From: Brevundimonas sp. LM2
GTDB lineage: Bacteria; Pseudomonadota; Alphaproteobacteria; Caulobacterales; Caulobacteraceae
NCBI RefSeq assembly: GCF_002002865.1
Contig: NZ_CP019508.1
Coordinates: forward strand, 3,452,501-3,516,500
Length of the DNA: 64,000 nucleotides
Direction of reading: 5' to 3'
This document shows, piece after piece, positions 1 through 64,000 of the stretch. Numbering within the stretch: the stretch's first letter is position 1; every line of letters starts with the position of its first letter. Below the pieces are notes generated by a model. That model made no database searches. It saw nothing but the letters and a program-made list of their open reading frames with translations, and had not been told where the DNA came from. A program made the position numbers and the translations under genes.

Positions 1-2
1 CG

Positions 3-740
3 GACAAGATCTGGGCGACCCTACGCGGCCAGATCACCCAGATGCGCGCGGTCTATGGCGAGCGCGCAACCCGGGCCGCGGCCGGCGTCGCCCATCTGCG
101 CGAAAACCCGCACGATGTCCTGGCCGAACAGGCCCGCCGCGACGTGTCCGTCGAACTCGACGCGGTCTTGAATATGGCCGATCGCCTGGGCGACAGCCTC
201 CGTCCGGCCTATCAGAACCTGGTCGATCAGATGGCCATCGGCCATCACAGTTCGATCGCCGCCTCGATCGCCCGCCGGGGCGAGTGGAGCGCTTTCGATT
301 TCGCCGAAATCCTCGGCCAGGGCGTCCGGATCGATGCGAACGCCCGCACTCAGCGCGAGGCCATGCGGCTGGAGCTGAAGATCGAGGAGCTCGAAAACCG
401 GTGGTCCAACGTCATCTCTGTGCGCCAGACCCTGGAGAGCCTGCGCACGAAACTGGCGGACAGCCGCCAGGGCTTCCTGACATCAGCACGCACGATTGGC
501 CGGGAAGCCTATGCGGACCTCCTGTCCGGACAGAGCGAGATCTGGGCGCTCACAGCGGATCGCTACGGGCGAGGCGCTGGATACAAGCGCGATGTCGCTG
601 CGGACTGGCGCAAGTGGTTCATCGAGACGCCGGAGGCGGCGGACACTGCCACGGCGATCAGCGAGCGCCTCGTCGAGGCCTGGCGGTGGTGGGTGATCGA
701 AGCGCTGCGGAGTTCGGCGCAGACGGCGCCAGACGCCTAG
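3..740 (+). CDS. C-terminal part of an unknown helical protein (5' end outside window)
   Basis: The reading frame is open from the first bases of the window, so the true start lies upstream; the first internal ATG is at 42. About 245 residues are visible. They are highly charged and look almost entirely alpha-helical, with a long heptad-like stretch around RLELKIEELENRW and a Trp-rich end (WRKWF, EAWRWWVIEAL). I see no catalytic motif. The gene sits about 140 bases before a TIR gene and a Gabija-like operon on the same strand, so a defence role (for example the stalk/C-terminus of a large GTPase) is possible, but this is only a guess from context and helicity. Confidence 0.6.
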   Translation, partial: DKIWATLRGQITQMRAVYGERATRAAAGVAHLRENPHDVLAEQARRDVSVELDAVLNMADRLGDSLRPAYQNLVDQMAIGHHSSIAASIARRGEWSAFDFAEILGQGVRIDANARTQREAMRLELKIEELENRWSNVISVRQTLESLRTKLADSRQGFLTSARTIGREAYADLLSGQSEIWALTADRYGRGAGYKRDVAADWRKWFIETPEAADTATAISERLVEAWRWWVIEALRSSAQTAPDA

Positions 741-884
741 GCTCGACGCGGTGTGGAGCGGTGCCTTGGATTACCAACCGTGGGCTATAGAGTGAGAATC
801 CTCCACTGATCGGTGTGGGGTCAGGCGGCCAATCTGTTTGCGCCAAACCAATATCGAACTGACCGCACCCCCCCTGAGGTGATC

Positions 885-1886
885 GTGCCAACCGTCTTTT
901 TCTCCTATTCTCACATCGATGAAGGGCTGCGAGATCAACTGGAAATCCAGCTCTCCATGCTCAAGCGCCAGGGCGTCATCGACACCTGGCATGACCGTCG
1001 CATCGGTGCGGGACAAAACATCGATCACGCCATTGATGACATCATCGACAAGGCTGACGTCATTCTGCTGTTGGTGACCCCCGACTTCATCGCGTCGGAA
1101 TACTGCTACGACCGCGAGATGGCCCGAGCGATGGCGCGGCACGAAGCCGGCGAGGCGATCGTCATTCCGGTGATCTTGCGACCATGCGACTGGCATCCGG
1201 CACCGTTCGGCAAACTCAACGCCACGCCGGCCGACGGCAAACCGATCACGACCTGGCCCAACACCGACGAGGCGTTCCTCCAGGTCGCCCGGGCCGTCCG
1301 CGAGGCCGCAGGCCGTGTCGCTGGCGGGGCCGACACGGACGGGGCGACGCCTGGCGCGGTAACGCTTCCAGTGACGGCACCGATGTCGGCACCGACATCG
1401 ACGCCCGTCGGGCCGCGTTCAAGCAATCTCCGTCTGGCCAAGACCTTTACCCAGCGCGACATGGATCGGTTCCAGACGGAGACGTTCGAATACCTCGCAC
1501 GCTTTTTCGAAAATTCACTCGGCGAACTGAGCGCCCGCAATGAAGGAATTGAAGGCGTCTTCCGACGCATGGACGCCAACCGGTTCTTCGCGACCGTCTA
1601 CCGGGACGGTAAGGACGTCGCTCGCGCCACCGTCTACATGGGAGGCAGCCTGTGGGGTCACAAAGGCATCTGCTACATCGATCGTGAGACGACAGAGAGC
1701 AACACCATGAGCGAGCAACTGAGCGTTCATACCGACGATCAAGCTCTATTTCTCACGAGCATGGGCATGGCGAGGATGGTGAATTCGCGGAACGACAAGC
1801 TATCTCAGGAAGGCGCGGCCGAGCTCTTCTGGAACATTCTTATCCAACCGCTTCAAGAAAGAAGCGGATCGGTACGCTTGGTTTAG
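885..1886 (+). CDS. TIR-domain protein (TIR_2 type) with an uncharacterised C-terminal domain
   Basis: The N-terminal 150 residues have the TIR_2 pattern: VFFSYSH at the very start, DTWHDRRIGAG, then VILLLVTPDFIASEYCYDRE with the Ser/Glu region expected for NAD-cleaving TIRs, and VIPVILRPCDWHPAPFGKL. A Pro/Thr/Ala-rich linker (about residues 150-190) leads to a domain of about 150 residues with no family I recognise (LAKTFTQRDMDRFQTETFEYLARFF and a beta-rich part with VYMGGSLWGHKGICYID). I chose GTG 885 because GAGGT lies 4 bases upstream and the TIR core begins at once; an in-frame GTG at 813 would add 24 unrelated residues. NADase activity is inferred from the family. It lies in front of a Gabija-like operon but lacks a SIR2/ThsA partner. 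Confidence 0.85.
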   Translation: MPTVFFSYSHIDEGLRDQLEIQLSMLKRQGVIDTWHDRRIGAGQNIDHAIDDIIDKADVILLLVTPDFIASEYCYDREMARAMARHEAGEAIVIPVILRPCDWHPAPFGKLNATPADGKPITTWPNTDEAFLQVARAVREAAGRVAGGADTDGATPGAVTLPVTAPMSAPTSTPVGPRSSNLRLAKTFTQRDMDRFQTETFEYLARFFENSLGELSARNEGIEGVFRRMDANRFFATVYRDGKDVARATVYMGGSLWGHKGICYIDRETTESNTMSEQLSVHTDDQALFLTSMGMARMVNSRNDKLSQEGAAELFWNILIQPLQERSGSVRLV

Positions 1887-2218
1887 AAGCAACCTGACTG
1901 CCTGTCTGATATCGCCAGCCCCGCCTCAGGACCTTCCGTTCATGCTGCTCGGGCCACGTCAGGCCAAGCTTGCTAAACCCGGAGCGTAGGTCTTCTTCTG
2001 ACTCTTAAACGACCTCGGTGAGGTCCGCTTTCGGGCGAACACCGAACCTAACGCAAGTGCGCCGACGCTGACTTGTCGCGGCTATGGGAAGGTCCGCTCT
2101 AGATCAGTCATATCGGTCCTGGAACGACCACGAACGCTTGAAAAGGCAGACCATCTATCGCTGCTAAGTTGCAATACGACCCGTCCCGACGGACAGTCCC
2201 TGCGCTTGAGGGGATCCC
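1887..2218. other. Intergenic region between TIR gene and gajA-like gene
   Basis: No gene is supported in these 332 bases. The only clear element is the ribosome binding site GAGGGG just before the ATG at 2219. A promoter for the downstream three-gene operon should lie here, but I cannot point to convincing boxes. Confidence 0.5.
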
Positions 2219-4183
2219 ATGTATTTGAAGACGGTTGCACTGCGGAATTTTCGCTCGTTCGATGCGGGCGAAGTCGAACTGCAAAAGGACCTCACGGTTT
2301 TTGTGGGCGAGAACAACGGCGGCAAGAGCAACGCGATCGATGCGATCCGGCTAGTAACTCAGCCGCTGGGCGGTCGCCGAGAAATTTATTGCGAGCCTAC
2401 GGATGTTCGGTTCCAGAGCGCGAACAAAGGTTTCGAGCTTGAAGCGACCTTCAGCGATCTGAGCGTCGGCCAACAAGGACGCCTCATCACTGCCAGCAGT
2501 GATTCCTCGCTATCGGAAGCACGCTTCGGAATTCGCTACGCTGGCGGCCTCGGGGATCGCCCAAGCCTTTGGGCGGGCAAGCCTGGCAACCTGCCAGAAC
2601 CGGGTTGTCACGATATGATCCGTCATGTCTATTTGCAGCCGTTGCGCGACGCCAAGCGCGCCTTGGCCTCCGGCAATCCCACGCGGATTATGGCCCTCCT
2701 CAATCACTTCCTCGGCGACACCAAATCCGAAGACCTCGCCCGCGAACTGGCGCGGCAGGCAAAACACGATGTGTTGGCCAAGGTCGATGAGGCAGTCGGA
2801 AAAGGCCTTGCCGCCCTTACTGGAGGCGTGCGCCCCCAAGCCGCCGCGCTGGGCTTTGCCCCGCAAGAGGCACTGGTCGATATAGCTCGCGACCTTCGGT
2901 TCAAGCTCGCTGACCACGGCGTCCATCCCGAAGACCTACGCTACTCCGGCCATGGCTACGCCAACCTCCTGTTTATGGCGACGATCGCCGTTGAACTTGA
3001 AAAGGTCCGGAATGCGGACCTGACCTTGTTTCTGGTGGAGGAGCCGGAGGCGCACCTACATCCCCAGCTGCAGGCGGCCGTTTTGTCCTTCCTCAAGGAC
3101 CAAGCGACCCTGTCGCGCTCAGTCAAATCCGAGGATAGTCCGGCCGGCCAAATTCAGGTGGTCGTGGCCAGTCACTCGCCCAACCTTTCGGCGTGGGTCA
3201 GCAGTAAGCAGTTGGTCGTGTTTAAGTCGATGGTTCCCACTTCGACAGCGCACTCGGACGCTCCCCACGAGCCGGAGTCTCCAGCAGAGGCGGACGCCGC
3301 CGCGATCGAAGGGGGCATCGCCGAGGGAGCGGACGATGCTACTGATGCGGTCGAAGCGCTTGCCGCGACGGCGACCGCCGCCTTCATTCGGCGATCGACC
3401 CGTTGCATCCCGTTGTCGCAGATCGATCTGGGCGACCTGCAGCGCCGCAAGATCGACCGATACCTCGACGTCACCAAAGCGGCTCTACTTTTCGGTGGGC
3501 GCGTCTTGCTCGCCGAGGGCATCGCCGAAGCCCTTCTGCTGCCCGTCATCGCGGAGCATTTCACCTTGAAGGAACAGCCGGAGAAGCTCCGGCTATTTCG
3601 CTCGGCCGTTTTCGTCCCGATCGATGGCGTGGATTTCATGCCTTACGCCAACCTGCTGACCCGGCAGATCAATGAGGCGCGGATCGCGGAAAGGGTCGTG
3701 GTCATGACGGACGGCGATCATGGCGTGGGCCTGGGCGAAGATGACGAAGACGACGCCGGCGCCGCTGACGAGGAGGACGACGGCGAGGAGAATGCATCTA
3801 GCGCCGATGCCGAGCCGCTGATCCCTGGCGAACGTCGCAAGCGCGCATTGGAAGCCTTGGCCAAAGCCAATGGCGCCGAAGGCGTGCTGTCAGCAGTTAC
3901 GTCCCGTTACTCTCTGGAGAGCGAACTCTTGGAAGCAGGCAACGGGGCGATCCTGCGCGCCGCTTACGTCAGCCTCCACAAGCGATCCGGCAAGAAATGG
4001 GACCGGGCTGCGGCGCTCGAAGGCGATGCACGAGCCAACGCCATACAGAAGCTGTTTAAAAATGCGCGGAAGGGTGACTTCGCCCAGACACTGGCCGACC
4101 TGATCGAGAATATCCCCGAGAACAGCCATACCTTTGTCGTGCCCAAGTACATCGCCGACACAATCCGCGAGGTCGTGGCGTGA
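2219..4183 (+). CDS. gajA: Gabija-like GajA: OLD-family ATPase with TOPRIM nuclease domain
   Basis: 654 residues. The N-terminal ABC-type ATPase half shows LRNFRSF, Walker A GENNGGKSN (residues 30-38), a Walker B region LFLVEEPEAHLHPQ and the switch VVVASHSPNL. The C-terminal half has a TOPRIM domain with VLLAEGIAEALLLP (around residue 430; the Glu is the metal ligand) and VVMTDGD (around 493). Two low-complexity insertions are unusual: an Ala/Glu/Asp-rich stretch between the ATPase and TOPRIM (about 345-395) and a very acidic run after the TOPRIM DGD (about 505-535). In Gabija, GajA is a DNA-nicking nuclease held in check by nucleotides and pairs with GajB. The GTGA overlap with the next gene, a UvrD-like helicase, supports that reading. 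A generic OLD nuclease is the alternative. The symbol is assigned by architecture and gene order. Confidence 0.85.
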   Translation: MYLKTVALRNFRSFDAGEVELQKDLTVFVGENNGGKSNAIDAIRLVTQPLGGRREIYCEPTDVRFQSANKGFELEATFSDLSVGQQGRLITASSDSSLSEARFGIRYAGGLGDRPSLWAGKPGNLPEPGCHDMIRHVYLQPLRDAKRALASGNPTRIMALLNHFLGDTKSEDLARELARQAKHDVLAKVDEAVGKGLAALTGGVRPQAAALGFAPQEALVDIARDLRFKLADHGVHPEDLRYSGHGYANLLFMATIAVELEKVRNADLTLFLVEEPEAHLHPQLQAAVLSFLKDQATLSRSVKSEDSPAGQIQVVVASHSPNLSAWVSSKQLVVFKSMVPTSTAHSDAPHEPESPAEADAAAIEGGIAEGADDATDAVEALAATATAAFIRRSTRCIPLSQIDLGDLQRRKIDRYLDVTKAALLFGGRVLLAEGIAEALLLPVIAEHFTLKEQPEKLRLFRSAVFVPIDGVDFMPYANLLTRQINEARIAERVVVMTDGDHGVGLGEDDEDDAGAADEEDDGEENASSADAEPLIPGERRKRALEALAKANGAEGVLSAVTSRYSLESELLEAGNGAILRAAYVSLHKRSGKKWDRAAALEGDARANAIQKLFKNARKGDFAQTLADLIENIPENSHTFVVPKYIADTIREVVA

Positions 4184-5907
4184 CGAACGCCTATGCGCCG
4201 ACGAAGGAGCAGGAAGCGATTATCGAGCACGATGGAAATGCGTTCGTGCGCGCCTGCCCCGGCGCCGGAAAAACCCGCACCATGGTCGAGCGCGCGCGCC
4301 ACATGCTCAGCGCGACGACCGATCGGCGCGGAGTGGCGTTCCTGTCCTTCACGAATGCGGCCGTCGAGGAACTGGAGGGAAGGCTTCACACCTTCGGCGT
4401 GCTGCCTTCGCCAATCTTCCCGAGCTTCATCGGTACTTTCGATCGATTCCTCTGGCAGTTTTTCATCACACCGTTCGGGGTCGACGGATGCAGCCATCCA
4501 CCCCGGCTGGTTCCGGACAAGTCGGAGTGGGAGATTAAGCCCTTTGACACCGCTCAGGCCCTGAAGCTGAAGCACTTCGATCGGTCGACCGGCACCTTTG
4601 TGCCCGCCAAGGCGGCGGACACCGGCTTCTATTCGAAGACTGGTCCAGGCGCTTGGGAGACGGTGGCGCGCAACACGATCGCCCGAGCCCGCGATCGGGG
4701 GGATCTGGATTTCGAGGACGTCAGGGACTGCGTCGCCAACCGCCTCGGAGACCCGACCTTTGCCGCGCGCTTGGGCGCTGCGCTGAATGGCCGGTTCCGG
4801 GAGATCGTCGTTGATGAGGCTCAGGACTGCAATCCGGCCGACCTTGAGATCATCGACTGGCTTCGGAAGGCAGGCATAAGGGTCAAGGTCGTATGCGATC
4901 CGAACCAGGCGATCTACGCTTTCCGAGGCGGTCTGACCGATGAGCTGCTCAAGTTCGAGAGGACCTTCAGCGGTGACGATCGGCTTCCGATGAGCGGCAA
5001 CTTTCGCTCGTCGCCGGCAATCTGCGCAGCCATCTCACAATTGCGTCCCCCGGCGACCCGCACTGTTCGCGACCAGGCAGTGGGTAGGTTCAGAACTGAA
5101 ACCACGCCAATTTACATCCTGTCCTATAGCGGCACTGGCGTGCCTTCCTCGATCGGCTCCTGCTTTCAGACCTTGGCCGCTAATATGGATATTTCACCGG
5201 CGCAGGCGCCGGTACTCGCCGCGACTTGGGCCAGCGCCGGGAACGCTGTTGGTCGGGCTGTACCTGACGCAGGTAACGACAAGACGTTACTCCTCGCCGA
5301 AGCCGTCATGGGCTTCCACTTCGCCTTCGCGGCAGGCAACCGCCGCGAAGCGCTAACCCGACTACACAGGGTCGTTCTCCAGATTCGCGGCGTCATCGCC
5401 AACGCCGGGGACTACACCTCCCATGTAACATCAAATGGTCCCGATGACGGCAAATGGCGGCCCGAGATCATCGCCGTTGGCCAGGCACTGCGGGTCAGAC
5501 CGGGAGAAAACGCTGATGCTTGGTTGAAGCGCGCGCGCGATCTCATCGGAACGACCCTCGTTGGATCGTCGACGATCGGTCAGCGTCTGCGATCGAACGG
5601 GAAGTTGGACGCTGTCTTGGTCGAAGTGTCTCCGACAGCTTTGCCCGCAAAGGCCATCCACGCCGTGAAGGGTTTGGAGTTCCCGGCGGTGTGTGTGGTG
5701 CTGACGGCGCGAACCGCTGGCGGCATCCTTGATGTCTTGAGCGGAGAGTCGACCGATCCGAACGTCGTCGAAGAGGCTCGAAAAATCTATGTTGCCGCAT
5801 CCCGCGCCGAACGGCTTTTGGCCATCGCGGCACCGAAGAGTCGGGCCGCCGCTCTGAAGGCGCATCTCGATGTCGACGGGCATGCCGCAGAGATTCGAGT
5901 GATCTGA
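4180..5907 (+). CDS. gajB: Gabija-like GajB: UvrD/Rep-family superfamily 1 helicase
   Basis: 575 residues starting at a GTG that overlaps the TGA of the upstream gene (GTGA), so translation is probably coupled. Superfamily 1 motifs occur in order: Q-motif region PTKEQEAIIEH, Walker A ACPGAGKTRT (residues 25-34), motif II VVDEAQDC, motif III-like VVCDPNQAIYAFRGG, motif IV-like NFRSSPAI, motif V AIHAVKGLEFPAV and motif VI VAASRAERLL. The length is close to known GajB proteins and short for a full UvrD. In Gabija, GajB is thought to sense or process DNA ends and activate GajA; a stand-alone repair helicase is less likely given the tight linkage. Confidence 0.85.
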   Translation: MTNAYAPTKEQEAIIEHDGNAFVRACPGAGKTRTMVERARHMLSATTDRRGVAFLSFTNAAVEELEGRLHTFGVLPSPIFPSFIGTFDRFLWQFFITPFGVDGCSHPPRLVPDKSEWEIKPFDTAQALKLKHFDRSTGTFVPAKAADTGFYSKTGPGAWETVARNTIARARDRGDLDFEDVRDCVANRLGDPTFAARLGAALNGRFREIVVDEAQDCNPADLEIIDWLRKAGIRVKVVCDPNQAIYAFRGGLTDELLKFERTFSGDDRLPMSGNFRSSPAICAAISQLRPPATRTVRDQAVGRFRTETTPIYILSYSGTGVPSSIGSCFQTLAANMDISPAQAPVLAATWASAGNAVGRAVPDAGNDKTLLLAEAVMGFHFAFAAGNRREALTRLHRVVLQIRGVIANAGDYTSHVTSNGPDDGKWRPEIIAVGQALRVRPGENADAWLKRARDLIGTTLVGSSTIGQRLRSNGKLDAVLVEVSPTALPAKAIHAVKGLEFPAVCVVLTARTAGGILDVLSGESTDPNVVEEARKIYVAASRAERLLAIAAPKSRAAALKAHLDVDGHAAEIRVI

Positions 5908-5912
5908 GCGCG

Positions 5913-7109
5913 ATGAGGCCGTCACCGAAGCAATGGGCCGACGAAGCGCTTGAGCTACGCATCCAATCGCTCGAAGCCGCCATCGAAAAATGGGCGGTCG
6001 AGCGGGACCTATGGTTTGACTGCTCCTGCAAAAGCCACCTCGCCCACAACGGTGCTGAACCGGGCAGTCCGCCTATCGCCACGGTGCTGTGTCTCGGCGG
6101 CGATCTCTACGGCGTGCTCAGCGGTGAGGACGCAGAAGGGCACGAGCCGTCCTTTTCCGATATGATCGAAGGGCTCGGGTTCGAATATGAGAACAACGAC
6201 GGATCAACGATCCACGTCTATCCGACCGATCCGGAGCTTGCGGCAGCGCTGGAAGACTACTTCCACTGGCATTGGGTCTGCGGCCTGATCACCGACGATA
6301 CGGCCGACGTCTACCACGAGCTGTACGAGCAATTCTCCGCCAACCCGGAGCGCCTTCAACGCCTTGAATGGCGGGACTTCGAGATCCTGCTGTATCGGCT
6401 GTTTCAGAACCAAGGGTTCCAAGCAGTGCTCGGGCCTGGCCGCGGCGATGAAGGCGTCGATCTGCGGATCATCCAGCAGTCGCCGCTGGGCGACATGATG
6501 ACCTTCGTTCAGGCCAAACGGTACAGCACACACCGGCCCGTCAAGTTGCCCGAGGTCCAAGCGCTTTATGGCACCGCGCAGTTGGACCACGCGGACAAGG
6601 CTTTGTTCGTGACAACGTCTAACTATGCGCCGGCGCCGCGGCGATGGGCGGCGCGAACGGACGGCTTTATGGAATTGGCGGGTGCCGAGGAGGTGGTGAA
6701 ATGGTGTGCTGGCGCCCGAGCTGGCGTCATTGCCGACCGAGCAAGTTTGGTCGCCCGCGACCGCGTTGAGCAGCTTATTCTGGCAGCGGCCCAAGGTGCT
6801 CCGGGGCTTATCGTCCACGATTCCGGTGGGTGGAATATCACCGACAACTGGTTCGCCTTGATCCTGAAAGAGACGAAGCACGCCGCCCTCCTCATGGGCG
6901 TGCCGGCAGCCGTGCCAGACCATGATGGCTATGGGCAAATCGGCCGCCACATCCCGAAGCTAGATCCTTCCACATTTCTTCGGTTTCAGTCAGAAAACGT
7001 CTGGCGCGCCAAGCGAACGAGCGAAGATGGACGGGTCCGTTACTGGGATGGCCGCCATCTCTGGCACGCTTGGAACGGTCAGCCCTGCCACTTCAATCTG
7101 ATGGATTAA
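5913..7109 (+). CDS. Mrr-type restriction endonuclease-like protein, third gene of the Gabija-like operon
   Basis: 398 residues, starting 5 bases after the helicase stop. The middle holds an Mrr_cat domain: LEWRDFEILLYRLFQNQGF, then GRGDEGVDLRI (Asp183) and FVQAKRY (Gln200, Lys202), the D...QxK form of the PD-(D/E)XK nuclease fold, followed by LPEVQALYG and ALFVTTSNYAP. The N-terminal 140 residues (with LWFDCSCKSH and a Trp/His-rich WHWVCGL) and the C-terminal 140 residues do not match any family I know. Mrr enzymes cut modified or foreign DNA. Here the gene is positioned as part of the GajAB operon, so it may be an extra effector; this role is inference. Confidence 0.8.
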   Translation: MRPSPKQWADEALELRIQSLEAAIEKWAVERDLWFDCSCKSHLAHNGAEPGSPPIATVLCLGGDLYGVLSGEDAEGHEPSFSDMIEGLGFEYENNDGSTIHVYPTDPELAAALEDYFHWHWVCGLITDDTADVYHELYEQFSANPERLQRLEWRDFEILLYRLFQNQGFQAVLGPGRGDEGVDLRIIQQSPLGDMMTFVQAKRYSTHRPVKLPEVQALYGTAQLDHADKALFVTTSNYAPAPRRWAARTDGFMELAGAEEVVKWCAGARAGVIADRASLVARDRVEQLILAAAQGAPGLIVHDSGGWNITDNWFALILKETKHAALLMGVPAAVPDHDGYGQIGRHIPKLDPSTFLRFQSENVWRAKRTSEDGRVRYWDGRHLWHAWNGQPCHFNLMD

Positions 7110-7122
7110 GCTTGGCCTTTGG

Positions 7123-7821
7123 CTAGGTCATGATCAGCGCCCTCGTCGGATCGCGGGGGTGAATCAGAACCACACGTGAGAATGAGAGTGTGTTGACGTG
7201 CTCGCCGATGGTCGAGCGTTCGTCGGCATTGAGGTCTGGTCCGATGTAGTCCGGCAAGACCAGCCACCACTCCCTGTAGCGATCTATGTAGGGCGCGATC
7301 TTTGCTGCCTTTTCGGTGATGCAGAGTTTGAGGTTGCGGATGATTTCGCTTGCGACGAACCCGCCCTGGTCAAAGTCAGAGGAGGCGCCCAGCATGAAGT
7401 GGTTGGCGACCGGAATGCCAGCCGGGCTGATCTCCAGCTCGAAGTTCCGCGTCAGCTTGGTGTCGAGGCCCACCGGGTTGGGATGCGCATAGAAGGCGGC
7501 AAGGGCCTTGGGCAGCTCTCGTTTGATCGCCTTTCCATCTAGCGGTCGCCAGAACGTTAGCGATACCCACCAGCCCTGGCCTTCCTTCGGCGGTCCGTAA
7601 GTCGGCAGAAGCTTCTCGACGTAACGAAGGACGCTCGCCTCGACGGACTCGAGCCCTTCGTAGCCGTCGTCACTCTCGAAGTTCTGGTTGAGCCGGCGGA
7701 CCTCGATCGCGATGTCCTCGATCGTGAAGTCTGGCGGAACTTGGCCGTCCGGCTCGTAGGCGACCGGGCCGAGGCGAAGGCTCTCCAGATAGGCCTTCGC
7801 AAGTTGTTCCGACCTGTCCAT
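7123..7821 (-). CDS. Unknown protein with a possible PD-(D/E)XK-like core
   Basis: 232 residues on the minus strand. The N-terminus (AKAYLESLRLG, then PPDFTIEDIAIEVRRLNQN) has the spacing of an Asp...Glu-x-Arg nuclease-like core, as in small predicted PD-(D/E)XK proteins, but Lys is replaced by Arg, so activity is uncertain. The rest is a mixed fold with WWVSLTFWRPL and REWWLVLPDY and is not recognised. ATG 7821 overlaps the TGA of the DUF4238 gene by one base (TGATG), so the two are co-translated; a GTG one codon upstream is also possible. It converges with the Mrr gene, with 13 bases between the stops. Confidence 0.65.
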   Translation of the reverse strand: MDRSEQLAKAYLESLRLGPVAYEPDGQVPPDFTIEDIAIEVRRLNQNFESDDGYEGLESVEASVLRYVEKLLPTYGPPKEGQGWWVSLTFWRPLDGKAIKRELPKALAAFYAHPNPVGLDTKLTRNFELEISPAGIPVANHFMLGASSDFDQGGFVASEIIRNLKLCITEKAAKIAPYIDRYREWWLVLPDYIGPDLNADERSTIGEHVNTLSFSRVVLIHPRDPTRALIMT

Positions 7822-8732
7822 CACCGGCCGGGCCGGCGGCGGAACACGACCTTCCGATGGTCCTCCTCCACGAAGTCATAGGGTGCCCAGGTCATGACTT
7901 CGACCAAGCCTTCGCGGCCTGTGATCAGGTGCCGGATGGGCTCGAAGAAAGAGAATTGACCGATGTACTGCTGATTGAAGCCGCGGGCGGTATCGGCCGA
8001 CATCGCCTCATTGGAGAAGGCACCGTCGAACTTGCCGATCGCCAAGACCGCCAATGTGTTCGGATCCAGCGGTAGGACGAAGGAGAAGGGCGTCATGCCG
8101 GGCAGGTCCATCTTCAAGGCTGGATGGGCCGGCGCTTTGACTGACAAGACTGGCGTGGTCGACGCGGTAAGCGGGATCGGCGATCGGAAGATCCAGAGCC
8201 CGCAGCTCTCGAAGTCATCCACCGCCCAGTCGAGGTTCAACGCCATTTCGTTCATCCAGGCGACGTGTCCGCCTGGCGAGCGCTTGATGGCTGCGTACAT
8301 GGCGCGCTCGTCATCGGAGAACGGCATTTCGCTCGTGGGCGAGTTCGCCATCTCCATCAGCTGCCGCGCTGTCTCGCGGGCATGAGGGGTGCGAGCTTGG
8401 AGGTGCCTGATCAGCGCGTAGAGAACCGGCCGATCCGAGCGGTCTAGGGCCTCGGAGTTACCTGAGGTGATCTTTTGCCAGGTTTCGCTTCCCGAGATTG
8501 GCGTTTCGAGGCGGCGGTTGATCGCCGTTTCGATCGACACCGGCGCGCCGTTGCGCATGTGGACGTAGAAGTCTCGCTCGTAGCCCAAGCCCTCGATGGA
8601 GCGGACCGACCAGACGGCAACATGACCGTTCTTCGCGACAGTCGCGATCTTCCGCTTCTCCGCATCGGCCGCGAAGCTCCGCAGGTAAAACTGCGGTGCG
8701 TAGTGGTGGTCGCGAGGCTCCTGTTTGCCCAT
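7821..8732 (-). CDS. DUF4238 family protein
   Basis: 303 residues. The start DHHYAPQFYLRSFA is the hallmark of DUF4238 (HHYxPxFYLxxF), followed by IATVAKNG and GYERDFYVH, and a helical segment YALIRHLQARTPHAR. The function of the family is not established. I chose ATG 8732 because AAAGG lies about 10 bases upstream and the family begins here; a GTG at 8768 would add 12 residues. The gene is coupled to the downstream unknown gene by a one-base TGATG overlap, forming a two-gene unit next to defence genes. A role as a paired defence or toxin-antitoxin module is possible but unproven. Confidence 0.75.
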   Translation of the reverse strand: MGKQEPRDHHYAPQFYLRSFAADAEKRKIATVAKNGHVAVWSVRSIEGLGYERDFYVHMRNGAPVSIETAINRRLETPISGSETWQKITSGNSEALDRSDRPVLYALIRHLQARTPHARETARQLMEMANSPTSEMPFSDDERAMYAAIKRSPGGHVAWMNEMALNLDWAVDDFESCGLWIFRSPIPLTASTTPVLSVKAPAHPALKMDLPGMTPFSFVLPLDPNTLAVLAIGKFDGAFSNEAMSADTARGFNQQYIGQFSFFEPIRHLITGREGLVEVMTWAPYDFVEEDHRKVVFRRRPGR

Positions 8733-9078
8733 GCTCAGAGCGCCTTTGTAGGGTCGATGACACGACACTCTACTACCGCAACTATAAAGTGATCACGCGC
8801 AGTTTCGCTGCTTGAACCGGGATGGGGGCAGGCGGCGATACGCCAATGCCATCGTGACTGTGCGGAATGTCCCCGGCGTCGGCTTCTTGGCCGAGCAGCA
8901 ATGTCAGCTAGTGGCGCTTCTCAGACCCTCGCCAATGACCGCCTCGCCATGCTCGAGTGGACTTCTGTCCAAACAAAAGACTCGATGGATCTCTCTCCCA
9001 CAGGCTTAAAAACGGTAGTCAGGCCCTGGAACGCTGCATCCGGCTGTTGAATACGTTCGCCTGAGCCGGGAACGGGCT
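8733..9078. other. Intergenic region, DUF4238 gene to TonB-receptor stop
   Basis: About 350 bases with no convincing gene. Short open frames (for example 8812-9009, plus strand) lack a family match and a good ribosome binding site. This marks the change from the defence block to the TonB-receptor locus. Confidence 0.4.
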
Positions 9079-11889
9079 TCAGTATCTGAAAGCGGCACCG
9101 ATCCAAAGCTGGCGGCCGTAGATGCTGTAATCGCGCAGAATGGCACCGTCGGGGCCTGTCACGGTCCGCTTGTCCTGGTCGGTCAGATTGCGAACCTCGG
9201 CGGTGAGGCGCACCCCCGCGTTCAGGTTGAAACGAAGCTGTGCATCGACCTGATGGCTGGCCAGTTGCACTTGGTCCAGGGAGGGGGTCTCCCCGACGAC
9301 GGTGCGCGCGTCGCCGACGAAGGCGTAGCTTAGATACCCTTCGAATGGGCCGCGCTCATACATCAGGGCGACATTGGCCAGCCTCTCCGACTGCTGCGGC
9401 AAGGACCCTAACCGGCGCACCACGCCGCCTGGAGTGAGGACCGTCGCCCGCCCGTTCAGCCACGAGACATTGGCCGACAGCCCCAGATCGGTCAGATAGG
9501 GCAGGGACCGCAGCACGAAGCTAAGCTCCAGGCCATCGATCGCCGCGCTGGCCGCGTTGCGCGGGCGATTGACGATGAGGGAGGCTCCGTCGACGATCTC
9601 GCGGCTGGCGTAGCGGTAGATCTCGCCGTCGATCGCCTTCTGGAAGAGGCTCGCCGCCAGCAGCCCCTGTCGGTCAGGGAGATAGTACTCCAGGGACGCG
9701 TCGTAGGTTCGGCCGCGTCGCGCGCGAAGCGTCGGATTGCTTCGGTTCAGTCCGCCGTCCTCGGCCGTCGTCTCGGCGGACCCCAGGTCGCCCGGATTGG
9801 GTCGGCCCACGCCCTCGGCATAGGCCAGGCGCAGTTTGAGTGTCTCGGTCAGGTCGTACGTGAGGGTGACGGACGGCAGGAAGTCCTCATAGACGACCCG
9901 GGCGTTGACGGGGACGAAGTCCTGCGCGGCCGCGCCCGAGCCGATCTGGCGCATGAAGTCCGCCTTGGTCCGGGTCCGCTCCCAACGGCCGCCGAAGACG
10001 AGGGCGTGGCGGTCGCTCTGGTGCTGGATCAGGGCGTACCCGGCCTCCACCGTTTCCCGCACCCGGTAGTCCTGGCCGGTGCTGTTGATCCGGGTCTGGG
10101 CGACATCAAGGCTGAAGGCCTGGGGATTGGCGGTGAAAAAGCGGAGGAAGGCGTCGTAGTCGATGACGATCTGATCGAACGCGCCTTCGAGCGGGCGATA
10201 GGCGACCGGGCTGACGAACCCGGCCAGGCTGAGCGCGCCTGGCCCGTATCCGTTGTGGACGATCTGGGTCCGGTCGGAGTTTCGCGCCAGGGTGCGGCGC
10301 TTCAGGCCGGTCTCGAACCCCCAGCCGCGCGCGTCGGGTTCACGGTTGACCCCATGGTCGACCTGCAGCTCGCGGACGGTTTCCGCAGAGTCGTCGACGT
10401 AGGGGGAATGGCGCGCGAAGACATACTGGTCCGGGGCGAACAGGCGGGGATCGGCACCGGAGACATAGGACACACCCCGGCGCACCGCGATGTCGAACGC
10501 GCCGGGCGGCCCGGACAGCTGAAACAGGACTTCGGGCGACGATTCGTAGAAGACCGCCCTAGACCAGGACGCCCGGACCGACAGACGCTGTCCGGCCCGG
10601 GGGTGCCAGTCCGCGGCGGCCTGGACCGTGGTCAGCGGCTTCTCGATCTGGAAACTGTTGAACTGGACCTGGCTGGCCCTCTGTCCGAGAAAATGTTGAC
10701 CCAGCCGCAGCTCGTTGTCGTCCTGCTGGAAATGCGAGAGCGTCAGGCGCGCTGTCAGGGCGGGATCCAGCCGCGCCTCCAGCTTGATCAGCCCGCCGTA
10801 GCGATCGACGGTGTTGGGATAGGCGCGATAGTAGACGCCCGCGCCCGCGGCGGCGGGGGTCGGCGTGGTCGAGGTCATCGCATGGGCGGTGCTCAGCCGC
10901 TCCTGATCGCGGCTACGCCGGCTGTAGTTTGTGCTGATCAGCACGCCGACCTGGTCCTGATCGCCGAAGGTCCGCGAGACGGCCCCGTCGAACCGGAAAT
11001 TCCCGCCGTCGTCGAACGGGCGGCCGAATCCCCGGCCGGGCGCGCCGGTCGAGTCCGACATCCCGGCGAAGACGCTCGTCGTGGCGCGAAGGCCGGGTTC
11101 CTCGAGCGGGGACCGCACCCGCAGATTGATCAGCCCCCCGATCGCGTTGCCGTCGAGGTCGGGGGTGCGCGACTTGATGACCTCGAGCACCTTCACCGCC
11201 GTGGACGGGATGCTCTCCATGTTGAGCTGGCGATTGTTGCGCTCTGCGGTGGCCAGAGCCGCGCCGTCCAATTGCCCCAGGGTGTAGCTGGCGTTCAGGC
11301 CGCGGATCGAGACGTACCGCCCCTCATCCTCGTCGAAGACCGTCTGCACGCCGGGCAGGCGGCGCAGGCTGTCGGCGATGTTGTAGTCGGGCTGCTGACC
11401 GATGCTGTCGCTGGTTCGGAACGCCGTCGGCCGGATCTCCTGGCGCTGCAGTTCTACGCCCGCCATGTGCAGGTCGCGATAGCCGCTGACCAAGACGTCC
11501 TCGACCCGCGCCGTCGTGTCGGGCGGCGCGGTCGGGATCGGGCGGGGCGGCGGCGGCCAGCGTCGCGGCGGCGCGCTGCGCATCAGCGTGACCGTCCGGC
11601 CGTCGTCCGTGCGCACGGACAGGCCCGTGCCCGCCAGCATCGTCGCCAGGGCGGTCCGAGCCGTCATTCGCCCCCGGACGGCGGAGGTCCGGGCGCGACC
11701 GACGTCCGCCTCGGCCGCCACGATCTGGAGACCGGACTGGCGGGCGAAGGCCGGGATCGCGCGGCGCAGCGGCTGGGCCGGCAGGTCGAAGACGCGCAGG
11801 GTGTCCTGGGCCACGGCCGGCGACGCGCCGAGGACGACCGCGATGGCGGCCGGCGCGAGAAGACCGAGCATGCGCGGGTCGAGGGTCAC
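9079..11889 (-). CDS. TonB-dependent receptor with N-terminal STN signalling domain
   Basis: 936 residues with a signal peptide ending ASPAVAQ. The STN (secretin/TonB N-terminal) domain spans about residues 30-105 (FDLPAQPLRRAIPAFARQSG, MLAGTGLSVR), then a plug domain (SIGQQPDYNIADSLRRLPGV, RYVSIRGLNASYTLG, LDGNAIGGLINL) and a long beta-barrel ending in a C-terminal aromatic (AAFRY). It is of the Caulobacter-type TonB-receptor family. Outer-membrane receptors with STN pass a substrate signal to a FecR-type anti-sigma factor, and the adjacent minus-strand FecR and ECF sigma genes fit that. It is a close paralogue of the receptor at 15146-17728, which lacks STN. The substrate is unknown; the nearby phosphodiesterase hints at a phosphate ester. 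Confidence 0.93.
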   Translation of the reverse strand: MTLDPRMLGLLAPAAIAVVLGASPAVAQDTLRVFDLPAQPLRRAIPAFARQSGLQIVAAEADVGRARTSAVRGRMTARTALATMLAGTGLSVRTDDGRTVTLMRSAPPRRWPPPPRPIPTAPPDTTARVEDVLVSGYRDLHMAGVELQRQEIRPTAFRTSDSIGQQPDYNIADSLRRLPGVQTVFDEDEGRYVSIRGLNASYTLGQLDGAALATAERNNRQLNMESIPSTAVKVLEVIKSRTPDLDGNAIGGLINLRVRSPLEEPGLRATTSVFAGMSDSTGAPGRGFGRPFDDGGNFRFDGAVSRTFGDQDQVGVLISTNYSRRSRDQERLSTAHAMTSTTPTPAAAGAGVYYRAYPNTVDRYGGLIKLEARLDPALTARLTLSHFQQDDNELRLGQHFLGQRASQVQFNSFQIEKPLTTVQAAADWHPRAGQRLSVRASWSRAVFYESSPEVLFQLSGPPGAFDIAVRRGVSYVSGADPRLFAPDQYVFARHSPYVDDSAETVRELQVDHGVNREPDARGWGFETGLKRRTLARNSDRTQIVHNGYGPGALSLAGFVSPVAYRPLEGAFDQIVIDYDAFLRFFTANPQAFSLDVAQTRINSTGQDYRVRETVEAGYALIQHQSDRHALVFGGRWERTRTKADFMRQIGSGAAAQDFVPVNARVVYEDFLPSVTLTYDLTETLKLRLAYAEGVGRPNPGDLGSAETTAEDGGLNRSNPTLRARRGRTYDASLEYYLPDRQGLLAASLFQKAIDGEIYRYASREIVDGASLIVNRPRNAASAAIDGLELSFVLRSLPYLTDLGLSANVSWLNGRATVLTPGGVVRRLGSLPQQSERLANVALMYERGPFEGYLSYAFVGDARTVVGETPSLDQVQLASHQVDAQLRFNLNAGVRLTAEVRNLTDQDKRTVTGPDGAILRDYSIYGRQLWIGAAFRY

Positions 11890-11972
11890 CGCTGGGCCTC
11901 TGGGTCGCCGTTTGCGTGTTCTGGAATAGGAGAGCGGACTGCGGCTCTATTTCGGGGATTTGGACGACCGTT

Positions 11973-12932
11973 TCACGACACGCCCCGCGCGTCGGTGATG
12001 GCGATCCGACCCGACAGTCTTTGAACGCCGACGCCGAACAGATCCTGCATCGTGCGGGCGAAGGCTTCGGGATCGGTGTTGCGGAAGGCCCCGACGACAC
12101 GCAGATCGGCCGAGTCGCCGCGGACGTCGATCTGCAGGTCGTTGTAGTGATTGAACTCGCGGGCCGCCTCGGCCAGGGTCTCGCCGTCGAGGATCAGCAG
12201 GCCATCGCGCCAGCCGAGCCGGCGTTGGAGCGCATCCGCCTCCACCTTGCCGACCGCGATCGACCGGGTCGCGTCCGCCAGCGTCAGCTCCGCGCCGGAG
12301 CCCAACCGGCGAACATCCCGCGGCGCGGCGGTGGTCCAGGCCTCCACCACCCCCTGCACGATCGTCAGCCGGGTCTCGCCGTCCCGAAGGCGCACGACCA
12401 GTTCCACAGCCGCAGCGGCCCGGGCGTGCAGGTCGCCGACGTCCAGACGCAGGGGGCGGACCGCGTCGGCCGTCGCCGACAGCCAAGCCTCCCCGGCGTC
12501 CAGCGTCAAATGCCGTGTCGCGCTCGAAAGCGCGACATCCAGGCGTGAACGGCTGTCGAGGACAGCGGTCGAGCCGTCATCCAGGGCGATGCGGCGGGTT
12601 TCGCCCGCCCCGGTGCGCAGTCGCAGGACCGGATCGCGACGCGTCAGGTAGACCGCGCCCGTCGCCAGGGAGGCCGCCATCACGCCGCCGCCGGCCAGCA
12701 GCGCGCGCCGATTCATCACCCGGCGGGGCGCGCGGACGTCGTTGGAGTTCAACTGGCCGGCGGCATGCAGGATGGCCTGGGCGCGCGCGAACGCCCCGCG
12801 GTGGCGGCGGTCTGCGCCGAGCCAGAGATCGAGCCGGTCGGCTTCATCGGGGCTTATCGCGCCCGCGTCGACCCGTGCCGCCCAGTCCGCCGCTTCCGCG
12901 TCGATCTCGCCGTGATGATGCAGCGTCGGCAT
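11973..12932 (-). CDS. FecR-family anti-sigma regulator
   Basis: 319 residues: a cytoplasmic N-terminal region AADWAARVDAGAISPDEADRL with the FecR_N pattern of W, D and L residues, one membrane segment at about residues 72-97 (ALLAGGGVMAASLATGAVYL), then the periplasmic FecR domain (RTGAGETRRIALDDGSTAVLDSRSRL) and a C-terminal STN-like part (REFNHYNDLQIDV). It would hold the ECF sigma factor inactive until the STN receptor signals. Its 5' end overlaps the 3' end of the sigma gene by 89 bases in another frame. Confidence 0.9.
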   Translation of the reverse strand: MPTLHHHGEIDAEAADWAARVDAGAISPDEADRLDLWLGADRRHRGAFARAQAILHAAGQLNSNDVRAPRRVMNRRALLAGGGVMAASLATGAVYLTRRDPVLRLRTGAGETRRIALDDGSTAVLDSRSRLDVALSSATRHLTLDAGEAWLSATADAVRPLRLDVGDLHARAAAAVELVVRLRDGETRLTIVQGVVEAWTTAAPRDVRRLGSGAELTLADATRSIAVGKVEADALQRRLGWRDGLLILDGETLAEAAREFNHYNDLQIDVRGDSADLRVVGAFRNTDPEAFARTMQDLFGVGVQRLSGRIAITDARGVS

Positions 12933-13473
12933 GCGTACCTGGAGTCCGTTCTAACTGTGTCTGAGGGAGAGTCTTGCGGGCCAGGGCCTGCATCAGGAGC
13001 CTGAGACCGAGGGTCATTTCCTTTTCGACCGTCTTCTCGCTGATTTGGAGCCGCCGCGAAACGTCCTTCTGGCTCATACCCCACATCTTCCGCAGCTCGA
13101 AAACCTGCCGACACTGGCTCGGAAAGGTGGCGATGACCGCGCCCACCTGGGCCAGGATGCGCCGGTCGTTGGCGATCCGTTCCGGCGAACTGATCGCCTC
13201 GGGCGCTTCCAGCTCGTCCATGATGCTGGCGATGTCGATACTGACCACCGGGGTCAGGCGCAGATGATCCTGGGTCGCCTCGCGAACCACCCGCAGGAAC
13301 AGGGTGCGCGGCTGGGCCTCGGCCACCGCGTCGCCGAGCTCGAGCAGGCGGCAATAGACTTCCTGGATGATGTCGTCCTCCTCGGCCGGACTGACCGAGG
13401 TGGAGCGGATCCACGCCCGCGCCTCCGCCTCGTGCGGAAGGACTTCGCGCGAAAGCCAGGCGACCACGCTCAT
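12844..13473 (-). CDS. ECF-type RNA polymerase sigma factor (FecI-like)
   Basis: 209 residues from the ATG at 13473; a TTG at 13491 would add six. The sigma region 2 is seen in SPAEEDDIIQEVYCRLLEL and region 4 in QCRQVFELRKMWGMSQKDVSRRLQISEKTVEKEM, a helix-turn-helix for the -35 box. The C-terminal tail (RRDRRGSGGLGGTGRRGRD) is disordered and is encoded where the gene overlaps fecR by 89 bases. Together with the FecR and STN receptor genes downstream it forms a cell-surface signalling cascade controlling the receptors here. Confidence 0.9.
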   Translation of the reverse strand: MSVVAWLSREVLPHEAEARAWIRSTSVSPAEEDDIIQEVYCRLLELGDAVAEAQPRTLFLRVVREATQDHLRLTPVVSIDIASIMDELEAPEAISSPERIANDRRILAQVGAVIATFPSQCRQVFELRKMWGMSQKDVSRRLQISEKTVEKEMTLGLRLLMQALARKTLPQTQLERTPGTHADAASSRRDRRGSGGLGGTGRRGRDKPR

Positions 13474-13533
13474 GTCGGGGCGAGGGCTCAAGTCAGATCT
13501 TCCGAAGGCGAAGCGATGAGGCGGGACGGATGG

Positions 13534-14898
13534 TCATGGATCCATCGGGTCCGTGGCCTCGCGATGCAGCGAGGTCAGGACCGGGGCGAACTCATAGGTA
13601 TCGAAGTCGAGTCGGCGCCCCAGAACGAAGGGTACGTAGCCATAGTCGTTCACGCAGCGGGCCGCGAAGATGGCGCTGGCGATATAGGTCACCTGGCCCG
13701 ACACCAGCGCCTTCATCCCGCGCGGCGATCCCATGCTGAAGATCAGCCGGGCGGCGTTGCGCATGTTGCTGGTCGTGTGCCGCGCCACGGGATCGATCAG
13801 GATGGCGTCGCCGGGGATGCCGTGATGAGAGATCAGGAAACGCTTCATCTGCAACGCCTCGTTGAACGGGGTGCCGATGGGCCGGAGCGTTCCCCCGGAG
13901 ACGATGATCACCGGAGCCCGGCCCGCGCGATAGTGTTCGACGCCGCGCCGCAGCCGAATCCGGGCCGCCGGGTTCAGCGGTTCATAGGCGACCTCGGGCG
14001 AATAGCCGGGAACCAGAATGGCCGCATAGGGGAAGTCGCTCCAGCGGACCCCGGCCAGACGGGCCATCGTGGCGGCGTTCTCGCGATCCTGCAGGTCGCT
14101 CTGCCGAACCGCATCGTCCCGCAGGTTGGCGTCCATCAATTCCAGGGCGAAGGCCCGCGACAGGTCATAGGCGGGGCCCGGCTGGTCCGCCCGGCGGGCG
14201 ACCTCGCGGATCAACTGGCCCAGCAGGCCCTGATAGTAACGGCCGTCGACCGGATAGATGACCGAGTCGATGTCCGCGTATCGCGGTGCCTCGCCCAGAG
14301 CATAGACCCGGATGATGCGGTCGATCGACGATTGCGCCTCGGTCCACGCGCGCACCAGCAGGGCGCGATCGTCCAGCGCCGCGTCGCGATGGAAACGCCC
14401 CGAGGGCCGCATGTGCGCGTCCACCAGGCGCCGCACGGCCGGGGTGCGATCGTAGACCCGGCCGACGGCCGCGGCCGCCCGGGCGCGTTCGTCGTCGGTC
14501 CATCGCAGGGCCTCGGGCGCGCAGGCGGCCGGGCCCTCGAAGACGCGATTTTCGGCCGCGGCCTCCAGGACGGCTTCGCACGCCGCGGCCGCGGTGCGGG
14601 CGCGCCCGGCCGCTGCGTTCCGGATCGCCTCGAGATCGGCATCGGCGCTCAGGGCGGCCAGCGCTTCGGGCGACTGTTCGAACAGGGTCAGGAGATAGAA
14701 GTTCAAATCTTGCAGGGGCGAGGGCCCAGCCAGCGGCCGGTAGGCCAGATCGACGTCCGCGTCGCGCGCGGCCCCGGCGGCGTTCGGCGTCGGCTGGCCG
14801 GCGTCCTGCGACGCCGCGGCACCGCTCATCGTGAGAAGCCCCAGGGCCGTGCCGAACACCAGTGCGGCCGTCGCCGCGCGCCGCGATCGCAGAGCCAT
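13534..14898 (-). CDS. Exported DUF218 (YdcF/SanA-like) protein
   Basis: 454 residues from ATG 14898, preceded by AGGAGG; the upstream in-frame extension to 15027 runs through the promoter region and is not likely. A signal peptide (LVFGTALGLLTMSGAAASQD) is followed by about 270 residues of helical region of unknown function, then a DUF218 domain: AAILVPGYSPE, RLRRGVEHYRAGRAPVIIVSGG, FNEALQMKRFLISHHGIP, DPVARHTTSNMRNA. DUF218 proteins act in envelope processes and the fold suggests binding of a sugar or lipid phosphate. It lies between the sigma factor and the second receptor, so it is probably part of the same uptake system. Confidence 0.82.
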   Translation of the reverse strand: MALRSRRAATAALVFGTALGLLTMSGAAASQDAGQPTPNAAGAARDADVDLAYRPLAGPSPLQDLNFYLLTLFEQSPEALAALSADADLEAIRNAAAGRARTAAAACEAVLEAAAENRVFEGPAACAPEALRWTDDERARAAAAVGRVYDRTPAVRRLVDAHMRPSGRFHRDAALDDRALLVRAWTEAQSSIDRIIRVYALGEAPRYADIDSVIYPVDGRYYQGLLGQLIREVARRADQPGPAYDLSRAFALELMDANLRDDAVRQSDLQDRENAATMARLAGVRWSDFPYAAILVPGYSPEVAYEPLNPAARIRLRRGVEHYRAGRAPVIIVSGGTLRPIGTPFNEALQMKRFLISHHGIPGDAILIDPVARHTTSNMRNAARLIFSMGSPRGMKALVSGQVTYIASAIFAARCVNDYGYVPFVLGRRLDFDTYEFAPVLTSLHREATDPMDP

Positions 14899-15145
14899 GA
14901 TCGTCCTCCTGTCCGGTCCCGTCGCGAGCGTGGCCCGGCTGACGTACGCAGTTGAAGGACGTGTCGATGGCAAGTCAACACGGGCAGCGGGCATTATTAT
15001 AGTGTGAACTAATCCTGACAAACGCATCTAAGTTTAGCAAAATTGAGCGCGCGACGATAAGAGTCATGCAACCAGCAAACCAGTTGTAAATCGGTCATCA
15101 ATTCCTCCTAAGGGTCCGCCGCCGTTTCTCTTGGGGGTTGGACTC
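14899..15145. promoter_or_regulatory. Divergent promoter region, DUF218 gene / TonB receptor
   Basis: This 247-base gap separates two genes reading away from each other. It contains an AT-rich core near 14993-15040 (cattattatag and gtttagcaaaattg) unlike the GC-rich surroundings, as expected for promoters. I cannot assign -35/-10 boxes for the local ECF sigma factor with confidence. Confidence 0.45.
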
Positions 15146-17728
15146 ATGTCTTCAAAAATGACTTTGAATCGTTATGGAATTCTCTTCGCGACTGTGAGCG
15201 CAGCCGGTCTGGCCGGGGGGCTGGTCGCGCCGGCGTCGGCCCAGACCGCTGACAGCCAGGCCAGCCAGGTCGACGAGATCGTCGTCCTCGGCTACCGGGC
15301 CCAGAACGAACGCTCGGTGGCGACCAAGCGCGACGATCCGCGCATCGCGGAATTTCTGACCAGCGACGATATCGGGCAGCAGCCCGACTACAACATCGCC
15401 GACAGCTTCCGCCGCGTTCCCGGCGTCCAGACCGTGTTCGACGAGGACGAGGGCCGCTACGTCTCGGTGCGCGGCCTGAACCCCAGCTACACCCTGGGCA
15501 GCCTCGACGGCGCGACCCTGGCCACGGCCGAGCGCGGCAATCGACAGTTGAACATGGAAGCCATCCCGTCGACCGCCGTGGGCGGGCTGGAAGTCATCAA
15601 GTCGCGCACGCCCGACGCCGACGGCAACGCCATCGGCGGACTGGTCAACCTGCGCACGCGGTCGGCCTTCGACCACAACGGGCTCTACGCCGTCGCCAAC
15701 GCCTTCATCGGCGGCTCGAACTCCACGGCGGTTCCCGGCGAAGGGTACAGCCGCGACAGCGACGACGGCCTGAACTATCGCGTCGACGGCACCGTCTCGA
15801 CGACCTTCGGCGACCAGGACCAGTTCGGCGTCCTGCTGAGCGCCAACTACAGCCAGAAGCGCCGGGACCAGGAGCGTTTCGGCGCCTCGGGCACGGTCAC
15901 CTCCAGCACGCCGACCCCGGCCCCCGCCGGCGTCAGCGCCCTCTACCAGGGCTATCCCAACACGGTCGATCGCTATGGGGCGACGCTGAAGCTGGAGTAC
16001 AAGCCGACCGACGCATTCCAAGCGGGCCTGACCCTGTCGCATTACCAGCAGGACGACAACGAGCTGCGCCTCTCGCATCAGCTCGCAACCACGGCGGGCC
16101 AGACGTTCGTGCGCTTCAACGACTTCCCCCTCGAGAAGCCGCTGACGGTGATCCAGGCCCAGATGAAGTGGAGCCCGGCCGAGCTGCACCGGATCACGGC
16201 GCGCGTGTCGCATTCGGACGCGACCTTCCTGGAGGACTCGCGCCAGCTGCAGTTCAACCTCTCGGGGGCTGCCCCGACGTTCAGCACGGCGCTTCGCGAC
16301 CGGATCGTCTATGCGACGAACATCGATCCGCGCTTCACCGACTCGACCCAGTACCGGTTCTCGTCCTTCGCCCCCTACATCGACGATTCCAAGGACACGG
16401 TGCGGGAGGCCCAGGCCGACTACGCCTACAATCGCGAGTCCCAGAGCCGGGGCTGGGGCTTCCAGACCGGGGTGAAGCTGCGCCAGACCGAGCGGGACAA
16501 CGACCGGACCCAGACGGTCTACAGCGCCTATACGGGCACCGCGCCCCTGACGCTGAACAATTTCGAGCGCCGCGCCGACTATCAGCCGATCGCGGGCGGC
16601 TTCAACCAGCTGTTCCTCGACTACTCGGCCTTCGACACCTTCTTCAAGGCCAACCGCGCCGCCTTCACCGTCAACACCGCCAGCACCAACATCAACACCA
16701 TCGGCTCGGACTGGGTGGTCACCGAGGACGTCCTGGCCGTCTACGGCCTGGCGGAGCATCGCGGCGAGCGCCACCGCCTCATCCTCGGCGGCCGCTGGGA
16801 ACAGACCGAGACCGACATCGACCGCATCCGCCGCACCGGCACGGGCGCCAACCTCAGCGACTTCTCCGCGGTCTCTCAGTCGGGCGACTATGACAACTTC
16901 CTGCCGTCGGCGACCCTGTCCTATGACGTGACCGACGACGTGAAGCTGCGGCTGGCCTATTCCAAGGGCGTCGGCCGCCCCAACCCGAGCCAGCTCGGCG
17001 GGGCGGAGACCGTCAATCCGGACGGCGGCATCTCGCGCGGCAATCCCGACCTGCTGGCCCGCGAAGGCCAGTCCTACGACGCCTCGCTGGAATACTATCT
17101 GCCCGGCGACGGCGGTTTGATCTCGGTCGGCGTGTTCCACAAATCCATCGAGAACGAGATCTACACCCTGCTGACGCGCGAACTCGTGGACGGCGTCACG
17201 GTGGACGTGTCCCAGCCGCAGAACGCCGCCGATGCCAAGGTGAGCGGGCTGGAGCTGAACTTCATCCGCAACCGGCTGGACTTCCTGCCGGGCGTCCTCG
17301 CCGATTTCGGCGTCTCGGCCAACGCCACCTGGCTGGACGCGGAGACGAGCCTGCTGGGGACCAACGGCGTCGGCCGGAACGTCGACTTCCTTCCGGGCCA
17401 GTCGGACTTCCTCGGCAATCTGGCCGTCTTCTACGAGCGCGGCGATTTCCGCGGCCGCGTCAGCTACGCCTATGTCGGCGACGCCTATGCGTCGGCGGGG
17501 AGCAGCCCGGCCAACGACCGGATCCTCGAGGCCTCGCACCAGGTCGACCTGCAGGCCCGCTACGCCATCAGCGACCGGTTCGAGGTGATCGGCGAGGTCC
17601 GCAACCTGATCGACGACGAGAAGATCACCTATGGCAACGTCGAATCCGGCGGGCGCACCTATGAACTGGCGACCGACGTCAGCTTCTACGGCCGCCAGTT
17701 CTGGGCCGGCGTGGCGATGCGTTTCTGA
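15146..17728 (+). CDS. TonB-dependent receptor without STN domain
   Basis: 860 residues. ATG 15146 gives a good signal peptide (ILFATVSAAGLAGG... ASAQ); the frame also has a TTG at 15131. A TonB-box-like region VDEIVVLGYR follows the signal peptide, then the plug (DIGQQPDYNIADSFRRVPGV, RYVSVRGLNPSYTLG, DADGNAIGGLVNL) and the barrel, ending FWAGVAMRF with a terminal Phe. The plug and barrel are strikingly similar to the minus-strand receptor at 9079-11889, but there is no STN domain, so this is probably the main transporter while the other also signals. It reads into the phosphodiesterase gene 79 bases downstream. Confidence 0.93.
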   Translation: MSSKMTLNRYGILFATVSAAGLAGGLVAPASAQTADSQASQVDEIVVLGYRAQNERSVATKRDDPRIAEFLTSDDIGQQPDYNIADSFRRVPGVQTVFDEDEGRYVSVRGLNPSYTLGSLDGATLATAERGNRQLNMEAIPSTAVGGLEVIKSRTPDADGNAIGGLVNLRTRSAFDHNGLYAVANAFIGGSNSTAVPGEGYSRDSDDGLNYRVDGTVSTTFGDQDQFGVLLSANYSQKRRDQERFGASGTVTSSTPTPAPAGVSALYQGYPNTVDRYGATLKLEYKPTDAFQAGLTLSHYQQDDNELRLSHQLATTAGQTFVRFNDFPLEKPLTVIQAQMKWSPAELHRITARVSHSDATFLEDSRQLQFNLSGAAPTFSTALRDRIVYATNIDPRFTDSTQYRFSSFAPYIDDSKDTVREAQADYAYNRESQSRGWGFQTGVKLRQTERDNDRTQTVYSAYTGTAPLTLNNFERRADYQPIAGGFNQLFLDYSAFDTFFKANRAAFTVNTASTNINTIGSDWVVTEDVLAVYGLAEHRGERHRLILGGRWEQTETDIDRIRRTGTGANLSDFSAVSQSGDYDNFLPSATLSYDVTDDVKLRLAYSKGVGRPNPSQLGGAETVNPDGGISRGNPDLLAREGQSYDASLEYYLPGDGGLISVGVFHKSIENEIYTLLTRELVDGVTVDVSQPQNAADAKVSGLELNFIRNRLDFLPGVLADFGVSANATWLDAETSLLGTNGVGRNVDFLPGQSDFLGNLAVFYERGDFRGRVSYAYVGDAYASAGSSPANDRILEASHQVDLQARYAISDRFEVIGEVRNLIDDEKITYGNVESGGRTYELATDVSFYGRQFWAGVAMRF

Positions 17729-17807
17729 TCCGTCGGCGACGGCCGGGACCTCTCCCACGGGGTCTTGGCCGTCGCGTCCATCACCCTGTTCGACACCAGG
17801 AGCTGTC

Positions 17808-18770
17808 ATGCGAAGTTTTTCCCTTACCGCCGCTCTGGCGATCGTCATCGCCGCGGCCGCCCCGGCATGGCCGGGCCGCGTCCAGGCGAAGGCTCAGGCG
17901 CAGGCGCGCGCTGACGTCGGCGCGGATCGCATCGCCGCGTTGCGTGCCCTGGTCGCTGACCCCGCGGGGCCGGTGCTGGTGATCGCCCACCGCGCCTGCT
18001 GGAAGGACGCTCCGGAGAACTCCCTGCCCGCCATCGCCGCCTGCCGCAGGCTGGGCGTGGCCATGGTCGAGCTGGACGTGCGACGCACGCGCGACGGCCA
18101 CCTGGTGCTGATGCACGACGCGACGGTCGACCGCACCACCGATGGCCACGGCGCGGTCGTGGATCTGACTCTCGCGCAGATCCAGGCCCTGCGCCTTCGC
18201 ACCGGGGCCGGCGGTCCGGGCGCGGCCTTGACCGATCTGGCGCCCCCCACCCTGGAGGAGGCGCTGGAAGCGGCTCGGGACGGGGTCCTCATCAATGTCG
18301 ACGCCAAGGCCGAGGTGTTCGATCAGGTCGGCACGCTGCTGGAGAGGCTTGATCTGACCGACCACGTCCTGATGAAGACGGCGGTGGTTCCCGCAGCGGG
18401 CCAGCCCTTCCCCGCCTTGTTCCGGAGCGCGCTGTTCATGCCGATCGTGGATGAACGGCAGGGGCCCATGGCGGCCGCCATTGCCCCCTACGACCCCCTG
18501 TCGCCGGTCGCGGCTGAGGTGCTGTTCCGCGACGAGGCCTATTTCAGCGCCAGCGTGCGCACCCTGAAGGCCGCCGGTCGTCGCGCCTGGATCAACACTC
18601 TCGGCCCGACCCACGCCGCCGGGCATGTGGACGCGGACGCCGCCGCCGATCCCGAAGCGCACTGGGGCCATCTGATCGACCTCGGCGCCAGCATGATCCA
18701 GACCGACGAGCCCGAGGCGCTGATCGCCTATCTGGCCCGCCGCGCCGCCCGGCCGGCAGCCCGCCGATGA
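17808..18770 (+). CDS. Secreted glycerophosphodiester phosphodiesterase
   Basis: 320 residues from ATG 17808 with CAGGAG upstream. Signal peptide at residues 1-28. The GDPD TIM-barrel signature is complete: VIAHRACWKDAPENS (His61, Arg62, Glu70), VELDVRRTRDG (Glu88, Asp90) and LMHD (His103), with DGVLINVDAKAE later and a C-terminal INTLGP...MIQTDEPEALI. It would split glycerophosphodiesters to glycerol-3-phosphate and an alcohol in the periplasm or outside. Its place after a TonB receptor suggests the receptor imports the substrate or product. The family usually has Gly after HR; here it is Ala. Confidence 0.9.
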   Translation: MRSFSLTAALAIVIAAAAPAWPGRVQAKAQAQARADVGADRIAALRALVADPAGPVLVIAHRACWKDAPENSLPAIAACRRLGVAMVELDVRRTRDGHLVLMHDATVDRTTDGHGAVVDLTLAQIQALRLRTGAGGPGAALTDLAPPTLEEALEAARDGVLINVDAKAEVFDQVGTLLERLDLTDHVLMKTAVVPAAGQPFPALFRSALFMPIVDERQGPMAAAIAPYDPLSPVAAEVLFRDEAYFSASVRTLKAAGRRAWINTLGPTHAAGHVDADAAADPEAHWGHLIDLGASMIQTDEPEALIAYLARRAARPAARR

Positions 18771-19678
18771 TCCGCTCCGCCCTCGTGATCGGGGCCTGCG
18801 CGGCCTTGACCTGCGCCTCGCCGAGCCTGGCCCAGACCCTGGCTCCGGCGCACCCGGGCGCGCCGCTGGAGCCGCCGGTCCTCCAGCATTTCCCGCGCCG
18901 GGAGGAGCGGCCCATCCCGACGCCGCCGCCCGCACCGGTCTATGAAAGCGTCGAACTGCGCCGCTATCCGGCGGCCGAGGCCGGCCAGGCGGCGCTGGGC
19001 CACGGCGACGACTTCTACGCCATCGTCAACACCCGGCTGGGCCGCTACGCCAAGGCGGATGGGCGCAAGCTGGCGGAGTGGTCCGGCGATCGCACACAGT
19101 TCGTGCATCTGAACGCCTGTCTGATCGTCGGCGAGGATCTCGTCTGCGCCCATTCCAACTATCCCCATGTGCCGATGGCCAGCTCCGTCGAATTCTTCGA
19201 TCCGGTCACGCTGGAGCATCGTCGGTCCGTCAGCCTGGGCGAACAGATCGGGTCCCTGACCTGGGTCGACTGGCACGACGGCGCCTGGTGGGCCGCCTTC
19301 GCCAACTACGACGACCGGGGCGGCGAACCGGGCCGCGACCATCGCTACAGCCAGCTGGTGCGATTCGACGACCAGTGGCGACGGACCCAGGGCTGGACCT
19401 TCCCGGCCGAGGTCCTGGCGCGGATGGCGCCCACCTCGACCTCCGGCGGAGGATGGGGAGACGACGGCCTGATCTACATGACCGGGCACGATGCGCCGGA
19501 GCTGTATGTGATGCGCCTGCCGGACGCCGGCTCCAGACTGGTCCATGTCGCGACCTACCGCGTCGGCTTCGCCGGTCAGGGGTGGGCATGGGACCGGACC
19601 GAGCCGAGGGTCCTTTATGGCATCGACCGCGGGACGCGCGAGGTGGTCGTCGCCCAGGTGCCGCCCCTGCCGCGCTAA
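18767..19678 (+). CDS. Secreted protein of unknown function (possible beta-propeller)
   Basis: 303 residues, ATG overlapping the phosphodiesterase stop (ATGA). It has a signal peptide (LVIGACAALTCASPSLAQ), a Pro-rich linker, and a series of short beta-strand units (GDDFYAIVNTRLGRYAKADG, LTWVDWHDGAWWAAFANYDD, GWGDDGLIYMTGHDAPELYVM) that resemble propeller blades. No named family is recognised. Tight coupling to the phosphodiesterase suggests that they act on the same substrate outside the cytoplasm. Confidence 0.75.
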   Translation: MIRSALVIGACAALTCASPSLAQTLAPAHPGAPLEPPVLQHFPRREERPIPTPPPAPVYESVELRRYPAAEAGQAALGHGDDFYAIVNTRLGRYAKADGRKLAEWSGDRTQFVHLNACLIVGEDLVCAHSNYPHVPMASSVEFFDPVTLEHRRSVSLGEQIGSLTWVDWHDGAWWAAFANYDDRGGEPGRDHRYSQLVRFDDQWRRTQGWTFPAEVLARMAPTSTSGGGWGDDGLIYMTGHDAPELYVMRLPDAGSRLVHVATYRVGFAGQGWAWDRTEPRVLYGIDRGTREVVVAQVPPLPR

Positions 19679-20165
19679 AGTTCGCTCGGCGAAGAATCGG
19701 ATCTGCGGCTAGCACGCGATCAACCCGCCAGCGGCAAACAGCTCCATGGAAGCCGGGTGGATGACCGCTCTTGGTGCTGAACTGAAGGTCCGTTCATGGC
19801 GCAAAGCTGACATGGTCAAGTTGGCCGCCAAGCGCGAGGGTCAGCGCGGCAGGACGACGGTGACTTAGGAAAGCGATAAGCGGCCGACGACGGTGGCCGA
19901 GGCTCCTTGGTTGCTTTGCGAACATGAGCAAGCGAGAGTGAGCCTGTCCGCTCGGCTGGCCGGCGCTATGTCCAGGCTTGCGCTAAAGGCACCGGCGCAC
20001 CCAATCTCAGGTGTTCTCAACGGTCCGGCGGACACCCTTCCCTCTTGGCGCTTGACCGGTCTGCGGTGCTAGACTCTGGAACGTGAGTTGAGGCGTAGAT
20101 GCGAACCCAAAAGACAATCACCGTGAGCGATCGAGCAGACCGCGTGACCTTGAGGCAGGGTCGCC
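19679..20165. other. Intergenic region at the possible left part of the ICE
   Basis: 487 bases without a supported gene. I looked here for a copy of the tRNA-Arg 3' end, which would mark the left attachment site, and did not find one. Just upstream of the next start the frame is closed by TGA at 20151. Confidence 0.45.
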
Positions 20166-21095
20166 GTGCGGGCTGATCTGGATCATCTGCCTCATCGCCA
20201 GCAGCACGAGCTGGAGCGCGTCCGGACGACGCTGCTGACGGAATTCGATGCTGCCATCCACAGCGGCGGCGGCGGCACCCAGTCCTGGCGGCGTGACGGC
20301 AAGGTGCTCAAGATCATCCTGTTCGGGTCCTATGCGCGGACCGACTGGGTGGACGAGCCGGACAACGGCTACCTCTCGGACTTCGATCTCCTGGTGATCG
20401 TAAACCACGAAAAGTTGACCAACGTTCACGACTACTGGTTCGTCGCCGAGGACAAGATCCTGCGCGACCCGGCAGTCGGCCGGACGGCCAACCTCATCGT
20501 CCATACGATGACAGAGGTGAACCAGGCACTGAGTCGGGGCGAATATTTCTGGACCGACATCATCCGGGACGGGATCGTCCTCTACGAACTCCCGGGGTTT
20601 CCATTCGCGCGTCCGCAGCCAATGACGGCCAAAGATGCTGCGAAGATGGCGGCGCGGTATCTAACGAAGTACTCGGCATCCACGCGTGAGTGGTTGGACC
20701 TTGCCAGTTACGCGATTTCGAAAGGTAACCTCGGCGATTGGCCAAAGAAGGCGGCATTTAACCTGCATCAGGCCGTTGAAACGGCCTACGTCTGCATTCT
20801 CCTCGTCCACACTTTCTATTTTCCGCGCTCGCATAACATCAAGTTTCTGAGGTCTTTGGCGGAGGACGTGGATCATCGGCTGACGGCGGCCTGGCCTCGC
20901 GAGGGGCGGCCTGAGCGGCGACGGTTCGAGATGCTGAAGCGGGCCTATGTGGAGGCGCGGTACGGCGATCAGTACGACATCGGCCTGGAGGACCTGGAGG
21001 CGCTCTCAGCATCGGCGAGGGCCCTGGCTGACCTTGTGGCCTCGGTCTGCGAAGAGCGGCTGGCGGCGTTGAGGGCGGCAGCCGACGCCGACTGA
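20166..21095 (+). CDS. Nucleotidyltransferase-HEPN fusion protein (MNT-HEPN in one chain)
   Basis: 309 residues from GTG 20166, the first start after an in-frame TGA. The N-terminal minimal nucleotidyltransferase has FGSYARTD (Gly54-Ser55) and SDFDLLVIV (Asp72, Asp74), the GS...DxD signature. The C-terminal half is HEPN-like: KKAAFNLHQAVETAYVCILLVHTFYFPRSHNIKFLRSL. In two-gene MNT/HEPN toxin-antitoxin systems the HEPN RNase carries R-X4-6-H and is inactivated by AMPylation; here the motif is a shorter RSH (221-223), so RNase activity is uncertain. Being fused, toxin and antitoxin parts would be in fixed proportion. Confidence 0.85.
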   Translation: MRADLDHLPHRQQHELERVRTTLLTEFDAAIHSGGGGTQSWRRDGKVLKIILFGSYARTDWVDEPDNGYLSDFDLLVIVNHEKLTNVHDYWFVAEDKILRDPAVGRTANLIVHTMTEVNQALSRGEYFWTDIIRDGIVLYELPGFPFARPQPMTAKDAAKMAARYLTKYSASTREWLDLASYAISKGNLGDWPKKAAFNLHQAVETAYVCILLVHTFYFPRSHNIKFLRSLAEDVDHRLTAAWPREGRPERRRFEMLKRAYVEARYGDQYDIGLEDLEALSASARALADLVASVCEERLAALRAAADAD

Positions 21096-21132
21096 CTCCG
21101 GAGATCGCCGCGACGGCTTGCGGGCCCTGCCG

Positions 21133-21387
21133 TCACACGCTCCTGCGCTGGAAGGCGACCCGGTCGTGGCAGGGCAGCAGGCGGGCGCTATATCCGGCGT
21201 CCCGCCAGGCCCTCTGCTGGACGGCACGGGCCGGGGCGTCCCCGTCGGCCTCCGCCCACCACCCTGGCTGCCCGGCCTTGTTGGGGAGGAGGTAGCCGAT
21301 GAGGTTCTCGATCTCGCGGAAACTCAGCTCGAGCGCGTCGGTCTTCTGGCGCTTGAGATAGGTCAGGAGCGGATCGTATTTGGACAT
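21133..21387 (-). CDS. DUF7662-like small protein
   Basis: 84 residues from the ATG at 21387 (MSKYDPLLTYLKRQ). The pattern LELSFREIENLIGYLLPNKA, then WW and QQRAWRDAGYSARLL...VAFQR is the common small domain often called DUF7662, found beside mobile elements and restriction genes; the function is unknown. An upstream ATG at 21462 would add 25 unrelated residues. It lies tail to tail with the MNT-HEPN gene (37 bases apart). Confidence 0.75.
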   Translation of the reverse strand: MSKYDPLLTYLKRQKTDALELSFREIENLIGYLLPNKAGQPGWWAEADGDAPARAVQQRAWRDAGYSARLLPCHDRVAFQRRSV

Positions 21388-21519
21388 CACAGCCAAGTTG
21401 CCCAGCTGGACTTCAAAATCAACTGCGGGGTATGGCCCGCGCAGGTGCCAGCGCCAGCTCATGCCGAAGACCGATGTCGTCAGCGCAGTAGCGGTTCGTG
21501 AGAGCTGTGGCCGCGCGCA

Positions 21520-21915
21520 TCAGAAGTCGAAGCCGAGCTGGCCTTCGGCGATCGCCTTATCGGGCCTGCGGGGTCGCCTCTGTCTTGCGAGCTCAGGCAT
21601 CGGCCGAGGCGGGTCGGCGAGCGGAGGCAGGGGTGGCGGCGCGCTGTCGATGACCTGGGTCTGGGGCGCGCGCCGGGTCGGCCTCGGGGGTACCGCTGCG
21701 ACAGGAGCCCGCGCCATCGCCGAAGGCGTCCCCCGTGTCTCGTTCCACAGAGCGATGTCGCGTTCGCGCCAGGCGACCCGGCCCGGCGAAATCGGCACAG
21801 GGTGGGGGAAATCGCCGGCGCGTCGCAGCCGCCAGGCGGTCGTGCGCCCGAGGCCGGTGATGTCGTGCACCTTGCGCCAGGGCAGGAACCGATCGAGTCC
21901 GCCGTCATGGACCAT
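21520..21915 (-). CDS. AlpA-like helix-turn-helix regulator of the ICE
   Basis: 131 residues from ATG 21915. The N-terminal 50 residues form an AlpA/MerR-like winged helix: RFLPWRKVHDITGLGRTTAWRLRRAGDFPHPVPISPGRVAWRERDI, the pattern used by excisionase-like activators of phage and ICE genes. The C-terminus is Pro/Arg-rich and probably disordered. Its 5' end overlaps the upstream small gene by 11 bases. It may regulate excision or transfer genes. Confidence 0.75.
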   Translation of the reverse strand: MVHDGGLDRFLPWRKVHDITGLGRTTAWRLRRAGDFPHPVPISPGRVAWRERDIALWNETRGTPSAMARAPVAAVPPRPTRRAPQTQVIDSAPPPLPPLADPPRPMPELARQRRPRRPDKAIAEGQLGFDF

Positions 21916-22090
21916 GACGCCCCTCCAGGACGCGGGCCGCACGATCCTCCATCACCGCCGACAGCACGGCGGCGTCGTTGGCGGCGTCGACCGGGTCGCG
22001 GCCGAGCCAGACCAGCAACACGGCCTTGAGCGGATAGCTGACCGCCGGATCGTCCAGCAGGTCCTCCAGGGTCGGGCGATCAGCGGCCAT
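21905..22090 (-). CDS. Small ICE protein, unknown
   Basis: 61 residues (starts MAADRPTLEDLLDDPAV, then KAVLLVWLGRDPVDAANDAAVL). No recognised domain. It overlaps the genes on both sides by 11 bases, as expected in a compact transfer operon, and the codon use is like its neighbours. I support it by spacing and overlaps only. Confidence 0.6.
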   Translation of the reverse strand: MAADRPTLEDLLDDPAVSYPLKAVLLVWLGRDPVDAANDAAVLSAVMEDRAARVLEGRHGP

Positions 22091-22388
22091 GGGTCGCCTC
22101 CTGTCGGCGAGCCTCGCGCCTTAGCCGCTGCCGCTCGCTCGAGGAAGCGACCGGGGCCGAGATCTGCGCCTCGGCCCAGGCGGCCAGAAGGTCCAGCGGA
22201 TAGTAGGGCTTGTTACGGATGTGACGGCAGGGCGGACCACCCGACCCCGTGGAATAGGCGCGGGCCAGGGTCGTCGGTTTCATGCGGATGCCCCTGCCCT
22301 CCAGGAAGGCCGAGGCCTGCGCCCGGGTCAGATGATCGGCGAGCGGGCCGGGCGCGGCAGGGGTGGGCGGGGTCGGTTCGGGCGTCAT
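22080..22388 (-). CDS. Small DNA-binding-like ICE protein
   Basis: 102 residues from ATG 22388, which has GGAGG about 8 bases upstream. After a Pro-rich start it reads LTRAQASAFLEGRGIRMKPTTLARAYSTGSGGPPCRHIRNKPYYPLDLLAAWAEAQI, the pattern of a helix-turn-helix 17/excisionase-type domain (a first helix, then PPxxxI...YxxxDLxxW). The ATG overlaps the transglycosylase stop (ATGA). Probably an excisionase or regulator. Confidence 0.7.
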   Translation of the reverse strand: MTPEPTPPTPAAPGPLADHLTRAQASAFLEGRGIRMKPTTLARAYSTGSGGPPCRHIRNKPYYPLDLLAAWAEAQISAPVASSSERQRLRREARRQEATHGR

Positions 22389-23014
22389 CGACCGTCCTCC
22401 GGCCGGGCGCATTCGGGCGAGGAGCGGACGCCGCGCCCCGCCGTGAGGGCCAGGTAACAGTCCACGACAGACGAGACATAGTTCCGGGTCTCGGTGATGT
22501 TCGGGATCCGGCCGAGGCGGGCGACGCGATCGGGACCCGAATTATAGGCGGCGAGCGCCAGCCTGACGTCGCCGAAACGCAACATCTGCCGGGCCAGGTA
22601 ATCCGCCCCGCCCCTGAGGTTCTCGAGCGGATCGAACCGGTCGCTCACGCCCAGATCCCGGGCCGTTCCCGGCATCAGCTGGGTCAGTCCGCAGGCTCCG
22701 ACCGGCGAGCAGGCTTCGGCGCGATAGGCGCTCTCGACGATGACGAGAGCGTGCAGAAGCTTGGGGTCCAGGCCATGCCGTTCGGCGGCGTCGGCGATCG
22801 CAAGGCCGTACGGCTGCAGGGGCGAGGCGAGGCGGGCGGATGTCGCCTCTGTGGTTTCGGGGGATGAGCTGGGCGGGCCTTCGGGCGCGGCGTCCGCGAA
22901 CAGGTCGCCGCCGGCGCGGCGCCAGTCGACGGGAGTCTGGGCGTCAACCGGGCCGGCGGCGAACGCCAGGGCGAGGGCGGCGCTGGCGCGCGCTGGGGCC
23001 ATGAGCCTCACCAT
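22385..23014 (-). CDS. VirB1/TrbN-like lytic transglycosylase
   Basis: 209 residues with a signal peptide (ASAALALAFAAGPVDAQ). The transglycosylase domain (residues about 75-190) has ALVIVESAYRAEACSPVGACGLTQLMPGTARDLGV, with the catalytic Glu in VESAYR, and LALAAYNSGPDRV. It would open peptidoglycan for the conjugation pore. The start at 23014 has GGGAGG seven bases upstream and overlaps traF by seven bases. Confidence 0.9.
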   Translation of the reverse strand: MVRLMAPARASAALALAFAAGPVDAQTPVDWRRAGGDLFADAAPEGPPSSSPETTEATSARLASPLQPYGLAIADAAERHGLDPKLLHALVIVESAYRAEACSPVGACGLTQLMPGTARDLGVSDRFDPLENLRGGADYLARQMLRFGDVRLALAAYNSGPDRVARLGRIPNITETRNYVSSVVDCYLALTAGRGVRSSPECARPEDGR

Positions 23015-23526
23015 GTCAGGGCCTCCCGATAGACGCCCTCGATCCGCACGGTGCGGACCGGCCCGAAATACCGGCTGTCGAGGCTATTGGGCGTATCGCC
23101 CAGCAGGAAGCGTTCGTCGGCTTCGAGCCGGCGGCAGCCGCGCCAGACGGGCAAGACGGTCCCCGCACGGTCCCTCGCATGGACCGGGAGCAATCGTCCG
23201 GGCGCCACGAGCCATCGGCCATCGGCGCAGACCGCGTCCCCGCCGGTGGCGGCCACGCGTTTGATCAGCCGGACGTCGGCGGGCATGCCGAGCCGGGCGG
23301 TGTAGGCGCGGATAGCCGGCGGCTGCGCGATCGTCACGACCGCCCCGCGCACGGGCGCAGCGTCGGAGATCCGGAGATAGAGACCTTTGGGCAGGCTGGG
23401 GCTTTCGTTGACGATCGCGGGTGCCGGGCTGTCGGTCATGGCCCCGCCCAGGAGGACCAGGGCGAGCGCGGGGCCGAGGGCCAAAGCGAGGATGCGGCGG
23501 GCGAAGAGGGTGTGGCGGCGGGTCAT
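23008..23526 (-). CDS. traF: TraF-type conjugal transfer signal peptidase (S26)
   Basis: 172 residues. An N-terminal membrane anchor (ILALALGPALALVLLGG) is followed by the S26 serine/lysine protease pattern: NESPSLPKGLYL (catalytic Ser), RLIKRVAATGGD (catalytic Lys) and FLLGDTPNSLDSRYFGPV. In RP4-like systems TraF matures the TrbC pilin, and trbC is encoded in this cluster. The start overlaps the trbI stop (ATGA). Confidence 0.9.
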   Translation of the reverse strand: MTRRHTLFARRILALALGPALALVLLGGAMTDSPAPAIVNESPSLPKGLYLRISDAAPVRGAVVTIAQPPAIRAYTARLGMPADVRLIKRVAATGGDAVCADGRWLVAPGRLLPVHARDRAGTVLPVWRGCRRLEADERFLLGDTPNSLDSRYFGPVRTVRIEGVYREALTW

Positions 23527-24704
23527 CGGCTGTAGGGCTCCAGGATCAGGTCGCGCGTGATCATCACCCGGACGGGCGCCCCGGCCCGGACCTGGATCGA
23601 GGGGCGCACGCCGAGTTCGCGGTCGATCAGGCGGCCGCCCACCTGGGAGGCCTCGATCGAGGCGGCGTCGCCGGCGCTGGCGATTACCGAGCGGTCATCC
23701 GACTGGCCCCGGGCCAGTTCGCCGAGGGTCGTGATGGCGCCCGCGAACAGGCTGGCGACCCCGAGCGACCAGAGCCGGCGCTGGGTCCGCCCCTGGACGC
23801 CCACGGCGCCCTGGCCATCGACCCCCGGCTCCTCGGTCAGGATCAGGCTCTTGCCGTTGGGCAGGATCAACCGGTCCCACACGAGAAAGGCCCGGCGGTC
23901 GCCATGGGCGCTGTCGCCCTCGTGGCGACCGATCAGGCGCGTGCCCTGGGGGATGACGAGATGGCGACCGGTGATGGAGTCGAAGACGTTCTGGGTGACG
24001 GTGGCGACCACGGGTCCGGGCCGCGCGGTGTCCACCGCCGTGAGGAGGACGCCGGGCACGATGGCGCCGGCCTTCAGCTCATACGGCGAAACGGGGGCGA
24101 CCAGGCCGTGGGGGCTGTAGATCGCGCCGTAGTCCCGGCTGGTCGCATCCTGCGCCGCCCCCGCGCTGCTCGTATCGGGCGAGGCGGACGGACGCGCGCC
24201 GCCCTCGAAGAAGAGACCCGAGGCCGCCGCCTGCTGGGCGGGCCCCGGTCCTCGGGCGGACGGTGGGCGCGTCGGACCGGAGCGCGCGGCCGGGATCGGC
24301 GCCGGGGCGGCGATCGACGGGTCGGTCCGGGTCCCCTGCCCCGGCCGGCGCGGTGCGGGGAGTTCCTCGGGTCCAGTGGGCAGCCGATCGTAGCTGGCGG
24401 GCTGTTCGGTGACGCGGTCGGACGGACGGACCCCGCCCCGGGCTTCGTCAGGACGGTCCGCCTCGGCCGCGTCGCGGGCCTTGGCCTTGAGATCCGGCTG
24501 GATGATGAAGGCCCAGGTCAGGGAGGCGGAGAGCAGCAGGGCCGCGCCGCACACCATGGCCTGAACGACGGGCTTGCGGATGCGGACCGCGCTTGGGCGA
24601 GCCGCACGCCCCATCAGCGGCGGCGGCGGCGCCTTTGGCGTGGGAGGCGTATCGGGTGCGTCCGGAGGCGTTGCCCTGTCGTTTGGAGGGGGGCGATCGG
24701 TCAT
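23523..24704 (-). CDS. trbI: TrbI (VirB10-like) mating-pore protein
   Basis: 393 residues: a Pro-rich cytoplasmic N-terminus, a membrane helix at about 48-66 (AMVCGAALLLSASLTWAFII), a long Pro-rich periplasmic linker and a C-terminal VirB10 domain (GAIVPGVLLTAVDTARPGPVVATV, VIPQGTRLIG, RALLVWDRLILPNG). It links the inner and outer membranes in the type IV secretion core complex. Overlaps trbG by an ATGA. Confidence 0.93.
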   Translation of the reverse strand: MTDRPPPNDRATPPDAPDTPPTPKAPPPPLMGRAARPSAVRIRKPVVQAMVCGAALLLSASLTWAFIIQPDLKAKARDAAEADRPDEARGGVRPSDRVTEQPASYDRLPTGPEELPAPRRPGQGTRTDPSIAAPAPIPAARSGPTRPPSARGPGPAQQAAASGLFFEGGARPSASPDTSSAGAAQDATSRDYGAIYSPHGLVAPVSPYELKAGAIVPGVLLTAVDTARPGPVVATVTQNVFDSITGRHLVIPQGTRLIGRHEGDSAHGDRRAFLVWDRLILPNGKSLILTEEPGVDGQGAVGVQGRTQRRLWSLGVASLFAGAITTLGELARGQSDDRSVIASAGDAASIEASQVGGRLIDRELGVRPSIQVRAGAPVRVMITRDLILEPYSR

Positions 24705-25765
24705 CGCGCCGCTCCTTCCAGGCGACGGATACGCACGACTTGCGGGCGCAGGTCACCCAGTCGCAGCTCGGCCTCGTCGAACAAACGGTCCACGATCAGC
24801 ACGCCCTCGGCCTGGCGGTAGTTCACGAGCTGGAGGTCCTCCCCCGACCGGACGAACAGGGCCGGCGCCTCGTCGGTCTCGGCATCCGACGACAGGGTGA
24901 TGAAGGTGCGGACGCCGTCATTGAGGACCGCCGTCGGCGTCCAGCGGGGCGCGCGCCCCCGGGGCTCGATCCGGTACCGGGTGTCCGGGATGCCCTGCGG
25001 GCTGACCACCGAGACATCGACCGGCGGCAGGCCGTCGGAGATCGGATCCAGTGGGGCCGATCCGGCGGCGCCATAGTCCCAGGCGACCGCCGCGTTGAAG
25101 GCATCCGCAGCCCCACTGCGCAACGTCAGCAGATAGACCCGCTGACTGGTGGTGATCACCAGATTGGTTTCCAGGCCCGTCTGCAGCGGCTTGATCAGGA
25201 CATGGGTGCGGGTGCTCGACCCGGCGCCCGACTGGCTCTCGCCGATCTGCCAGCGGACGGTGTCCCCGGCCGCCTTGGCCGAGACCGTCTCGCCGGGCGC
25301 CAGGGTCAGGGCGGTGACGCGGAGCGGCGCGGTCCAGACATCGTAGACCCGACCCTCGCCCCAGGCGAAGACGCGCACGCCGCCGACGAAGGCATCCTCG
25401 CTGGAGGCCGCCCGCGCAGACCGGTTGGCGGCGGCGATCGCCGGGCGACCCACCGGCTCGGTGGCAGCCGGTCGATCGACCGCGCGGCGGAGGGGCGCGC
25501 GGGCGGTTTCGATTTCGGCGAGGTAGGGGCGCGGACCCGGGCCCGTCGGCGAGGCGCGAGAGGCATCGGCGGGGTCCGGACCCAGCGGGGCGGCGTCGGT
25601 GTCGACCGCAGGCGCGAGAACGGCGGGCATGGCCGTCGCGGCCGCCGCAGCCAAGGGGGCGACACGCGCCGTCGGCGGGGCGGCGCCGGCGTCGGGTCGC
25701 AGGAGGGCGCAGCCGCCTGTCAGCAGACAGAGGGCGACCGTGCTCAGGAAGCGTCGGGGGTCCAT
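24701..25765 (-). CDS. trbG: TrbG (VirB9-like) outer-membrane mating-pore protein
   Basis: 354 residues, unusually long because of an Ala/Pro-rich extension after a lipobox (LTGGC) signal sequence. The VirB9 domain shows RVFAWGEGRVYDVWTAPLRVTALTLAPGE and HVLIKPLQTGLETNLVITT and the C-terminal RTFITLSSDAETDEAPALFV. RP4 also has a separate lipoprotein TrbH, which is absent here; the lipobox on TrbG may replace it. The 5' end overlaps trbF by 22 bases. Confidence 0.92.
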   Translation of the reverse strand: MDPRRFLSTVALCLLTGGCALLRPDAGAAPPTARVAPLAAAAATAMPAVLAPAVDTDAAPLGPDPADASRASPTGPGPRPYLAEIETARAPLRRAVDRPAATEPVGRPAIAAANRSARAASSEDAFVGGVRVFAWGEGRVYDVWTAPLRVTALTLAPGETVSAKAAGDTVRWQIGESQSGAGSSTRTHVLIKPLQTGLETNLVITTSQRVYLLTLRSGAADAFNAAVAWDYGAAGSAPLDPISDGLPPVDVSVVSPQGIPDTRYRIEPRGRAPRWTPTAVLNDGVRTFITLSSDAETDEAPALFVRSGEDLQLVNYRQAEGVLIVDRLFDEAELRLGDLRPQVVRIRRLEGAAR

Positions 25766-26427
25766 GATACGTCCTCGATTTTAAGGCCCAGGGGATTTTT
25801 CATCAGCTCCGCCTCGGTCCTGGGAGGTTGCTGGGTGACGGTGATCAGGGCGCGCCAGCGTTCGGCGCCGGCCTGCTGACCGTTGAGAAAGCGGGTCTCG
25901 CGCCACTGCAGGTCGAAGGTCCTCTCGCTGCGTCGCACGACGTTGAGAACCTCGACGGTGATCGCCTCGCGTCCCGCCTCGGCGAAGGGGTCGTGGGTCT
26001 GGGCCCAATCGTTCAGGAAGCCGGAGGCCCCGGGGGTCAGAAGTTCATAGGCCCGGAGCCAATTCTGCCGGATGACGATCGGATCGATGGACTTGGACCG
26101 GACGTCGCGGATCCATTGCGCCAGGGCATAGCCGGTCTGGGCCTCCGTCGGCTCATAGCGGCCGTCCAGGGCGGTGATCCGCTGGGTCTGGCCCCAGTCG
26201 GAGACCTCGACCACGAACGGACGCACGAGCGCCCGGTCCGCCTGGACCCACCAGCCGGCTCCCAGGAAGGCCGCCAGTCCCAGGTTGGCCAGGGCGATGC
26301 GGCGCCAGTTGCGCGCGTGGGCAATGGAGAGCCCCATGCGGTCGTCCCAGACCTGGCCGGCGCGTTGGTAGGGGGTGGCGTCCGGCGAGGCGCTCAGGCG
26401 TCGCTTCGGCTTGAAGAAGGGATGCAT
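25744..26427 (-). CDS. trbF: TrbF (VirB8-like) mating-pore protein
   Basis: 227 residues. Starts with HPFFKPKRRLSASPDATPYQRAGQVWDDRMG, typical of TrbF, followed by one membrane helix (IALANLGLAAFLGAGWWVQA) and the periplasmic VirB8 domain (QRITALDGRYEPTEAQTGYALAQWIRDVR). An assembly factor of the secretion channel, lying three bases after trbL. Confidence 0.93.
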   Translation of the reverse strand: MHPFFKPKRRLSASPDATPYQRAGQVWDDRMGLSIAHARNWRRIALANLGLAAFLGAGWWVQADRALVRPFVVEVSDWGQTQRITALDGRYEPTEAQTGYALAQWIRDVRSKSIDPIVIRQNWLRAYELLTPGASGFLNDWAQTHDPFAEAGREAITVEVLNVVRRSERTFDLQWRETRFLNGQQAGAERWRALITVTQQPPRTEAELMKNPLGLKIEDVSWTPDAS

Positions 26428-26430
26428 GGA

Positions 26431-27849
26431 TCAGGTCTCCTCGGAGCGTATGGACGGGGACAGGGAGCCGCTGGTCTCGCCGGCCGGCATCAGGCCGCGA
26501 CCGCTGTTGGCGACGAAGAAAGCCTGGAGGGCGGCCGATCGACTCGCCGGGGCGCGGGCCCCGGAACGAGCGACATCCTGCGGCAGCGGGGGATAGGACC
26601 CGCCTTCCCCCCGCCCAAGCGCAGGGGGGCGAGAGGAAGACCCGATCTCGGCGCTCGTTGGTGCGGTGCCCGCCGCGTCTCCGGTCGCGGCCGAGACGGA
26701 CGGTGTCACGGGCCCGGTAGGGGATGACGGCGACGGGGGCGCGGCGGACGGGCCGGGCCCGCCGGACGCCGTGCGCTGGGAAACTCCGCCTTGGGCGCGA
26801 GCGGACCCCGATGGCGAGGACGGCGGCGTCCCGGGAGACGGACGGGGGCTTGAGGGGCCTGCGCCAGACGGCGAACCGCTGCCGCCCGGTGGGCGGGCCG
26901 AGGACGCGGCGCCCGAGGCCGATCGCGCCGAACCGCTGACCGCCGCCGCCCGGCCGGCCATGGCGCCCGCCCCGGCCGCGGCGCCGGCGGCGAGCGCGCC
27001 GGCCCCGGCGACGGCCAGGCCGCCGGTCAGGGCGGAGCCGGCCGCCAGGGCGGGCCCCCCCGTCACCAAGGCCGAGGCGAGGTTCGGGATGAAGATCGCC
27101 AGCATCGCCAGCAGCAGGGACGCCACCAGGATGGTCAGGGCCTCGTAGACATCGGGGTTCGCCGACGGCTGCAGCTGGTCGAAGATCGTGCGGGCGCCGG
27201 AGACCACGATCGCCAGGGCGAGCACCTTCAGCCCCGAAGAGACGACATAGCCCAGCGGCCGCTCGGCGAGGAAGGCGGTCTTGTTCCAGATGCCGAACGG
27301 CAGGAGCACGAAGCCGCCAAGGGTGACGATCTTGAACTCCAGCAGGGAGACGATGATCTGCAGGGCCAGGATGGCGAAGGCCAGCATGATGCCGATCATC
27401 GCCAGGCCCAGGATCAGGGCGTCGGCCATATTGCCCATGACATCGAGCGGATTGTCGACCGGCGCGGGTGTCTCCCCGAGCGCCCTGACGATCTCCCAAC
27501 CCTGCTGGAGGATGGCCCCCGGGTTGAGAAACTCCTCCCGGGTCAGCGAGCCGCCGCCCGCGGTGAGACCGAGTTCGAGAAAGCCGGCGTAGATCGTCTC
27601 GGACAGGGCCTGCCAGTCGTTGATCAGCCAGGCGAAGGTCCCGATCAGAAGCACCTTGCCGAAGCCGGAGGCGAGCACGTCACGGTTCGGGGACAGGGCC
27701 CACTGGATGCCGGTCAGGGCGACGACCAGGGCGATGAGGAGCCCGAACACGCCGTTGACCGAGCCCTGAAGGGCGTCGAAGCCGGCCGTGACGGTGTTCG
27801 AGAACACCACCATCAGCTCGTTCGGGGTTTCCATGCCGGGGCCGACCAT
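26431..27849 (-). CDS. trbL: TrbL (VirB6-like) inner-membrane channel protein
   Basis: 472 residues from ATG 27849, with GAGG 8 bases upstream; the longer frame to 27954 overlaps trbJ and has no support. At least five or six membrane helices (VFGLLIALVVALTGIQWAL, LILGLAMIGIMLAFAILALQ, ALTILVASLLLAMLAIFIPN and an Ala/Gly-rich helix). The C-terminal 150 residues are Ser/Pro/Gly-rich, probably disordered, and rich in low-complexity repeats. Confidence 0.9.
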   Translation of the reverse strand: MVGPGMETPNELMVVFSNTVTAGFDALQGSVNGVFGLLIALVVALTGIQWALSPNRDVLASGFGKVLLIGTFAWLINDWQALSETIYAGFLELGLTAGGGSLTREEFLNPGAILQQGWEIVRALGETPAPVDNPLDVMGNMADALILGLAMIGIMLAFAILALQIIVSLLEFKIVTLGGFVLLPFGIWNKTAFLAERPLGYVVSSGLKVLALAIVVSGARTIFDQLQPSANPDVYEALTILVASLLLAMLAIFIPNLASALVTGGPALAAGSALTGGLAVAGAGALAAGAAAGAGAMAGRAAAVSGSARSASGAASSARPPGGSGSPSGAGPSSPRPSPGTPPSSPSGSARAQGGVSQRTASGGPGPSAAPPSPSSPTGPVTPSVSAATGDAAGTAPTSAEIGSSSRPPALGRGEGGSYPPLPQDVARSGARAPASRSAALQAFFVANSGRGLMPAGETSGSLSPSIRSEET

Positions 27850-27859
27850 CGGACGCGCC

Positions 27860-28627
27860 TCAGTCCCGGGCGTGGCTGAAGGGATCGAAGGACGGCGCGC
27901 GCGGGGCCGTCGACGCGCGACCCCAGAACCGGTGCCGGGCCTCTGCGGCCGCATCGCGTTCGGCCGCCTGGCGAGCCGTGGCCTCGGCCATCAATCGCGA
28001 CTGGGCCAGCAGGGTGGTTCGCATGCTCGCCAGATCCTCGGCGAGCACGGCCAGCATCTGGGTGGAGGACTGGATGGCGGCGGTCTGGCCTTCAGCCGCC
28101 TCGCTGGCCGACAGGGCACCTCTGAGCCTCTGGTCCCGCCCCGCGCTCAGGCGCTCGAGTTCGGCGGCGGAGCGGGCCACGTCCTCCGCGGTCCGACGCG
28201 CCGTGGTGCTGCGCTGCTCGCCGAGCGCCAGAAGGTCCGCGCCGGAGAGATCGTCCGGATAGAGGTCGGCGAACTGGCGCTGGACCCCCTCGAGCGTTGC
28301 AGCGGCGCCGCGCACGGTGCGGGCCAGTTCACCGATGTCGCGCAGCGTCGCCGAGGTTTCCGCGAGATGGCTATAGGGCGAGGCCGCCAGGGTGCGGGCC
28401 TCGTTGGCGAGCTGACGGGCCTCGTTGGCGAGGCTCTCGAGCTGACGCGCCGCCTGCAGGCTGGTCTGCACATGGGCGCGTGGATCGAACACGATCTGCT
28501 GGCCGCGCGCGGGCGGGCCGGCGGTCACGGCCATCGACAGGACGGCCAGAGCGACGAGGGCGGATCTACTCGGCCGCGAGCCGATCGGCGAAGGATGGGT
28601 CGAAGCTGTCGAAGACGTTGTCGACAT
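27860..28627 (-). CDS. trbJ: TrbJ (VirB5-like) conjugation protein
   Basis: 255 residues with a signal peptide (ALVALAVLSMAVTAGPPARGQ) and the TrbJ start QIVFDPRAHVQTSLQAARQL, then extended helices (LESLANEARQLANEARTLAASP). Good Shine-Dalgarno AAGGGAG six bases before ATG 28627, although this start lies 62 bases inside trbE. A minor pilus or entry-exclusion-linked component. Confidence 0.9.
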   Translation of the reverse strand: MSTTSSTASTHPSPIGSRPSRSALVALAVLSMAVTAGPPARGQQIVFDPRAHVQTSLQAARQLESLANEARQLANEARTLAASPYSHLAETSATLRDIGELARTVRGAAATLEGVQRQFADLYPDDLSGADLLALGEQRSTTARRTAEDVARSAAELERLSAGRDQRLRGALSASEAAEGQTAAIQSSTQMLAVLAEDLASMRTTLLAQSRLMAEATARQAAERDAAAEARHRFWGRASTAPRAPSFDPFSHARD

Positions 28628-31019
28628 GATGCACTCCCTTGGCTTTGAGGAATTCGCGGACGAAGCGGTCCGGACGCGTGTCGTCGGGATCGAGTCCGGC
28701 CAGCACGGTCTCGATGAGGGTCTGATCTTCGGGCGACGACGACCCGCACAGGGCGAGGCCCGCCCCGGTCAGCTTCAGGTCGAACATCCGCCGCCCGGCG
28801 GGCTGGCGCAGGTAGTAGGATCGCTTCGGGGTCGCCCAGGCGATCAGTTCGAGCTGACGCCGGTTCAGGCCGAACATCCGGTAGAGATCGGCCGAGGCCG
28901 GCTCGAGGGCGCGGGGATTGGGCAGGAAGATCTGGGTCGGGCAGCTCTCGATCAGGGCCGAGGCAATCGAGGAGCGCACCACATCATCCAGGGACTGGGT
29001 GGCGAAGAGGACGGCCACACCCTTCTTGCGCAGGGTCTTCAGCCACTCCCGGATGCGGGCGGCGAAGGCAGTCTCGCCGAGGAAGAGCCAGGCCTCGTCG
29101 AGGATCAGCAGGGTCGGTCGCCCGTCGAAACCACGCTCGATCTCATGGAACAGGGCGCCCAGCACCGGAGCGACCGCGGACGGCGTCGCCATCAGGCTCT
29201 CAAGCTCGAAACAATCAAAGGCCGCCGGCGTCGTGTCGTCCGGCGCCACGCCGTCGACGAGCGCGCCGTGCGGACCCTTCAGCGTCAGGGGTTCGAGCGC
29301 CGCGGCGACGGCCTTGTCCTGGACGAGGGCGCAGAAGACGGTCAGCGTCCGTTGGCCGGCGGGGGCCTGGGCCAGGGCGCCGAGCGCGGCCCAGATCTCC
29401 TCGCGGACCCGCGGGACCGGCTCCAGACCCGCGAGCCGAACGGCGTCGGCGAGCCACTCCGAGGCCCAGGCCCGCTCGCCCTCGTCGTCGATCCGGGCCA
29501 GGGGCTGCAGGGTGAAATCGCCGCCGGGCCGCAGGGGATGCCAACGACCGCCGACGGCCAGGGCCGCCGCCCGCGCGCTGCGGCCCTTGTCGAAGGCGAC
29601 CACGCGCGCGCGCGGATACCGGAACCACTGGAGCGCCAGGAAGGCCAGCAAAGCGCTCTTGCCGGCCCCGGTCGGCCCGACCACCATGGTGTGACCGACG
29701 TCGCCGACGTGGAGCTCGAGCCGGAAGGGGGTCGAGCCGCTGGTGCGCGCCACGGCCAGCGGCGGACCGCCCAGATGAGCGTCGCCCGATGGTCCGGCCC
29801 ACACGGCCGAGACCGGCAGAAGATCGGCCAGGTTCAGCGTCGAGACCAGAGGACGCCGGACATCAGCATAGGGTTCGCCGGGGAGAGAGCCGAGCCAGGC
29901 CTCGACCGCGTTTAGATCCTCCGTGCGGGCGATGAACCCCTGGGCGTTCAGGGTCGCCTCGACCGCGCGGGCCTGCTCGGCGGCCCGGTCCGGATCGCGC
30001 GCCAGGAGGGTGATGGTGGTGGTCAGATAGCCGTAGGCGCAGGCGTCCGACCCGAGGGCCTCCAGAGCGCCATCGCACTCCTCGGCCTTGGCGGCGGCGT
30101 CGGTATCGAGGAGCGGGACCTCCTCCTTGGTGATCGCCTCGCGCAGCAGGGCCCCGACGCCCTTCCGCTTGGCGAACCACCGCTTGCGCAGCTTGACCAG
30201 CTCGACCTCGGCGTCCGCCTTGTCCAGGCCGAGCCATCGGGCGGACCAGCGGTAAGCGAACGGCAGGGCGCCGAGCGCATCGAGCAGGCCCGGTCGGGTG
30301 CTCGCCGGGAGGCCCCGGACCGAGACCACCTTCAGCGTGTGACCGTCCAGGGTCGGGCTGACGCCGCCGACAAGCGGCGCGTCCGCCAGCCAGGCATCCA
30401 GAAACATCGGGGTGTCCGGGGCTTCGAGCCTGACCGGGCGCGGCGAGACGCAGGCATGAAGCCAGGTCAGCAGGGCCCCGTCATCCAGCGGCTCGACCTC
30501 GGGCAGGGCGTCGGCGATCAGGTCGGCGATCTGCGCGATCTCGCGACGATAGGCGTCCAGGGCCGTGCGCCAATCGCGGCTGGCCGGCTCCGCGCCGTCG
30601 AACAGCCAGCGCTCGACGCGTCGCGTATCGTCCGCAGGCGGCAACCAGGTCAGGGCGGCGCGATAGTCCGTCTCGTACGCCGGCTCGCTCGTCTCGAAGA
30701 GCGCCCGTCGCTCCGCGTCGACGAGCCAGGCCGCACCGTCCTCGAAAGCGCTGTGCGGATAGGGGTCGGCCGCGCGCCGGCGGGCGTCCACGTGCAGGCA
30801 CCAGCCGCTGCCCAGGCGCTTGAGCGCATTGTTCAGCCGGGCCCGCACAGACATCAGCTCTGCGTCAGAGGCGGACTCCAGATCCGGTCCACGGAACCGC
30901 AGTCCGGAAGTGAAGGACCCGTCCTTGTTCAGAATGATCCCGGGCGCGACCAGGGCGGCCCACGGCAGATGATCGGCCAGCAGAGCCGGACGCTGTCGGT
31001 GTTCGTCAAGAAAGCGCAT
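28566..31019 (-). CDS. trbE: TrbE (VirB4-like) conjugation ATPase
   Basis: 817 residues, full length for the family. The N-terminus MRFLDEHRQRPALLADHLPW is typical. Walker A GPTGAGKSALLAF (about residue 440), Walker B LLILDEAWLFLG, and FATQSLDDVVRS and LIESCPTQIFLPNP of the VirB4 C-terminal lobe. It energises pilus assembly and transfer at the inner membrane. Its 3' end overlaps trbJ by 62 bases and it begins nine bases after trbD. Confidence 0.94.
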   Translation of the reverse strand: MRFLDEHRQRPALLADHLPWAALVAPGIILNKDGSFTSGLRFRGPDLESASDAELMSVRARLNNALKRLGSGWCLHVDARRRAADPYPHSAFEDGAAWLVDAERRALFETSEPAYETDYRAALTWLPPADDTRRVERWLFDGAEPASRDWRTALDAYRREIAQIADLIADALPEVEPLDDGALLTWLHACVSPRPVRLEAPDTPMFLDAWLADAPLVGGVSPTLDGHTLKVVSVRGLPASTRPGLLDALGALPFAYRWSARWLGLDKADAEVELVKLRKRWFAKRKGVGALLREAITKEEVPLLDTDAAAKAEECDGALEALGSDACAYGYLTTTITLLARDPDRAAEQARAVEATLNAQGFIARTEDLNAVEAWLGSLPGEPYADVRRPLVSTLNLADLLPVSAVWAGPSGDAHLGGPPLAVARTSGSTPFRLELHVGDVGHTMVVGPTGAGKSALLAFLALQWFRYPRARVVAFDKGRSARAAALAVGGRWHPLRPGGDFTLQPLARIDDEGERAWASEWLADAVRLAGLEPVPRVREEIWAALGALAQAPAGQRTLTVFCALVQDKAVAAALEPLTLKGPHGALVDGVAPDDTTPAAFDCFELESLMATPSAVAPVLGALFHEIERGFDGRPTLLILDEAWLFLGETAFAARIREWLKTLRKKGVAVLFATQSLDDVVRSSIASALIESCPTQIFLPNPRALEPASADLYRMFGLNRRQLELIAWATPKRSYYLRQPAGRRMFDLKLTGAGLALCGSSSPEDQTLIETVLAGLDPDDTRPDRFVREFLKAKGVHHVDNVFDSFDPSFADRLAAE

Positions 31020-31028
31020 GATCGGGCC

Positions 31029-31307
31029 TCAGGCGTCCAGATGGCCGGGTAGGGCCAGGTGCCGGCGCAGCACGTCAAAGAACCGCTTGTCGGCCCGGGC
31101 GGCGTAGAGGCCGACCGCATGCGCGACCACCCACCACAGCAGGCCGAGCCACCAGATCCGCAGGGCGAGGCCGAGCACTACGGCGATCGTGCCCATCACG
31201 ATGGCGTAGTCCCGCGGCATCCCCGCGATCGTCACCGGTTCGGTGAGGGCGCCGGCGACGGGGAGGTCCCAGCCCGTCGGGCGAGCGTCTGGCGGCGCGC
31301 CGGTCAT
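31029..31307 (-). CDS. trbD: TrbD (VirB3-like) membrane protein
   Basis: 92 residues with two adjacent hydrophobic segments (YAIVMGTIAVVLGLALRIWW and LGLLWWVVAHAVGLYA) and the usual VirB3 ending ADKRFFDVLRRHL. ATG 31307 overlaps the trbC stop (ATGA). An inner-membrane partner of TrbE. Confidence 0.9.
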   Translation of the reverse strand: MTGAPPDARPTGWDLPVAGALTEPVTIAGMPRDYAIVMGTIAVVLGLALRIWWLGLLWWVVAHAVGLYAARADKRFFDVLRRHLALPGHLDA

Positions 31308-31627
31308 CAGCCGATCTCCATGCCGCCGGCGAACCCGAAGAATTCGAGGAAGAAGGTCGAGGCCGCGAAGGCGATCGACAATCCGAACAGGATGCCGAGC
31401 CCGCGCCGCATCGACGAGCCGTTCTCGCTCATGGCGACGCCGGCGCCGAACAGCACCACGGCGATGACCGCGGCGGCCTGGACGACGGGCCCCGTCACGG
31501 ACTCCACGATCTGTTGCAGCGGACCTTCCCAGGGCATGCCTGAGCCACCTGCCCAGGCCTGACCCGCCGACAGAAGGCCGCAAGTCACCGTCGCAGCCAA
31601 AAGGCCACGTTGAAGTAAACGTCGCAT
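31307..31627 (-). CDS. trbC: TrbC (VirB2-like) pilin
   Basis: 106 residues: a signal peptide (LLAATVTCGLLSAGQAWA), then two membrane helices (VVQAAAVIAVVLFGAGVAM and GLGILFGLSIAFAASTFFLEFF) as in cyclised VirB2/TrbC pilins. It is the first gene of the trbC-D-E-J-L-F-G-I-traF run. Its usual upstream neighbour trbB is displaced by about 6 kb of cargo (31.6-37.8 kb), so trbC must have its own promoter. Confidence 0.92.
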   Translation of the reverse strand: MRRLLQRGLLAATVTCGLLSAGQAWAGGSGMPWEGPLQQIVESVTGPVVQAAAVIAVVLFGAGVAMSENGSSMRRGLGILFGLSIAFAASTFFLEFFGFAGGMEIG

Positions 31628-32406
31628 AATGAATATCCTGCTGAGTGCGCAAACGGATGCACTGGCAACTCAAGGCAAGCAAAACTGCCCACAGACTGTC
31701 AACAATGACTTGGAATATATTTTTTGCAGTTCGATAGCGTCACGACGAAGGGGGCCAGAGTCGGCATCCCAAGTGGGAGATGCGGGCCCGGCAACTCATC
31801 TGCGACTTGCCAGATCGGCCACGAACGCCCGCCGGGACGGGCATTTTCAGTATTGACGCCAAGGTCTCGCCATCGTGCACGAGGCTTTTCCGTGCTGGTG
31901 CCCGGTGTCGCTGCTCGCTCCACGCGCGCATTCAGGTTGTGCACAGGTCGAAGGAATATTGTTCGTTCGGACCGTCGATCGAGCGTTCGCCTGGCGCAGC
32001 GCCCCATCTGCGTCGGACGAGACACCTTCGAGGCGGCCTCATCTCCATCGTTACAGCGGCGCTTCAATGAAGATTTAAGTCGGAACCGTTGCGTTAAGCT
32101 TCGCATCTCATCCGCTGATGATCGCGGACGAGCGCGATGCCTCTTTATTCCTTCCGTCTTCACGATGGTCCGGCGTTCACGCCGCTCATGCGGACCGTCA
32201 AGGCCGCAGACGATAAGGAAGCGAGCGATCTAGCGCAGTTGAGGCTGACTCTCACCAGTATGTTCACGCATGCTGCGGTCCATCACACCGGCTAAAGATA
32301 TGCCCGGCTTAAGCGTGACAGCCAGCGGCTCTTGCCGCGTCCGCGTCACCTCGGCACCCGACACTTCGTCGGTCGGCGAGCACGCTGGAGAAATCGGGCA
32401 GGTCGC
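31628..32406. other. Long intergenic region upstream of trbC
   Basis: About 780 bases, lower in GC than the trb genes, with no supported gene on either strand. The stretch 31680-31735 (aatgacttggaatatattttttgcag) is AT-rich and is the most likely site of the trbC promoter. The open frames here lack family matches and ribosome binding sites. Confidence 0.45.
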
Positions 32407-32712
32407 TCAATAGTATCGGGGGATCGGGCCGAGCTGCGGCGTCTGGCCGGGTAGGTCGACTTCCACCTCGTCGACGTAGCACCAGCCCCAACCCTCCGGC
32501 GGGTCGTAACCCTCGATGATTGGATGCCCCGTCTGTTGGAAATGAGCGGTCGCGTGCCGGTTTGGGGATTGGTCGCAGCAACCGACATGCCCGCACTCGC
32601 GGCAGAGACGCAGATGCAACCAGGCGTCGCCGATCTTCAGACAGTCCTCGCAGCCTCGGTCGCTCGGCGTGACGTCTTGTATCGTCGATAAGTGGCTGCA
32701 CGGGTCCGTCAT
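32407..32712 (-). CDS. UBP-type zinc finger protein
   Basis: 101 residues. CSH, CEDCLKIG, LRLCRECGHVGCCDQSPNRHATAHFQQTGHPII is the zf-UBP pattern (Cys and His zinc ligands of the ubiquitin-binding domain found in deubiquitinases), here as a free-standing bacterial protein. The ligand is unknown; bacteria with this gene usually lack ubiquitin. GGGAG precedes the ATG. It is the last gene of the cargo block downstream of the receiver genes. Confidence 0.88.
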   Translation of the reverse strand: MTDPCSHLSTIQDVTPSDRGCEDCLKIGDAWLHLRLCRECGHVGCCDQSPNRHATAHFQQTGHPIIEGYDPPEGWGWCYVDEVEVDLPGQTPQLGPIPRYY

Positions 32713-33040
32713 GATCGTCTCCCTTCGCCTACGGCGAGCGGATCGTCGTTAAGCGAGGCGAGAGAGCTATTGGTAGGCCCGACCGCCGCATCCTCGCAGC
32801 TCCCGTTCCTTGTCACAGCAAACCTGTCGTCCCGGCTTGGCCTCAGGGTCAACCGGCGGCGGCGGGTAGGGTTCCGCCCCCTGGGGACATGGCCCGGTAA
32901 GAGCCATCCCAATGTCGGTCTAGCGCCAGACGCAGACGTTCGCTCCGCGCCCGAAACACGACATTCTGCTCCAGGTCGAAATCTTTCAACTTCGGCTTCT
33001 TTGTTGGCGGCAATGAACGACCCGGACCTGAGTTGTCACC
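32713..33040. other. Intergenic region between receiver gene and UBP gene
   Basis: 328 bases with no supported gene. It is long enough for a separate promoter for the UBP gene, so that gene need not be co-transcribed with the receivers. I see no clear terminator. Confidence 0.4.
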
Positions 33041-33466
33041 CTAGCAGTTGAGGTAGCCGACCGATCTCGGTTGGGCAGCTACGGTCGCGGCCGGCGCCCC
33101 TGCGAGCAGGCGTTTGACCCGTTTGAGCAACTGATCCGGGCGGAAAGGCTTGGTGATGAAGTCGGCGGCGCCGTTCGATACCGCACATCGGACGTCCCGC
33201 TCGCAACGTGATGCGGTCAACATCAGGACCGGCGTGTCTCGATGAAAGCGATCGGCCTTCAAGGTACGCAACACGTCAAAGCCATCCAACACCGGCATGG
33301 ATACGTCCAGGATCACGAGGTCTGGACAGTCGCTGTATGCACGATGAAGCGCGTCTTCGCCGTCCTGGGCTACCGTTACCGTCATGCCGTGACCTTCCAG
33401 GGTCTGCCGCACCAGAGCCGCTAGGTACCGGTCATCTTCGGCAACCAGAATTCGGGGTTGGGGCAA
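33041..33466 (-). CDS. Stand-alone receiver-domain response regulator
   Basis: 141 residues, a CheY-like receiver only: ILVAEDDRYL (acidic pair), LVILDVSMPVLDGFD (phosphoacceptor Asp), VLMLTAS (Thr) and FITKPFRP (Lys). No output domain; the last 20 residues are a short tail. The last of four receivers following a hybrid kinase in the same direction. Confidence 0.9.
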   Translation of the reverse strand: MPQPRILVAEDDRYLAALVRQTLEGHGMTVTVAQDGEDALHRAYSDCPDLVILDVSMPVLDGFDVLRTLKADRFHRDTPVLMLTASRCERDVRCAVSNGAADFITKPFRPDQLLKRVKRLLAGAPAATVAAQPRSVGYLNC

Positions 33467-33549
33467 GTGGGGTCACCGTTCACTGGGACCGACACGGCCC
33501 CTCTCGCAGAGCAATCTGGCGGGCACAGGTGAAAATCGGGTTTCGAGAA

Positions 33550-33987
33550 TCAGGATCCTTTATGGGCTCTCGTATAGTCGTCCAGCCAGAGAAGCGTGTC
33601 CTGTTCCAACAGATCGCAGACCATGTCCGCCAGGGCGTCGGGCTGGATGGGTTTGCAGACGTATCCCGACGCCCCGGCCTGTTTCGCCCGAACGATGTCC
33701 TCCACATCATGCGAGGCCGTGAGCATCAGGATCCGGACATTATCCCATGAGGGGGCGGCCCGGAGATGACGCAGAAGCTCCAGCCCCGGAACGTCCGGAA
33801 GCCCGAGATCGAGAAGGACCAGGTCCGGCGGCGTCTTGGCCATGCGCGCCAAGGCCTCGGCTCCGGTGCCCACGACTGTGATCGTTTGCCCCCTCGACGA
33901 GAGAATCGCCTGGGCAAGTTGTCGGATGAAAGGGTCGTCATCGACGACCAAGACTTGATGAGATCGCTGCGGCTTCTGACCAGACAC
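33550..33987 (-). CDS. Stand-alone receiver-domain response regulator
   Basis: 145 residues. Receiver motifs: VLVVDDDPFIRQL, LVLLDLGLPDVPGLELL (Asp), ILMLTASHD and YVCKPIQPD (Lys). No DNA-binding or enzyme domain. Ten bases after the next receiver gene, so these are co-transcribed. Confidence 0.9.
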   Translation of the reverse strand: MSGQKPQRSHQVLVVDDDPFIRQLAQAILSSRGQTITVVGTGAEALARMAKTPPDLVLLDLGLPDVPGLELLRHLRAAPSWDNVRILMLTASHDVEDIVRAKQAGASGYVCKPIQPDALADMVCDLLEQDTLLWLDDYTRAHKGS

Positions 33988-33997
33988 CTCTGGGCGC

Positions 33998-34384
33998 CTA
34001 GGCGGCGATCATGCGGTCAACCGCATTGATCAAGGCATCGCCTGAGAGCGGCTTTTCCAGCCAAGTCGCGCCGAGATTTTCTGCTTCACGGCGGCTAGCG
34101 TCGGACGACCAGGCCGTCAGCATCAGGACCGGCGTCTCAGCGATGTCCGGGTCCGCTCGGATTTGCTTGAGCGTGTCCGTGCCTGACAGGCCCGGCATGG
34201 AAAAATCCATGATGATGGCGGCCGGTGCAAGGGACCGCGCCTTAGCGACACCCTCGGCGCCCCCGTCAGCGAGGGTCACGACATGCCCCGCGCTCTCCAG
34301 ATGGACGCGCGTCAATTCTCGCATGAAGGGGTCGTCATCTATGACCAAGATCGAATGGCGAGTGCTCACTTGGACGCAATCCAT
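33998..34384 (-). CDS. Stand-alone receiver-domain response regulator
   Basis: 128 residues. ILVIDDDPFMREL, AAIIMDFSMPGLSGTD (Asp), VLMLTAWSSD and WLEKPLSGD (Lys). Complete receiver fold without output domain, eight bases from the upstream receiver gene. Confidence 0.9.
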   Translation of the reverse strand: MDCVQVSTRHSILVIDDDPFMRELTRVHLESAGHVVTLADGGAEGVAKARSLAPAAIIMDFSMPGLSGTDTLKQIRADPDIAETPVLMLTAWSSDASRREAENLGATWLEKPLSGDALINAVDRMIAA

Positions 34385-34392
34385 AACTAGAA

Positions 34393-34770
34393 TCAGGCGG
34401 CCAAAGCCATCCAGTTCTCGACAAGTTGGCCTTGAGTGAATGGCTTAGCAAGCTGAGCCTTAGCGCCGAATGTCTCTGCGAGTTTCATGTAGAAGGCAGG
34501 GCCGAGACGCCCCCCGCCGGTCACGGCAAGGACGGCCATGTCCGGCGCAATTGCGCCCAACTGCAGCAGCACCTCAACGCCGTCGACTTCAGGCAGGATG
34601 ATATCCAGCACCATGCTGGCGTCAGGATGCCGGCGAGCCATAGCCAACGCCTGACGACCATCTACGGCGTGGATCACTTCAACATCCGCCGACACCAGGG
34701 CCGCGCTGATTTCGGAGGACCAGAAGGGGTCGTCCTCGACGACAATGCATTTCGACACGGACGAACTCAC
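34393..34770 (-). CDS. Divergent stand-alone receiver-domain protein
   Basis: 125 residues. CIVVEDDPFWSSEI, SMVLDIILPEVDGVEVL (Asp) and AQLAKPFTQG (Lys) show a receiver, but the switch region reads VLAVTGGGRLGPA instead of the usual LTA, and it is the least canonical of the four. It follows the hybrid kinase by 54 bases. Confidence 0.87.
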   Translation of the reverse strand: MSSSVSKCIVVEDDPFWSSEISAALVSADVEVIHAVDGRQALAMARRHPDASMVLDIILPEVDGVEVLLQLGAIAPDMAVLAVTGGGRLGPAFYMKLAETFGAKAQLAKPFTQGQLVENWMALAA

Positions 34771-34824
34771 AGCGATGGTCGGACTACGCCCCCGGCTACA
34801 GAACGTCGTTTACTATAGCAACTT

Positions 34825-37551
<2,727 letters not shown>

Positions 37552-37849
37552 GCAGACATATCGGCGCGCATCGTAAGGAATTGCTATCGACGATTCAGAC
37601 GCGCTGAACCTGCACTACTCACCATTTGGACCGTAGAGCCTTTCGTCCGGCGGCCGAGCTGTAAGTGGCGTCATGGCGATCACCCCAAAGCAGACCTTCC
37701 GAATGACCGAGACGAGTCAAAAGCGGCCTCGAACTCCCGCTGAAATAACTGCACCAGCAATCCTGCGATGAGTTCGCGAGGCTGCGACGCACGGTTGCCG
37801 GGGGCTCGGTTTAGGTCGGAGGCCCGCTTTTGGAAGGATCGACGTCCGG
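37552..37849. promoter_or_regulatory. Gap between trbB stop and kinase start; probable cargo promoter
   Basis: 298 bases without a gene. It lies upstream of the minus-strand kinase-receiver operon and downstream of trbB and so should hold the cargo promoter and perhaps the trbB terminator; no boxes are certain. This is the right edge of the block that splits the trb cluster. Confidence 0.4.
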
Positions 37850-38806
37850 CTAGCCGAGGCAGACCAGGCGATACTCGTTATCCGAAAAGCCCTGCACTTC
37901 CAGCACGGCGTCCACGACCCGGCCGGCGGTCGTGCGGCGGATCTGGATGATGACGTCGACACCCTGTGCGAGGGTGCGCCGTGAGACCGCCGGCAGAACC
38001 TCCGCGATCAGATCCTCCAGGCGGATGAGAGCCTCGTGCGCGGAGTTGGCGTGGATCGTCGACAGGCCGCCAGGGTGGCCGGTGTTCCATGCCTTCAAGG
38101 TCTCCAGCGCGGCTGACCCATCCCTCATCTCACCGATGACGATCCGGTCGGGACGCATGCGCAGGGCGTCGCGCACGAGATCGACGACGCCGATCACCAC
38201 AGGGTATCTTCTTGTGAGGGTCGCCACGAGATCCCAGGCCGAGCACTGCAGCTCCGGAGTGTCCTCGATCAGGAAAACCCTGTCGTTGGCGAACGACGGC
38301 TCGGCCAGAAGGGCGTTGGCGAGCGTCGTCTTGCCCGATCCCGTTCCGCCCGAGATCAACAGGTTGCGCCGGTTCTGGACCGCGTCTCGCAGAGCGGCGG
38401 CCTGAGCCCCGGTCATGACACCGTCGCGCACATAGTCGTCCAGGCCCCAGATCACCGAGGGGCGTTTGCGGATCGAAAAGGCCGGGCCCGCGGTCACCGG
38501 GGGTAGGAACCCCTGAAAGCGTTCACCCGTCACCGGAAGTACGCCGGACAGCCGTGGCGTCTCTCGCGTCACCAGTTCTCCGACATAGTCCGCGATCAAC
38601 CGGACGACCCGGTCGCGGGCATCCGGGTCGAGACGGACGCTCGTGTCGCGCCGCCCCTCCCCCGTGCGGTCGAGAACGAGCCTCCCATCGGGGTTCACGA
38701 GGATCTCGACCACCGACGGGTCCAACAAGGCCTCGAGAATGGTCGGTCCGAGGGCATGACGGAGCGCCTCGAGTTTGCGCTCGACGACGATTGGATGGGC
38801 GATCAT
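37850..38806 (-). CDS. trbB: TrbB (VirB11-like) secretion ATPase
   Basis: 318 residues. VEILVNPDGRLVLDRTG, RETPRLSGVLPVTGERFQG, Walker A ISGGTGSGKTTLANAL (about 150-165), LIEDTPELQC, RPDRIVIGEMRDGSAAL (Walker B) and GLSTIHANSAHEAL, in the order of VirB11 ATPases. The ATG overlaps the stop of the CopG-like gene (ATGA). In related elements trbC follows at once; here it is 6.2 kb away. Confidence 0.94.
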   Translation of the reverse strand: MIAHPIVVERKLEALRHALGPTILEALLDPSVVEILVNPDGRLVLDRTGEGRRDTSVRLDPDARDRVVRLIADYVGELVTRETPRLSGVLPVTGERFQGFLPPVTAGPAFSIRKRPSVIWGLDDYVRDGVMTGAQAAALRDAVQNRRNLLISGGTGSGKTTLANALLAEPSFANDRVFLIEDTPELQCSAWDLVATLTRRYPVVIGVVDLVRDALRMRPDRIVIGEMRDGSAALETLKAWNTGHPGGLSTIHANSAHEALIRLEDLIAEVLPAVSRRTLAQGVDVIIQIRRTTAGRVVDAVLEVQGFSDNEYRLVCLG

Positions 38807-39249
38807 TCCGCACCTGACGGAGGGCGTGGCGCATCGCCCTGAACCTGCTGGCGCTGTGATCGGGACCCGGCGATGAGACGCGCCGCCGTGTCGTCGAGAA
38901 GCCTCTCGATCCGTCGGTCTACGGCCGCGCGGGTGACGGGGTCCTGGTCGGTGACGGCATCCGGCAGCCGAAGGAAGAAGGCCCGGGCGACCTCGATGAG
39001 GAGTTCCTGGATGATCTGCACGTCCCGGGCCGTGGAGCGCATATGATCGCGCAGGGCCCGATCCAGCTGGAGAAGCCGATCCTCGGGATCGGCGGGGATG
39101 CTTCGAGCGAGGCCCTTGCCGATAACCCGACCCGCTGCCTGACTGAGGGGGATGTTGGCGGTGCGAGCCTCCCGCTGGAGGGCGGCGATCACCCGGGGGT
39201 CGGTGAGATAGACCTGCACCCGCGTCGCCGTGGCGTCAGGCCCGGCCAT
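38803..39249 (-). CDS. CopG-like small ICE protein between traG and trbB
   Basis: 148 residues from ATG 39249, preceded by GGGAG. The N-terminal part RVQVYLTDPRVIAALQREARTANIPLSQAAGRVIGKGL resembles a ribbon-helix-helix (beta-strand then two helices), the rest is helical (LLQLDRALRDHMRSTARDVQIIQELLIEVARAFF). This gene position between traG and trbB is typical of such elements and the protein may regulate the transfer operon. It overlaps traG by 14 bases. Confidence 0.75.
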   Translation of the reverse strand: MAGPDATATRVQVYLTDPRVIAALQREARTANIPLSQAAGRVIGKGLARSIPADPEDRLLQLDRALRDHMRSTARDVQIIQELLIEVARAFFLRLPDAVTDQDPVTRAAVDRRIERLLDDTAARLIAGSRSQRQQVQGDAPRPPSGAE

Positions 39250-41113
39250 CGGAATCTCCCTGAAGGCCGTCGAGGATCGCCTGTTCGGCGGCGTAGGCGG
39301 TCGAGATCCGTTCGTAGGTCTCGGCCGCCCTGGCCGCGACACGCTTGTCATGGATGGCGGCCTCGACCTCCTTGAACAGCGGCAGCGCCGCCTCGGGGTC
39401 CTCGCCGAAACTGCGTCGCCCCGCCCAGGGATGAGGCGGCGCGCCCGGGCTGTCGATCCGCAGCAGCTGGTTCGGCGGAACGAGGTCGGCCCGGCTTCGG
39501 AAGGGCTTCTGGCGATCATACTGGACCTTGCGGGTTCGCAGCGGCCGATGGCCGGCGGCGAAGGTCAGCTGGACGTCATCCGGCAAGGCCCGGATCTCGC
39601 CGGGTTCGAGCAGGGGGCGCTCAACGTGAGACTGGCTGACCGAGCTGCGGCCGCCGCCGAGGCCGGCCGGGCCGCTGCGACTGGTCTTGCGCTCCAGCAC
39701 CGTGCCGGTGAGCTTCGAGACCTTGTCCTGCGTCAGGGGATCGAGCGCGCTGAAGGCGGTGTAGACATGACAGTTGTCCAGGATGGTGTTGTTGACGCCG
39801 TAGGTCTCGACGATGTCATTCAGGGATTGCGCCACGAACATGGTCTTGATCCCGTAGCCGCTCATGAGCCGCAGGGATTTCTCGAAGAAGGCCAGCCTTC
39901 CGAGCAGAGGAAACTCATCCATCAGCATCAGGAGGCGTCGCTTTTTCGGACGGCCTGCGTCGTCCCTGGTCTCGTGGGTGGTGAGCGTCTGGGCCGCCGC
40001 ATAGAAAAGCAGCCGCACCACCGGCTTCAGGGCGACGGCGTCGGCGGGCGCGACCTGGACATAGAGGGAGATCGGAGCCTCCGCGCACATCAGGTCACCG
40101 AGGGAAAAGTCCGAAGCGGACAGGGATCGCTCCAGATCCTCGCCCGCAAGCCATTTCAGATAGCTGCGCGCCGTCCCCTGCACCGATGTGCGGAACCGGT
40201 CGTGCATCGCCGCATAGCCCTTGACGGCGGTCGAGATGAAGGGATGCACCTCGGGGTCGCCGCCCGGGTCCTTCCGGTGCAGCGTCCTGACCATCACGTC
40301 GGCGGCCGCATCCAGGTCCGCCAGCAGGGCGCGGACCGTGAGGAGCGACTTGTCCGCATCGGGCGCCGTGTAGAGCACATGCAAAATCACGGCCTCCATG
40401 ATCTCGGACGCGGCCTTGTCCCAGATGGCTTCGTCGTCCCGCGCACCTCCGGGGTCGCTGAGGATGGCGACCAGCCGCTGGACCTGCGCCAGTTCCTGGG
40501 GACCGGGACGGATCTCGGCGAGCGGATTGAACCGCGCCGAAGCGGGGTCCCGCGGATTGAAGAACAGGGCATGGCTGTGAATCGAGCGCCACCCCGCCGT
40601 GACCCGCCAGAGTTCTCCCTTGGGATCGTGCGCCAGGACGCTGTCCGTCCAGCTCAACAGGGTTGGAATGACATGACCGCGTCCCTTGCCCGCGCGGGTG
40701 CCCCCGGTCACCAAGGTCGGACGGAGATCCATCGTCGCCAGAAGTCTGCCGTCCAGCCGTCCCAGAACGCACCCCGCCCCGTCGCGCAGTCCGGCGCGGG
40801 ATGCTTCTGCGAGTCCGCCCCAGCCCCTGGTCCGGCGTGGGCTCGCGCCGTCGAACAGCAGGGTCGCTCCCATCCCGGATGCCGTAACCAGAAGAAAGGC
40901 GGAGACCGGCAGGGAGAAGGCCTCGGGGTACTGGACCCCGAACGTCTGGCGCCAGAGGATGATCGACCACGGCCAATAGACTCCCACGTCGTCCGCCCGA
41001 AGGTTCGGGCCCAGCGCAGCGTGAAACGCGAACTGCCAGGCAAAACACTGGGTCGCGGCCTGAAGGCCAGCGAGGACCGCAACGGCGGTGACGACCAAAC
41101 GCATCTGAGACAT
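39236..41113 (-). CDS. traG: TraG (VirD4-like) coupling protein
   Basis: 625 residues. Two N-terminal membrane helices (about 4-24 and 72-92), Walker A TLVTGGTRAGKGRGHVIPTLL, then DPKGELWRVTAGWR and Walker B LLMLMDEFPLLG and MFVAQSLNDI. It brings the relaxase-DNA complex to the secretion channel. First gene of the traG-CopG-trbB run; its upstream region carries two copies of CAATATATTC. Confidence 0.94.
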   Translation of the reverse strand: MSQMRLVVTAVAVLAGLQAATQCFAWQFAFHAALGPNLRADDVGVYWPWSIILWRQTFGVQYPEAFSLPVSAFLLVTASGMGATLLFDGASPRRTRGWGGLAEASRAGLRDGAGCVLGRLDGRLLATMDLRPTLVTGGTRAGKGRGHVIPTLLSWTDSVLAHDPKGELWRVTAGWRSIHSHALFFNPRDPASARFNPLAEIRPGPQELAQVQRLVAILSDPGGARDDEAIWDKAASEIMEAVILHVLYTAPDADKSLLTVRALLADLDAAADVMVRTLHRKDPGGDPEVHPFISTAVKGYAAMHDRFRTSVQGTARSYLKWLAGEDLERSLSASDFSLGDLMCAEAPISLYVQVAPADAVALKPVVRLLFYAAAQTLTTHETRDDAGRPKKRRLLMLMDEFPLLGRLAFFEKSLRLMSGYGIKTMFVAQSLNDIVETYGVNNTILDNCHVYTAFSALDPLTQDKVSKLTGTVLERKTSRSGPAGLGGGRSSVSQSHVERPLLEPGEIRALPDDVQLTFAAGHRPLRTRKVQYDRQKPFRSRADLVPPNQLLRIDSPGAPPHPWAGRRSFGEDPEAALPLFKEVEAAIHDKRVAARAAETYERISTAYAAEQAILDGLQGDSDGRA

Positions 41114-41207
41114 GGAGCCGATCCCACAGGCTGACAGACGCCCAAGGGAGAGGCTCGATTCAGGCGGCTTTCTGGCGGGACGGGGCCGATCGTCCGTCGC
41201 TTTGGAT

Positions 41208-41270
41208 CAATATATTCGCCTGACGTTGCAGAACGGGCCGCGCGGCCAGCCTCAGGTCGCCAATATATTC
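41208..41270. repeat. Two CAATATATTC direct repeats upstream of traG
   Basis: Exact copies at 41208-41217 and 41261-41270, start to start 53 bases, in very GC-rich DNA between the traG start and the end of the nuclease gene. The core AATATATT is its own reverse complement. The position fits operators or an AT-rich promoter element for the traG operon. Confidence 0.55.
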
Positions 41271-41310
41271 TCGCGACCTCACCGCTGGACGGTCACGCCC
41301 GAGGAGAGGC

Positions 41311-41715
41311 TCAGTTTCCCCCCTCGCGGCCGCCGGCCGCTCGCAGCAGATCGCCCAATCCTCTTCCGTCCAGCCTGCATTGGGCGATTACGCGATCGTA
41401 GACGATGATCCGACCGCTGCGGCCGCGCACCGCCGTGCAACTCAGACGCCGACCCTGGACCAAGCGCGAGAGCCGGTCCCGATCCGCACGGCCCGTCGGG
41501 CTGTGCAGTTCAGGCGCGTCGAAGTCCGCCAAACGGACCTCGACCCAGGTCCGGGGGTCCGCGGCCTCACCGACGCACAGGCTGTCGCCATCCCCCACGT
41601 AGCGCACAAGCCCGCCGAACCCCTGTCCGGCCTGCGTGGGCAGCCGTCCCTCGCAAGGGTCGGCGCACGCGACGGCCGGAACAACCAGGACGGCGAGGGC
41701 GAGGATCCATTTCAT
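41311..41715 (-). CDS. Secreted thermonuclease-like (SNase) protein
   Basis: 134 residues from ATG 41715 with a signal peptide (ILALAVLVVPAVACA). SNase-fold pattern: VRYVGDGDSLCVG, VRLADFDAPELHSP, RDRLSRLVQGRRLSC and IIVYDRVIAQC. Most of the active-site layout is there, although the usual DxYGR is VYDR. Such small exported nucleases are common in conjugative elements near traG. The gene lies upstream of traG, and the start is 140 bases from a plus-strand operon. Confidence 0.8.
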   Translation of the reverse strand: MKWILALAVLVVPAVACADPCEGRLPTQAGQGFGGLVRYVGDGDSLCVGEAADPRTWVEVRLADFDAPELHSPTGRADRDRLSRLVQGRRLSCTAVRGRSGRIIVYDRVIAQCRLDGRGLGDLLRAAGGREGGN

Positions 41716-41810
41716 GGGCAAAGGGTGACCGGTTCGCCCGCAGACGCCAAGTCCTGCTTGTCGAGACACGGGCCCGCGGGGCGACGTCCATTCCGGGCCG
41801 TTGGGACGCG

Positions 41811-41870
41811 GGGGAAAGGAAGGGAGGCGGCGGGCGCTCCGATTGGGAGCGGACGATGGAGACCGCCGCC
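41811..41870 (+). promoter_or_regulatory. Shared ICE leader, copy 1 (before radC-like gene)
   Basis: Purine tract ggggaaaggaagggaggcgg (41811-41830), then a perfect 6-bp hairpin CGCTCC-GATTG-GGAGCG (41835-41851), then ATGGAG and ATG 41871. Four other ICE genes have the same order: purine tract, hairpin with a GATCGG-like loop, GGAG, start codon. Confidence 0.6.
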
Positions 41871-42551
41871 ATGAGACCCCTGCCCCGATCCCCGGCCGAC
41901 GTTCCGGATCCATACGCCTCAGAGCAGATCGGAGCCCTTGCGGGGCTGGACGATCCCACCCTTCTCGCGCTCCTGCTCACACGCGGCTCTTCGTGCGACG
42001 ATCCACACCAGATGGCTCGCGTACTGTTCGAGCGTTTCGGCAGTCTGGCGGCGATCGTCTCGGCGGACCTGCCAGAACTGGCCCGCGTGGGCGTCGGACC
42101 GGTCGGGCTGACCGACCTCAAGCTCATGCGGATCCTGTGCGAGCGCCTTGCGAGGTGCGAGGCCGCCCGACGGCCTGTCATCTCCTCGTGGTCGGCGCTT
42201 CTGTCCTATATCCGCATCGCCCTGGCCGAGGAGTCCCGCGAACAGTTTCGCGCCCTGTTCCTCGACCGCCGGAACCAGTTGATCCGCGATGAGATGGTCG
42301 CCTTCGGGACCGTCGATCACGCCCCGGTCTATCCCCGGGAGGTGGTTCGCCGGGCGCTCGATCTCTCGGCCTCCGCCCTCATCCTCGTGCACAACCATCC
42401 ATCCGGCGATCCCGAACCCTCGCGGGCCGATATCACCATGACCCGAACGGTCGCGGACGCCGCCAAACTCTTCGACATCCAGGTGCACGATCACCTGATC
42501 GTCGGACGCGACGGGACGGCGAGCCTGCGCACCCTGGGACCGCTCGGATGA
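41871..42551 (+). CDS. radC: RadC/JAB-domain protein
   Basis: 226 residues from ATG 41871, chosen because ATGGAG at 41856 looks like the Shine-Dalgarno element of the shared leader; starting at 41856 would add five residues. N-terminal helix-hairpin-helix (LALLLTRGSS, FGSLAAIVSADLPELARVGVG) and a C-terminal JAMM domain with LFLDRRNQLIRDE, VYPREVVRRAL and HNHPSGDPEPSRAD (metal-binding H-x-H...D). RadC-like proteins are common in ICEs and may be anti-restriction or DNA-processing factors. Stop overlaps the next ATG (ATGA). Confidence 0.9.
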   Translation: MRPLPRSPADVPDPYASEQIGALAGLDDPTLLALLLTRGSSCDDPHQMARVLFERFGSLAAIVSADLPELARVGVGPVGLTDLKLMRILCERLARCEAARRPVISSWSALLSYIRIALAEESREQFRALFLDRRNQLIRDEMVAFGTVDHAPVYPREVVRRALDLSASALILVHNHPSGDPEPSRADITMTRTVADAAKLFDIQVHDHLIVGRDGTASLRTLGPLG

Positions 42552-43501
42552 CCTTGGCCGGCATCGTCCGCACGCTCGGCGGCGACCTGTATCAGCACGG
42601 CCTTCGCGCCAACGTTCCAGCCCCTGGCCATGGGGCGCACGATCGGTCCGTATCCCTGCTGATGACCGACGGCCGGCTGGTCGTCCATTCGTTCGGCGCC
42701 GCCGACTGGCGAGAGGTCATGGATGATCTTCGGCGGCGCGGACTGATCGATGGAGACGCGCGGGTCGTCGGCGGCGGCAGCGGCGGCGCGCCGGCTCGCA
42801 ACGATGTGTCCCGGAGGCTGGCCGTCGCCCGGGACCTCTGGTCGGCCGGGCTGAGCACCGGGCCGACCGGTCTCGTCGCCCGCCATCTCGTATGCAGAGG
42901 CGTCGTCTGGTCTTCGGGGATCGGCGGCCTGCTCGAACATCCGGCGGCGCCCCTGTCCGTCTACCGTGCAGGGGGTCGTGTCAGCCGGGCGATGATGGCC
43001 CGCATCCAGTCCGTCGACGGCGCCACCACCGCCGTCGAACTGACCTATCTGAACCCGAGCGCGCGGCCGGCGACGGGGCTGCGCGTTCCACGCAAGACCG
43101 TGGGCACGGTGCCTGCGGGTTCGGCCGTGAGACTGTCTGGCGCGGCCGCCGCCATGGTGGTGGCCGAAGGGGTCGTGACGACGCTGTCGGCCATGGCCCG
43201 ATTCGGCCTTCCCGGATGGGCGCTGCTTTCGGCCGGCAATCTGGCGCGCTGGCATGCCCCGCCCGCCGCCCGGCGGGTCGTGATCGCCGGCGATCGAGGA
43301 GCCGCCGGTGAGGATGCGGCGCATCGGCTCTACCACACTCTGCGCTCGGCGGGCCTGGAGGCTTCGATCGCCCTTCCGCCCGCGCCGTGGGGGGACTGGA
43401 ACGAGGCCGGACCGTTCGGTCCAGGGAGGCAAAAGGGAGGGCGGGACGGGGCGCCGGAGACGCGGGGATCGGCCCCGCTCCCGCATGGAGAAACCCCATG
43501 A
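42548..43501 (+). CDS. TOPRIM-domain, primase-like protein (DUF7146-type)
   Basis: 317 residues. N-terminal CHC2-like part without the cysteines: VRTLGGDLYQHGLRANVPAPGHGAHDRSVSL and HSFGAADWREVMDDLRRRGL. C-terminal TOPRIM: AAMVVAEGVVTTLSAMARFG (Glu) and VVIAGDRGAAGEDAA (D-x-G type). Such proteins occur on phages and ICEs and may prime or process the transferred strand. It overlaps radC and the ParB-like gene by ATGA junctions. Confidence 0.8.
   Translation: MTLAGIVRTLGGDLYQHGLRANVPAPGHGAHDRSVSLLMTDGRLVVHSFGAADWREVMDDLRRRGLIDGDARVVGGGSGGAPARNDVSRRLAVARDLWSAGLSTGPTGLVARHLVCRGVVWSSGIGGLLEHPAAPLSVYRAGGRVSRAMMARIQSVDGATTAVELTYLNPSARPATGLRVPRKTVGTVPAGSAVRLSGAAAAMVVAEGVVTTLSAMARFGLPGWALLSAGNLARWHAPPAARRVVIAGDRGAAGEDAAHRLYHTLRSAGLEASIALPPAPWGDWNEAGPFGPGRQKGGRDGAPETRGSAPLPHGETP
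43424..43497 (+). promoter_or_regulatory. Shared ICE leader, copy 2 (before ParB-like gene)
   Basis: The purine tract (43424-43450, agggaggcaaaagggagg) and a perfect hairpin GCGGGG-ATCGG-CCCCGC (43462-43478), then ATGGAGA seven bases before ATG 43498. This copy lies wholly inside the 3' coding end of the TOPRIM gene, so the same bases serve two uses. Confidence 0.55.
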
Positions 43502-45561
43502 GCCGCATCGAAACCACCGCTCTGGCCGTCGCGCCGACGCCCTTCCAGATCACCGCCGCCCGCATCCGCAGCCTGGTGCCGCTGCGCGAGATCGATATCG
43601 CGCCGGAGAACCTCCGCTTCGGCGAGCCGCCCGACGACGACATTCCGCTTCTTGCCGAGACCCTGTTCGCGGCCGGCCAGTTGCAACCGTTGACGGTACG
43701 ACCGGCCCGGAACCGCAAGGAACGACCCAACATGGCCCTCGACGGTCGCCGGCGTCTACTCGCCCTGCACCATCTGGTCGAGGACGGCCGGATCGACGAC
43801 GGATTTCTCGTCGACGTCTTCATCGAGACCGACCCGGCCCGCCAGGCTGCGGCAGTGTTGCTGACGAACACGGCCGTCCCCGTCCACATCGCCGACATCA
43901 TCGCCGCCATCGGCCGGATGCTGAAGGGCAGGCTTGGCATCCCGGCGATGGCCCGGGCCCTCGGTTACGCCGAGGTCGATGTGAAGCGTCTGGCGGCCCT
44001 GTCGGCGCTTCCCGAAGACGCGCTCGTCGCGCTGAAATCGGGCCAGCTGAGCCTGCGACAGGCCAAGCTGCTGGCGCGCCTTCCGGACCGCGCCGAACAG
44101 GCGGAAATGGCTCGAATGGCGCGCGAGGGCCACGGCTTCCAGGACTGGCGGATCAAGGAACGCCTGGATGACGGCCGGGTCACGACGCGCGACGACCGCT
44201 GGGCGCTGGTCGGCCCCGACCGTTACGCCAAGGCCGGGGGCCGCATGGAGGTCGATCTGTTCGACGAGCTGGCGCCGGTCCTGCTCGATCCGGCCGTCCT
44301 GACCCGGACCTGGATGGAGCGGGTGCGCGAGGTCGCCCTGGCCTTCGAAGCGGAGGGGCTCGCCGTGCACGTCACGGCGGGCGACCGCCCCGAGCTTCCG
44401 GACGACCTCGAAACCCCCGGCTATGTCTACGGCGGCCAGCTGCCCGCCGCGGAGATGGCGACCTATCGCGATCTGAAGGACCGTTTTCACGGCACGGCGG
44501 ACAAGGTCGCCGAGGTTCTCTCGGCGACCGACGAGGCCCAGCCGGTAAACGGGGCCCTGACCGCCATGATCCACGCCAGACTGGCCATGGACCAAGCGGC
44601 GCTGCGCGGACGGCGGGTGACCACGCTCGTCCTCAGTCCCGCCGCCCGCACCGGGCTCGACATCGAATGCTATTCGCCGGTCGAGCCCGAACTCGAGGAT
44701 GAGTCCGTCGCTATCGAAGGCCGCGTCGAAACCCGAAACGAGATCACGCCCGTCTACGCGGCGCCGGAGGCGGACGCTCCGGAACCCGAGACCGACGGGG
44801 TCAACCACAGCCTCCATGCCGTCCGCACCGACGTCGCGACCCGGGGGCTGATCCGCGCGCTCGCCGACGATCCCGGGGCCGCTTTCACCGCGCTGATCGC
44901 CCGTCTGTTCGGGCAGGTGGCGATCCGGACCCATGGTCTGCGCTCTGGATCCGCCTTGTCCCTGACCGCATCCGCCTTCAATCCGACCGGAGGACGGGTC
45001 ATCGAGGCGCTCGACGGCGATGTTCGCCAGCGATTGGACCGGCGACGCGAAGCCTGGGAGGCGTCAGGCCAGACCGTCATCGCCTGGATCCACGGCCTCG
45101 CGCACGGTGAGAAGATGGCCCTCCTCGCCGAAGTGACGGCGCTGACGCTCGACCTTCGCGAAGAGCGGACCACCCTGATCCGACGCGCCGCCCGAGCCGA
45201 GGCCGCCGAGCTGGCCGCGCTGTGCGGCGCGGACATCACCCTGCATTGGACGCCGGACGCCGATTTCCTCAAACCGCATTCCAAGACGCTTTTGCTGGGC
45301 ATGCTGGAGGCCATGGGCGCGGACGACCCTCGGGCCGGAGCGCTCAAGAAGAGCGACCTGATCCCCTGGGTCGAGGAAAAGGCGGCCGAAAAAGTCTGGG
45401 CGCCCGCGAGCCTGTCCTGGACCGCGCCACCCGAAGGCGAGACCTGGGCCGATATCACCGACGAGGATGTCGAAGATCCGGTCCAGGATGACGCTGACGA
45501 GGGAACCGGCACCTTCGAGGTCACCCCCGCCGGGGAGGCCGCTCTGGATCACGCCGCCTGA
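43498..45561 (+). CDS. ParB-like partition/nuclease-domain protein
   Basis: 687 residues, start ATG 43498 overlapping the upstream stop. ParB N-terminal domain: LVPLREIDIAPENLRFG, LLAETLFAAGQLQPLTVRP and ALDGRRRLLALHHL, followed by a KorB/ParB-type helix-turn-helix (GIPAMARALGYAEVDVKRLAALSAL and GQLSLRQAKLLARL). The remaining 450 residues are ICE-specific and unknown, ending in an acidic tail. Proteins of this size are a marker of alphaproteobacterial ICEs and may stabilise or regulate the element. Confidence 0.88.
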   Translation: MSRIETTALAVAPTPFQITAARIRSLVPLREIDIAPENLRFGEPPDDDIPLLAETLFAAGQLQPLTVRPARNRKERPNMALDGRRRLLALHHLVEDGRIDDGFLVDVFIETDPARQAAAVLLTNTAVPVHIADIIAAIGRMLKGRLGIPAMARALGYAEVDVKRLAALSALPEDALVALKSGQLSLRQAKLLARLPDRAEQAEMARMAREGHGFQDWRIKERLDDGRVTTRDDRWALVGPDRYAKAGGRMEVDLFDELAPVLLDPAVLTRTWMERVREVALAFEAEGLAVHVTAGDRPELPDDLETPGYVYGGQLPAAEMATYRDLKDRFHGTADKVAEVLSATDEAQPVNGALTAMIHARLAMDQAALRGRRVTTLVLSPAARTGLDIECYSPVEPELEDESVAIEGRVETRNEITPVYAAPEADAPEPETDGVNHSLHAVRTDVATRGLIRALADDPGAAFTALIARLFGQVAIRTHGLRSGSALSLTASAFNPTGGRVIEALDGDVRQRLDRRREAWEASGQTVIAWIHGLAHGEKMALLAEVTALTLDLREERTTLIRRAARAEAAELAALCGADITLHWTPDADFLKPHSKTLLLGMLEAMGADDPRAGALKKSDLIPWVEEKAAEKVWAPASLSWTAPPEGETWADITDEDVEDPVQDDADEGTGTFEVTPAGEAALDHAA

Positions 45562-45581
45562 TCGTGCCGCCCTCGAACCGG

Positions 45582-45614
45582 AGCCCGCCCCGACCCCCGT
45601 CGGGGCGGGCTTTC
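45582..45614 (+). terminator. Rho-independent terminator after ParB-like gene
   Basis: A 13-bp perfect stem, AGCCCGCCCCGAC (45582-45594) with a three-base loop and its complement, followed by TTTCTC. It ends the radC-TOPRIM-parB operon 20 bases after the stop. Confidence 0.85.
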
Positions 45615-45637
45615 TCGTCGGGGTCCGCCGGCGACCG

Positions 45638-45722
45638 AAAGCCGGGAGGGAGGGAGAGCGGCGGCGAGCCTGGAGGATCGAGAGGGAGGAGCCCTCCGCT
45701 CCAGGCGTCAGGAGCCTCCGCG
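45638..45722 (+). promoter_or_regulatory. Shared ICE leader, copy 3 (before giant helicase)
   Basis: Purine tract AAAGCCGGGAGGGAGGGAG (45638-45656), an 8-bp stem GCCTGGAG (45668-45675) with CTCCAGGC (45699-45706) enclosing GGATCG and a second small hairpin GAGGG-AGGAG-CCCTC, then CAGGAG before ATG 45723. The start AAAGCCGGGAGG is shared with copy 4. Confidence 0.6.
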
Positions 45723-48700
45723 ATGACCCACGCCGCTTGCACGACCCCTTCCCTGTTCAACGCCCCGGGCCGGCCGGACCATGCCGCGAACATCCTCGCG
45801 ACCGCCCGCGCGCTCGCCGCCCAGCTTGCCCGGTCCCGTACGCTCGATCGCAGACTGGTCTCGTCGGTGATGACCACCACCTTCGGAGGGTCCGACGCCG
45901 AAGGGCTTTGGTCCTGGCGGGACGCCTATGAAGCGATAGAGGCGGCCAGCGTCCTTCATATCCGTCGGCTCGCGCCCCAGATCGGACGTCTGGAGGACGC
46001 GCCCGTAGAGATCGTGGGCCTGCTGGGCACCCTGAGCGCGCTCGGCCTGACACACAGCCGCCGCAGCGAGGCGCAGGTCGCGCTCGACCAGTTCTCCACG
46101 CCGCCGGAGCTGGCGGCCCTCGCCGTGCTCGCCGCCCGGGTAAGGCCGCAGGATCGGGTTCTGGAGCCCTCGGCCGGCACCGGCCTGATCGCCGTCATCG
46201 CCGAAGCCTGCGGCGGGACGCTGACGCTCAACGAGATCGCGGCGGGCCGAGCGGATCTGCTCGGTGGGCTTTTTCCGACGGCCACGCGATCTCGCCATGA
46301 CGGCCGCCATATCCACGACCGCATCCCGGACTCGGGCGGTTTCGACGTGGTGGTCTGCAATCCTCCGTTCTCGGACCTGGAGGCGCATCTGGTCGCCGGG
46401 TTCGCCGCCTTGGCGGACGGCGGGCGGCTAGCGGCCATCGTGCCGCTGACCGCCCTGACCGACGATCCCCTGCTGAACCGACTGGCGGCGAAGGGCTGCA
46501 TGATCGCCCGCATCGCCTTCCCCGCTCGGGCCTTCGCCAAACACGGGACCACGGTCGACACCGGACTGCTGGTCCTCGACCGAAGCGAACCGGACCCGCA
46601 TGTCGCGCCGCAGCTGAGCGCCGAGGATCTGGTGCAAGCCGCCGGGATGGTCGCCGCCTTGCCCGATCGTCGCGGCAGCCGGCCCCGCCAGAGATTTCAG
46701 GTGACCGCCGGCACCCTTGTGGCTCCGCGAGATCGATCGATCGCCCTGCCGTCCGGCCGTCTCGGGTTTCTCACCGGGGCGGCGCCTGTCGTGTATGAGA
46801 CCCGCGGCTGGACCGGCGAGGGCCGCGACGTCGGCCTCTACCAGGCGCACGCGCTGGCGCGGATCGTCCTGCAGACCGCGAGGCCGCATCCCTCCCCGCT
46901 TGTCGAGTCCGGCCCCATGGCTTCGGTGGCGCCGCCCGCGCCCACCTACCGTCCCATCCTTCCACCTGCCGTGTGCGCCGAGGGCCGTCTCTCGGACGCT
47001 CAGGCCGAGACGGTGATCTACGCCGGAGAAGCGCACGCGGGACTCCTGGCCGCCTGGTGGGCGCGCACCGAAGGCCCCCACCAGCTCGCCCTGTCGGCCG
47101 AGGACCGCGACGGGAGCTTCCAGCTGCGGCGCGGCTTCTTCCTCGGCGACGGCACCGGGTGCGGCAAGGGTCGCCAGATCGCGGCCGTGATCGCCGACAA
47201 CATGGCGCAGGGTCGAACCCGTGCGCTCTGGCTGTCCAGGAACGACGCGCTCCTGGACGATGCGCGGCGGGACTGGAGCGCCATCGGCGGGGGTGCCCAC
47301 GACATCGTGCCGCTCAACAGCTGGAAACTGGGCCAAGGCGTCCGCATGGACCGCGGCGTGATGTTCACCACCTATGCGACGCTGAGACAGCCGGCGCGCG
47401 GCGAGAAGGTCTCGCGGCTCGACCAGATCGTCGCCTGGCTGGGCGAGGACTTCGACGGCGTCATCGCCTTCGACGAGGCCCACGCCATGGCCAACGCGGC
47501 GGGTGGCGGAAAGGGCGCGCGCGGCACGCGAAAGGCGTCCCTGCAAGGCATGGCGGGCCTCGCCCTGCAGAACCGCCTGCCAAGGGCCCGCGTCCTCTAT
47601 GTTTCGGCCACCGGCGCCACGACGGCGGAGAACCTGGCCTATGCGTCGCGGCTCGGTCTCTGGGGCGGTCCTGACGCCCCATTCGTCTCCCGCGATGACT
47701 TCCTCGACGCCATGGACAAGGGCGGGGTCGCGGCCATGGAACTGGTCGCGCGCGAGCTCAAGGCTCTCGGTCTCTATGTGGCGCGCAGCCTGTCGTTCGA
47801 GGGCGTCGAATACGAGCCGCTGCGCCACGACCTGACGGAAGGCGACATCGCCATCTGGGACGCCTGGGCGGACGCCTTCCAGCTGATCCACGCCAATCTG
47901 GCCGAGGCCCTCAAGGCGACGGGCGTCAACGATGAGGAGGGCAAGGCGCGGAGCGGTCAGGCCGCCTCGGCCATTCATTCCGCATTCGAGGGTGCCAAGC
48001 TACGGTTCTTCGGTCACCTGCTGGCGGGGTTGAAGGCGCCGACCCTGACCGCCGCGATCCGCGAGGACCTGGCGCACAACCGCTCCGCCGTAGTCCAGAT
48101 CGTCTCGACCAACGAGGCCGTGATGGAGCGTCGGCTGGCGTCGATCCCGCCCGAGGAATGGAACAACCTGACGATCGACCTGACCCCGCGCGAATACGTC
48201 CTCGACTATCTGCGCGAAGCTTTTCCGATCACCCTGATGGATGCGATCGAGAGCGATGACGGAGGCGTTACCCTCGTGCCGGTAATGGTGGATGGACGTC
48301 CGGCGGTCAGTCAGGAGGCCCTGCGGCGACGCCAGGCCTTGATCGAGCGCATGGCCTGCCTTCCTGCCGTGCCGGGCGTGCTCGACGCAGTCCTCGACGC
48401 CTTCGGAACCGATGTTGTCGCCGAGATCACCGGACGGTCACGACGGATCGTGATGCGCGACGGGCGGCGTCTCGTCGAGCGGCGCGGCGCCTCGGCGGCC
48501 CGCTCGGAAACCGAAGCCTTCATGTCCGGCCGAAAGCGGGTCCTCGTCTTTTCGGACGCGGGCGGCACCGGACGCAGCTACCATGCCGACCTCTCGGTTC
48601 AGAACCAGCAGCGCCGCGTCCACTATCTCGTCGAGCCCGGCTGGAGGGCCGACGCCGCCATCCAGGGTCTCGGCCGCAGCCACCGCACCCATCAGGCCAG

Positions 48701-49991
48701 CGCGCCTTTGTTCCGGCCGGTGACGACCGACATTCACGGCGAGAAGCGGTTCACCTCGACCATCGCCCGCCGGCTGGACTCCCTGGGTGCCCTGACCCGG
48801 GGCGAACGCCGGACCGCCGGCGCCGGACTGTTCCGGGCCGAGGACAATCTCGAAAGTCCATGGGCGCGGCGGGCGCTCCTGGTCTTCTATGGCGCGCTCG
48901 GGTTCGGCGAACTCTCCTCCATGACGCTCGAGGTCTTCGAGACGAGGACGGGTCTCAAGCTGCGCGACGCCGATGGAGCCCTCAAGCCGTCCGACGACCT
49001 GCCGCCGATCCACACCTTCCTCAATCGGCTGCTGGCTTTGCGCATCGCAGACCAGAACGCCCTGTTCGCGGATTTCGACCGCATTCTCGGCGGGCTTCTG
49101 GAACGGGCGGCGGCGTCGGGCGATCTGGATCGGGGCCTGGAGGACATCGATGCCGAGGAGCTGGAGGTGCTCCAGGCGGAGACGATCCGGACCGACGTCT
49201 CGACCGGCGCGGAGACGGCTCTTGTGACCTTTTCGCTAAGGGTTCGGCGTGACGTGCTGAGCCCGGAGGACGCGTTGGTCCGGACCGCGAACGGAGCGTT
49301 CCGTCTGGCGGTCAACGCACGGTCGGGCCGGGCCGCTATCGTCGAGCTTGGGCTGACGACGACGACCGAAGAGGATCGGCTGGTGGCTGCCGTGCGAATG
49401 GTGCGTCCGGATCAGCATCAGGTCATGACACAAAAGGCCTTCGAGGAGTCCGCCTGGTCGGAAGCCGGTGAGGCGGAATGGCGATCCGTCTGGGACGCCG
49501 AAGTCGCCCGGATCGATCCGTGGCGCGTCCGCGAACTGACCCTGGCGACCGGCCTGCTACTCCCGATCTGGGGCCGCCTGCCCGCCAAGGGTTGCTCCGT
49601 CCGGCGCGTCCGGGCCCCGGACGGTCGGCGTTGGCTCGGCCGGGTTCTCGACGATGTCCAGGTGCGAACCCTGAAGACGGCCCTGGGTCTGACCACGGTC
49701 GGCGAAACCTGGGCGGACGGGGGGAGGACAGCAGCGGCGGTGCTCGACCGAAACGTTCAGCTTTCGCTGTCGGGCGCCCTGTGGCTCAAGCGATCCCGTG
49801 TCATGGACCGCTGGAGGCTGGAGATCGTCGGCGGTCGCACCGATCGCGACGCGCTCATCGCCCTCGGCTGCTTCGTCGAGATCATCGCCTATACGCCCCG
49901 GATCTTTGCGCCCGTCGATCGACCGGACATCGTCGAGGCGGTTCTGCGGCGCCACCCGGTGCAGTCGGTCCTCGACGGCACCGCGGCCTGA
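45723..49991 (+). CDS. Fused N6-adenine methyltransferase and Strawberry-notch-like helicase
   Basis: 1422 residues. The N-terminal third is a methyltransferase: QFSTPPELAALAVLAARV, VLEPSAGTGLIAVIAE (SAM binding) and VVCNPPFSD (catalytic NPPF near 213). The middle has a superfamily 2 ATPase with GDGTGCGKGRQIAAVIADN (Walker A near 476-485), ALWLSRNDALLDDARRDW and IAFDEAHAMAN (motif II near 584). The C-terminal helicase lobe of Strawberry-notch type includes FSDAGGTGRSYHADLSVQN and IQGLGRSHRTHQ. Proteins of this sort are typical of large ICEs and phages. The combination suggests DNA modification coupled to remodelling, perhaps to protect the element during transfer. Start ATG 45723 has CAGGAG upstream. 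Confidence 0.9.
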   Translation: MTHAACTTPSLFNAPGRPDHAANILATARALAAQLARSRTLDRRLVSSVMTTTFGGSDAEGLWSWRDAYEAIEAASVLHIRRLAPQIGRLEDAPVEIVGLLGTLSALGLTHSRRSEAQVALDQFSTPPELAALAVLAARVRPQDRVLEPSAGTGLIAVIAEACGGTLTLNEIAAGRADLLGGLFPTATRSRHDGRHIHDRIPDSGGFDVVVCNPPFSDLEAHLVAGFAALADGGRLAAIVPLTALTDDPLLNRLAAKGCMIARIAFPARAFAKHGTTVDTGLLVLDRSEPDPHVAPQLSAEDLVQAAGMVAALPDRRGSRPRQRFQVTAGTLVAPRDRSIALPSGRLGFLTGAAPVVYETRGWTGEGRDVGLYQAHALARIVLQTARPHPSPLVESGPMASVAPPAPTYRPILPPAVCAEGRLSDAQAETVIYAGEAHAGLLAAWWARTEGPHQLALSAEDRDGSFQLRRGFFLGDGTGCGKGRQIAAVIADNMAQGRTRALWLSRNDALLDDARRDWSAIGGGAHDIVPLNSWKLGQGVRMDRGVMFTTYATLRQPARGEKVSRLDQIVAWLGEDFDGVIAFDEAHAMANAAGGGKGARGTRKASLQGMAGLALQNRLPRARVLYVSATGATTAENLAYASRLGLWGGPDAPFVSRDDFLDAMDKGGVAAMELVARELKALGLYVARSLSFEGVEYEPLRHDLTEGDIAIWDAWADAFQLIHANLAEALKATGVNDEEGKARSGQAASAIHSAFEGAKLRFFGHLLAGLKAPTLTAAIREDLAHNRSAVVQIVSTNEAVMERRLASIPPEEWNNLTIDLTPREYVLDYLREAFPITLMDAIESDDGGVTLVPVMVDGRPAVSQEALRRRQALIERMACLPAVPGVLDAVLDAFGTDVVAEITGRSRRIVMRDGRRLVERRGASAARSETEAFMSGRKRVLVFSDAGGTGRSYHADLSVQNQQRRVHYLVEPGWRADAAIQGLGRSHRTHQASAPLFRPVTTDIHGEKRFTSTIARRLDSLGALTRGERRTAGAGLFRAEDNLESPWARRALLVFYGALGFGELSSMTLEVFETRTGLKLRDADGALKPSDDLPPIHTFLNRLLALRIADQNALFADFDRILGGLLERAAASGDLDRGLEDIDAEELEVLQAETIRTDVSTGAETALVTFSLRVRRDVLSPEDALVRTANGAFRLAVNARSGRAAIVELGLTTTTEEDRLVAAVRMVRPDQHQVMTQKAFEESAWSEAGEAEWRSVWDAEVARIDPWRVRELTLATGLLLPIWGRLPAKGCSVRRVRAPDGRRWLGRVLDDVQVRTLKTALGLTTVGETWADGGRTAAAVLDRNVQLSLSGALWLKRSRVMDRWRLEIVGGRTDRDALIALGCFVEIIAYTPRIFAPVDRPDIVEAVLRRHPVQSVLDGTAA

Positions 49992-50011
49992 GTTGGCGCC
50001 CGCGGGCGTCG

Positions 50012-50728
50012 TCAGATCCGCCAGGGGAAGGCGATCTCCGTCTCTCCGGTGACGGCGCCCGCCGCATCGAAGCGCCGTTCCCAGATTCGCCCGGCGCCCG
50101 AGCGATCGATGGCGACCACCGTGCTGCATCGGGTGCCGTAGAGGTCATTGCGAAGAAAGATCGGGGACGCATCGGGCGTGCGCCCGTCCTCCCGATCGTC
50201 CAGCCGCGCGAACAGACCCTCCGGATTCGTCGGGGCCTGTGCCAGCCAGGTCTGGGCGGCCGTCGTCAGCCGCTCCTTCCGGTCCCAGGGCGCGTCGAGC
50301 AGACCGTTGGAAAGCGCGTGCCACCCGGGCGCAAGGCGTCGCTCAAGCGGCGCCGGTCGATTGGTCCGCTCGCGCGCATCGTCCCCGGCGACGACGACGA
50401 GGTTGAACGGATTGTACCGGTCGGCATCGTGCGCCGCGAAGGGCGTTCGATGCACCAAGGCTCCGTGGACCAGTTCGCCGCGGCTGAGGCGGGTGGGGTC
50501 CGGCGGTCCCTGTCCGGTGATGTTCGTGACGACCGCGAAGCGGGCGTGGGTCTCGGAGACCCCCAGCCACATGCCGCCCGACTGCAGATCCCGGCCGCCG
50601 ATGACCCCGGAGCCGTCGGTCCAGCGCGCCAGGGGCGCGGACGGTCGAGCGTGGAGTTCGTCCCGATTGCCTGCCGCGACGAGCAGCCAGTCCGGATGGA
50701 TCGCCCACGCGAAAGTCAGAACGCACAT
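50012..50728 (-). CDS. NRDE-family (TANGO2-like) protein
   Basis: 238 residues. The N-terminus MCVLTFAWAIHPDWLLVAAGNRDELHARPS carries the Asn-Arg-Asp-Glu signature of the family with the N-terminal Cys nucleophile of the NTN-like fold, and ends with NDLYGTRCSTVVAIDRSG. Role unresolved; eukaryotic relatives handle haem or Golgi functions. It is the only minus-strand gene in the plus-strand block and converges with the helicase gene, so it may be separately acquired cargo. Confidence 0.88.
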   Translation of the reverse strand: MCVLTFAWAIHPDWLLVAAGNRDELHARPSAPLARWTDGSGVIGGRDLQSGGMWLGVSETHARFAVVTNITGQGPPDPTRLSRGELVHGALVHRTPFAAHDADRYNPFNLVVVAGDDARERTNRPAPLERRLAPGWHALSNGLLDAPWDRKERLTTAAQTWLAQAPTNPEGLFARLDDREDGRTPDASPIFLRNDLYGTRCSTVVAIDRSGAGRIWERRFDAAGAVTGETEIAFPWRI

Positions 50729-50783
50729 GCCCCACCATCGCGCGAAAGACGGTCAAAGGCGACATCGGGCTCCAGAACGGGTG

Positions 50784-50803
50784 ACCGGGCGAAAGCGCCC
50801 GGT
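50784..50803 (+). other. Perfect 8-bp hairpin before leader copy 4
   Basis: ACCGGGCG-AAAG-CGCCCGGT with no T-run after it. It sits between the start of the minus-strand NRDE gene and the leader of the SSB-like gene, and may insulate the two or stabilise an RNA end. Confidence 0.45.
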
Positions 50804-50806
50804 CCC

Positions 50807-50890
50807 AAAGCCGGGAGGAAGGGAGGTTGGGGGCGAAGACGCATCAGGGAGATCGGCTCCCCGGCGGCTTCGGATCAACAGGAGCCTGAC
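50807..50890 (+). promoter_or_regulatory. Shared ICE leader, copy 4 (before SSB-like gene)
   Basis: AAAGCCGGGAGGAAGGGAGG (50807-50826), then hairpin GGGAG-ATCGG-CTCCC (50847-50861), then CAGGAG eight bases before ATG 50891. Loop ATCGG is identical to copy 2. Confidence 0.6.
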
Positions 50891-51262
50891 ATGCAATCCA
50901 TGATGTTCACCGGCCGGCTGGCGGCCGACCCCCAGATCAGCCCGGACTTCGGCAAGGCGGTGTTCCGGCTTCTCGAAAAGCGCGGCGTCGACAGCGCCGG
51001 AAAGGACCGGCTCGTCGGAGTCAACTGCGTCAGCTGGTCGAAAGGCCTCAACGAAAAAGTCATCGCGCGCGGCCTGGCCCAGGGCTGCGAAGCGGTCGTC
51101 ATCGGGGCCTTCATCGACACGGCCTATGCGGCCAAGGGCGGTGCGGAGCGGACGGCCAAGGAGCTGGTGATCAACCGGCTGACCGTTCTCGATTGGGCCG
51201 AGGACCGAGGCGCGGCTCGCGCCGACGCCGACGCCGACGCCGACGCCCGCGTCGGCGCCTGA
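50891..51262 (+). CDS. SSB-like OB-fold protein
   Basis: 123 residues. MQSMMFTGRLAADPQISPDFGKAVFRLLEKRG and VNCVSWSKGLNEKVIARGLAQGCEAVVIGAFIDTAY follow the OB-fold SSB pattern (start, G-R-L-x-x-D-P, W motif), with LVINRLTVLDWAED at the end. It lacks the DDIPF-type acidic tip and instead ends in an (Ala-Asp)n run from a GCCGAC repeat. It probably binds the transferred single strand but cannot recruit SSB partners via the usual tail. Confidence 0.78.
   Translation: MQSMMFTGRLAADPQISPDFGKAVFRLLEKRGVDSAGKDRLVGVNCVSWSKGLNEKVIARGLAQGCEAVVIGAFIDTAYAAKGGAERTAKELVINRLTVLDWAEDRGAARADADADADARVGA
51221..51247 (+). repeat. GCCGAC tandem repeat in SSB-like gene
   Basis: Four and a half copies of GCCGAC encoding Ala-Asp repeats near the C-terminus. 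Copy number could vary by slippage in multiples that keep the reading frame. Confidence 0.75.
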
Positions 51263-51298
51263 TCTCGACCACCCTCAACTTATTTTCAGGAGACTGAC

Positions 51299-51718
51299 AT
51301 GCAAACCCTCATCATCGAAGGCTATCTGGCCGCCGACCCGTCCATCCTCGCCGCCCAGGGCTCGGGCAGGAAGCGGGCGAGTTTCCGGGTGCTGGAGACG
51401 ACCCGGTTCCGCAAGGCGGACGGCACGCCGGGCGAACGCACGACCGGCTTCAACTGCCTGTGTTTCAACGAGGCGACGGCCGAAAAATACATTGAGCCGT
51501 TCGCCAGGAAAGGCAGCCGGGTGGTCATCCAGGGTCACGTCGAGAACGACACCTGGACCGGCAAGGACGGGGTCGAACACTATGACCTGCGTCTGATCGT
51601 GGGCGACATTCGGCTGAAGAACCGGCGCGACCGGGACCAGGACGCGGAGACTGTGGCGAGCCGACACGTCCAGGAGCCGGCGAGCGGCTACGACCTGAAC
51701 GACGACATTCCGTTCTGA
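51299..51718 (+). CDS. ssb: Single-stranded DNA-binding protein
   Basis: 139 residues from ATG 51299 with CAGGAG upstream. OB-fold SSB: IEGYLAADPSIL, FRVLETTRFR, FNCLCFNEATAEKYIEPFARKGSRVVIQGHVEN, and the canonical acidic tip DLNDDIPF for binding replication and repair partners. It is the second of two adjacent ssDNA-binding genes and is followed by a terminator. Confidence 0.92.
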   Translation: MQTLIIEGYLAADPSILAAQGSGRKRASFRVLETTRFRKADGTPGERTTGFNCLCFNEATAEKYIEPFARKGSRVVIQGHVENDTWTGKDGVEHYDLRLIVGDIRLKNRRDRDQDAETVASRHVQEPASGYDLNDDIPF

Positions 51719-51738
51719 TCGAACCGAACGACCACGAG

Positions 51739-51769
51739 CGGCCTGGCGCGCAAGCGCCGGGCCGTTTTT
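51739..51769 (+). terminator. Rho-independent terminator after ssb
   Basis: CGGCC-TGGCGC-GCAA-GCGCCG-GGCCG then TTTTT. A perfect-looking 11-bp stem (one G-T pair) 20 bases after the ssb stop. Confidence 0.88.
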
Positions 51770-51775
51770 CCATGG

Positions 51776-51839
51776 CCGGAGGCAAAGGAAGGACGGACGC
51801 GGGGCGAGCCGATCGGGCTCGTTGAACGGGGAGTTTCCC
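51776..51839 (+). promoter_or_regulatory. Shared ICE leader, copy 5 (before gcrA-like gene)
   Basis: Purine tract ccggaggcaaaggaaggacg (51776-51795), hairpin CGAGCC-GATCG-GGCTCG (51805-51821), then GGGAG before ATG 51840. Starts directly after the ssb terminator, so it is the true 5' part of a new transcript. Confidence 0.6.
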
Positions 51840-52298
51840 ATGAAAGCCTCCGCCTGGACCGATGATCGTGTGGGTCGCCTGAAGACTCTCTGGCTCGCGG
51901 GCCAGAGCGCCGATGCGATCGCCCGCCACCTTGCCCACGGCATCACTCGAAACGCCGTCCTCGGCAAGGTGCGTCGTCTCGGCCTGTCCACGGGACGTCA
52001 GGCCGGCGTGGCGTCGCTGGCCAAGGTCCAACCTGCGCCGGCGCCGCGCCTGCGCTTGCCAGCGTCCGGGGCCCCGGTTACGGCATCGGCGTCTTCCCCG
52101 GAGCCCGGCCCGGCGACCCTGCAGTCCGTGGGCCGCGCCGACTGCCGCTGGCCTTTGGGGGATCCGCGCGCCCTGGATTTCGCCGTGTGCGGGCGGCGCG
52201 TCGCGCGCGGCGCCTATTGCGCGGACCATGCGGCGATCGCTTATCGACCCCGTCGAGAAACGCCGGCAGACCTCGACCGTCTGGCGCAGCTCGGGTGA
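51840..52298 (+). CDS. GcrA-family cell-cycle regulator carried on the ICE
   Basis: 152 residues. The N-terminal helix-turn-helix KASAWTDDRVGRLKTLWLAGQSADAIARHLA and ITRNAVLGKVRRLGLSTGR is the GcrA DNA-binding domain, and the C-terminus DCRWPLGDPRALDFAVCGRRV, YCADHAAIAYRP is the part that binds sigma-70. GcrA in Caulobacter acts with CcrM methylation to control S-phase genes. Here it is a horizontally carried copy, shorter in the linker than the chromosomal protein; it could link ICE genes with the host cell cycle. Followed by a strong terminator. Confidence 0.9.
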   Translation: MKASAWTDDRVGRLKTLWLAGQSADAIARHLAHGITRNAVLGKVRRLGLSTGRQAGVASLAKVQPAPAPRLRLPASGAPVTASASSPEPGPATLQSVGRADCRWPLGDPRALDFAVCGRRVARGAYCADHAAIAYRPRRETPADLDRLAQLG

Positions 52299-52345
52299 CC
52301 GACAGTCGCCTTGCCAACGCTTCATTTCTCGACGACTCTTTCGTC

Positions 52346-52376
52346 AACGGCGGCCTGTGTGAGGCCGCCGTTTGTC
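52346..52376 (+). terminator. Rho-independent terminator after gcrA-like gene
   Basis: AACGGCGGCC, loop TGTGTGA, GGCCGCCGTT followed by TGTCTTG. A perfect 10-bp stem about 50 bases after the stop. Confidence 0.85.
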
Positions 52377-52434
52377 TTGTCCGGGCGCCCGTCGCGTCGT
52401 CCGCCTTTCCGGCCTTTGGCCACACGAGGATCTC

Positions 52435-52662
52435 ATGGCGACTCCCGCCGCCGAATTGAAAGTCGCCCGGCAGGTGCTGGGATGGGACCCGCTGACCCTG
52501 GGTCGGGCGCTCAGGCTGACCGGCGCTCCGGACAAGCTCGAGGCGCGCATTCTCGCTATGGAAGCCGGCAAACGCGACGTCAGCGGACCCGTCCAGGTCG
52601 CGGTGGAAGCGTTCCTCAGCGGTTGGAGGCCGAGCGGCTGGAGCCCGCCTCCGTCTTCCTGA
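52435..52662 (+). CDS. Small helix-turn-helix-like ICE protein
   Basis: 75 residues from ATG 52435, preceded by GAGGA. ELKVARQVLGWDPLTLGRALRLTG...ARILAMEAGKRDVSGPVQVAVEAFLSGWRP has the outline of an XRE-type HTH (L-x-x-A-R-x-x-L-G-W, then W/M-E-x-G-K-R). A putative regulator; the length is short and the domain is divergent. A frame open upstream to 52372 runs into the terminator and is not used. Confidence 0.65.
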   Translation: MATPAAELKVARQVLGWDPLTLGRALRLTGAPDKLEARILAMEAGKRDVSGPVQVAVEAFLSGWRPSGWSPPPSS

Positions 52663-52755
52663 TCGCGTCCAGCCAGGCCGGCTGACGGCTTAGGCCCGGG
52701 TTGTTGTTCGGCTCCGTCCGTCTCAAACTCCGCATGACGGTTGCATTGGACGGAG

Positions 52756-53397
52756 ATGATCGATGGTTCTGGTACCATGTTTGCCGCCACCATCCTGCTT
52801 CAGGCGGATGTTCCTCCTGTCCCCGGGCTGTGTTCGGCACCCGTCCCGACCGACAGGGAAACAGCAGGCTGCTACCAGACGAGTGAGTTCGATCTGATCG
52901 GCGCACCGGCGACGCTCTACTGGCACGTCTACGAGACAGCCACCCTGGATGACGCCCAGGTCGAGGCTTGGAACCACCGGTGGGCGGCGGTTGCCCAGGC
53001 CCACTCAAGGACCTGGCTCTACGTCCTGGGCGGTCCGCAAGAGCGTGTGGGCGCAGCCGCGCAGAAGCGCGCCGTGATTGGCCCGCTGACGGTGCCGGCG
53101 GGTCCGGTGACCGCCCATTTCGCGGTAGCGATCTTTCCCCCGGGCATGCGAACGCGCGTCCACTCTCATCCCGGTCCGGAAGCGTTCTACGTCGTCGAAG
53201 GCGAGCAGTGCATGGAGACCCCTTCGGACGAAGCCGTCATCGCAGCGGGTGGAACCTACGTCATCTCTGGCGGTCCCCACCTTCAGGCCGCGCCCCAGGG
53301 ACGCCGAAATCTGGTGCTGATCCTGGCTCCCGCAGGCGCGCCATTCGTCATCCCGGATGGGGACAGATGGTCGCCGTCGGGCTTCTGCGCTTCCTGA
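52756..53397 (+). CDS. Cupin-domain protein
   Basis: About 213 residues if ATG 52756 is used; ATG 52777 and TTG 52741 are alternatives and none has a clean Shine-Dalgarno. The cupin motif is in VAIFPPGMRTRVHSHPGPEAFYVVEGEQCMETP with two His and a Glu for metal, and VISGGPHLQAAPQGRRNLVLIL as second motif. The first 90 residues are not part of the cupin. Probable small-molecule binding or sensory protein; GC and context suggest independent cargo in the ICE. Confidence 0.78.
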   Translation: MIDGSGTMFAATILLQADVPPVPGLCSAPVPTDRETAGCYQTSEFDLIGAPATLYWHVYETATLDDAQVEAWNHRWAAVAQAHSRTWLYVLGGPQERVGAAAQKRAVIGPLTVPAGPVTAHFAVAIFPPGMRTRVHSHPGPEAFYVVEGEQCMETPSDEAVIAAGGTYVISGGPHLQAAPQGRRNLVLILAPAGAPFVIPDGDRWSPSGFCAS

Positions 53398-53777
53398 CGA
53401 AATGCGCTCCGGGCGATCCACCCGGCTCGGACGGCATGCTGCTGTGAACCGGAGTGATGGCTGCCTGCGGCGCCACCGCGTGTTGGCGGATGGTCCGCGC
53501 CGTCGGCACGCCGACGACGACTGAACCGAAGCTCGGCGGTTCGTCGTCCGTATCGGCGCAACGGCGCCGAATGGGGTCCTCGCCCGGAAGAGGGCGAGGA
53601 CTTGCCCCCACACAACGCCCTCCGATCTTGTCATATCACCCCGGAAGTCAACGGCTGCGCCGTTCCCCTCCACGGAGGGCAAGCGGCCCTCCGCTCCGGT
53701 GACTGCCGGGGACCCCGATATGGCCAAGACCGGGGTCGTTGCGCATGGGGCGCCCGACATTCTCAAGGAATGTTCCA
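53398..53777. other. Intergenic region with two inverted repeats before DUF2493 gene
   Basis: 380 bases without a gene. Two perfect 7-bp inverted repeats are visible: CGGAGGG/CCCTCCG (near 53678-53698) and GACCCCG/CGGGGTC (near 53711-53740). The second lies just upstream of AAGGA and ATG 53778. They look like leader structure but do not match the shared leader family. Confidence 0.45.
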
Positions 53778-54695
53778 ATGACCCGCTTCAACACTGCTTC
53801 CTCCGCCTTGGCCAACCTGTCCGCCTCTCTGGAAGACGATGGTTCGCTCCCGACCGAGGACGCCCTGATCCAGCTCGGGCGCGCGCTCATGACCGAGCTG
53901 ATCGACGTCATCGCCGACACCGCACTGGAGGACTTTCAGACCATCCTGGGAGAAGCCCTGATCGGCGCCTTCCACTCGGCGGCCGGACGGATCGAACGAG
54001 ATGCCGACCGGGCGCGCGATACCATGCGATCGCTCGACCGCGACTTCGATGGATCGGAAGCGGCGGACGTCGAACTTCAGGAGGCCACGGCGAAGGCCAG
54101 GGCGGGGGACGCCGCGACCCAGGCCTGCGAACTCATCCGGGATGCAGCATCCGAAACCTGGACGGTCGCGACCGGTGAGGTCTGGACGGCCTGGCGGGGC
54201 TCGCGGCGCGGCACCTATCTGACGGCGGCGCAGCTGGAAGCCAAACAAGCCATCCGCGCGATCCGCAGCCGGAAGTCGGGGGACGCGGATCCGGGTGGTC
54301 CGGTGATCGCCTTCCGGGGCGCGCCGACGGCCGACAGCGCGGAGGATGCGGGCCGGATCTTCGACGCCCTGAACTGGGCGAAGCAGGAATGGCCCGACAT
54401 GGCACTGGCGACGACCGGGGCGAAGGGATCCGAGAAATTGGCGATCAAATGGGCCCAGCAGAAGGGGGTGAAGCTGATCCTCGCCCGCGCGGACTTCGAC
54501 GCCCACGGCAAGGCCGCCCCCTTCCGGGCGAACGACGAACTCATCGCGCTCGAGCCGGAGGTCTGCCTGACCCTGGTCCATTCGGTGGATCGGGCGAGGC
54601 AGGACCAACGGCCGTTTGGGCCGGCGCTCAACCTCGGACAGAAGGCGATGGAGTCCGGGCTGCGGCACGTCTCCATCAAGGCTCGAGCCGCCTGA
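53778..54695 (+). CDS. DUF2493 (SLOG-like) domain protein
   Basis: 305 residues. The N-terminal half is helical (ALMTELIDVIADTALEDFQTILGEALIG). The C-terminal half is the DUF2493/SLOG domain: VIAFRGAPTADSAEDAGRIFDALNWAKQEW, MALATTGAKGSEKLAIKWAQQKGVKLIL, and FRANDELIALEPEVCLTLVH, a Rossmann-like nucleotide-binding fold. Small SLOG proteins bind nucleotide-derived messengers; the function in ICEs is unknown. AAGGA lies eight bases before the ATG. The terminator 22 bases after the stop ends the gene's transcript. Confidence 0.87.
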   Translation: MTRFNTASSALANLSASLEDDGSLPTEDALIQLGRALMTELIDVIADTALEDFQTILGEALIGAFHSAAGRIERDADRARDTMRSLDRDFDGSEAADVELQEATAKARAGDAATQACELIRDAASETWTVATGEVWTAWRGSRRGTYLTAAQLEAKQAIRAIRSRKSGDADPGGPVIAFRGAPTADSAEDAGRIFDALNWAKQEWPDMALATTGAKGSEKLAIKWAQQKGVKLILARADFDAHGKAAPFRANDELIALEPEVCLTLVHSVDRARQDQRPFGPALNLGQKAMESGLRHVSIKARAA

Positions 54696-54717
54696 CAGAT
54701 TGAACCTGAGATCAACG

Positions 54718-54745
54718 ACCCGCTCGGCTTCGGCCGGGCGGGTTT
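54718..54745 (+). terminator. Rho-independent terminator after DUF2493 gene
   Basis: ACCCGCTCGGC-TTCG-GCCGGGCGGGT followed by TTTTG, a strong stem with a TTCG tetraloop. Confidence 0.85.
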
Positions 54746-54799
54746 TTGTTTGTTGTCCGGAGCTGTCCATGACCGGAGGGGGACGCGTGCAGCGGCGTC

Positions 54800-54897
54800 G
54801 ACAGGGTATTGATCCGCGTTGACAGGGATTGGTTGTTGTTGTCGGCGGTGGTGCGGAATCGTCAAAAGAGGGGCTTAGGGCAAGATAAAAGAGGGGG
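54800..54897. other. Candidate oriT with nic-like core and direct repeats
   Basis: On the minus strand TATCTTGCCC (54887 to 54878) matches the RP4 nic core TATCCTG/CCC in 9 of 10 bases. It is flanked by direct repeats AAAAGAGGGG at 54864-54873 and 54887-54896. Further upstream GACAGGGTATTG (54800-54811) and GACAGGGATTGG (54821-54832) form a second repeat pair. The region is the only non-coding DNA directly before the relaxase gene, where P-type oriT sites often lie. Proposed from sequence similarity only. Confidence 0.55.
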
Positions 54898-55014
54898 TTT
54901 GGCCTTCTGCTTTTCCCAGCCCCGGCAGAGAGTTGCGAGGTATCCCGGCCGCGGCGACGACTTGGCTCGAGTTGCGGCGCCAATCCGGGCTCGAGGTTCT
55001 GTCGGAGACCGACC

Positions 55015-56265
55015 ATGCAGGTTCGAACTGCCATCGAGGCCCGTCTGATGCAGTGCGCGTCAGGCGATGTATCAACCCTCAAGATCAGACTTCCCACCCG
55101 TCTGAAGTCCGACAACACCAGCGTTCGGGTGGCTATGTTCCAGCGTCTCGCGGCGTCCCGGCTGTTCGCGTACGGAGACCGTTCCGGATGCCTCCGGGCT
55201 GCCCAGAACCGCTCCGGCCGCCCCTTCCGACTGGACGTTCGTCAGCGCGTCATGGTCAAGGCCCTGGTGTCCCGCCACATGGGCAAGGGGTTCGCCAGAG
55301 GCGCGGCGCTCGCCGCTCACGTATCCTATCTGGGGCGCGTCGGCGCGGGGGAGGACGGCGCCCAGGCGGAGTTCTTCGGCGCAGCGCGCGACACGGTTGA
55401 CGGTGCTGCGGCCACCGACGGCTGGGCCAAGGACCGGCACCATTTCCGCTTCATCATCAGTCCGGAGCACGGCGACCGGATCGCCGACCTCAAAGGCTAC
55501 ACCCGTGAGGTCATGGGGCGGGTCGGAGAGGACCTGGGCGAACCCACCCTGAACTGGATCGCGGTCTGTCATTTCGACACCGACCAGCCGCACGCGCACG
55601 TGCTGGTCCGCGGACGGCGCGCGGACGGCCGGGACCTGGTCATTCCGCGGGACTATATCGGCTATGGGTTCCGGGCCCGGGCCCAGGAGGTCGCCCAGGA
55701 ACGGCTAGGCGATCTGAGCCGCCAGGACGCGGAACGTCGGATCTGGAAGGAGACCGAGGCCGACAGGTTCACCGCCTTCGACCGTCGGCTGATGGCGGCC
55801 GTCGACGCGGATGGGAGCGTGGCCGACGGGGTCGGCGGTACCGACGCGTGGATGGCCTTGACCCGGGGGCGCCTGCGCCATCTCGAACGCATCGGCCTGG
55901 CCACGCCGGTCGGGCGGCGGTACCGGCTCGACCCGGATATGGAGCCGAAGCTGAGACGTCTTCGGCTCTCCAGGGACGTGATCCGGACGCTCAACCAGCG
56001 GCGGCTTGAAGGCGCGCACTCGGTCGACCAGTTGGGCAAGGCCCCGATACGCGGGCGTGTCGTCGCATCCGGGTTTCACGATGAGCTGGGCGGCTCCCCG
56101 TTCGTGGTGGTGCGTGGCGTCGACGGTCGCGAGCACTATGGCCGTCTCGGCCTCGGCTCCGCGCCGCCGAAGCTCGGCAAGGACATTGCGCTCTCTATGG
56201 ATGCGCGCGGCTTCGCCCAGATCGTCGGTGGACGCCAGCCGATGCAGGACCTTGGCCGTACTTGA
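55015..56265 (+). CDS. MOB-P/VirD2-like relaxase (DUF3363-type), short form
   Basis: 416 residues from ATG 55015. VMVKALVSRHMGKGFARGAALAAHVSYLGR contains the likely catalytic Tyr105, followed by HHFRFIISPEHGDRI (142-153) and WIAVCHFDTDQPHAHVLVRG (His186, His193, His195), the three-His metal site. The DUF3363 part follows (RHLERIGLATPVGRRYRLDP, IRGRVVASGFHDELGGSPFVVVRGVDG). Related ICE relaxases that I know run about 550-650 residues; this one ends where the DUF3363 domain would continue, so it may be truncated at its C-terminus. The nicking domain is complete. Confidence 0.85.
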   Translation: MQVRTAIEARLMQCASGDVSTLKIRLPTRLKSDNTSVRVAMFQRLAASRLFAYGDRSGCLRAAQNRSGRPFRLDVRQRVMVKALVSRHMGKGFARGAALAAHVSYLGRVGAGEDGAQAEFFGAARDTVDGAAATDGWAKDRHHFRFIISPEHGDRIADLKGYTREVMGRVGEDLGEPTLNWIAVCHFDTDQPHAHVLVRGRRADGRDLVIPRDYIGYGFRARAQEVAQERLGDLSRQDAERRIWKETEADRFTAFDRRLMAAVDADGSVADGVGGTDAWMALTRGRLRHLERIGLATPVGRRYRLDPDMEPKLRRLRLSRDVIRTLNQRRLEGAHSVDQLGKAPIRGRVVASGFHDELGGSPFVVVRGVDGREHYGRLGLGSAPPKLGKDIALSMDARGFAQIVGGRQPMQDLGRT

Positions 56266-56283
56266 GATACCTTCCGCTCACGC

Positions 56284-56301
56284 GGGTTTCGCGCGAAACC
56301 C
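56284..56301. repeat. Perfect palindrome after relaxase gene
   Basis: GGGTTTC-GCGC-GAAACCC, 18 bases, 18 bases after the relaxase stop and without a T-run. It could be a weak terminator or a protein-binding site; the GAAAC part recurs in the nearby operators. Confidence 0.45.
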
Positions 56302-56372
56302 CGGGCTGGCGGTCAAGCCTGCTGAAGGGGGCTGCAAGTCAGTAAGATCAATCGTGATCTTGCGCGAAACAC

Positions 56373-56457
56373 TTTCACCGCTCGGTGAAACTGTCAAATT
56401 CAGTGAAAACCATTTGACATGGTTCACTGCAATAGGCATTTTCACCGGATGGTGAAA
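56373..56457. promoter_or_regulatory. Triple palindromic operator and promoter of AbiE-like operon
   Basis: Three inverted repeats in 85 bases: TTTCACCG-CT-CGGTGAAA (56373-56390), CAGTGAAAACCAT...ATGGTTCACTG (56401-56429) and TTTCACC-GGAT-GGTGAAA (56440-56457). The middle one contains TTGACA (56414-56419), a possible -35 box, and the last overlaps the likely start codon. In known AbiE systems the AbiEi antitoxin represses its own promoter through inverted repeats, so these are probably its operators. Confidence 0.7.
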
Positions 56458-57528
56458 CTGTATGATTCGGTAGAACTGGAAGTCGAGGCGGTTGCAGCGG
56501 TCGTCAGCCTGTTGAATGACGTGCCGGCCCTGACCGTGGGCGACGTGGTTCGCGAAGCCAACATGCCCGATCGCGGGGTGGACTTCAGGATCGACTTCGA
56601 CGTTGGGGGCTCAAGCCATATTCTTCTCGCCGAGGTGAAAACCTCGGGGTCGCCGCGAACCGCGCGTCACGCCATCGACCAGCTGATCAGCTATCAGTCG
56701 CGCCAGGCCGCGAAACACGGAAACTGGAACCCGGCCCTGGTCTTCGTCGCCCCCTATCTGTCGCCACAGGTGCGGGAGATGTGTCGGGACTTCGAGGTCA
56801 ACTACTGCGACCTGTTCGGCAACGCCCGGCTCGTGCTGCCCGGCCTCTACATCAACCGCGAGGTGGCCGAGACGCCGGCCGCCGAGAAGCGCGATCTCAA
56901 ATCCCTGTTCAAGCCGAAATCCGCCCGGATCCTGCGCTACCTGCTCAGGCCCGGCCAGGAACCCCGACGCCTGAGCGAGATCGCCGAGGCGACACAGGTC
57001 AGCATCGGCCAGGTCCACAAGCTCAAGACCGCCCTGCTGGAGCGGGACTGGATTGAGGAGACTCCGGACGGCGTCGTCGTCCGCAATCCGGACCAGCTCC
57101 TCGACGCCTGGCGTTCGGACAATGCCCCGGCGGGAACCCGGCGAGGCTACTACACGACGCTCCACGGCGGCCCGCTCGAGAAGGCGGTTGAAGCGGCCGT
57201 CAGGACCGCGGGCCCGCACGCCGCCCTGGCGGGCCGCTCGGCGGCGAACTGGCATGCGCCGTGGCTCGTGGCCGGTTCGGTCGAGCTCTATGCCGACCGC
57301 GGCGGCGCCGAGACCCTGGCGACGGCTCTGGCGCTCGTACCGGCGCCCAAGGGCCCCAATGTCTGGATCACGGTCCTGGAGGACGACGGACCGTTGATGG
57401 ATGCGGTTGATGTGGGCAGCGGGCTCAGGGCGACCAGTCTGGTTCAGACCTACCTCGACCTCTACCGGGGCGGCGAACGGGACCGGGAGGCGGCGGACCA
57501 TCTTCGTGCCGAGCGACTGCCATGGTGA
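56449..57528 (+). CDS. AbiEi-like antitoxin/regulator with a PD-(D/E)XK-like N-terminal domain
   Basis: 359 residues from ATG 56449; ATG 56419 in the same frame would add ten. The N-terminal 140 residues read GVDFRIDF...ILLAEVKTSG (Asp45, Glu62, Lys64) and QLISYQ (Gln78, Tyr82), a PD-(D/E)XK nuclease-like core with QxxxY motif. Then comes a winged helix (KSARILRYLLRPGQEPRRLSEIAEATQVSIGQVHKLKTALLERDWIEE) typical of AbiEi and a C-terminal domain of about 150 residues. AbiEi neutralises the AbiEii nucleotidyltransferase and represses the operon; here the next gene is such a nucleotidyltransferase, overlapping by seven bases. A nuclease fusion would be unusual and needs testing. Confidence 0.8.
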   Translation: MVKLYDSVELEVEAVAAVVSLLNDVPALTVGDVVREANMPDRGVDFRIDFDVGGSSHILLAEVKTSGSPRTARHAIDQLISYQSRQAAKHGNWNPALVFVAPYLSPQVREMCRDFEVNYCDLFGNARLVLPGLYINREVAETPAAEKRDLKSLFKPKSARILRYLLRPGQEPRRLSEIAEATQVSIGQVHKLKTALLERDWIEETPDGVVVRNPDQLLDAWRSDNAPAGTRRGYYTTLHGGPLEKAVEAAVRTAGPHAALAGRSAANWHAPWLVAGSVELYADRGGAETLATALALVPAPKGPNVWITVLEDDGPLMDAVDVGSGLRATSLVQTYLDLYRGGERDREAADHLRAERLPW

Positions 57529-58385
57529 AGCCGGCTGGTCCCCGGCCCAATCCGCACCCCTATGGGCCCCGAACCACCGAGGCCGTCAAACGGGTGCTGG
57601 TCGAGCTCGGCCAGGTGCTGGGCGACTACAGGGGCAAGTTCGCCATCATAGGCGGCAATGTGCCGTGGCTGCAGATTCCCAACGCCGACACGGTCCATAT
57701 CGGATCCATCGACATCGACCTGGCGCTGGACGCCGAAGCCCTGGCCGACGGCCAGTACAAGGGTCTCGTGGACACCCTTATGGCGGCCGACTATCGCCAG
57801 CCCGCAGACGGCGAAGTCTTCCAGCTGACCCGCGAGGTTCCCGGTGAAAACGGCGAGCCGGCGATCAAGATCGTCGTCGATTTCCTGATGCCCAAGCACG
57901 CGAAGATCAAAAGGAACCGCCCGCCGCTGATCCCTGACTTCGCAGTCATCCCGGCCAGCGGCGCGGACATGGCCTTGCGGTTCAACGACCTGATCGCCGT
58001 CGAGGCCGAGATGCCTGAAGGCGGACGCAACGAAGTCGAGCTGTCCGTGGCCACCATCCCGGCCTTCCTCGTCATGAAGGGGTTCGCCCTCGTCGGGCGG
58101 CTGAAAGACAAGGACGCCTACGATGTCTGGTACAGCATCCGGAACTACCCGGACGGGCTGGAGGCCCTGGTCCGGGACTGCCAGCCCCTGCTGAAGATCG
58201 ACACGGCGATGGAGGGTTTCGCCGGCATCGCCGGCAAGTTCAGGGACCGCGACTACACGGGGCCCGTCTCCGTCCGGCGTTTCGCTGCCGAACAGGGCAT
58301 CCTCGACGGTCGGGACGAGGAGGAATGGCAGACCGACGCTTTCGGCCAGATCGACGCCTTCCTAAAGGCGATCGCGATCCGATGA
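57522..58385 (+). CDS. AbiEii-like nucleotidyltransferase toxin
   Basis: 287 residues. KFAIIGGNVPWLQI and SIDIDLAL form the nucleotidyltransferase signature (GG...DxD) of the AbiEii/AbiGii family, with IKIVVDFLMPKH and AFLVMKGFALVGRLKDKDAYDVWYSIRNYPDG (the conserved Lys and KDAYD region). Type IV toxins of this family transfer nucleotides to tRNA. It overlaps the antitoxin gene by seven bases and the GIY-YIG gene by four. Confidence 0.85.
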   Translation: MVKPAGPRPNPHPYGPRTTEAVKRVLVELGQVLGDYRGKFAIIGGNVPWLQIPNADTVHIGSIDIDLALDAEALADGQYKGLVDTLMAADYRQPADGEVFQLTREVPGENGEPAIKIVVDFLMPKHAKIKRNRPPLIPDFAVIPASGADMALRFNDLIAVEAEMPEGGRNEVELSVATIPAFLVMKGFALVGRLKDKDAYDVWYSIRNYPDGLEALVRDCQPLLKIDTAMEGFAGIAGKFRDRDYTGPVSVRRFAAEQGILDGRDEEEWQTDAFGQIDAFLKAIAIR

Positions 58386-58822
58386 CCGGGGCGGACGCGC
58401 CCTTTCCTCATGTCATCCGGGCGGCTCACCTTCTGTCGCGCGCCGACGCGCTTGCGCGGCCGTCGCCCGTTCCCGCGGTCGCGGGGCTTTACGGCTGGTA
58501 CTTCCGCGACGTTCCGCCCGGGGTCGATGCCGACGGCTGTCACAGTGTCGAGGGTCTGACGCTGCTCTATGTCGGCATCTCGCCGAAGCAACCGCCGGCC
58601 AATGGTCCCGGGCCCTCGAGATCGACCCTGAGGCAGAGACTGCAGGCCCACTATGCCGGCAACGCGGAGGGCTCGACCCTGCGCAAGACCCTCGGTTGCC
58701 TCCTCGCGGAGGAGACCGGCTACCCCTTGCGTCGTGTCGGGTCCGGCCGTCGCCTGACCTTCACCCACCCCGGCGAACAGGCGCTCGATCGCTGGATGTC
58801 GGACAACGCCTTCGTCGCCTAG
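58382..58822 (+). CDS. GIY-YIG nuclease-like protein, N-terminal part (amber-truncated)
   Basis: 146 residues from ATG 58382, overlapping the toxin stop (ATGA). VAGLYGWYFRDV and LLYVGISPKQ show the GIY-YIG core, then LRQRLQAHYAGNAEGSTLRKTLGCLLAEETG. The frame stops at TAG (58820-58822) right after NAFVA, but the same frame stays open beyond it with a family-like C-terminus (TTAAEPWLLEHRLLQSGLVL). Relatives have Trp at this place, so TGG probably became TAG by one G-to-A change. The fold's active-site half is upstream of the stop; whether the short product works is unknown. Confidence 0.8.
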   Translation: MTGADAPFPHVIRAAHLLSRADALARPSPVPAVAGLYGWYFRDVPPGVDADGCHSVEGLTLLYVGISPKQPPANGPGPSRSTLRQRLQAHYAGNAEGSTLRKTLGCLLAEETGYPLRRVGSGRRLTFTHPGEQALDRWMSDNAFVA

Positions 58823-59017
58823 ACGACGGCGGCCGAACCTTGGCTGCTGGAGCATCGGCTCCTGCAATCCGGTCTCGTCCTGCCCTTGAACATCCGAGAC
58901 AATCCCTCGCCGCGACATACCCGGGTGATCAGCCAGGTCCGGCAGAAGGCGGTGGCGGCGGCGCTCGGCTTTCCCATCGTCGCCGACGGAGGCGGAAGGC
59001 GAAGGGCAGCGTCGTAG
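58823..59017 (+). pseudogene. C-terminal remnant of the GIY-YIG gene after the amber codon
   Basis: In-frame continuation of 64 codons (AEPWLLEHRLLQSGLVLPLN, then NPSPRHTRVISQVRQKAV) up to the next stop at 59015-59017. The intact frame and conserved pattern (PWxxE...LPLN) show that it was recently part of the same protein. It would be made only by amber readthrough or if the TAG is a sequencing error. Confidence 0.75.
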
Positions 59018-59421
59018 ACGCCGCCGCGGCCTTGCGAATGATCGAGGTCGTCATCGCCGTCGCGATTTGCGGGTTCGTCTTCTGGATTGGGTGTTCCGTC
59101 AATCAAGGCGGCGTATGAGCGATCGGCGACCGGAACAGGGAAGCGGCTCGCAACCAGCGTCGCCCCGACGTTCAGTGGAGCTGCAGGAGTAGGAAGGCGG
59201 CCAGGAAACCGACCACCGTGACCGAACCGACGAAGGGCTGGGCGTTCTCGTCGCCCCGTTGATCCCGAGTCAGAATACCACGAGACCGCTCGGGGCAGGC
59301 TGATCTGGTGACGCTCGTCCTCGCCGTCGGCCCCTGGCCTCCGGGTTAGCCCCGATGGTCGATGCGAGATCTCTTCGGCGTGGCAGGGCACGTTGGCTGA
59401 CGCCGAGATCGGACGCAGCGT
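59018..59421. other. Degenerate region between GIY-YIG and trxC remnant
   Basis: About 400 bases with no full gene. On the plus strand a 26-codon frame at 59038-59118 encodes a hydrophobic peptide (IEVVIAVAICGFVFWIG), and on the minus strand there is a short hydrophobic coding-like fragment (GSVTVVGFLAAFLLLQLH) near 59173-59265. Neither has a ribosome binding site or a family match, so I regard them as remnants. Confidence 0.4.
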
Positions 59422-59894
59422 CTATGTTGATATCGACGTCAGATGTTGCTCGACCCAGGCCACGATGGGGGCGGTGGGCATGACGCCGGAGGACCGCGCG
59501 ATCTCCCGTCCCTTGTGGATCAGGATCAGGCACGGGATGCCCCGGATGCCGTAGCGGGCAGCGATGGCGGCTGGGCCTCGGTGTCGAGCTTGGCCAGCCT
59601 GACGCGAGGTTCTAGCGCAGCCGCCGCCGCCTCGAAGTTCGGCGACATGGTCCGGCACGGACCGCACCAAGCCGCCCAGAAGTCGACGACGATAGGAATG
59701 TCCGCTGTTAGCGCATGGCGATCGAAGGTCTCGGCCGTAAGCGCCACCGCCTTGGCCTGGAACAGGCTCTGGCCGCACTTGCCGCATTTGGGGGCCCGGC
59801 CGAGCCGCGTGGCGGGCACGCGGTTGAGGGCGCCGTCGTTCGGACAGGCGATGATCTGAACAGGGTCCGCGCCGGCGTCGGAGGCCACGGTCAT
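59422..59894 (-). pseudogene. trxC: Frameshifted thioredoxin TrxC
   Basis: From ATG 59894: ACPNDGALNRVPATRLGRAPKCGKCGQ (zinc ribbon) and VVDFWAAWCGPCRTMSPNFEAAA with the CGPC active site. After KLDTEAQP the frame is lost near 59566-59573 (one base missing in ggcggc) and the rest continues in another frame as AIAARYGIRGIPCLILIHKG and APIVAWVEQHL to the stop at 59422. The first zinc-binding pair is also damaged: CPND instead of CPxC. Two independent lesions suggest decay at the element-chromosome junction rather than a single sequencing error. Confidence 0.85.
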
Positions 59895-60123
59895 GCCGAC
59901 TGCGCCGCCGCGAGGGGATGGATGGGCGAGTGGGTCGGGGTCATGCGGGCGTCACTCTGGTATCTCGGGACAACGGCGGCGGACCGGCAGAGTTTCAGCC
60001 CGTTCGCTCTCCTACAACCGTCACGAGGATGCAGAACCGGCAGGCGTGCGGTGAAACCACGTGAGACGGCGTGGGCAGACCGCTCTCAACTTTTTTGAGC
60101 AGCGGAAATGAGCGGCTCATGGC

Positions 60124-60141
60124 GTGCCCCATATGTGCCCC
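60124..60141. repeat. GTGCCCC direct repeats, possible recombinase arm sites
   Basis: GTGCCCC-ATAT-GTGCCCC, about 70 bases from the tRNA 3' end. Short tandem repeats of this type next to a tRNA can be arm-type binding sites of tyrosine integrases. Suggestive only. Confidence 0.4.
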
Positions 60142-60156
60142 AACCACCAAACAGCA

Positions 60157-60180
60157 GAAAACCCCCCCAAAGTGGGGCGG
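60157..60180 (-). terminator. Terminator of tRNA-Arg
   Basis: On the minus strand CCGCCCC-ACTTT-GGGGGGG followed by TTTT, with one mismatch in the stem. It lies about 30 bases after the CCA end. Confidence 0.65.
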
Positions 60181-60208
60181 TCTACCTTACTGATTTTACT
60201 GGAGAAAA

Positions 60209-60285
60209 TGGCGCGCCCGGAACGATTCGAACGTCCGACCCTCAGATTCGTAGTCTGATGCTCTATCCAGCTGAGCTACGGGCGC
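60209..60285 (-). tRNA. tRNA-Arg (ACG)
   Basis: A full cloverleaf on the minus strand: acceptor GCGCCCG/CGGGCGC, D arm GCTCAGCTGGATAGAGC, anticodon stem TCAGA/TCTGA with loop CTACGAA (anticodon ACG, read as ICG for CGN Arg codons), T arm GGACG-TTCGAAT-CGTTC, discriminator G and an encoded CCA. tRNA-Arg genes are common ICE targets and the 3' end faces the element. Confidence 0.96.
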
Positions 60286-60311
60286 GCACAGGCCTTTACG
60301 GCGAGGGCGGG

Positions 60312-60340
60312 TATCTAGCGGGTGGATCGGGGCGGCGCAA
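60312..60340 (-). promoter_or_regulatory. Promoter of tRNA-Arg
   Basis: On the minus strand TTGCGC (60340-60335), a 17-base spacer and TAGATA (60317-60312), 27 bases before the mature 5' end of the tRNA. Good agreement with sigma-70 spacing. Confidence 0.6.
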
Positions 60341-60456
60341 CCCGGATTTCCAGCAAAGTGAAAGTCACGAACGGGGGCCGGGTCTTGGCGGGGGCGGCGG
60401 GGGGGCTTAGGTCGGACGGTGCGCCTCCCCGCACGTCAGTCCGCCCAAGGGTTTCC

Positions 60457-62208
60457 ATGCCGCGTTCGCCGTTCCGCCCCCTGTTCGCCGCCCTGATGGC
60501 CTCGGCCCTGGCGGGGTGCCAGACCCTGCCGGCGACGACCGGCCCGGGCGTCGGCCAGCCGGCCCAAGCGGCAACGGCGGCCCCCTCAGCCCCCGCGCGC
60601 GGCCCGTTCGTGGCCGCCGCCAATCCGCTGGCGGTCGAGGCGGGGCTGGAGGTCCTGCGGCGCGGCGGGTCGGCGGTGGATGCGGCGGTGGCGATCCAGG
60701 CGGTGCTGGGCCTGGTCGAGCCCCAGTCGTCGGGGCTGGGCGGCGGGGCCTTCCTGATGGTGTTCGACGCCGACACCGGCGCGGTCACCGCCTATGACGG
60801 GCGCGAGGTGGCCCCGGCCGCCGCGACGCCCGAGCTGTTCTACGAGAACGGCCGCCCCCTGCCCTTCCGGGACGCGGTGCTGAGCGGCCGCTCGACCGGG
60901 GTGCCCGGGGCGGTGGCGATGCTGGGCCTGGCGCAGAAGGACCACGGCGTCCTGGCCTGGTCCGATCTGTTCGGCGCAGCCGAACGGCTGGCCCGGGACG
61001 GGTTCGTGGTCAGCCCGCGTCTGGCCGGCATGATCGCCCTGCCCGGCGGCCAGGGCCGGACGCCCTGGGCCGAGGCCTATTTCACCAAGCCGGACGGGAC
61101 GCGGTATGTCGCGGGCGACACCCTGCGCAACCCCGCCTATGCGCAGACGGTGGCGACCCTGGCGCGCGAGGGGGCCGGGGCGCTGTATTCGGGGCCCTTG
61201 GCCGAGGCCATCGTCGAGACGACCGGGGCGGGGCCGCGCCCGGGCGGACTGACGACCGCCGACCTGGCCGCCTATCGCCCGATCGCGCGCGAGGCCCTGT
61301 GCCGGCCGTTCCGCGTGTATGTCGTCTGCATCCCGCCGCCGCCGTCCAGCGGCGTGGCCCTGCTGCAGCTTCTGGCCATGGCCGAGACGCCGGGAGCCGC
61401 CGCCGCCCTGGCCGGGGGCGCAGCCAGCCCCGAGGCCTGGACGATGTTCGCCCAGCTGCAGCGGCTGATGTACGCCGACCGGGACCGCTATGTCGGCGAC
61501 CCGGCCTTCGTCGGGGTGCCGGTGGCCGGCCTGCTGGACCCCGACTATGTGGCCGGGCGCGCGGCCCTGGCCCCCGGCCTGACCGGGGCGGCCGAGGCCG
61601 GCACGCCCCCCGGCGGCGTCTTCCGCGCGCCCGATGCGACGCGGGAGCCGGCGGGCACCTCGCACTTCGTCGTGGTCGACGCCCGCGGCAACGCCGTCTC
61701 CATGACCACGACGGTGGAGAGCGTGTTCGGCTCGGGCCGGATGGCCAACGGCTATTTCCTGAACAACCAGCTGACCGACTTTTCCTTCGCCCCGACGACG
61801 GCCGAGGGTCGGCCGGTGGCCAATGCCGTGGCGGCGGGCAAGCGGCCGCGCTCGTCCATGGCTCCGGTCATCCTGCTGGACCGGCAGGGTCGGCTGGTCG
61901 GGGCGCTGGGCTCGCCGGGCGGATCGGCGATCCTGGCCTATGTGGCCAAGGGGCTGATCGGCACCCTGGTCTGGGACCTGCCGGTCCAGGCCGCCTTCGA
62001 CCTGCCCAATCTGGTGGCCAGCGGATCGAGGTTCGGGGCGGATACGGCGCGGTTCGGGCCGACCCTGGAGGCGGGCCTGGAGGCCAACGGCATCCTCCTG
62101 GCACCGAATGCGTCGGAGATCTCGGGCCTGCACGGCGGGATCTGGCGCGGCGACCACTGGGACGGCGGCGCGGATGACCGGCGCGAGGGCGTGGCCCGGA
62201 CGGAATAG
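60457..62208 (+). CDS. ggt: Gamma-glutamyltransferase lipoprotein
   Basis: 583 residues from ATG 60457 (AAGGG upstream). The signal sequence has a lipobox (SALAGC), so it is anchored in the envelope. GGT pattern: AAANPLAVEAGLEVLRRGGSAVDAAVAIQ, LGLVEPQSSGLGGGAFLMVF, YDGREVAP, RSTGVPGAV, and GTSHFVVVDARGNAVSMTTTVE with the autoprocessing Thr401, plus GSPGGSAI. It splits glutathione and other gamma-glutamyl compounds in the periplasm. Ordinary chromosomal gene outside the ICE. Confidence 0.93.
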   Translation: MPRSPFRPLFAALMASALAGCQTLPATTGPGVGQPAQAATAAPSAPARGPFVAAANPLAVEAGLEVLRRGGSAVDAAVAIQAVLGLVEPQSSGLGGGAFLMVFDADTGAVTAYDGREVAPAAATPELFYENGRPLPFRDAVLSGRSTGVPGAVAMLGLAQKDHGVLAWSDLFGAAERLARDGFVVSPRLAGMIALPGGQGRTPWAEAYFTKPDGTRYVAGDTLRNPAYAQTVATLAREGAGALYSGPLAEAIVETTGAGPRPGGLTTADLAAYRPIAREALCRPFRVYVVCIPPPPSSGVALLQLLAMAETPGAAAALAGGAASPEAWTMFAQLQRLMYADRDRYVGDPAFVGVPVAGLLDPDYVAGRAALAPGLTGAAEAGTPPGGVFRAPDATREPAGTSHFVVVDARGNAVSMTTTVESVFGSGRMANGYFLNNQLTDFSFAPTTAEGRPVANAVAAGKRPRSSMAPVILLDRQGRLVGALGSPGGSAILAYVAKGLIGTLVWDLPVQAAFDLPNLVASGSRFGADTARFGPTLEAGLEANGILLAPNASEISGLHGGIWRGDHWDGGADDRREGVARTE

Positions 62209-62210
62209 AG

Positions 62211-63698
62211 CTAGCCCGGCAGCCGCAGCGCGAACGTCGTGCCGGTCGGGCCGGTTTCGACGAGCCTGAGCTCGCCACCGTGGGCGGCGGCCAGTTCGCG
62301 CGAGATGGTCAGGCCCAGACCGGTCCCGTCGGCACCCGCCCCGCTGACGAAGGGTTCGAACAGGCGTTCGGACAGGCGCGGGGGAATGCCGGGGCCGTCG
62401 TCGACGACCCGGATGATACAGCCCGCGCCGTCCGCCTCGGCCTCGACCCGCACCGAGCCCCGGGCCGCGCCCTCGGGACGGCCGATGCGGGTGGTGTCGC
62501 CTTCGATGGCCTGGCGGGCATTGCGCATCAGATTGACGAGGATGCGGTGCAGCTGGTCGCCGTCGGCCTGGACGATGAAGCCGGTCGGGATGACCTTGAC
62601 CAGTCGGACCCCGGCCGGTTCCAGTCCGGCGTCCTCGGCGGCGGCCGTGACGGCGGGGGCCAGGGCGATACGGTCGAGCACCGGCTCCGGCTCCTCGGAC
62701 TTGCCATAGTCCAGGACGTTGCGGGTCAGGGCGGCCGCCCGCCCCAGGGCCCGCTCCAGCCGCGGCAGGGCCTTGGCCACCTGGGGATCGGCGGAATCGG
62801 CCAGACGGTCCGAGGCGATCTGGGCCGAGGTCAGCATGTTGCGCAGGTCGTGATTGATCTTCGCCACCGCCTCGCCCAGGGCCACCAGGCGCGAGCGGGA
62901 CCGCAGCGACAGCCGGACCTCCTCCTGCATCCGCGCCAGTTCGCGCTCCACCCGACCGATCTCGTCGTGCCGGTCGGAGGGGACGGGCCCCGGGGCCTGG
63001 GGGTCGGCGGCGAACCCCTCGATCGAGCGGGTCACCCGGCGCAGCGGCCGCAGCACCAGGACGGCCAGACCCGCATAGAGCAGGCCGCCCGCCACGGCCG
63101 AGATCAGCAGCGACACCAGCAGGCTGTTCAGCAGGAAGGCCTGGAGTTCCTGCTTCAGCGGCTCGGCCGGGGCGACCACGTCGATGAAGTCGCCGGAGCG
63201 GTAGCGGGGCGCGGCGCGGACGCGGATCGAGCGGTCCTCGGGGGCGAACAGGGTGCGGATCGGGTCCACCAGACGAGCCCCGCTGTTCTTGCGCCGCAGA
63301 TCGATGAAGTCGGGCGTGCGCGGCAGGTTGGGCGCGCGCAGCAGCTGGCGCATGACCCCCTGGTCACTGATGGCCACGGCCGACACGCCGCCGATGCGCA
63401 ACAGCTGGTCGGCCGTCGCGTCGTCGACCGCATTGTAGGGCAGGGCCTCGACCCCGACGGAGGCCAGCTCGGCCGCCTGAAGCCGGTCCAGCAGCCAGCG
63501 CTCGTGGAAGGAGGCGGCATTGGGCCCCAGGATCAGGGCCCCCACCACCAGGGTGAACAGCACCGTCAGCAGGAACAGGCGGGACGACAGGCCGTCCGGG
63601 GCCTGGGGCCTGACACGCTCGCGCCAGTCCTCCGGCAGGCGAACGCCCGCGCGGACCCGGTCGAGGGCCTGCGGCGTCCGGTCCGTCGGCGCCGTCAT
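62211..63698 (-). CDS. Membrane sensor histidine kinase
   Basis: 495 residues from ATG 63698. Two membrane helices (LFLLTVLFTLVVGALILGP and LLVSLLISAVAGGLLYAGLAVLVL) bound a periplasmic sensor region of about 150 residues. HAMP linker LRPLRRVTRSIEGFA, then AVAKINHDLRNMLTSAQI with the phospho-His, N box LVNLMRNARQAI, G1 DDGPGIPP and G2 GTGLGLTI. The partner response regulator is not in the window. The stop lies 3 bases from the stop of ggt; the two genes converge. Confidence 0.9.
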   Translation of the reverse strand: MTAPTDRTPQALDRVRAGVRLPEDWRERVRPQAPDGLSSRLFLLTVLFTLVVGALILGPNAASFHERWLLDRLQAAELASVGVEALPYNAVDDATADQLLRIGGVSAVAISDQGVMRQLLRAPNLPRTPDFIDLRRKNSGARLVDPIRTLFAPEDRSIRVRAAPRYRSGDFIDVVAPAEPLKQELQAFLLNSLLVSLLISAVAGGLLYAGLAVLVLRPLRRVTRSIEGFAADPQAPGPVPSDRHDEIGRVERELARMQEEVRLSLRSRSRLVALGEAVAKINHDLRNMLTSAQIASDRLADSADPQVAKALPRLERALGRAAALTRNVLDYGKSEEPEPVLDRIALAPAVTAAAEDAGLEPAGVRLVKVIPTGFIVQADGDQLHRILVNLMRNARQAIEGDTTRIGRPEGAARGSVRVEAEADGAGCIIRVVDDGPGIPPRLSERLFEPFVSGAGADGTGLGLTISRELAAAHGGELRLVETGPTGTTFALRLPG

Positions 63699-64000
63699 CG
63701 CGGCGAGGCTCCGGGGCGACGCCGCTGCATCGCCTTCAGCCCCAGCGGCAGCACCACGGCCAGGACGAAGACACCGGCCATGGGGGCCCAGAACTGGCCG
63801 AACAGGGCCTGGAAGTCGGGGTTCGGGTCGGTGGCCAGCAGGGTGCTGAGCCGGGCTCCGATCCAGCAATAGATGATGTGGGCCGGCAGCAGCCCGATCA
63901 GGGTCGCGGCCGTATAGGGCAACAGGCGCACCGACATGACGCCGGCGGCGACATTGATCATGTGGAACGGCACCACGACGGCGAGGCGGGAGGCCAGCAC
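63695..64000 (-). CDS. TVP38/DedA-family membrane protein, 3' part
   Basis: 101 visible residues; the 5' end lies beyond the window. FHMINVAAGVMSVRLLPYTAATLIGLLPAHIIYCWIGARLSTLL is the conserved SNARE-associated/VTT domain pattern (P-x-N...G...G-x-x-P), with a C-terminal membrane helix (MAGVFVLAVVLPLGLKAM). Overlaps the kinase gene by four bases (ATGA), so they form an operon. Confidence 0.85.
   Translation of the reverse strand: MLASRLAVVVPFHMINVAAGVMSVRLLPYTAATLIGLLPAHIIYCWIGARLSTLLATDPNPDFQALFGQFWAPMAGVFVLAVVLPLGLKAMQRRRPGASPR

What the first reader, a model, noticed from the sequence alone, without database searches (positions are those of the whole stretch)
41811..51839. A shared RNA/DNA leader in front of at least five ICE genes
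Copies lie before radC (41811), the ParB-like gene (43424), the giant helicase (45638), the SSB-like gene (50807) and the gcrA-like gene (51776). Each has a purine tract (gggaggaaaggaaggga type), then a perfect hairpin whose loop is or contains GATCGG (GATTG in one), then GGAG and the start codon. Stem sequences differ but pairing is kept, which points to a structured RNA or a common protein-binding element that coordinates the early-transfer genes. Copy 2 lies inside a coding region.
Basis: seen in the sequence. Interest (0 to 1): 0.72.

Follow-up and report, generated by a model that had tools for sequence, protein, structure and literature searches.

The report
Shared RNA leader of conjugation genes
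Five early genes of a mobile DNA element in a Brevundimonas-like bacterium each begin with the same kind of folded RNA leader, whose pairing is kept in related elements although its letters change, so it looks like a so far unlisted RNA control element for settling into a new host.

Summary
The finding is real. The five leaders are the five best hits of a purine-tract profile on both strands of the 64-kb window. Orthologous leaders stand before the same genes in elements of Brevundimonas, Caulobacter, Phenylobacterium and Asticcacaulis. Their stems keep pairing through changed letters: slid controls fall far below in all five genes; shuffles are exceeded on cells and score in four, hardly in radC, and seldom on the stricter counts of changed pairs. 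A model made from ParB leaders alone also finds leaders of the other genes: 186 hits in 1.33 Mb, all on the helicase strand. Sense-strand G-T cells outnumber A-C 190 to 21 and no promoter-like block is conserved upstream, which favours mRNA over a single-stranded DNA promoter. The GATCGG loop is not general. A sister form (GAGAGUGAGAGG tract, nested hairpins ending at the Shine-Dalgarno) occurs in 27 of 385 alphaproteobacterial genomes and matches 96 plasmid records, often before ParB; all its covariation measures beat the shuffles. The Rfam scans I ran matched neither. Best reading: a new family of structured mRNA leaders co-regulating establishment genes; factor and direction of control unknown.

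The parts
41808..41870 (+). Leader 1, radC: purine tract from about 41811 (profile start 41815), hairpin CGCTCC-GATTG-GGAGCG 41835-41851, Shine-Dalgarno-like GGAG, start codon 41871 (in-frame ATG also at 41856)
   Evidence: (E 0.046)
43425..43497 (+). Leader 2, ParB-like: tract from 43425 (profile start 43432), hairpin GCGGGG-ATCGG-CCCCGC 43462-43478, start codon 43498; overlaps the 3' end of the toprim ORF
   Evidence: (54.3 bits, in the training set)
45638..45722 (+). Leader 3, strawberry-notch helicase: tract from 45638 (profile start 45645), outer stem 45668-45675/45699-45706, GATCGA 45676-45681, inner stem 45682-45686/45692-45696, start codon 45723
   Evidence: (E 0.84)
50807..50890 (+). 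Leader 4, SSB-like: tract from 50807 (profile start 50814), outer stem 50834-50840/50866-50872 (6 of 7 paired), inner hairpin GGGAG-ATCGG-CTCCC 50847-50861, start codon 50891
   Evidence: (E 0.11)
51777..51839 (+). Leader 5, GcrA-like: tract from 51777 (profile start 51784), hairpin 51803-51823 with loop GATCG, start codon 51840
   Evidence: not among the R1 hits with E up to 1
41871..42551 (+). radC (RadC-like JAB domain)
   Evidence: Pfam E 2.6e-42
43498..45561 (+). ParB-like gene (ParB HTH domain)
   Evidence: Pfam E 1.9e-5
45723..49991 (+). strawberry-notch-type helicase (AAA_34, Helicase_C_4)
50891..51262 (+). SSB-like gene, weak match
   Evidence: Pfam SSB E 0.022, below the curated cut-off
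51840..52298 (+). GcrA-like gene
   Evidence: Pfam E 7.4e-31

Best explanation
Each leader is a cis-acting structured element in the mRNA just upstream of the coding region: a polypurine tract, a spacer, one or two nested hairpins and, close behind, the Shine-Dalgarno and start codon. It is repeated before establishment genes of integrative conjugative elements (RadC, ParB-like, helicase, SSB-like, GcrA-like; ArdC and others in relatives) and puts them under one post-transcriptional control. Shown: orthologous conservation, stems that keep pairing through changed letters, distances to the start codon typical for each gene, more G-T than A-C cells on the sense strand, no conserved promoter-like block upstream. 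Inferred: the polypurine tract is the entry site of a shared factor (30S subunit or an RNA-binding protein) and the hairpin next to the Shine-Dalgarno sets mRNA life or translation, so that these genes rise or fall together, most usefully on arrival in a recipient. Not known: which factor, and whether the default state is on or off.
For: Leaders before the same genes in 36/54 radC, 62/67 parB, 64/76 helicase, 34/36 ssb1, 34/37 gcrA loci. Slid controls pair 27-68% of cells against 87-98% observed; cells changed on both sides 100 vs 48.4, 14 vs 6.1, 36 vs 17.2, 18 vs 6.6 shuffled, each 0/500, in parB, gcrA, helicase, ssb1. A model from ParB leaders finds the other genes' leaders, 186 hits, all on the helicase strand. 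G-T 190 vs A-C 21 cells; 132 vs 75 even with structures predicted on the reverse complement. Conservation begins at -7 of the tract; pooled positions -30 to -8 have no letter above 50%. Sister form with every covariation measure above all 500 shuffles.
Against: No RNA data: transcription start, folding in the cell and regulation are untested. The counts of changed pairs and of further pair types, least misled by relatedness, do not exceed shuffles for parB (175/500, 126/500) or gcrA (500/500, 53/500), are mixed for helicase (25/500, 403/500) and fair for ssb1 (22/500, 1/500); radC is uninformative. Rows were dropped by hand before the counts. Predicted Shine-Dalgarno accessibility is only middling (0.42-0.58). 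No RNA-binding regulator was found among the element genes scanned. ssb1 leaders also conserve letters further upstream.
Confidence: 0.6

Rival explanations
1. The leaders are single-stranded DNA promoters or priming sites (Frpo/ssi-like): the entering T-strand folds and host RNA polymerase starts there, giving early expression in the recipient.
For: The gene set (SSB, ArdC, ParB-like, RadC) resembles leading-region genes and lies on one strand (Frpo described in PMC11541004, passages seen). The structures are repeated before individual genes.
Against: No sigma-70-like site in 41.1-52.5 kb on either strand (only 0.4 expected by chance, and alphaproteobacterial promoters differ, so a weak test). 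No conserved -10/-35-like block. G-T exceeds A-C on the sense strand, the wrong way for a folded template strand. Hairpins lie within about 25 nt of the start codon.
Confidence: 0.12
2. The leaders act on transcription: antitermination or anti-Rho loading sites that let polymerase pass the hairpins lying between these genes.
For: A hairpin of 7 bp or more lies within 85 nt upstream of the tract in 42/55 helicase, 21/28 ssb1 and 18/31 gcrA leaders against 247/1000 random places.
Against: radC (10/31) and parB (12/57) leaders are at background. A T-run of 4 in 8 follows the hairpin in only 11 helicase, 7 gcrA, 1 parB, 0 ssb1 and 0 radC cases. A site behind a terminator cannot help to pass that terminator. 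No NusG-like gene among the element genes scanned.
Confidence: 0.15
3. The common part is a binding site for a protein on double-stranded DNA, and the palindromes are operator half-sites.
For: GATC-containing palindromic apices; GcrA-like and ParB-like DNA-binding proteins are encoded beside them.
Against: Stem letters change completely between clades while pairing stays (parB outer stem GCCGG/CCGGC, GCGCC/GGCGC, GACTG/CAGTC), unlike an operator. G-T to A-C asymmetry. Position locked to the start codon.
Confidence: 0.07
4. Ordinary purine-rich ribosome-binding regions with chance hairpins.
For: Hairpins with GATYG apices are common here.
Against: Specificity in the window, pairing against slid controls, cross-gene model hits on one strand only, sister form.
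Confidence: 0.03

Closest known systems
radC RNA motif (Rfam RF01754; Weinberg et al. 2010, PMC2864571, passages seen)
   Same: Structured RNA of Proteobacteria listed as likely cis-regulatory; that it precedes radC, integrase and antirestriction genes is recalled.
   Different: No match of any Rfam family at the leaders; RF01754 is 149 positions long, these leaders 55-80 nt. The direct search with RF01754 in the own genome found nothing, but its controls did not ring either.
STAXI motif (Rfam RF01728; PMC2864571, passages seen)
   Same: Stands near SSB, antirestriction, topoisomerase and integrase genes; the same RNA-or-ssDNA question was raised and answered in favour of RNA.
   Different: Tandem pseudoknots with UUCG loops, Enterobacteriales; here a polypurine tract plus one or two nested hairpins, Alphaproteobacteria; no Rfam match.
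Frpo/ssi single-stranded promoters of leading regions (PMC11541004, passages seen)
   Same: Repeated structured element before individual establishment genes such as SSB and anti-restriction genes.
   Different: Frpo carries -35/-10 elements in a folded DNA strand; none seen here, and pairing is tuned for the sense strand.
STAB-SD mRNA stabiliser (cry3A and others; PMC4113751, passages seen)
   Same: A Shine-Dalgarno-like sequence upstream of the true start that does not direct translation; one candidate for how the tract works.
   Different: No mapped 5' end here; the tract is only slightly better matched to the 16S tail than shuffled tracts, except in ssb1; a conserved hairpin follows.

Membership tests
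Structured cis-regulatory mRNA leader | Pairing kept through compensatory changes on the sense strand | tested here: met
   against slid controls and on cells/score; on all measures; the stricter pair counts are not exceeded for parB and gcrA; radC uninformative
Structured cis-regulatory mRNA leader | Constant position just upstream of coding starts | tested here: met
   median tract-to-start 53, 67, 78, 76, 55 nt
Structured cis-regulatory mRNA leader | Is transcribed and changes expression | not testable with these tools
   no RNA or reporter data
radC RNA (RF01754) | Match to the Rfam covariance model | tested here: not met
   one search is uninformative because its controls did not ring
STAXI (RF01728) | Match to the Rfam model / tandem pseudoknots | tested here: not met
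   no Rfam match; no pseudoknot search was made
Frpo/ssi single-stranded promoter | -35 and -10 elements in the folded strand | tested here: not met
   E. coli-type consensus only, weak test; no conserved block upstream
Frpo/ssi single-stranded promoter | Transcription from single-stranded DNA | not testable with these tools
   needs in vitro transcription
STAB-SD | Selected complementarity to the 16S rRNA 3' end | tested here: inconclusive
   energies near those of shuffled tracts, clearly better only in ssb1
STAB-SD | Lies at the mRNA 5' end | not testable with these tools
   no start-site data; conservation beginning at the tract would fit

The most novel reading that the evidence does not exclude
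An Alphaproteobacteria-wide superfamily of mRNA leaders (the Caulobacteraceae form and the GAGAGUGAGAGG form) is the common post-transcriptional switch of conjugative plasmids and ICEs: one factor, of the host or carried in with the DNA, reads polypurine tract and hairpin and opens ParB, ArdC, SSB, helicase, RadC and GcrA mRNAs together just after entry, an RNA-level counterpart of the enterobacterial Frpo leading-region promoters.
Probability: 0.35. Interest if true: 0.86.

Novelty: new variant of a known kind. Interest (0 to 1): 0.72.

Why it matters
How elements outside Enterobacteria make their anti-restriction, SSB and partition-like proteins fast enough after entry is, as far as I know, open. 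One RNA element repeated before these genes gives a handle: it predicts establishment genes in unannotated elements (whatever stands behind the leader), can be tested with reporters, and may lead to a shared RNA-binding factor. The sister form on plasmids of rhizobia, Paracoccus, sphingomonads and methanotrophs would make it general.

Tried and rejected
GATCGG as the recognition signal: rejected as a general rule. The loop varies freely in radC and mostly in parB. A looser GAYNG motif is kept in 24/44 parB, 16/29 gcrA, 29/37 helicase (internal loop), 25/30 ssb1 and 4/25 radC leaders.

An element-encoded antisense partner of the tract: the other-strand hits of the tract profile above 11 bits in the window are only 12.8 and 11.5 (58409, 7588); dropped. 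CsrA-like GGA binding and G-quadruplexes were considered by eye only and not pursued. Anti-Shine-Dalgarno pairing: not specific except perhaps in ssb1.

RNAalifold on the class-wide helicase leaders gave covariation with a local alignment but nothing on the tool's alignment A6, so I claim no structure for them. The pattern GGGAGG-N30-60-GATCGG is too loose (38 matches in the own genome). Text searches gave no report of this element in the listings seen; the library holds open-licence papers only, and a 2017 survey I wanted is not held. Two weak R1 hits outside known leaders (27 bits, G020:C1:1269856 and G033:C108:7212) may be chance.

Rows dropped: one search set aside upstreams with tract score under 9 (radC 18 of 54, parB 5 of 67, helicase 12 of 76, ssb1 2 of 36, gcrA 3 of 37; most radC ones are Caulobacter or Phenylobacterium). 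One search removed duplicates and odd lengths (left: radC 27, parB 48, helicase 44, ssb1 30, gcrA 28). In one search I dropped by hand radC L023, L064, L067; parB L047, L052, L068, L078; helicase L026, L035, L051, L063, L076; also L081 and L082. Window rows for radC and gcrA were added by hand. In one search L109 and L111 were left out and L115 had no core. The 14 sister-form sites were picked by me. The script ended with an error after its counts were printed.
Full report
Setting. The window lies in a 3.56-Mb single-contig genome whose nearest helicase relatives are in Brevundimonas and other Caulobacteraceae. It holds type IV secretion genes on the minus strand (TrbI, CagX, VirB8, TrbL, TraG-type, pilin), a relaxase-like gene with DUF3363 at 55015-56265 and a plus-strand block radC, toprim, parB, helicase, ssb1, SSB, gcrA, with a TANGO2 gene on the other strand between helicase and ssb1.

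Observation. The sequence at each place is as described. A 14-nt tract profile, consensus [GA][GA]AGGAAGGG[CA]GG, trained on 253 upstream regions of the five genes, scores the five window leaders 15.7-19.6 bits and nothing else on either strand above 12.8. In 180 dereplicated leaders pooled, conservation starts at -7 of the tract with a further purine block; from -30 to -8 no position has one letter above 50%. Gene by gene, ssb1 also conserves G/C letters between -55 and -16, helicase two weak positions and gcrA one.

Relatives. A scan of genome contigs with the helicase gave 99 relatives, of which 80 loci were kept. Counting the window, tracts scoring at least 9 stand before radC in 36 of 54, parB 62 of 67, helicase 64 of 76, ssb1 34 of 36 and gcrA 34 of 37 upstreams. 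Most radC misses are in Caulobacter and Phenylobacterium. The distance from tract to start codon is typical for each gene (medians 53, 67, 78, 76, 55). In 1.27 Mb of these loci 247 sites exceed 13 bits: 185 lead into homologues of window genes and 62 do not, 17 of these on the minus strand.

Structure. After removal of duplicates and misfits (listed under Tried and rejected) the leaders were aligned by gene: parB 44, gcrA 29, helicase 37, ssb1 30, radC 25. Standard pairs fill 87, 90, 95, 94 and 98% of cells; sliding the partner by 1-3 columns gives 27-68%. Cells changed on both sides are 100, 14, 36 and 18 against 48, 6, 17 and 7 in shuffles, 0 of 500 each; in radC, whose stem hardly varies, 2 against 0.3 (13 of 500). 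The stricter counts are less clear. The number of pairs with a double change is reached by 175, 500, 25, 22 and 159 of 500 shuffles, and the number of pair types by 126, 53, 403, 1 and 500 (same calls, order parB, gcrA, helicase, ssb1, radC). Much of the signal therefore comes from a few clade-wide stem replacements: the parB outer stem is GCGCC/GGCGC in 15 rows, GCCGG/CCGGC in 11, GACTG/CAGTC in 2, with single-row variants, and it lies next to the Shine-Dalgarno. Helicase, parB and ssb1 leaders share one plan: tract, outer stem, inner hairpin, outer stem, Shine-Dalgarno; radC and gcrA have one hairpin.

Which strand folds. In these structures G-T cells number 190 and A-C cells 21; 77 of the G-T cells sit in three ssb1 pairs whose commonest form is G-U, leaving 113. 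Because the structures were predicted with G-U allowed, I repeated the count with structures predicted on the reverse complement; sense G-T still leads, 132 to 75. RNAalifold energy is better on the sense strand for parB, gcrA, helicase and ssb1 and about equal for radC (-21.7 and -22.1). Fourfold-degenerate sites have T/(T+A) 0.61, a mild bias in the same direction that cannot make 9 to 1 but contributes. The folding molecule is therefore most likely the mRNA.

One family. Model R1, built only from the 44 parB leaders, gives 186 hits with E up to 1 in the window and 80 loci (1.33 Mb, both strands), all on the helicase strand. Four of the window's five leaders are among them (43432 in the training set; 41815 E 0.046; 50814 E 0.11; 45645 E 0.84); the gcrA leader is missed. 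Of 157 sites examined (the 150 best hits plus 14 added by hand, overlaps merged) the script assigned 63 to parB, 26 ssb1, 15 helicase, 14 gcrA, 7 radC, 1 toprim and left 31. Ten of the 31 form an ArdC-like cluster (one representative tested: ArdcN E 9e-26, MPTase-PolyVal E 3e-34), 8 a short family without assignment, 4 a family with only a sub-threshold PAPS-reductase match, 9 others, at least one of which (L048:13886) is in truth a gcrA leader. In 61 whole genomes R1 hits at E up to 0.05 occur in 15, all of the own genus. One, G001, has four parB and one gcrA leaders (genes confirmed) and no helicase match, so the leader is not tied to the helicase. In 142 genomes drawn from the class only the own one matches. 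The own genome has a second, broken helicase copy (C1:404908-409118) with its own leader (L020) and an R1 hit nearby at C1:402548 (gene behind it not checked).

Sister form. Helicase relatives of 46-50% identity in other Alphaproteobacteria have another conserved leader. In twelve 20-kb regions a tract GAGAGUGAGAGG, then GUGACGGG...CCCGUC with an inner CGAGAGAGAGGCUCUCGG hairpin, the outer stem ending directly before GGAG, precedes ParB-like genes (23-28% identical to the window's where aligned) and genes that look ArdC-like by eye (no profile run). Fourteen chosen sites fold together (RNAalifold -55.0, covariation 23.5); 95.6% of cells pair, 7 pairs carry a double change against 1.7 shuffled, 11 cells against 2.1, 17 further types against 13.2, each 0 of 500; G-T 25, A-C 6. 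Model R2 from them gives 57 matches in 27 of 385 genomes of the class at E up to 0.01 (some are its training genomes), and in 33 of 398 genomes drawn from the phylum, all 33 of this class (how many of the 398 are outside the class is not printed). BLAST with one copy matches 96 of 72,556 plasmid records, among them Methylocystis 16, Bradyrhizobium 14, Mesorhizobium 12 and Paracoccus 6. Of ten places opened, five precede an annotated ParB-family gene, two a DUF932 gene, one a hypothetical gene, one has no listed gene directly behind it and one is unannotated. R2 run on 14 Caulobacteraceae loci and the window gives 15 hits there with E 9e-5 to 0.95: 11 at tract or leader places (the window's ssb1 at 0.95) and 4 elsewhere, two of these on the minus strand. 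Common descent of the two forms is thus plausible but not proven.

Known or not. The whole window at gathering scores and 36-60 kb at E up to 10 give no Rfam match at the leaders. Six Caulobacteraceae loci at gathering scores give none. Nine helicase-leader loci at E up to 1 and three sister-form regions at E up to 2 give only sub-threshold matches, one of which (mir-207) overlaps a helicase leader. The nearest described motifs are radC and STAXI.

Mechanism. Such mRNAs carry a polypurine site some 50-80 nt before the start and a hairpin between it and the Shine-Dalgarno. I favour control of mRNA life or translation through a shared factor at the tract. Pairing of the tract with the 16S tail is strong but, except in ssb1, little better than for shuffled tracts, so I do not claim a ribosome standby site. 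Predicted accessibility of the Shine-Dalgarno is middling (0.42-0.58). Hairpins just upstream of the tract in helicase, ssb1 and gcrA leaders leave room for an antitermination role. A single-stranded DNA promoter is disfavoured, but only indirectly.

Limits. No RNA data; hand-dropped rows; related sequences, so cells are not independent events; E-values from short calibrations; coordination of the genes is inferred from shared architecture alone.

Noticed in passing
G000:C1:402548-409118 (loci L016, L020, L135): A second, broken copy of the helicase region in the same genome (frame-broken helicase, one TGA) with its own conserved leader and an R1 hit upstream.
   Followed up: partly
window 45580-45625, 50775-50806, 51735-51770: GC-rich hairpins close upstream of the tracts of helicase, ssb1 and gcrA leaders, enriched in relatives over random places; some have T-runs, most do not.
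   Followed up: partly
L101-L116 (helicase leaders): The leader of the more distant helicases keeps a GAGAGAGAGCG block in nearly all copies shown, with a long imperfect stem in one alignment but not in another.
   Followed up: partly
window 50012-50728 (-): A TANGO2-family gene stands on the opposite strand between helicase and ssb1.
   Followed up: no
window 56419-58385: A pair of genes with AbiEi-like and weak AbiEii-like matches, followed by a GIY-YIG domain gene.
   Followed up: no
window 33041-37551 (-): Four response-regulator-only genes beside a hybrid histidine kinase inside the secretion gene region.
   Followed up: no
NZ_CP123850.1 115450-115530 and NZ_CP035515.1 35350-35395: Sister-form leaders before DUF932 genes, a family without known role, which may mark it as an establishment gene.
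   Followed up: no
L077 minus strand near 180; L009 near 1490: An adapter-like stretch at one contig end (recognised by eye, from memory) and a TTAGGG-type repeat followed by N in another: probable assembly artefacts.
   Followed up: no
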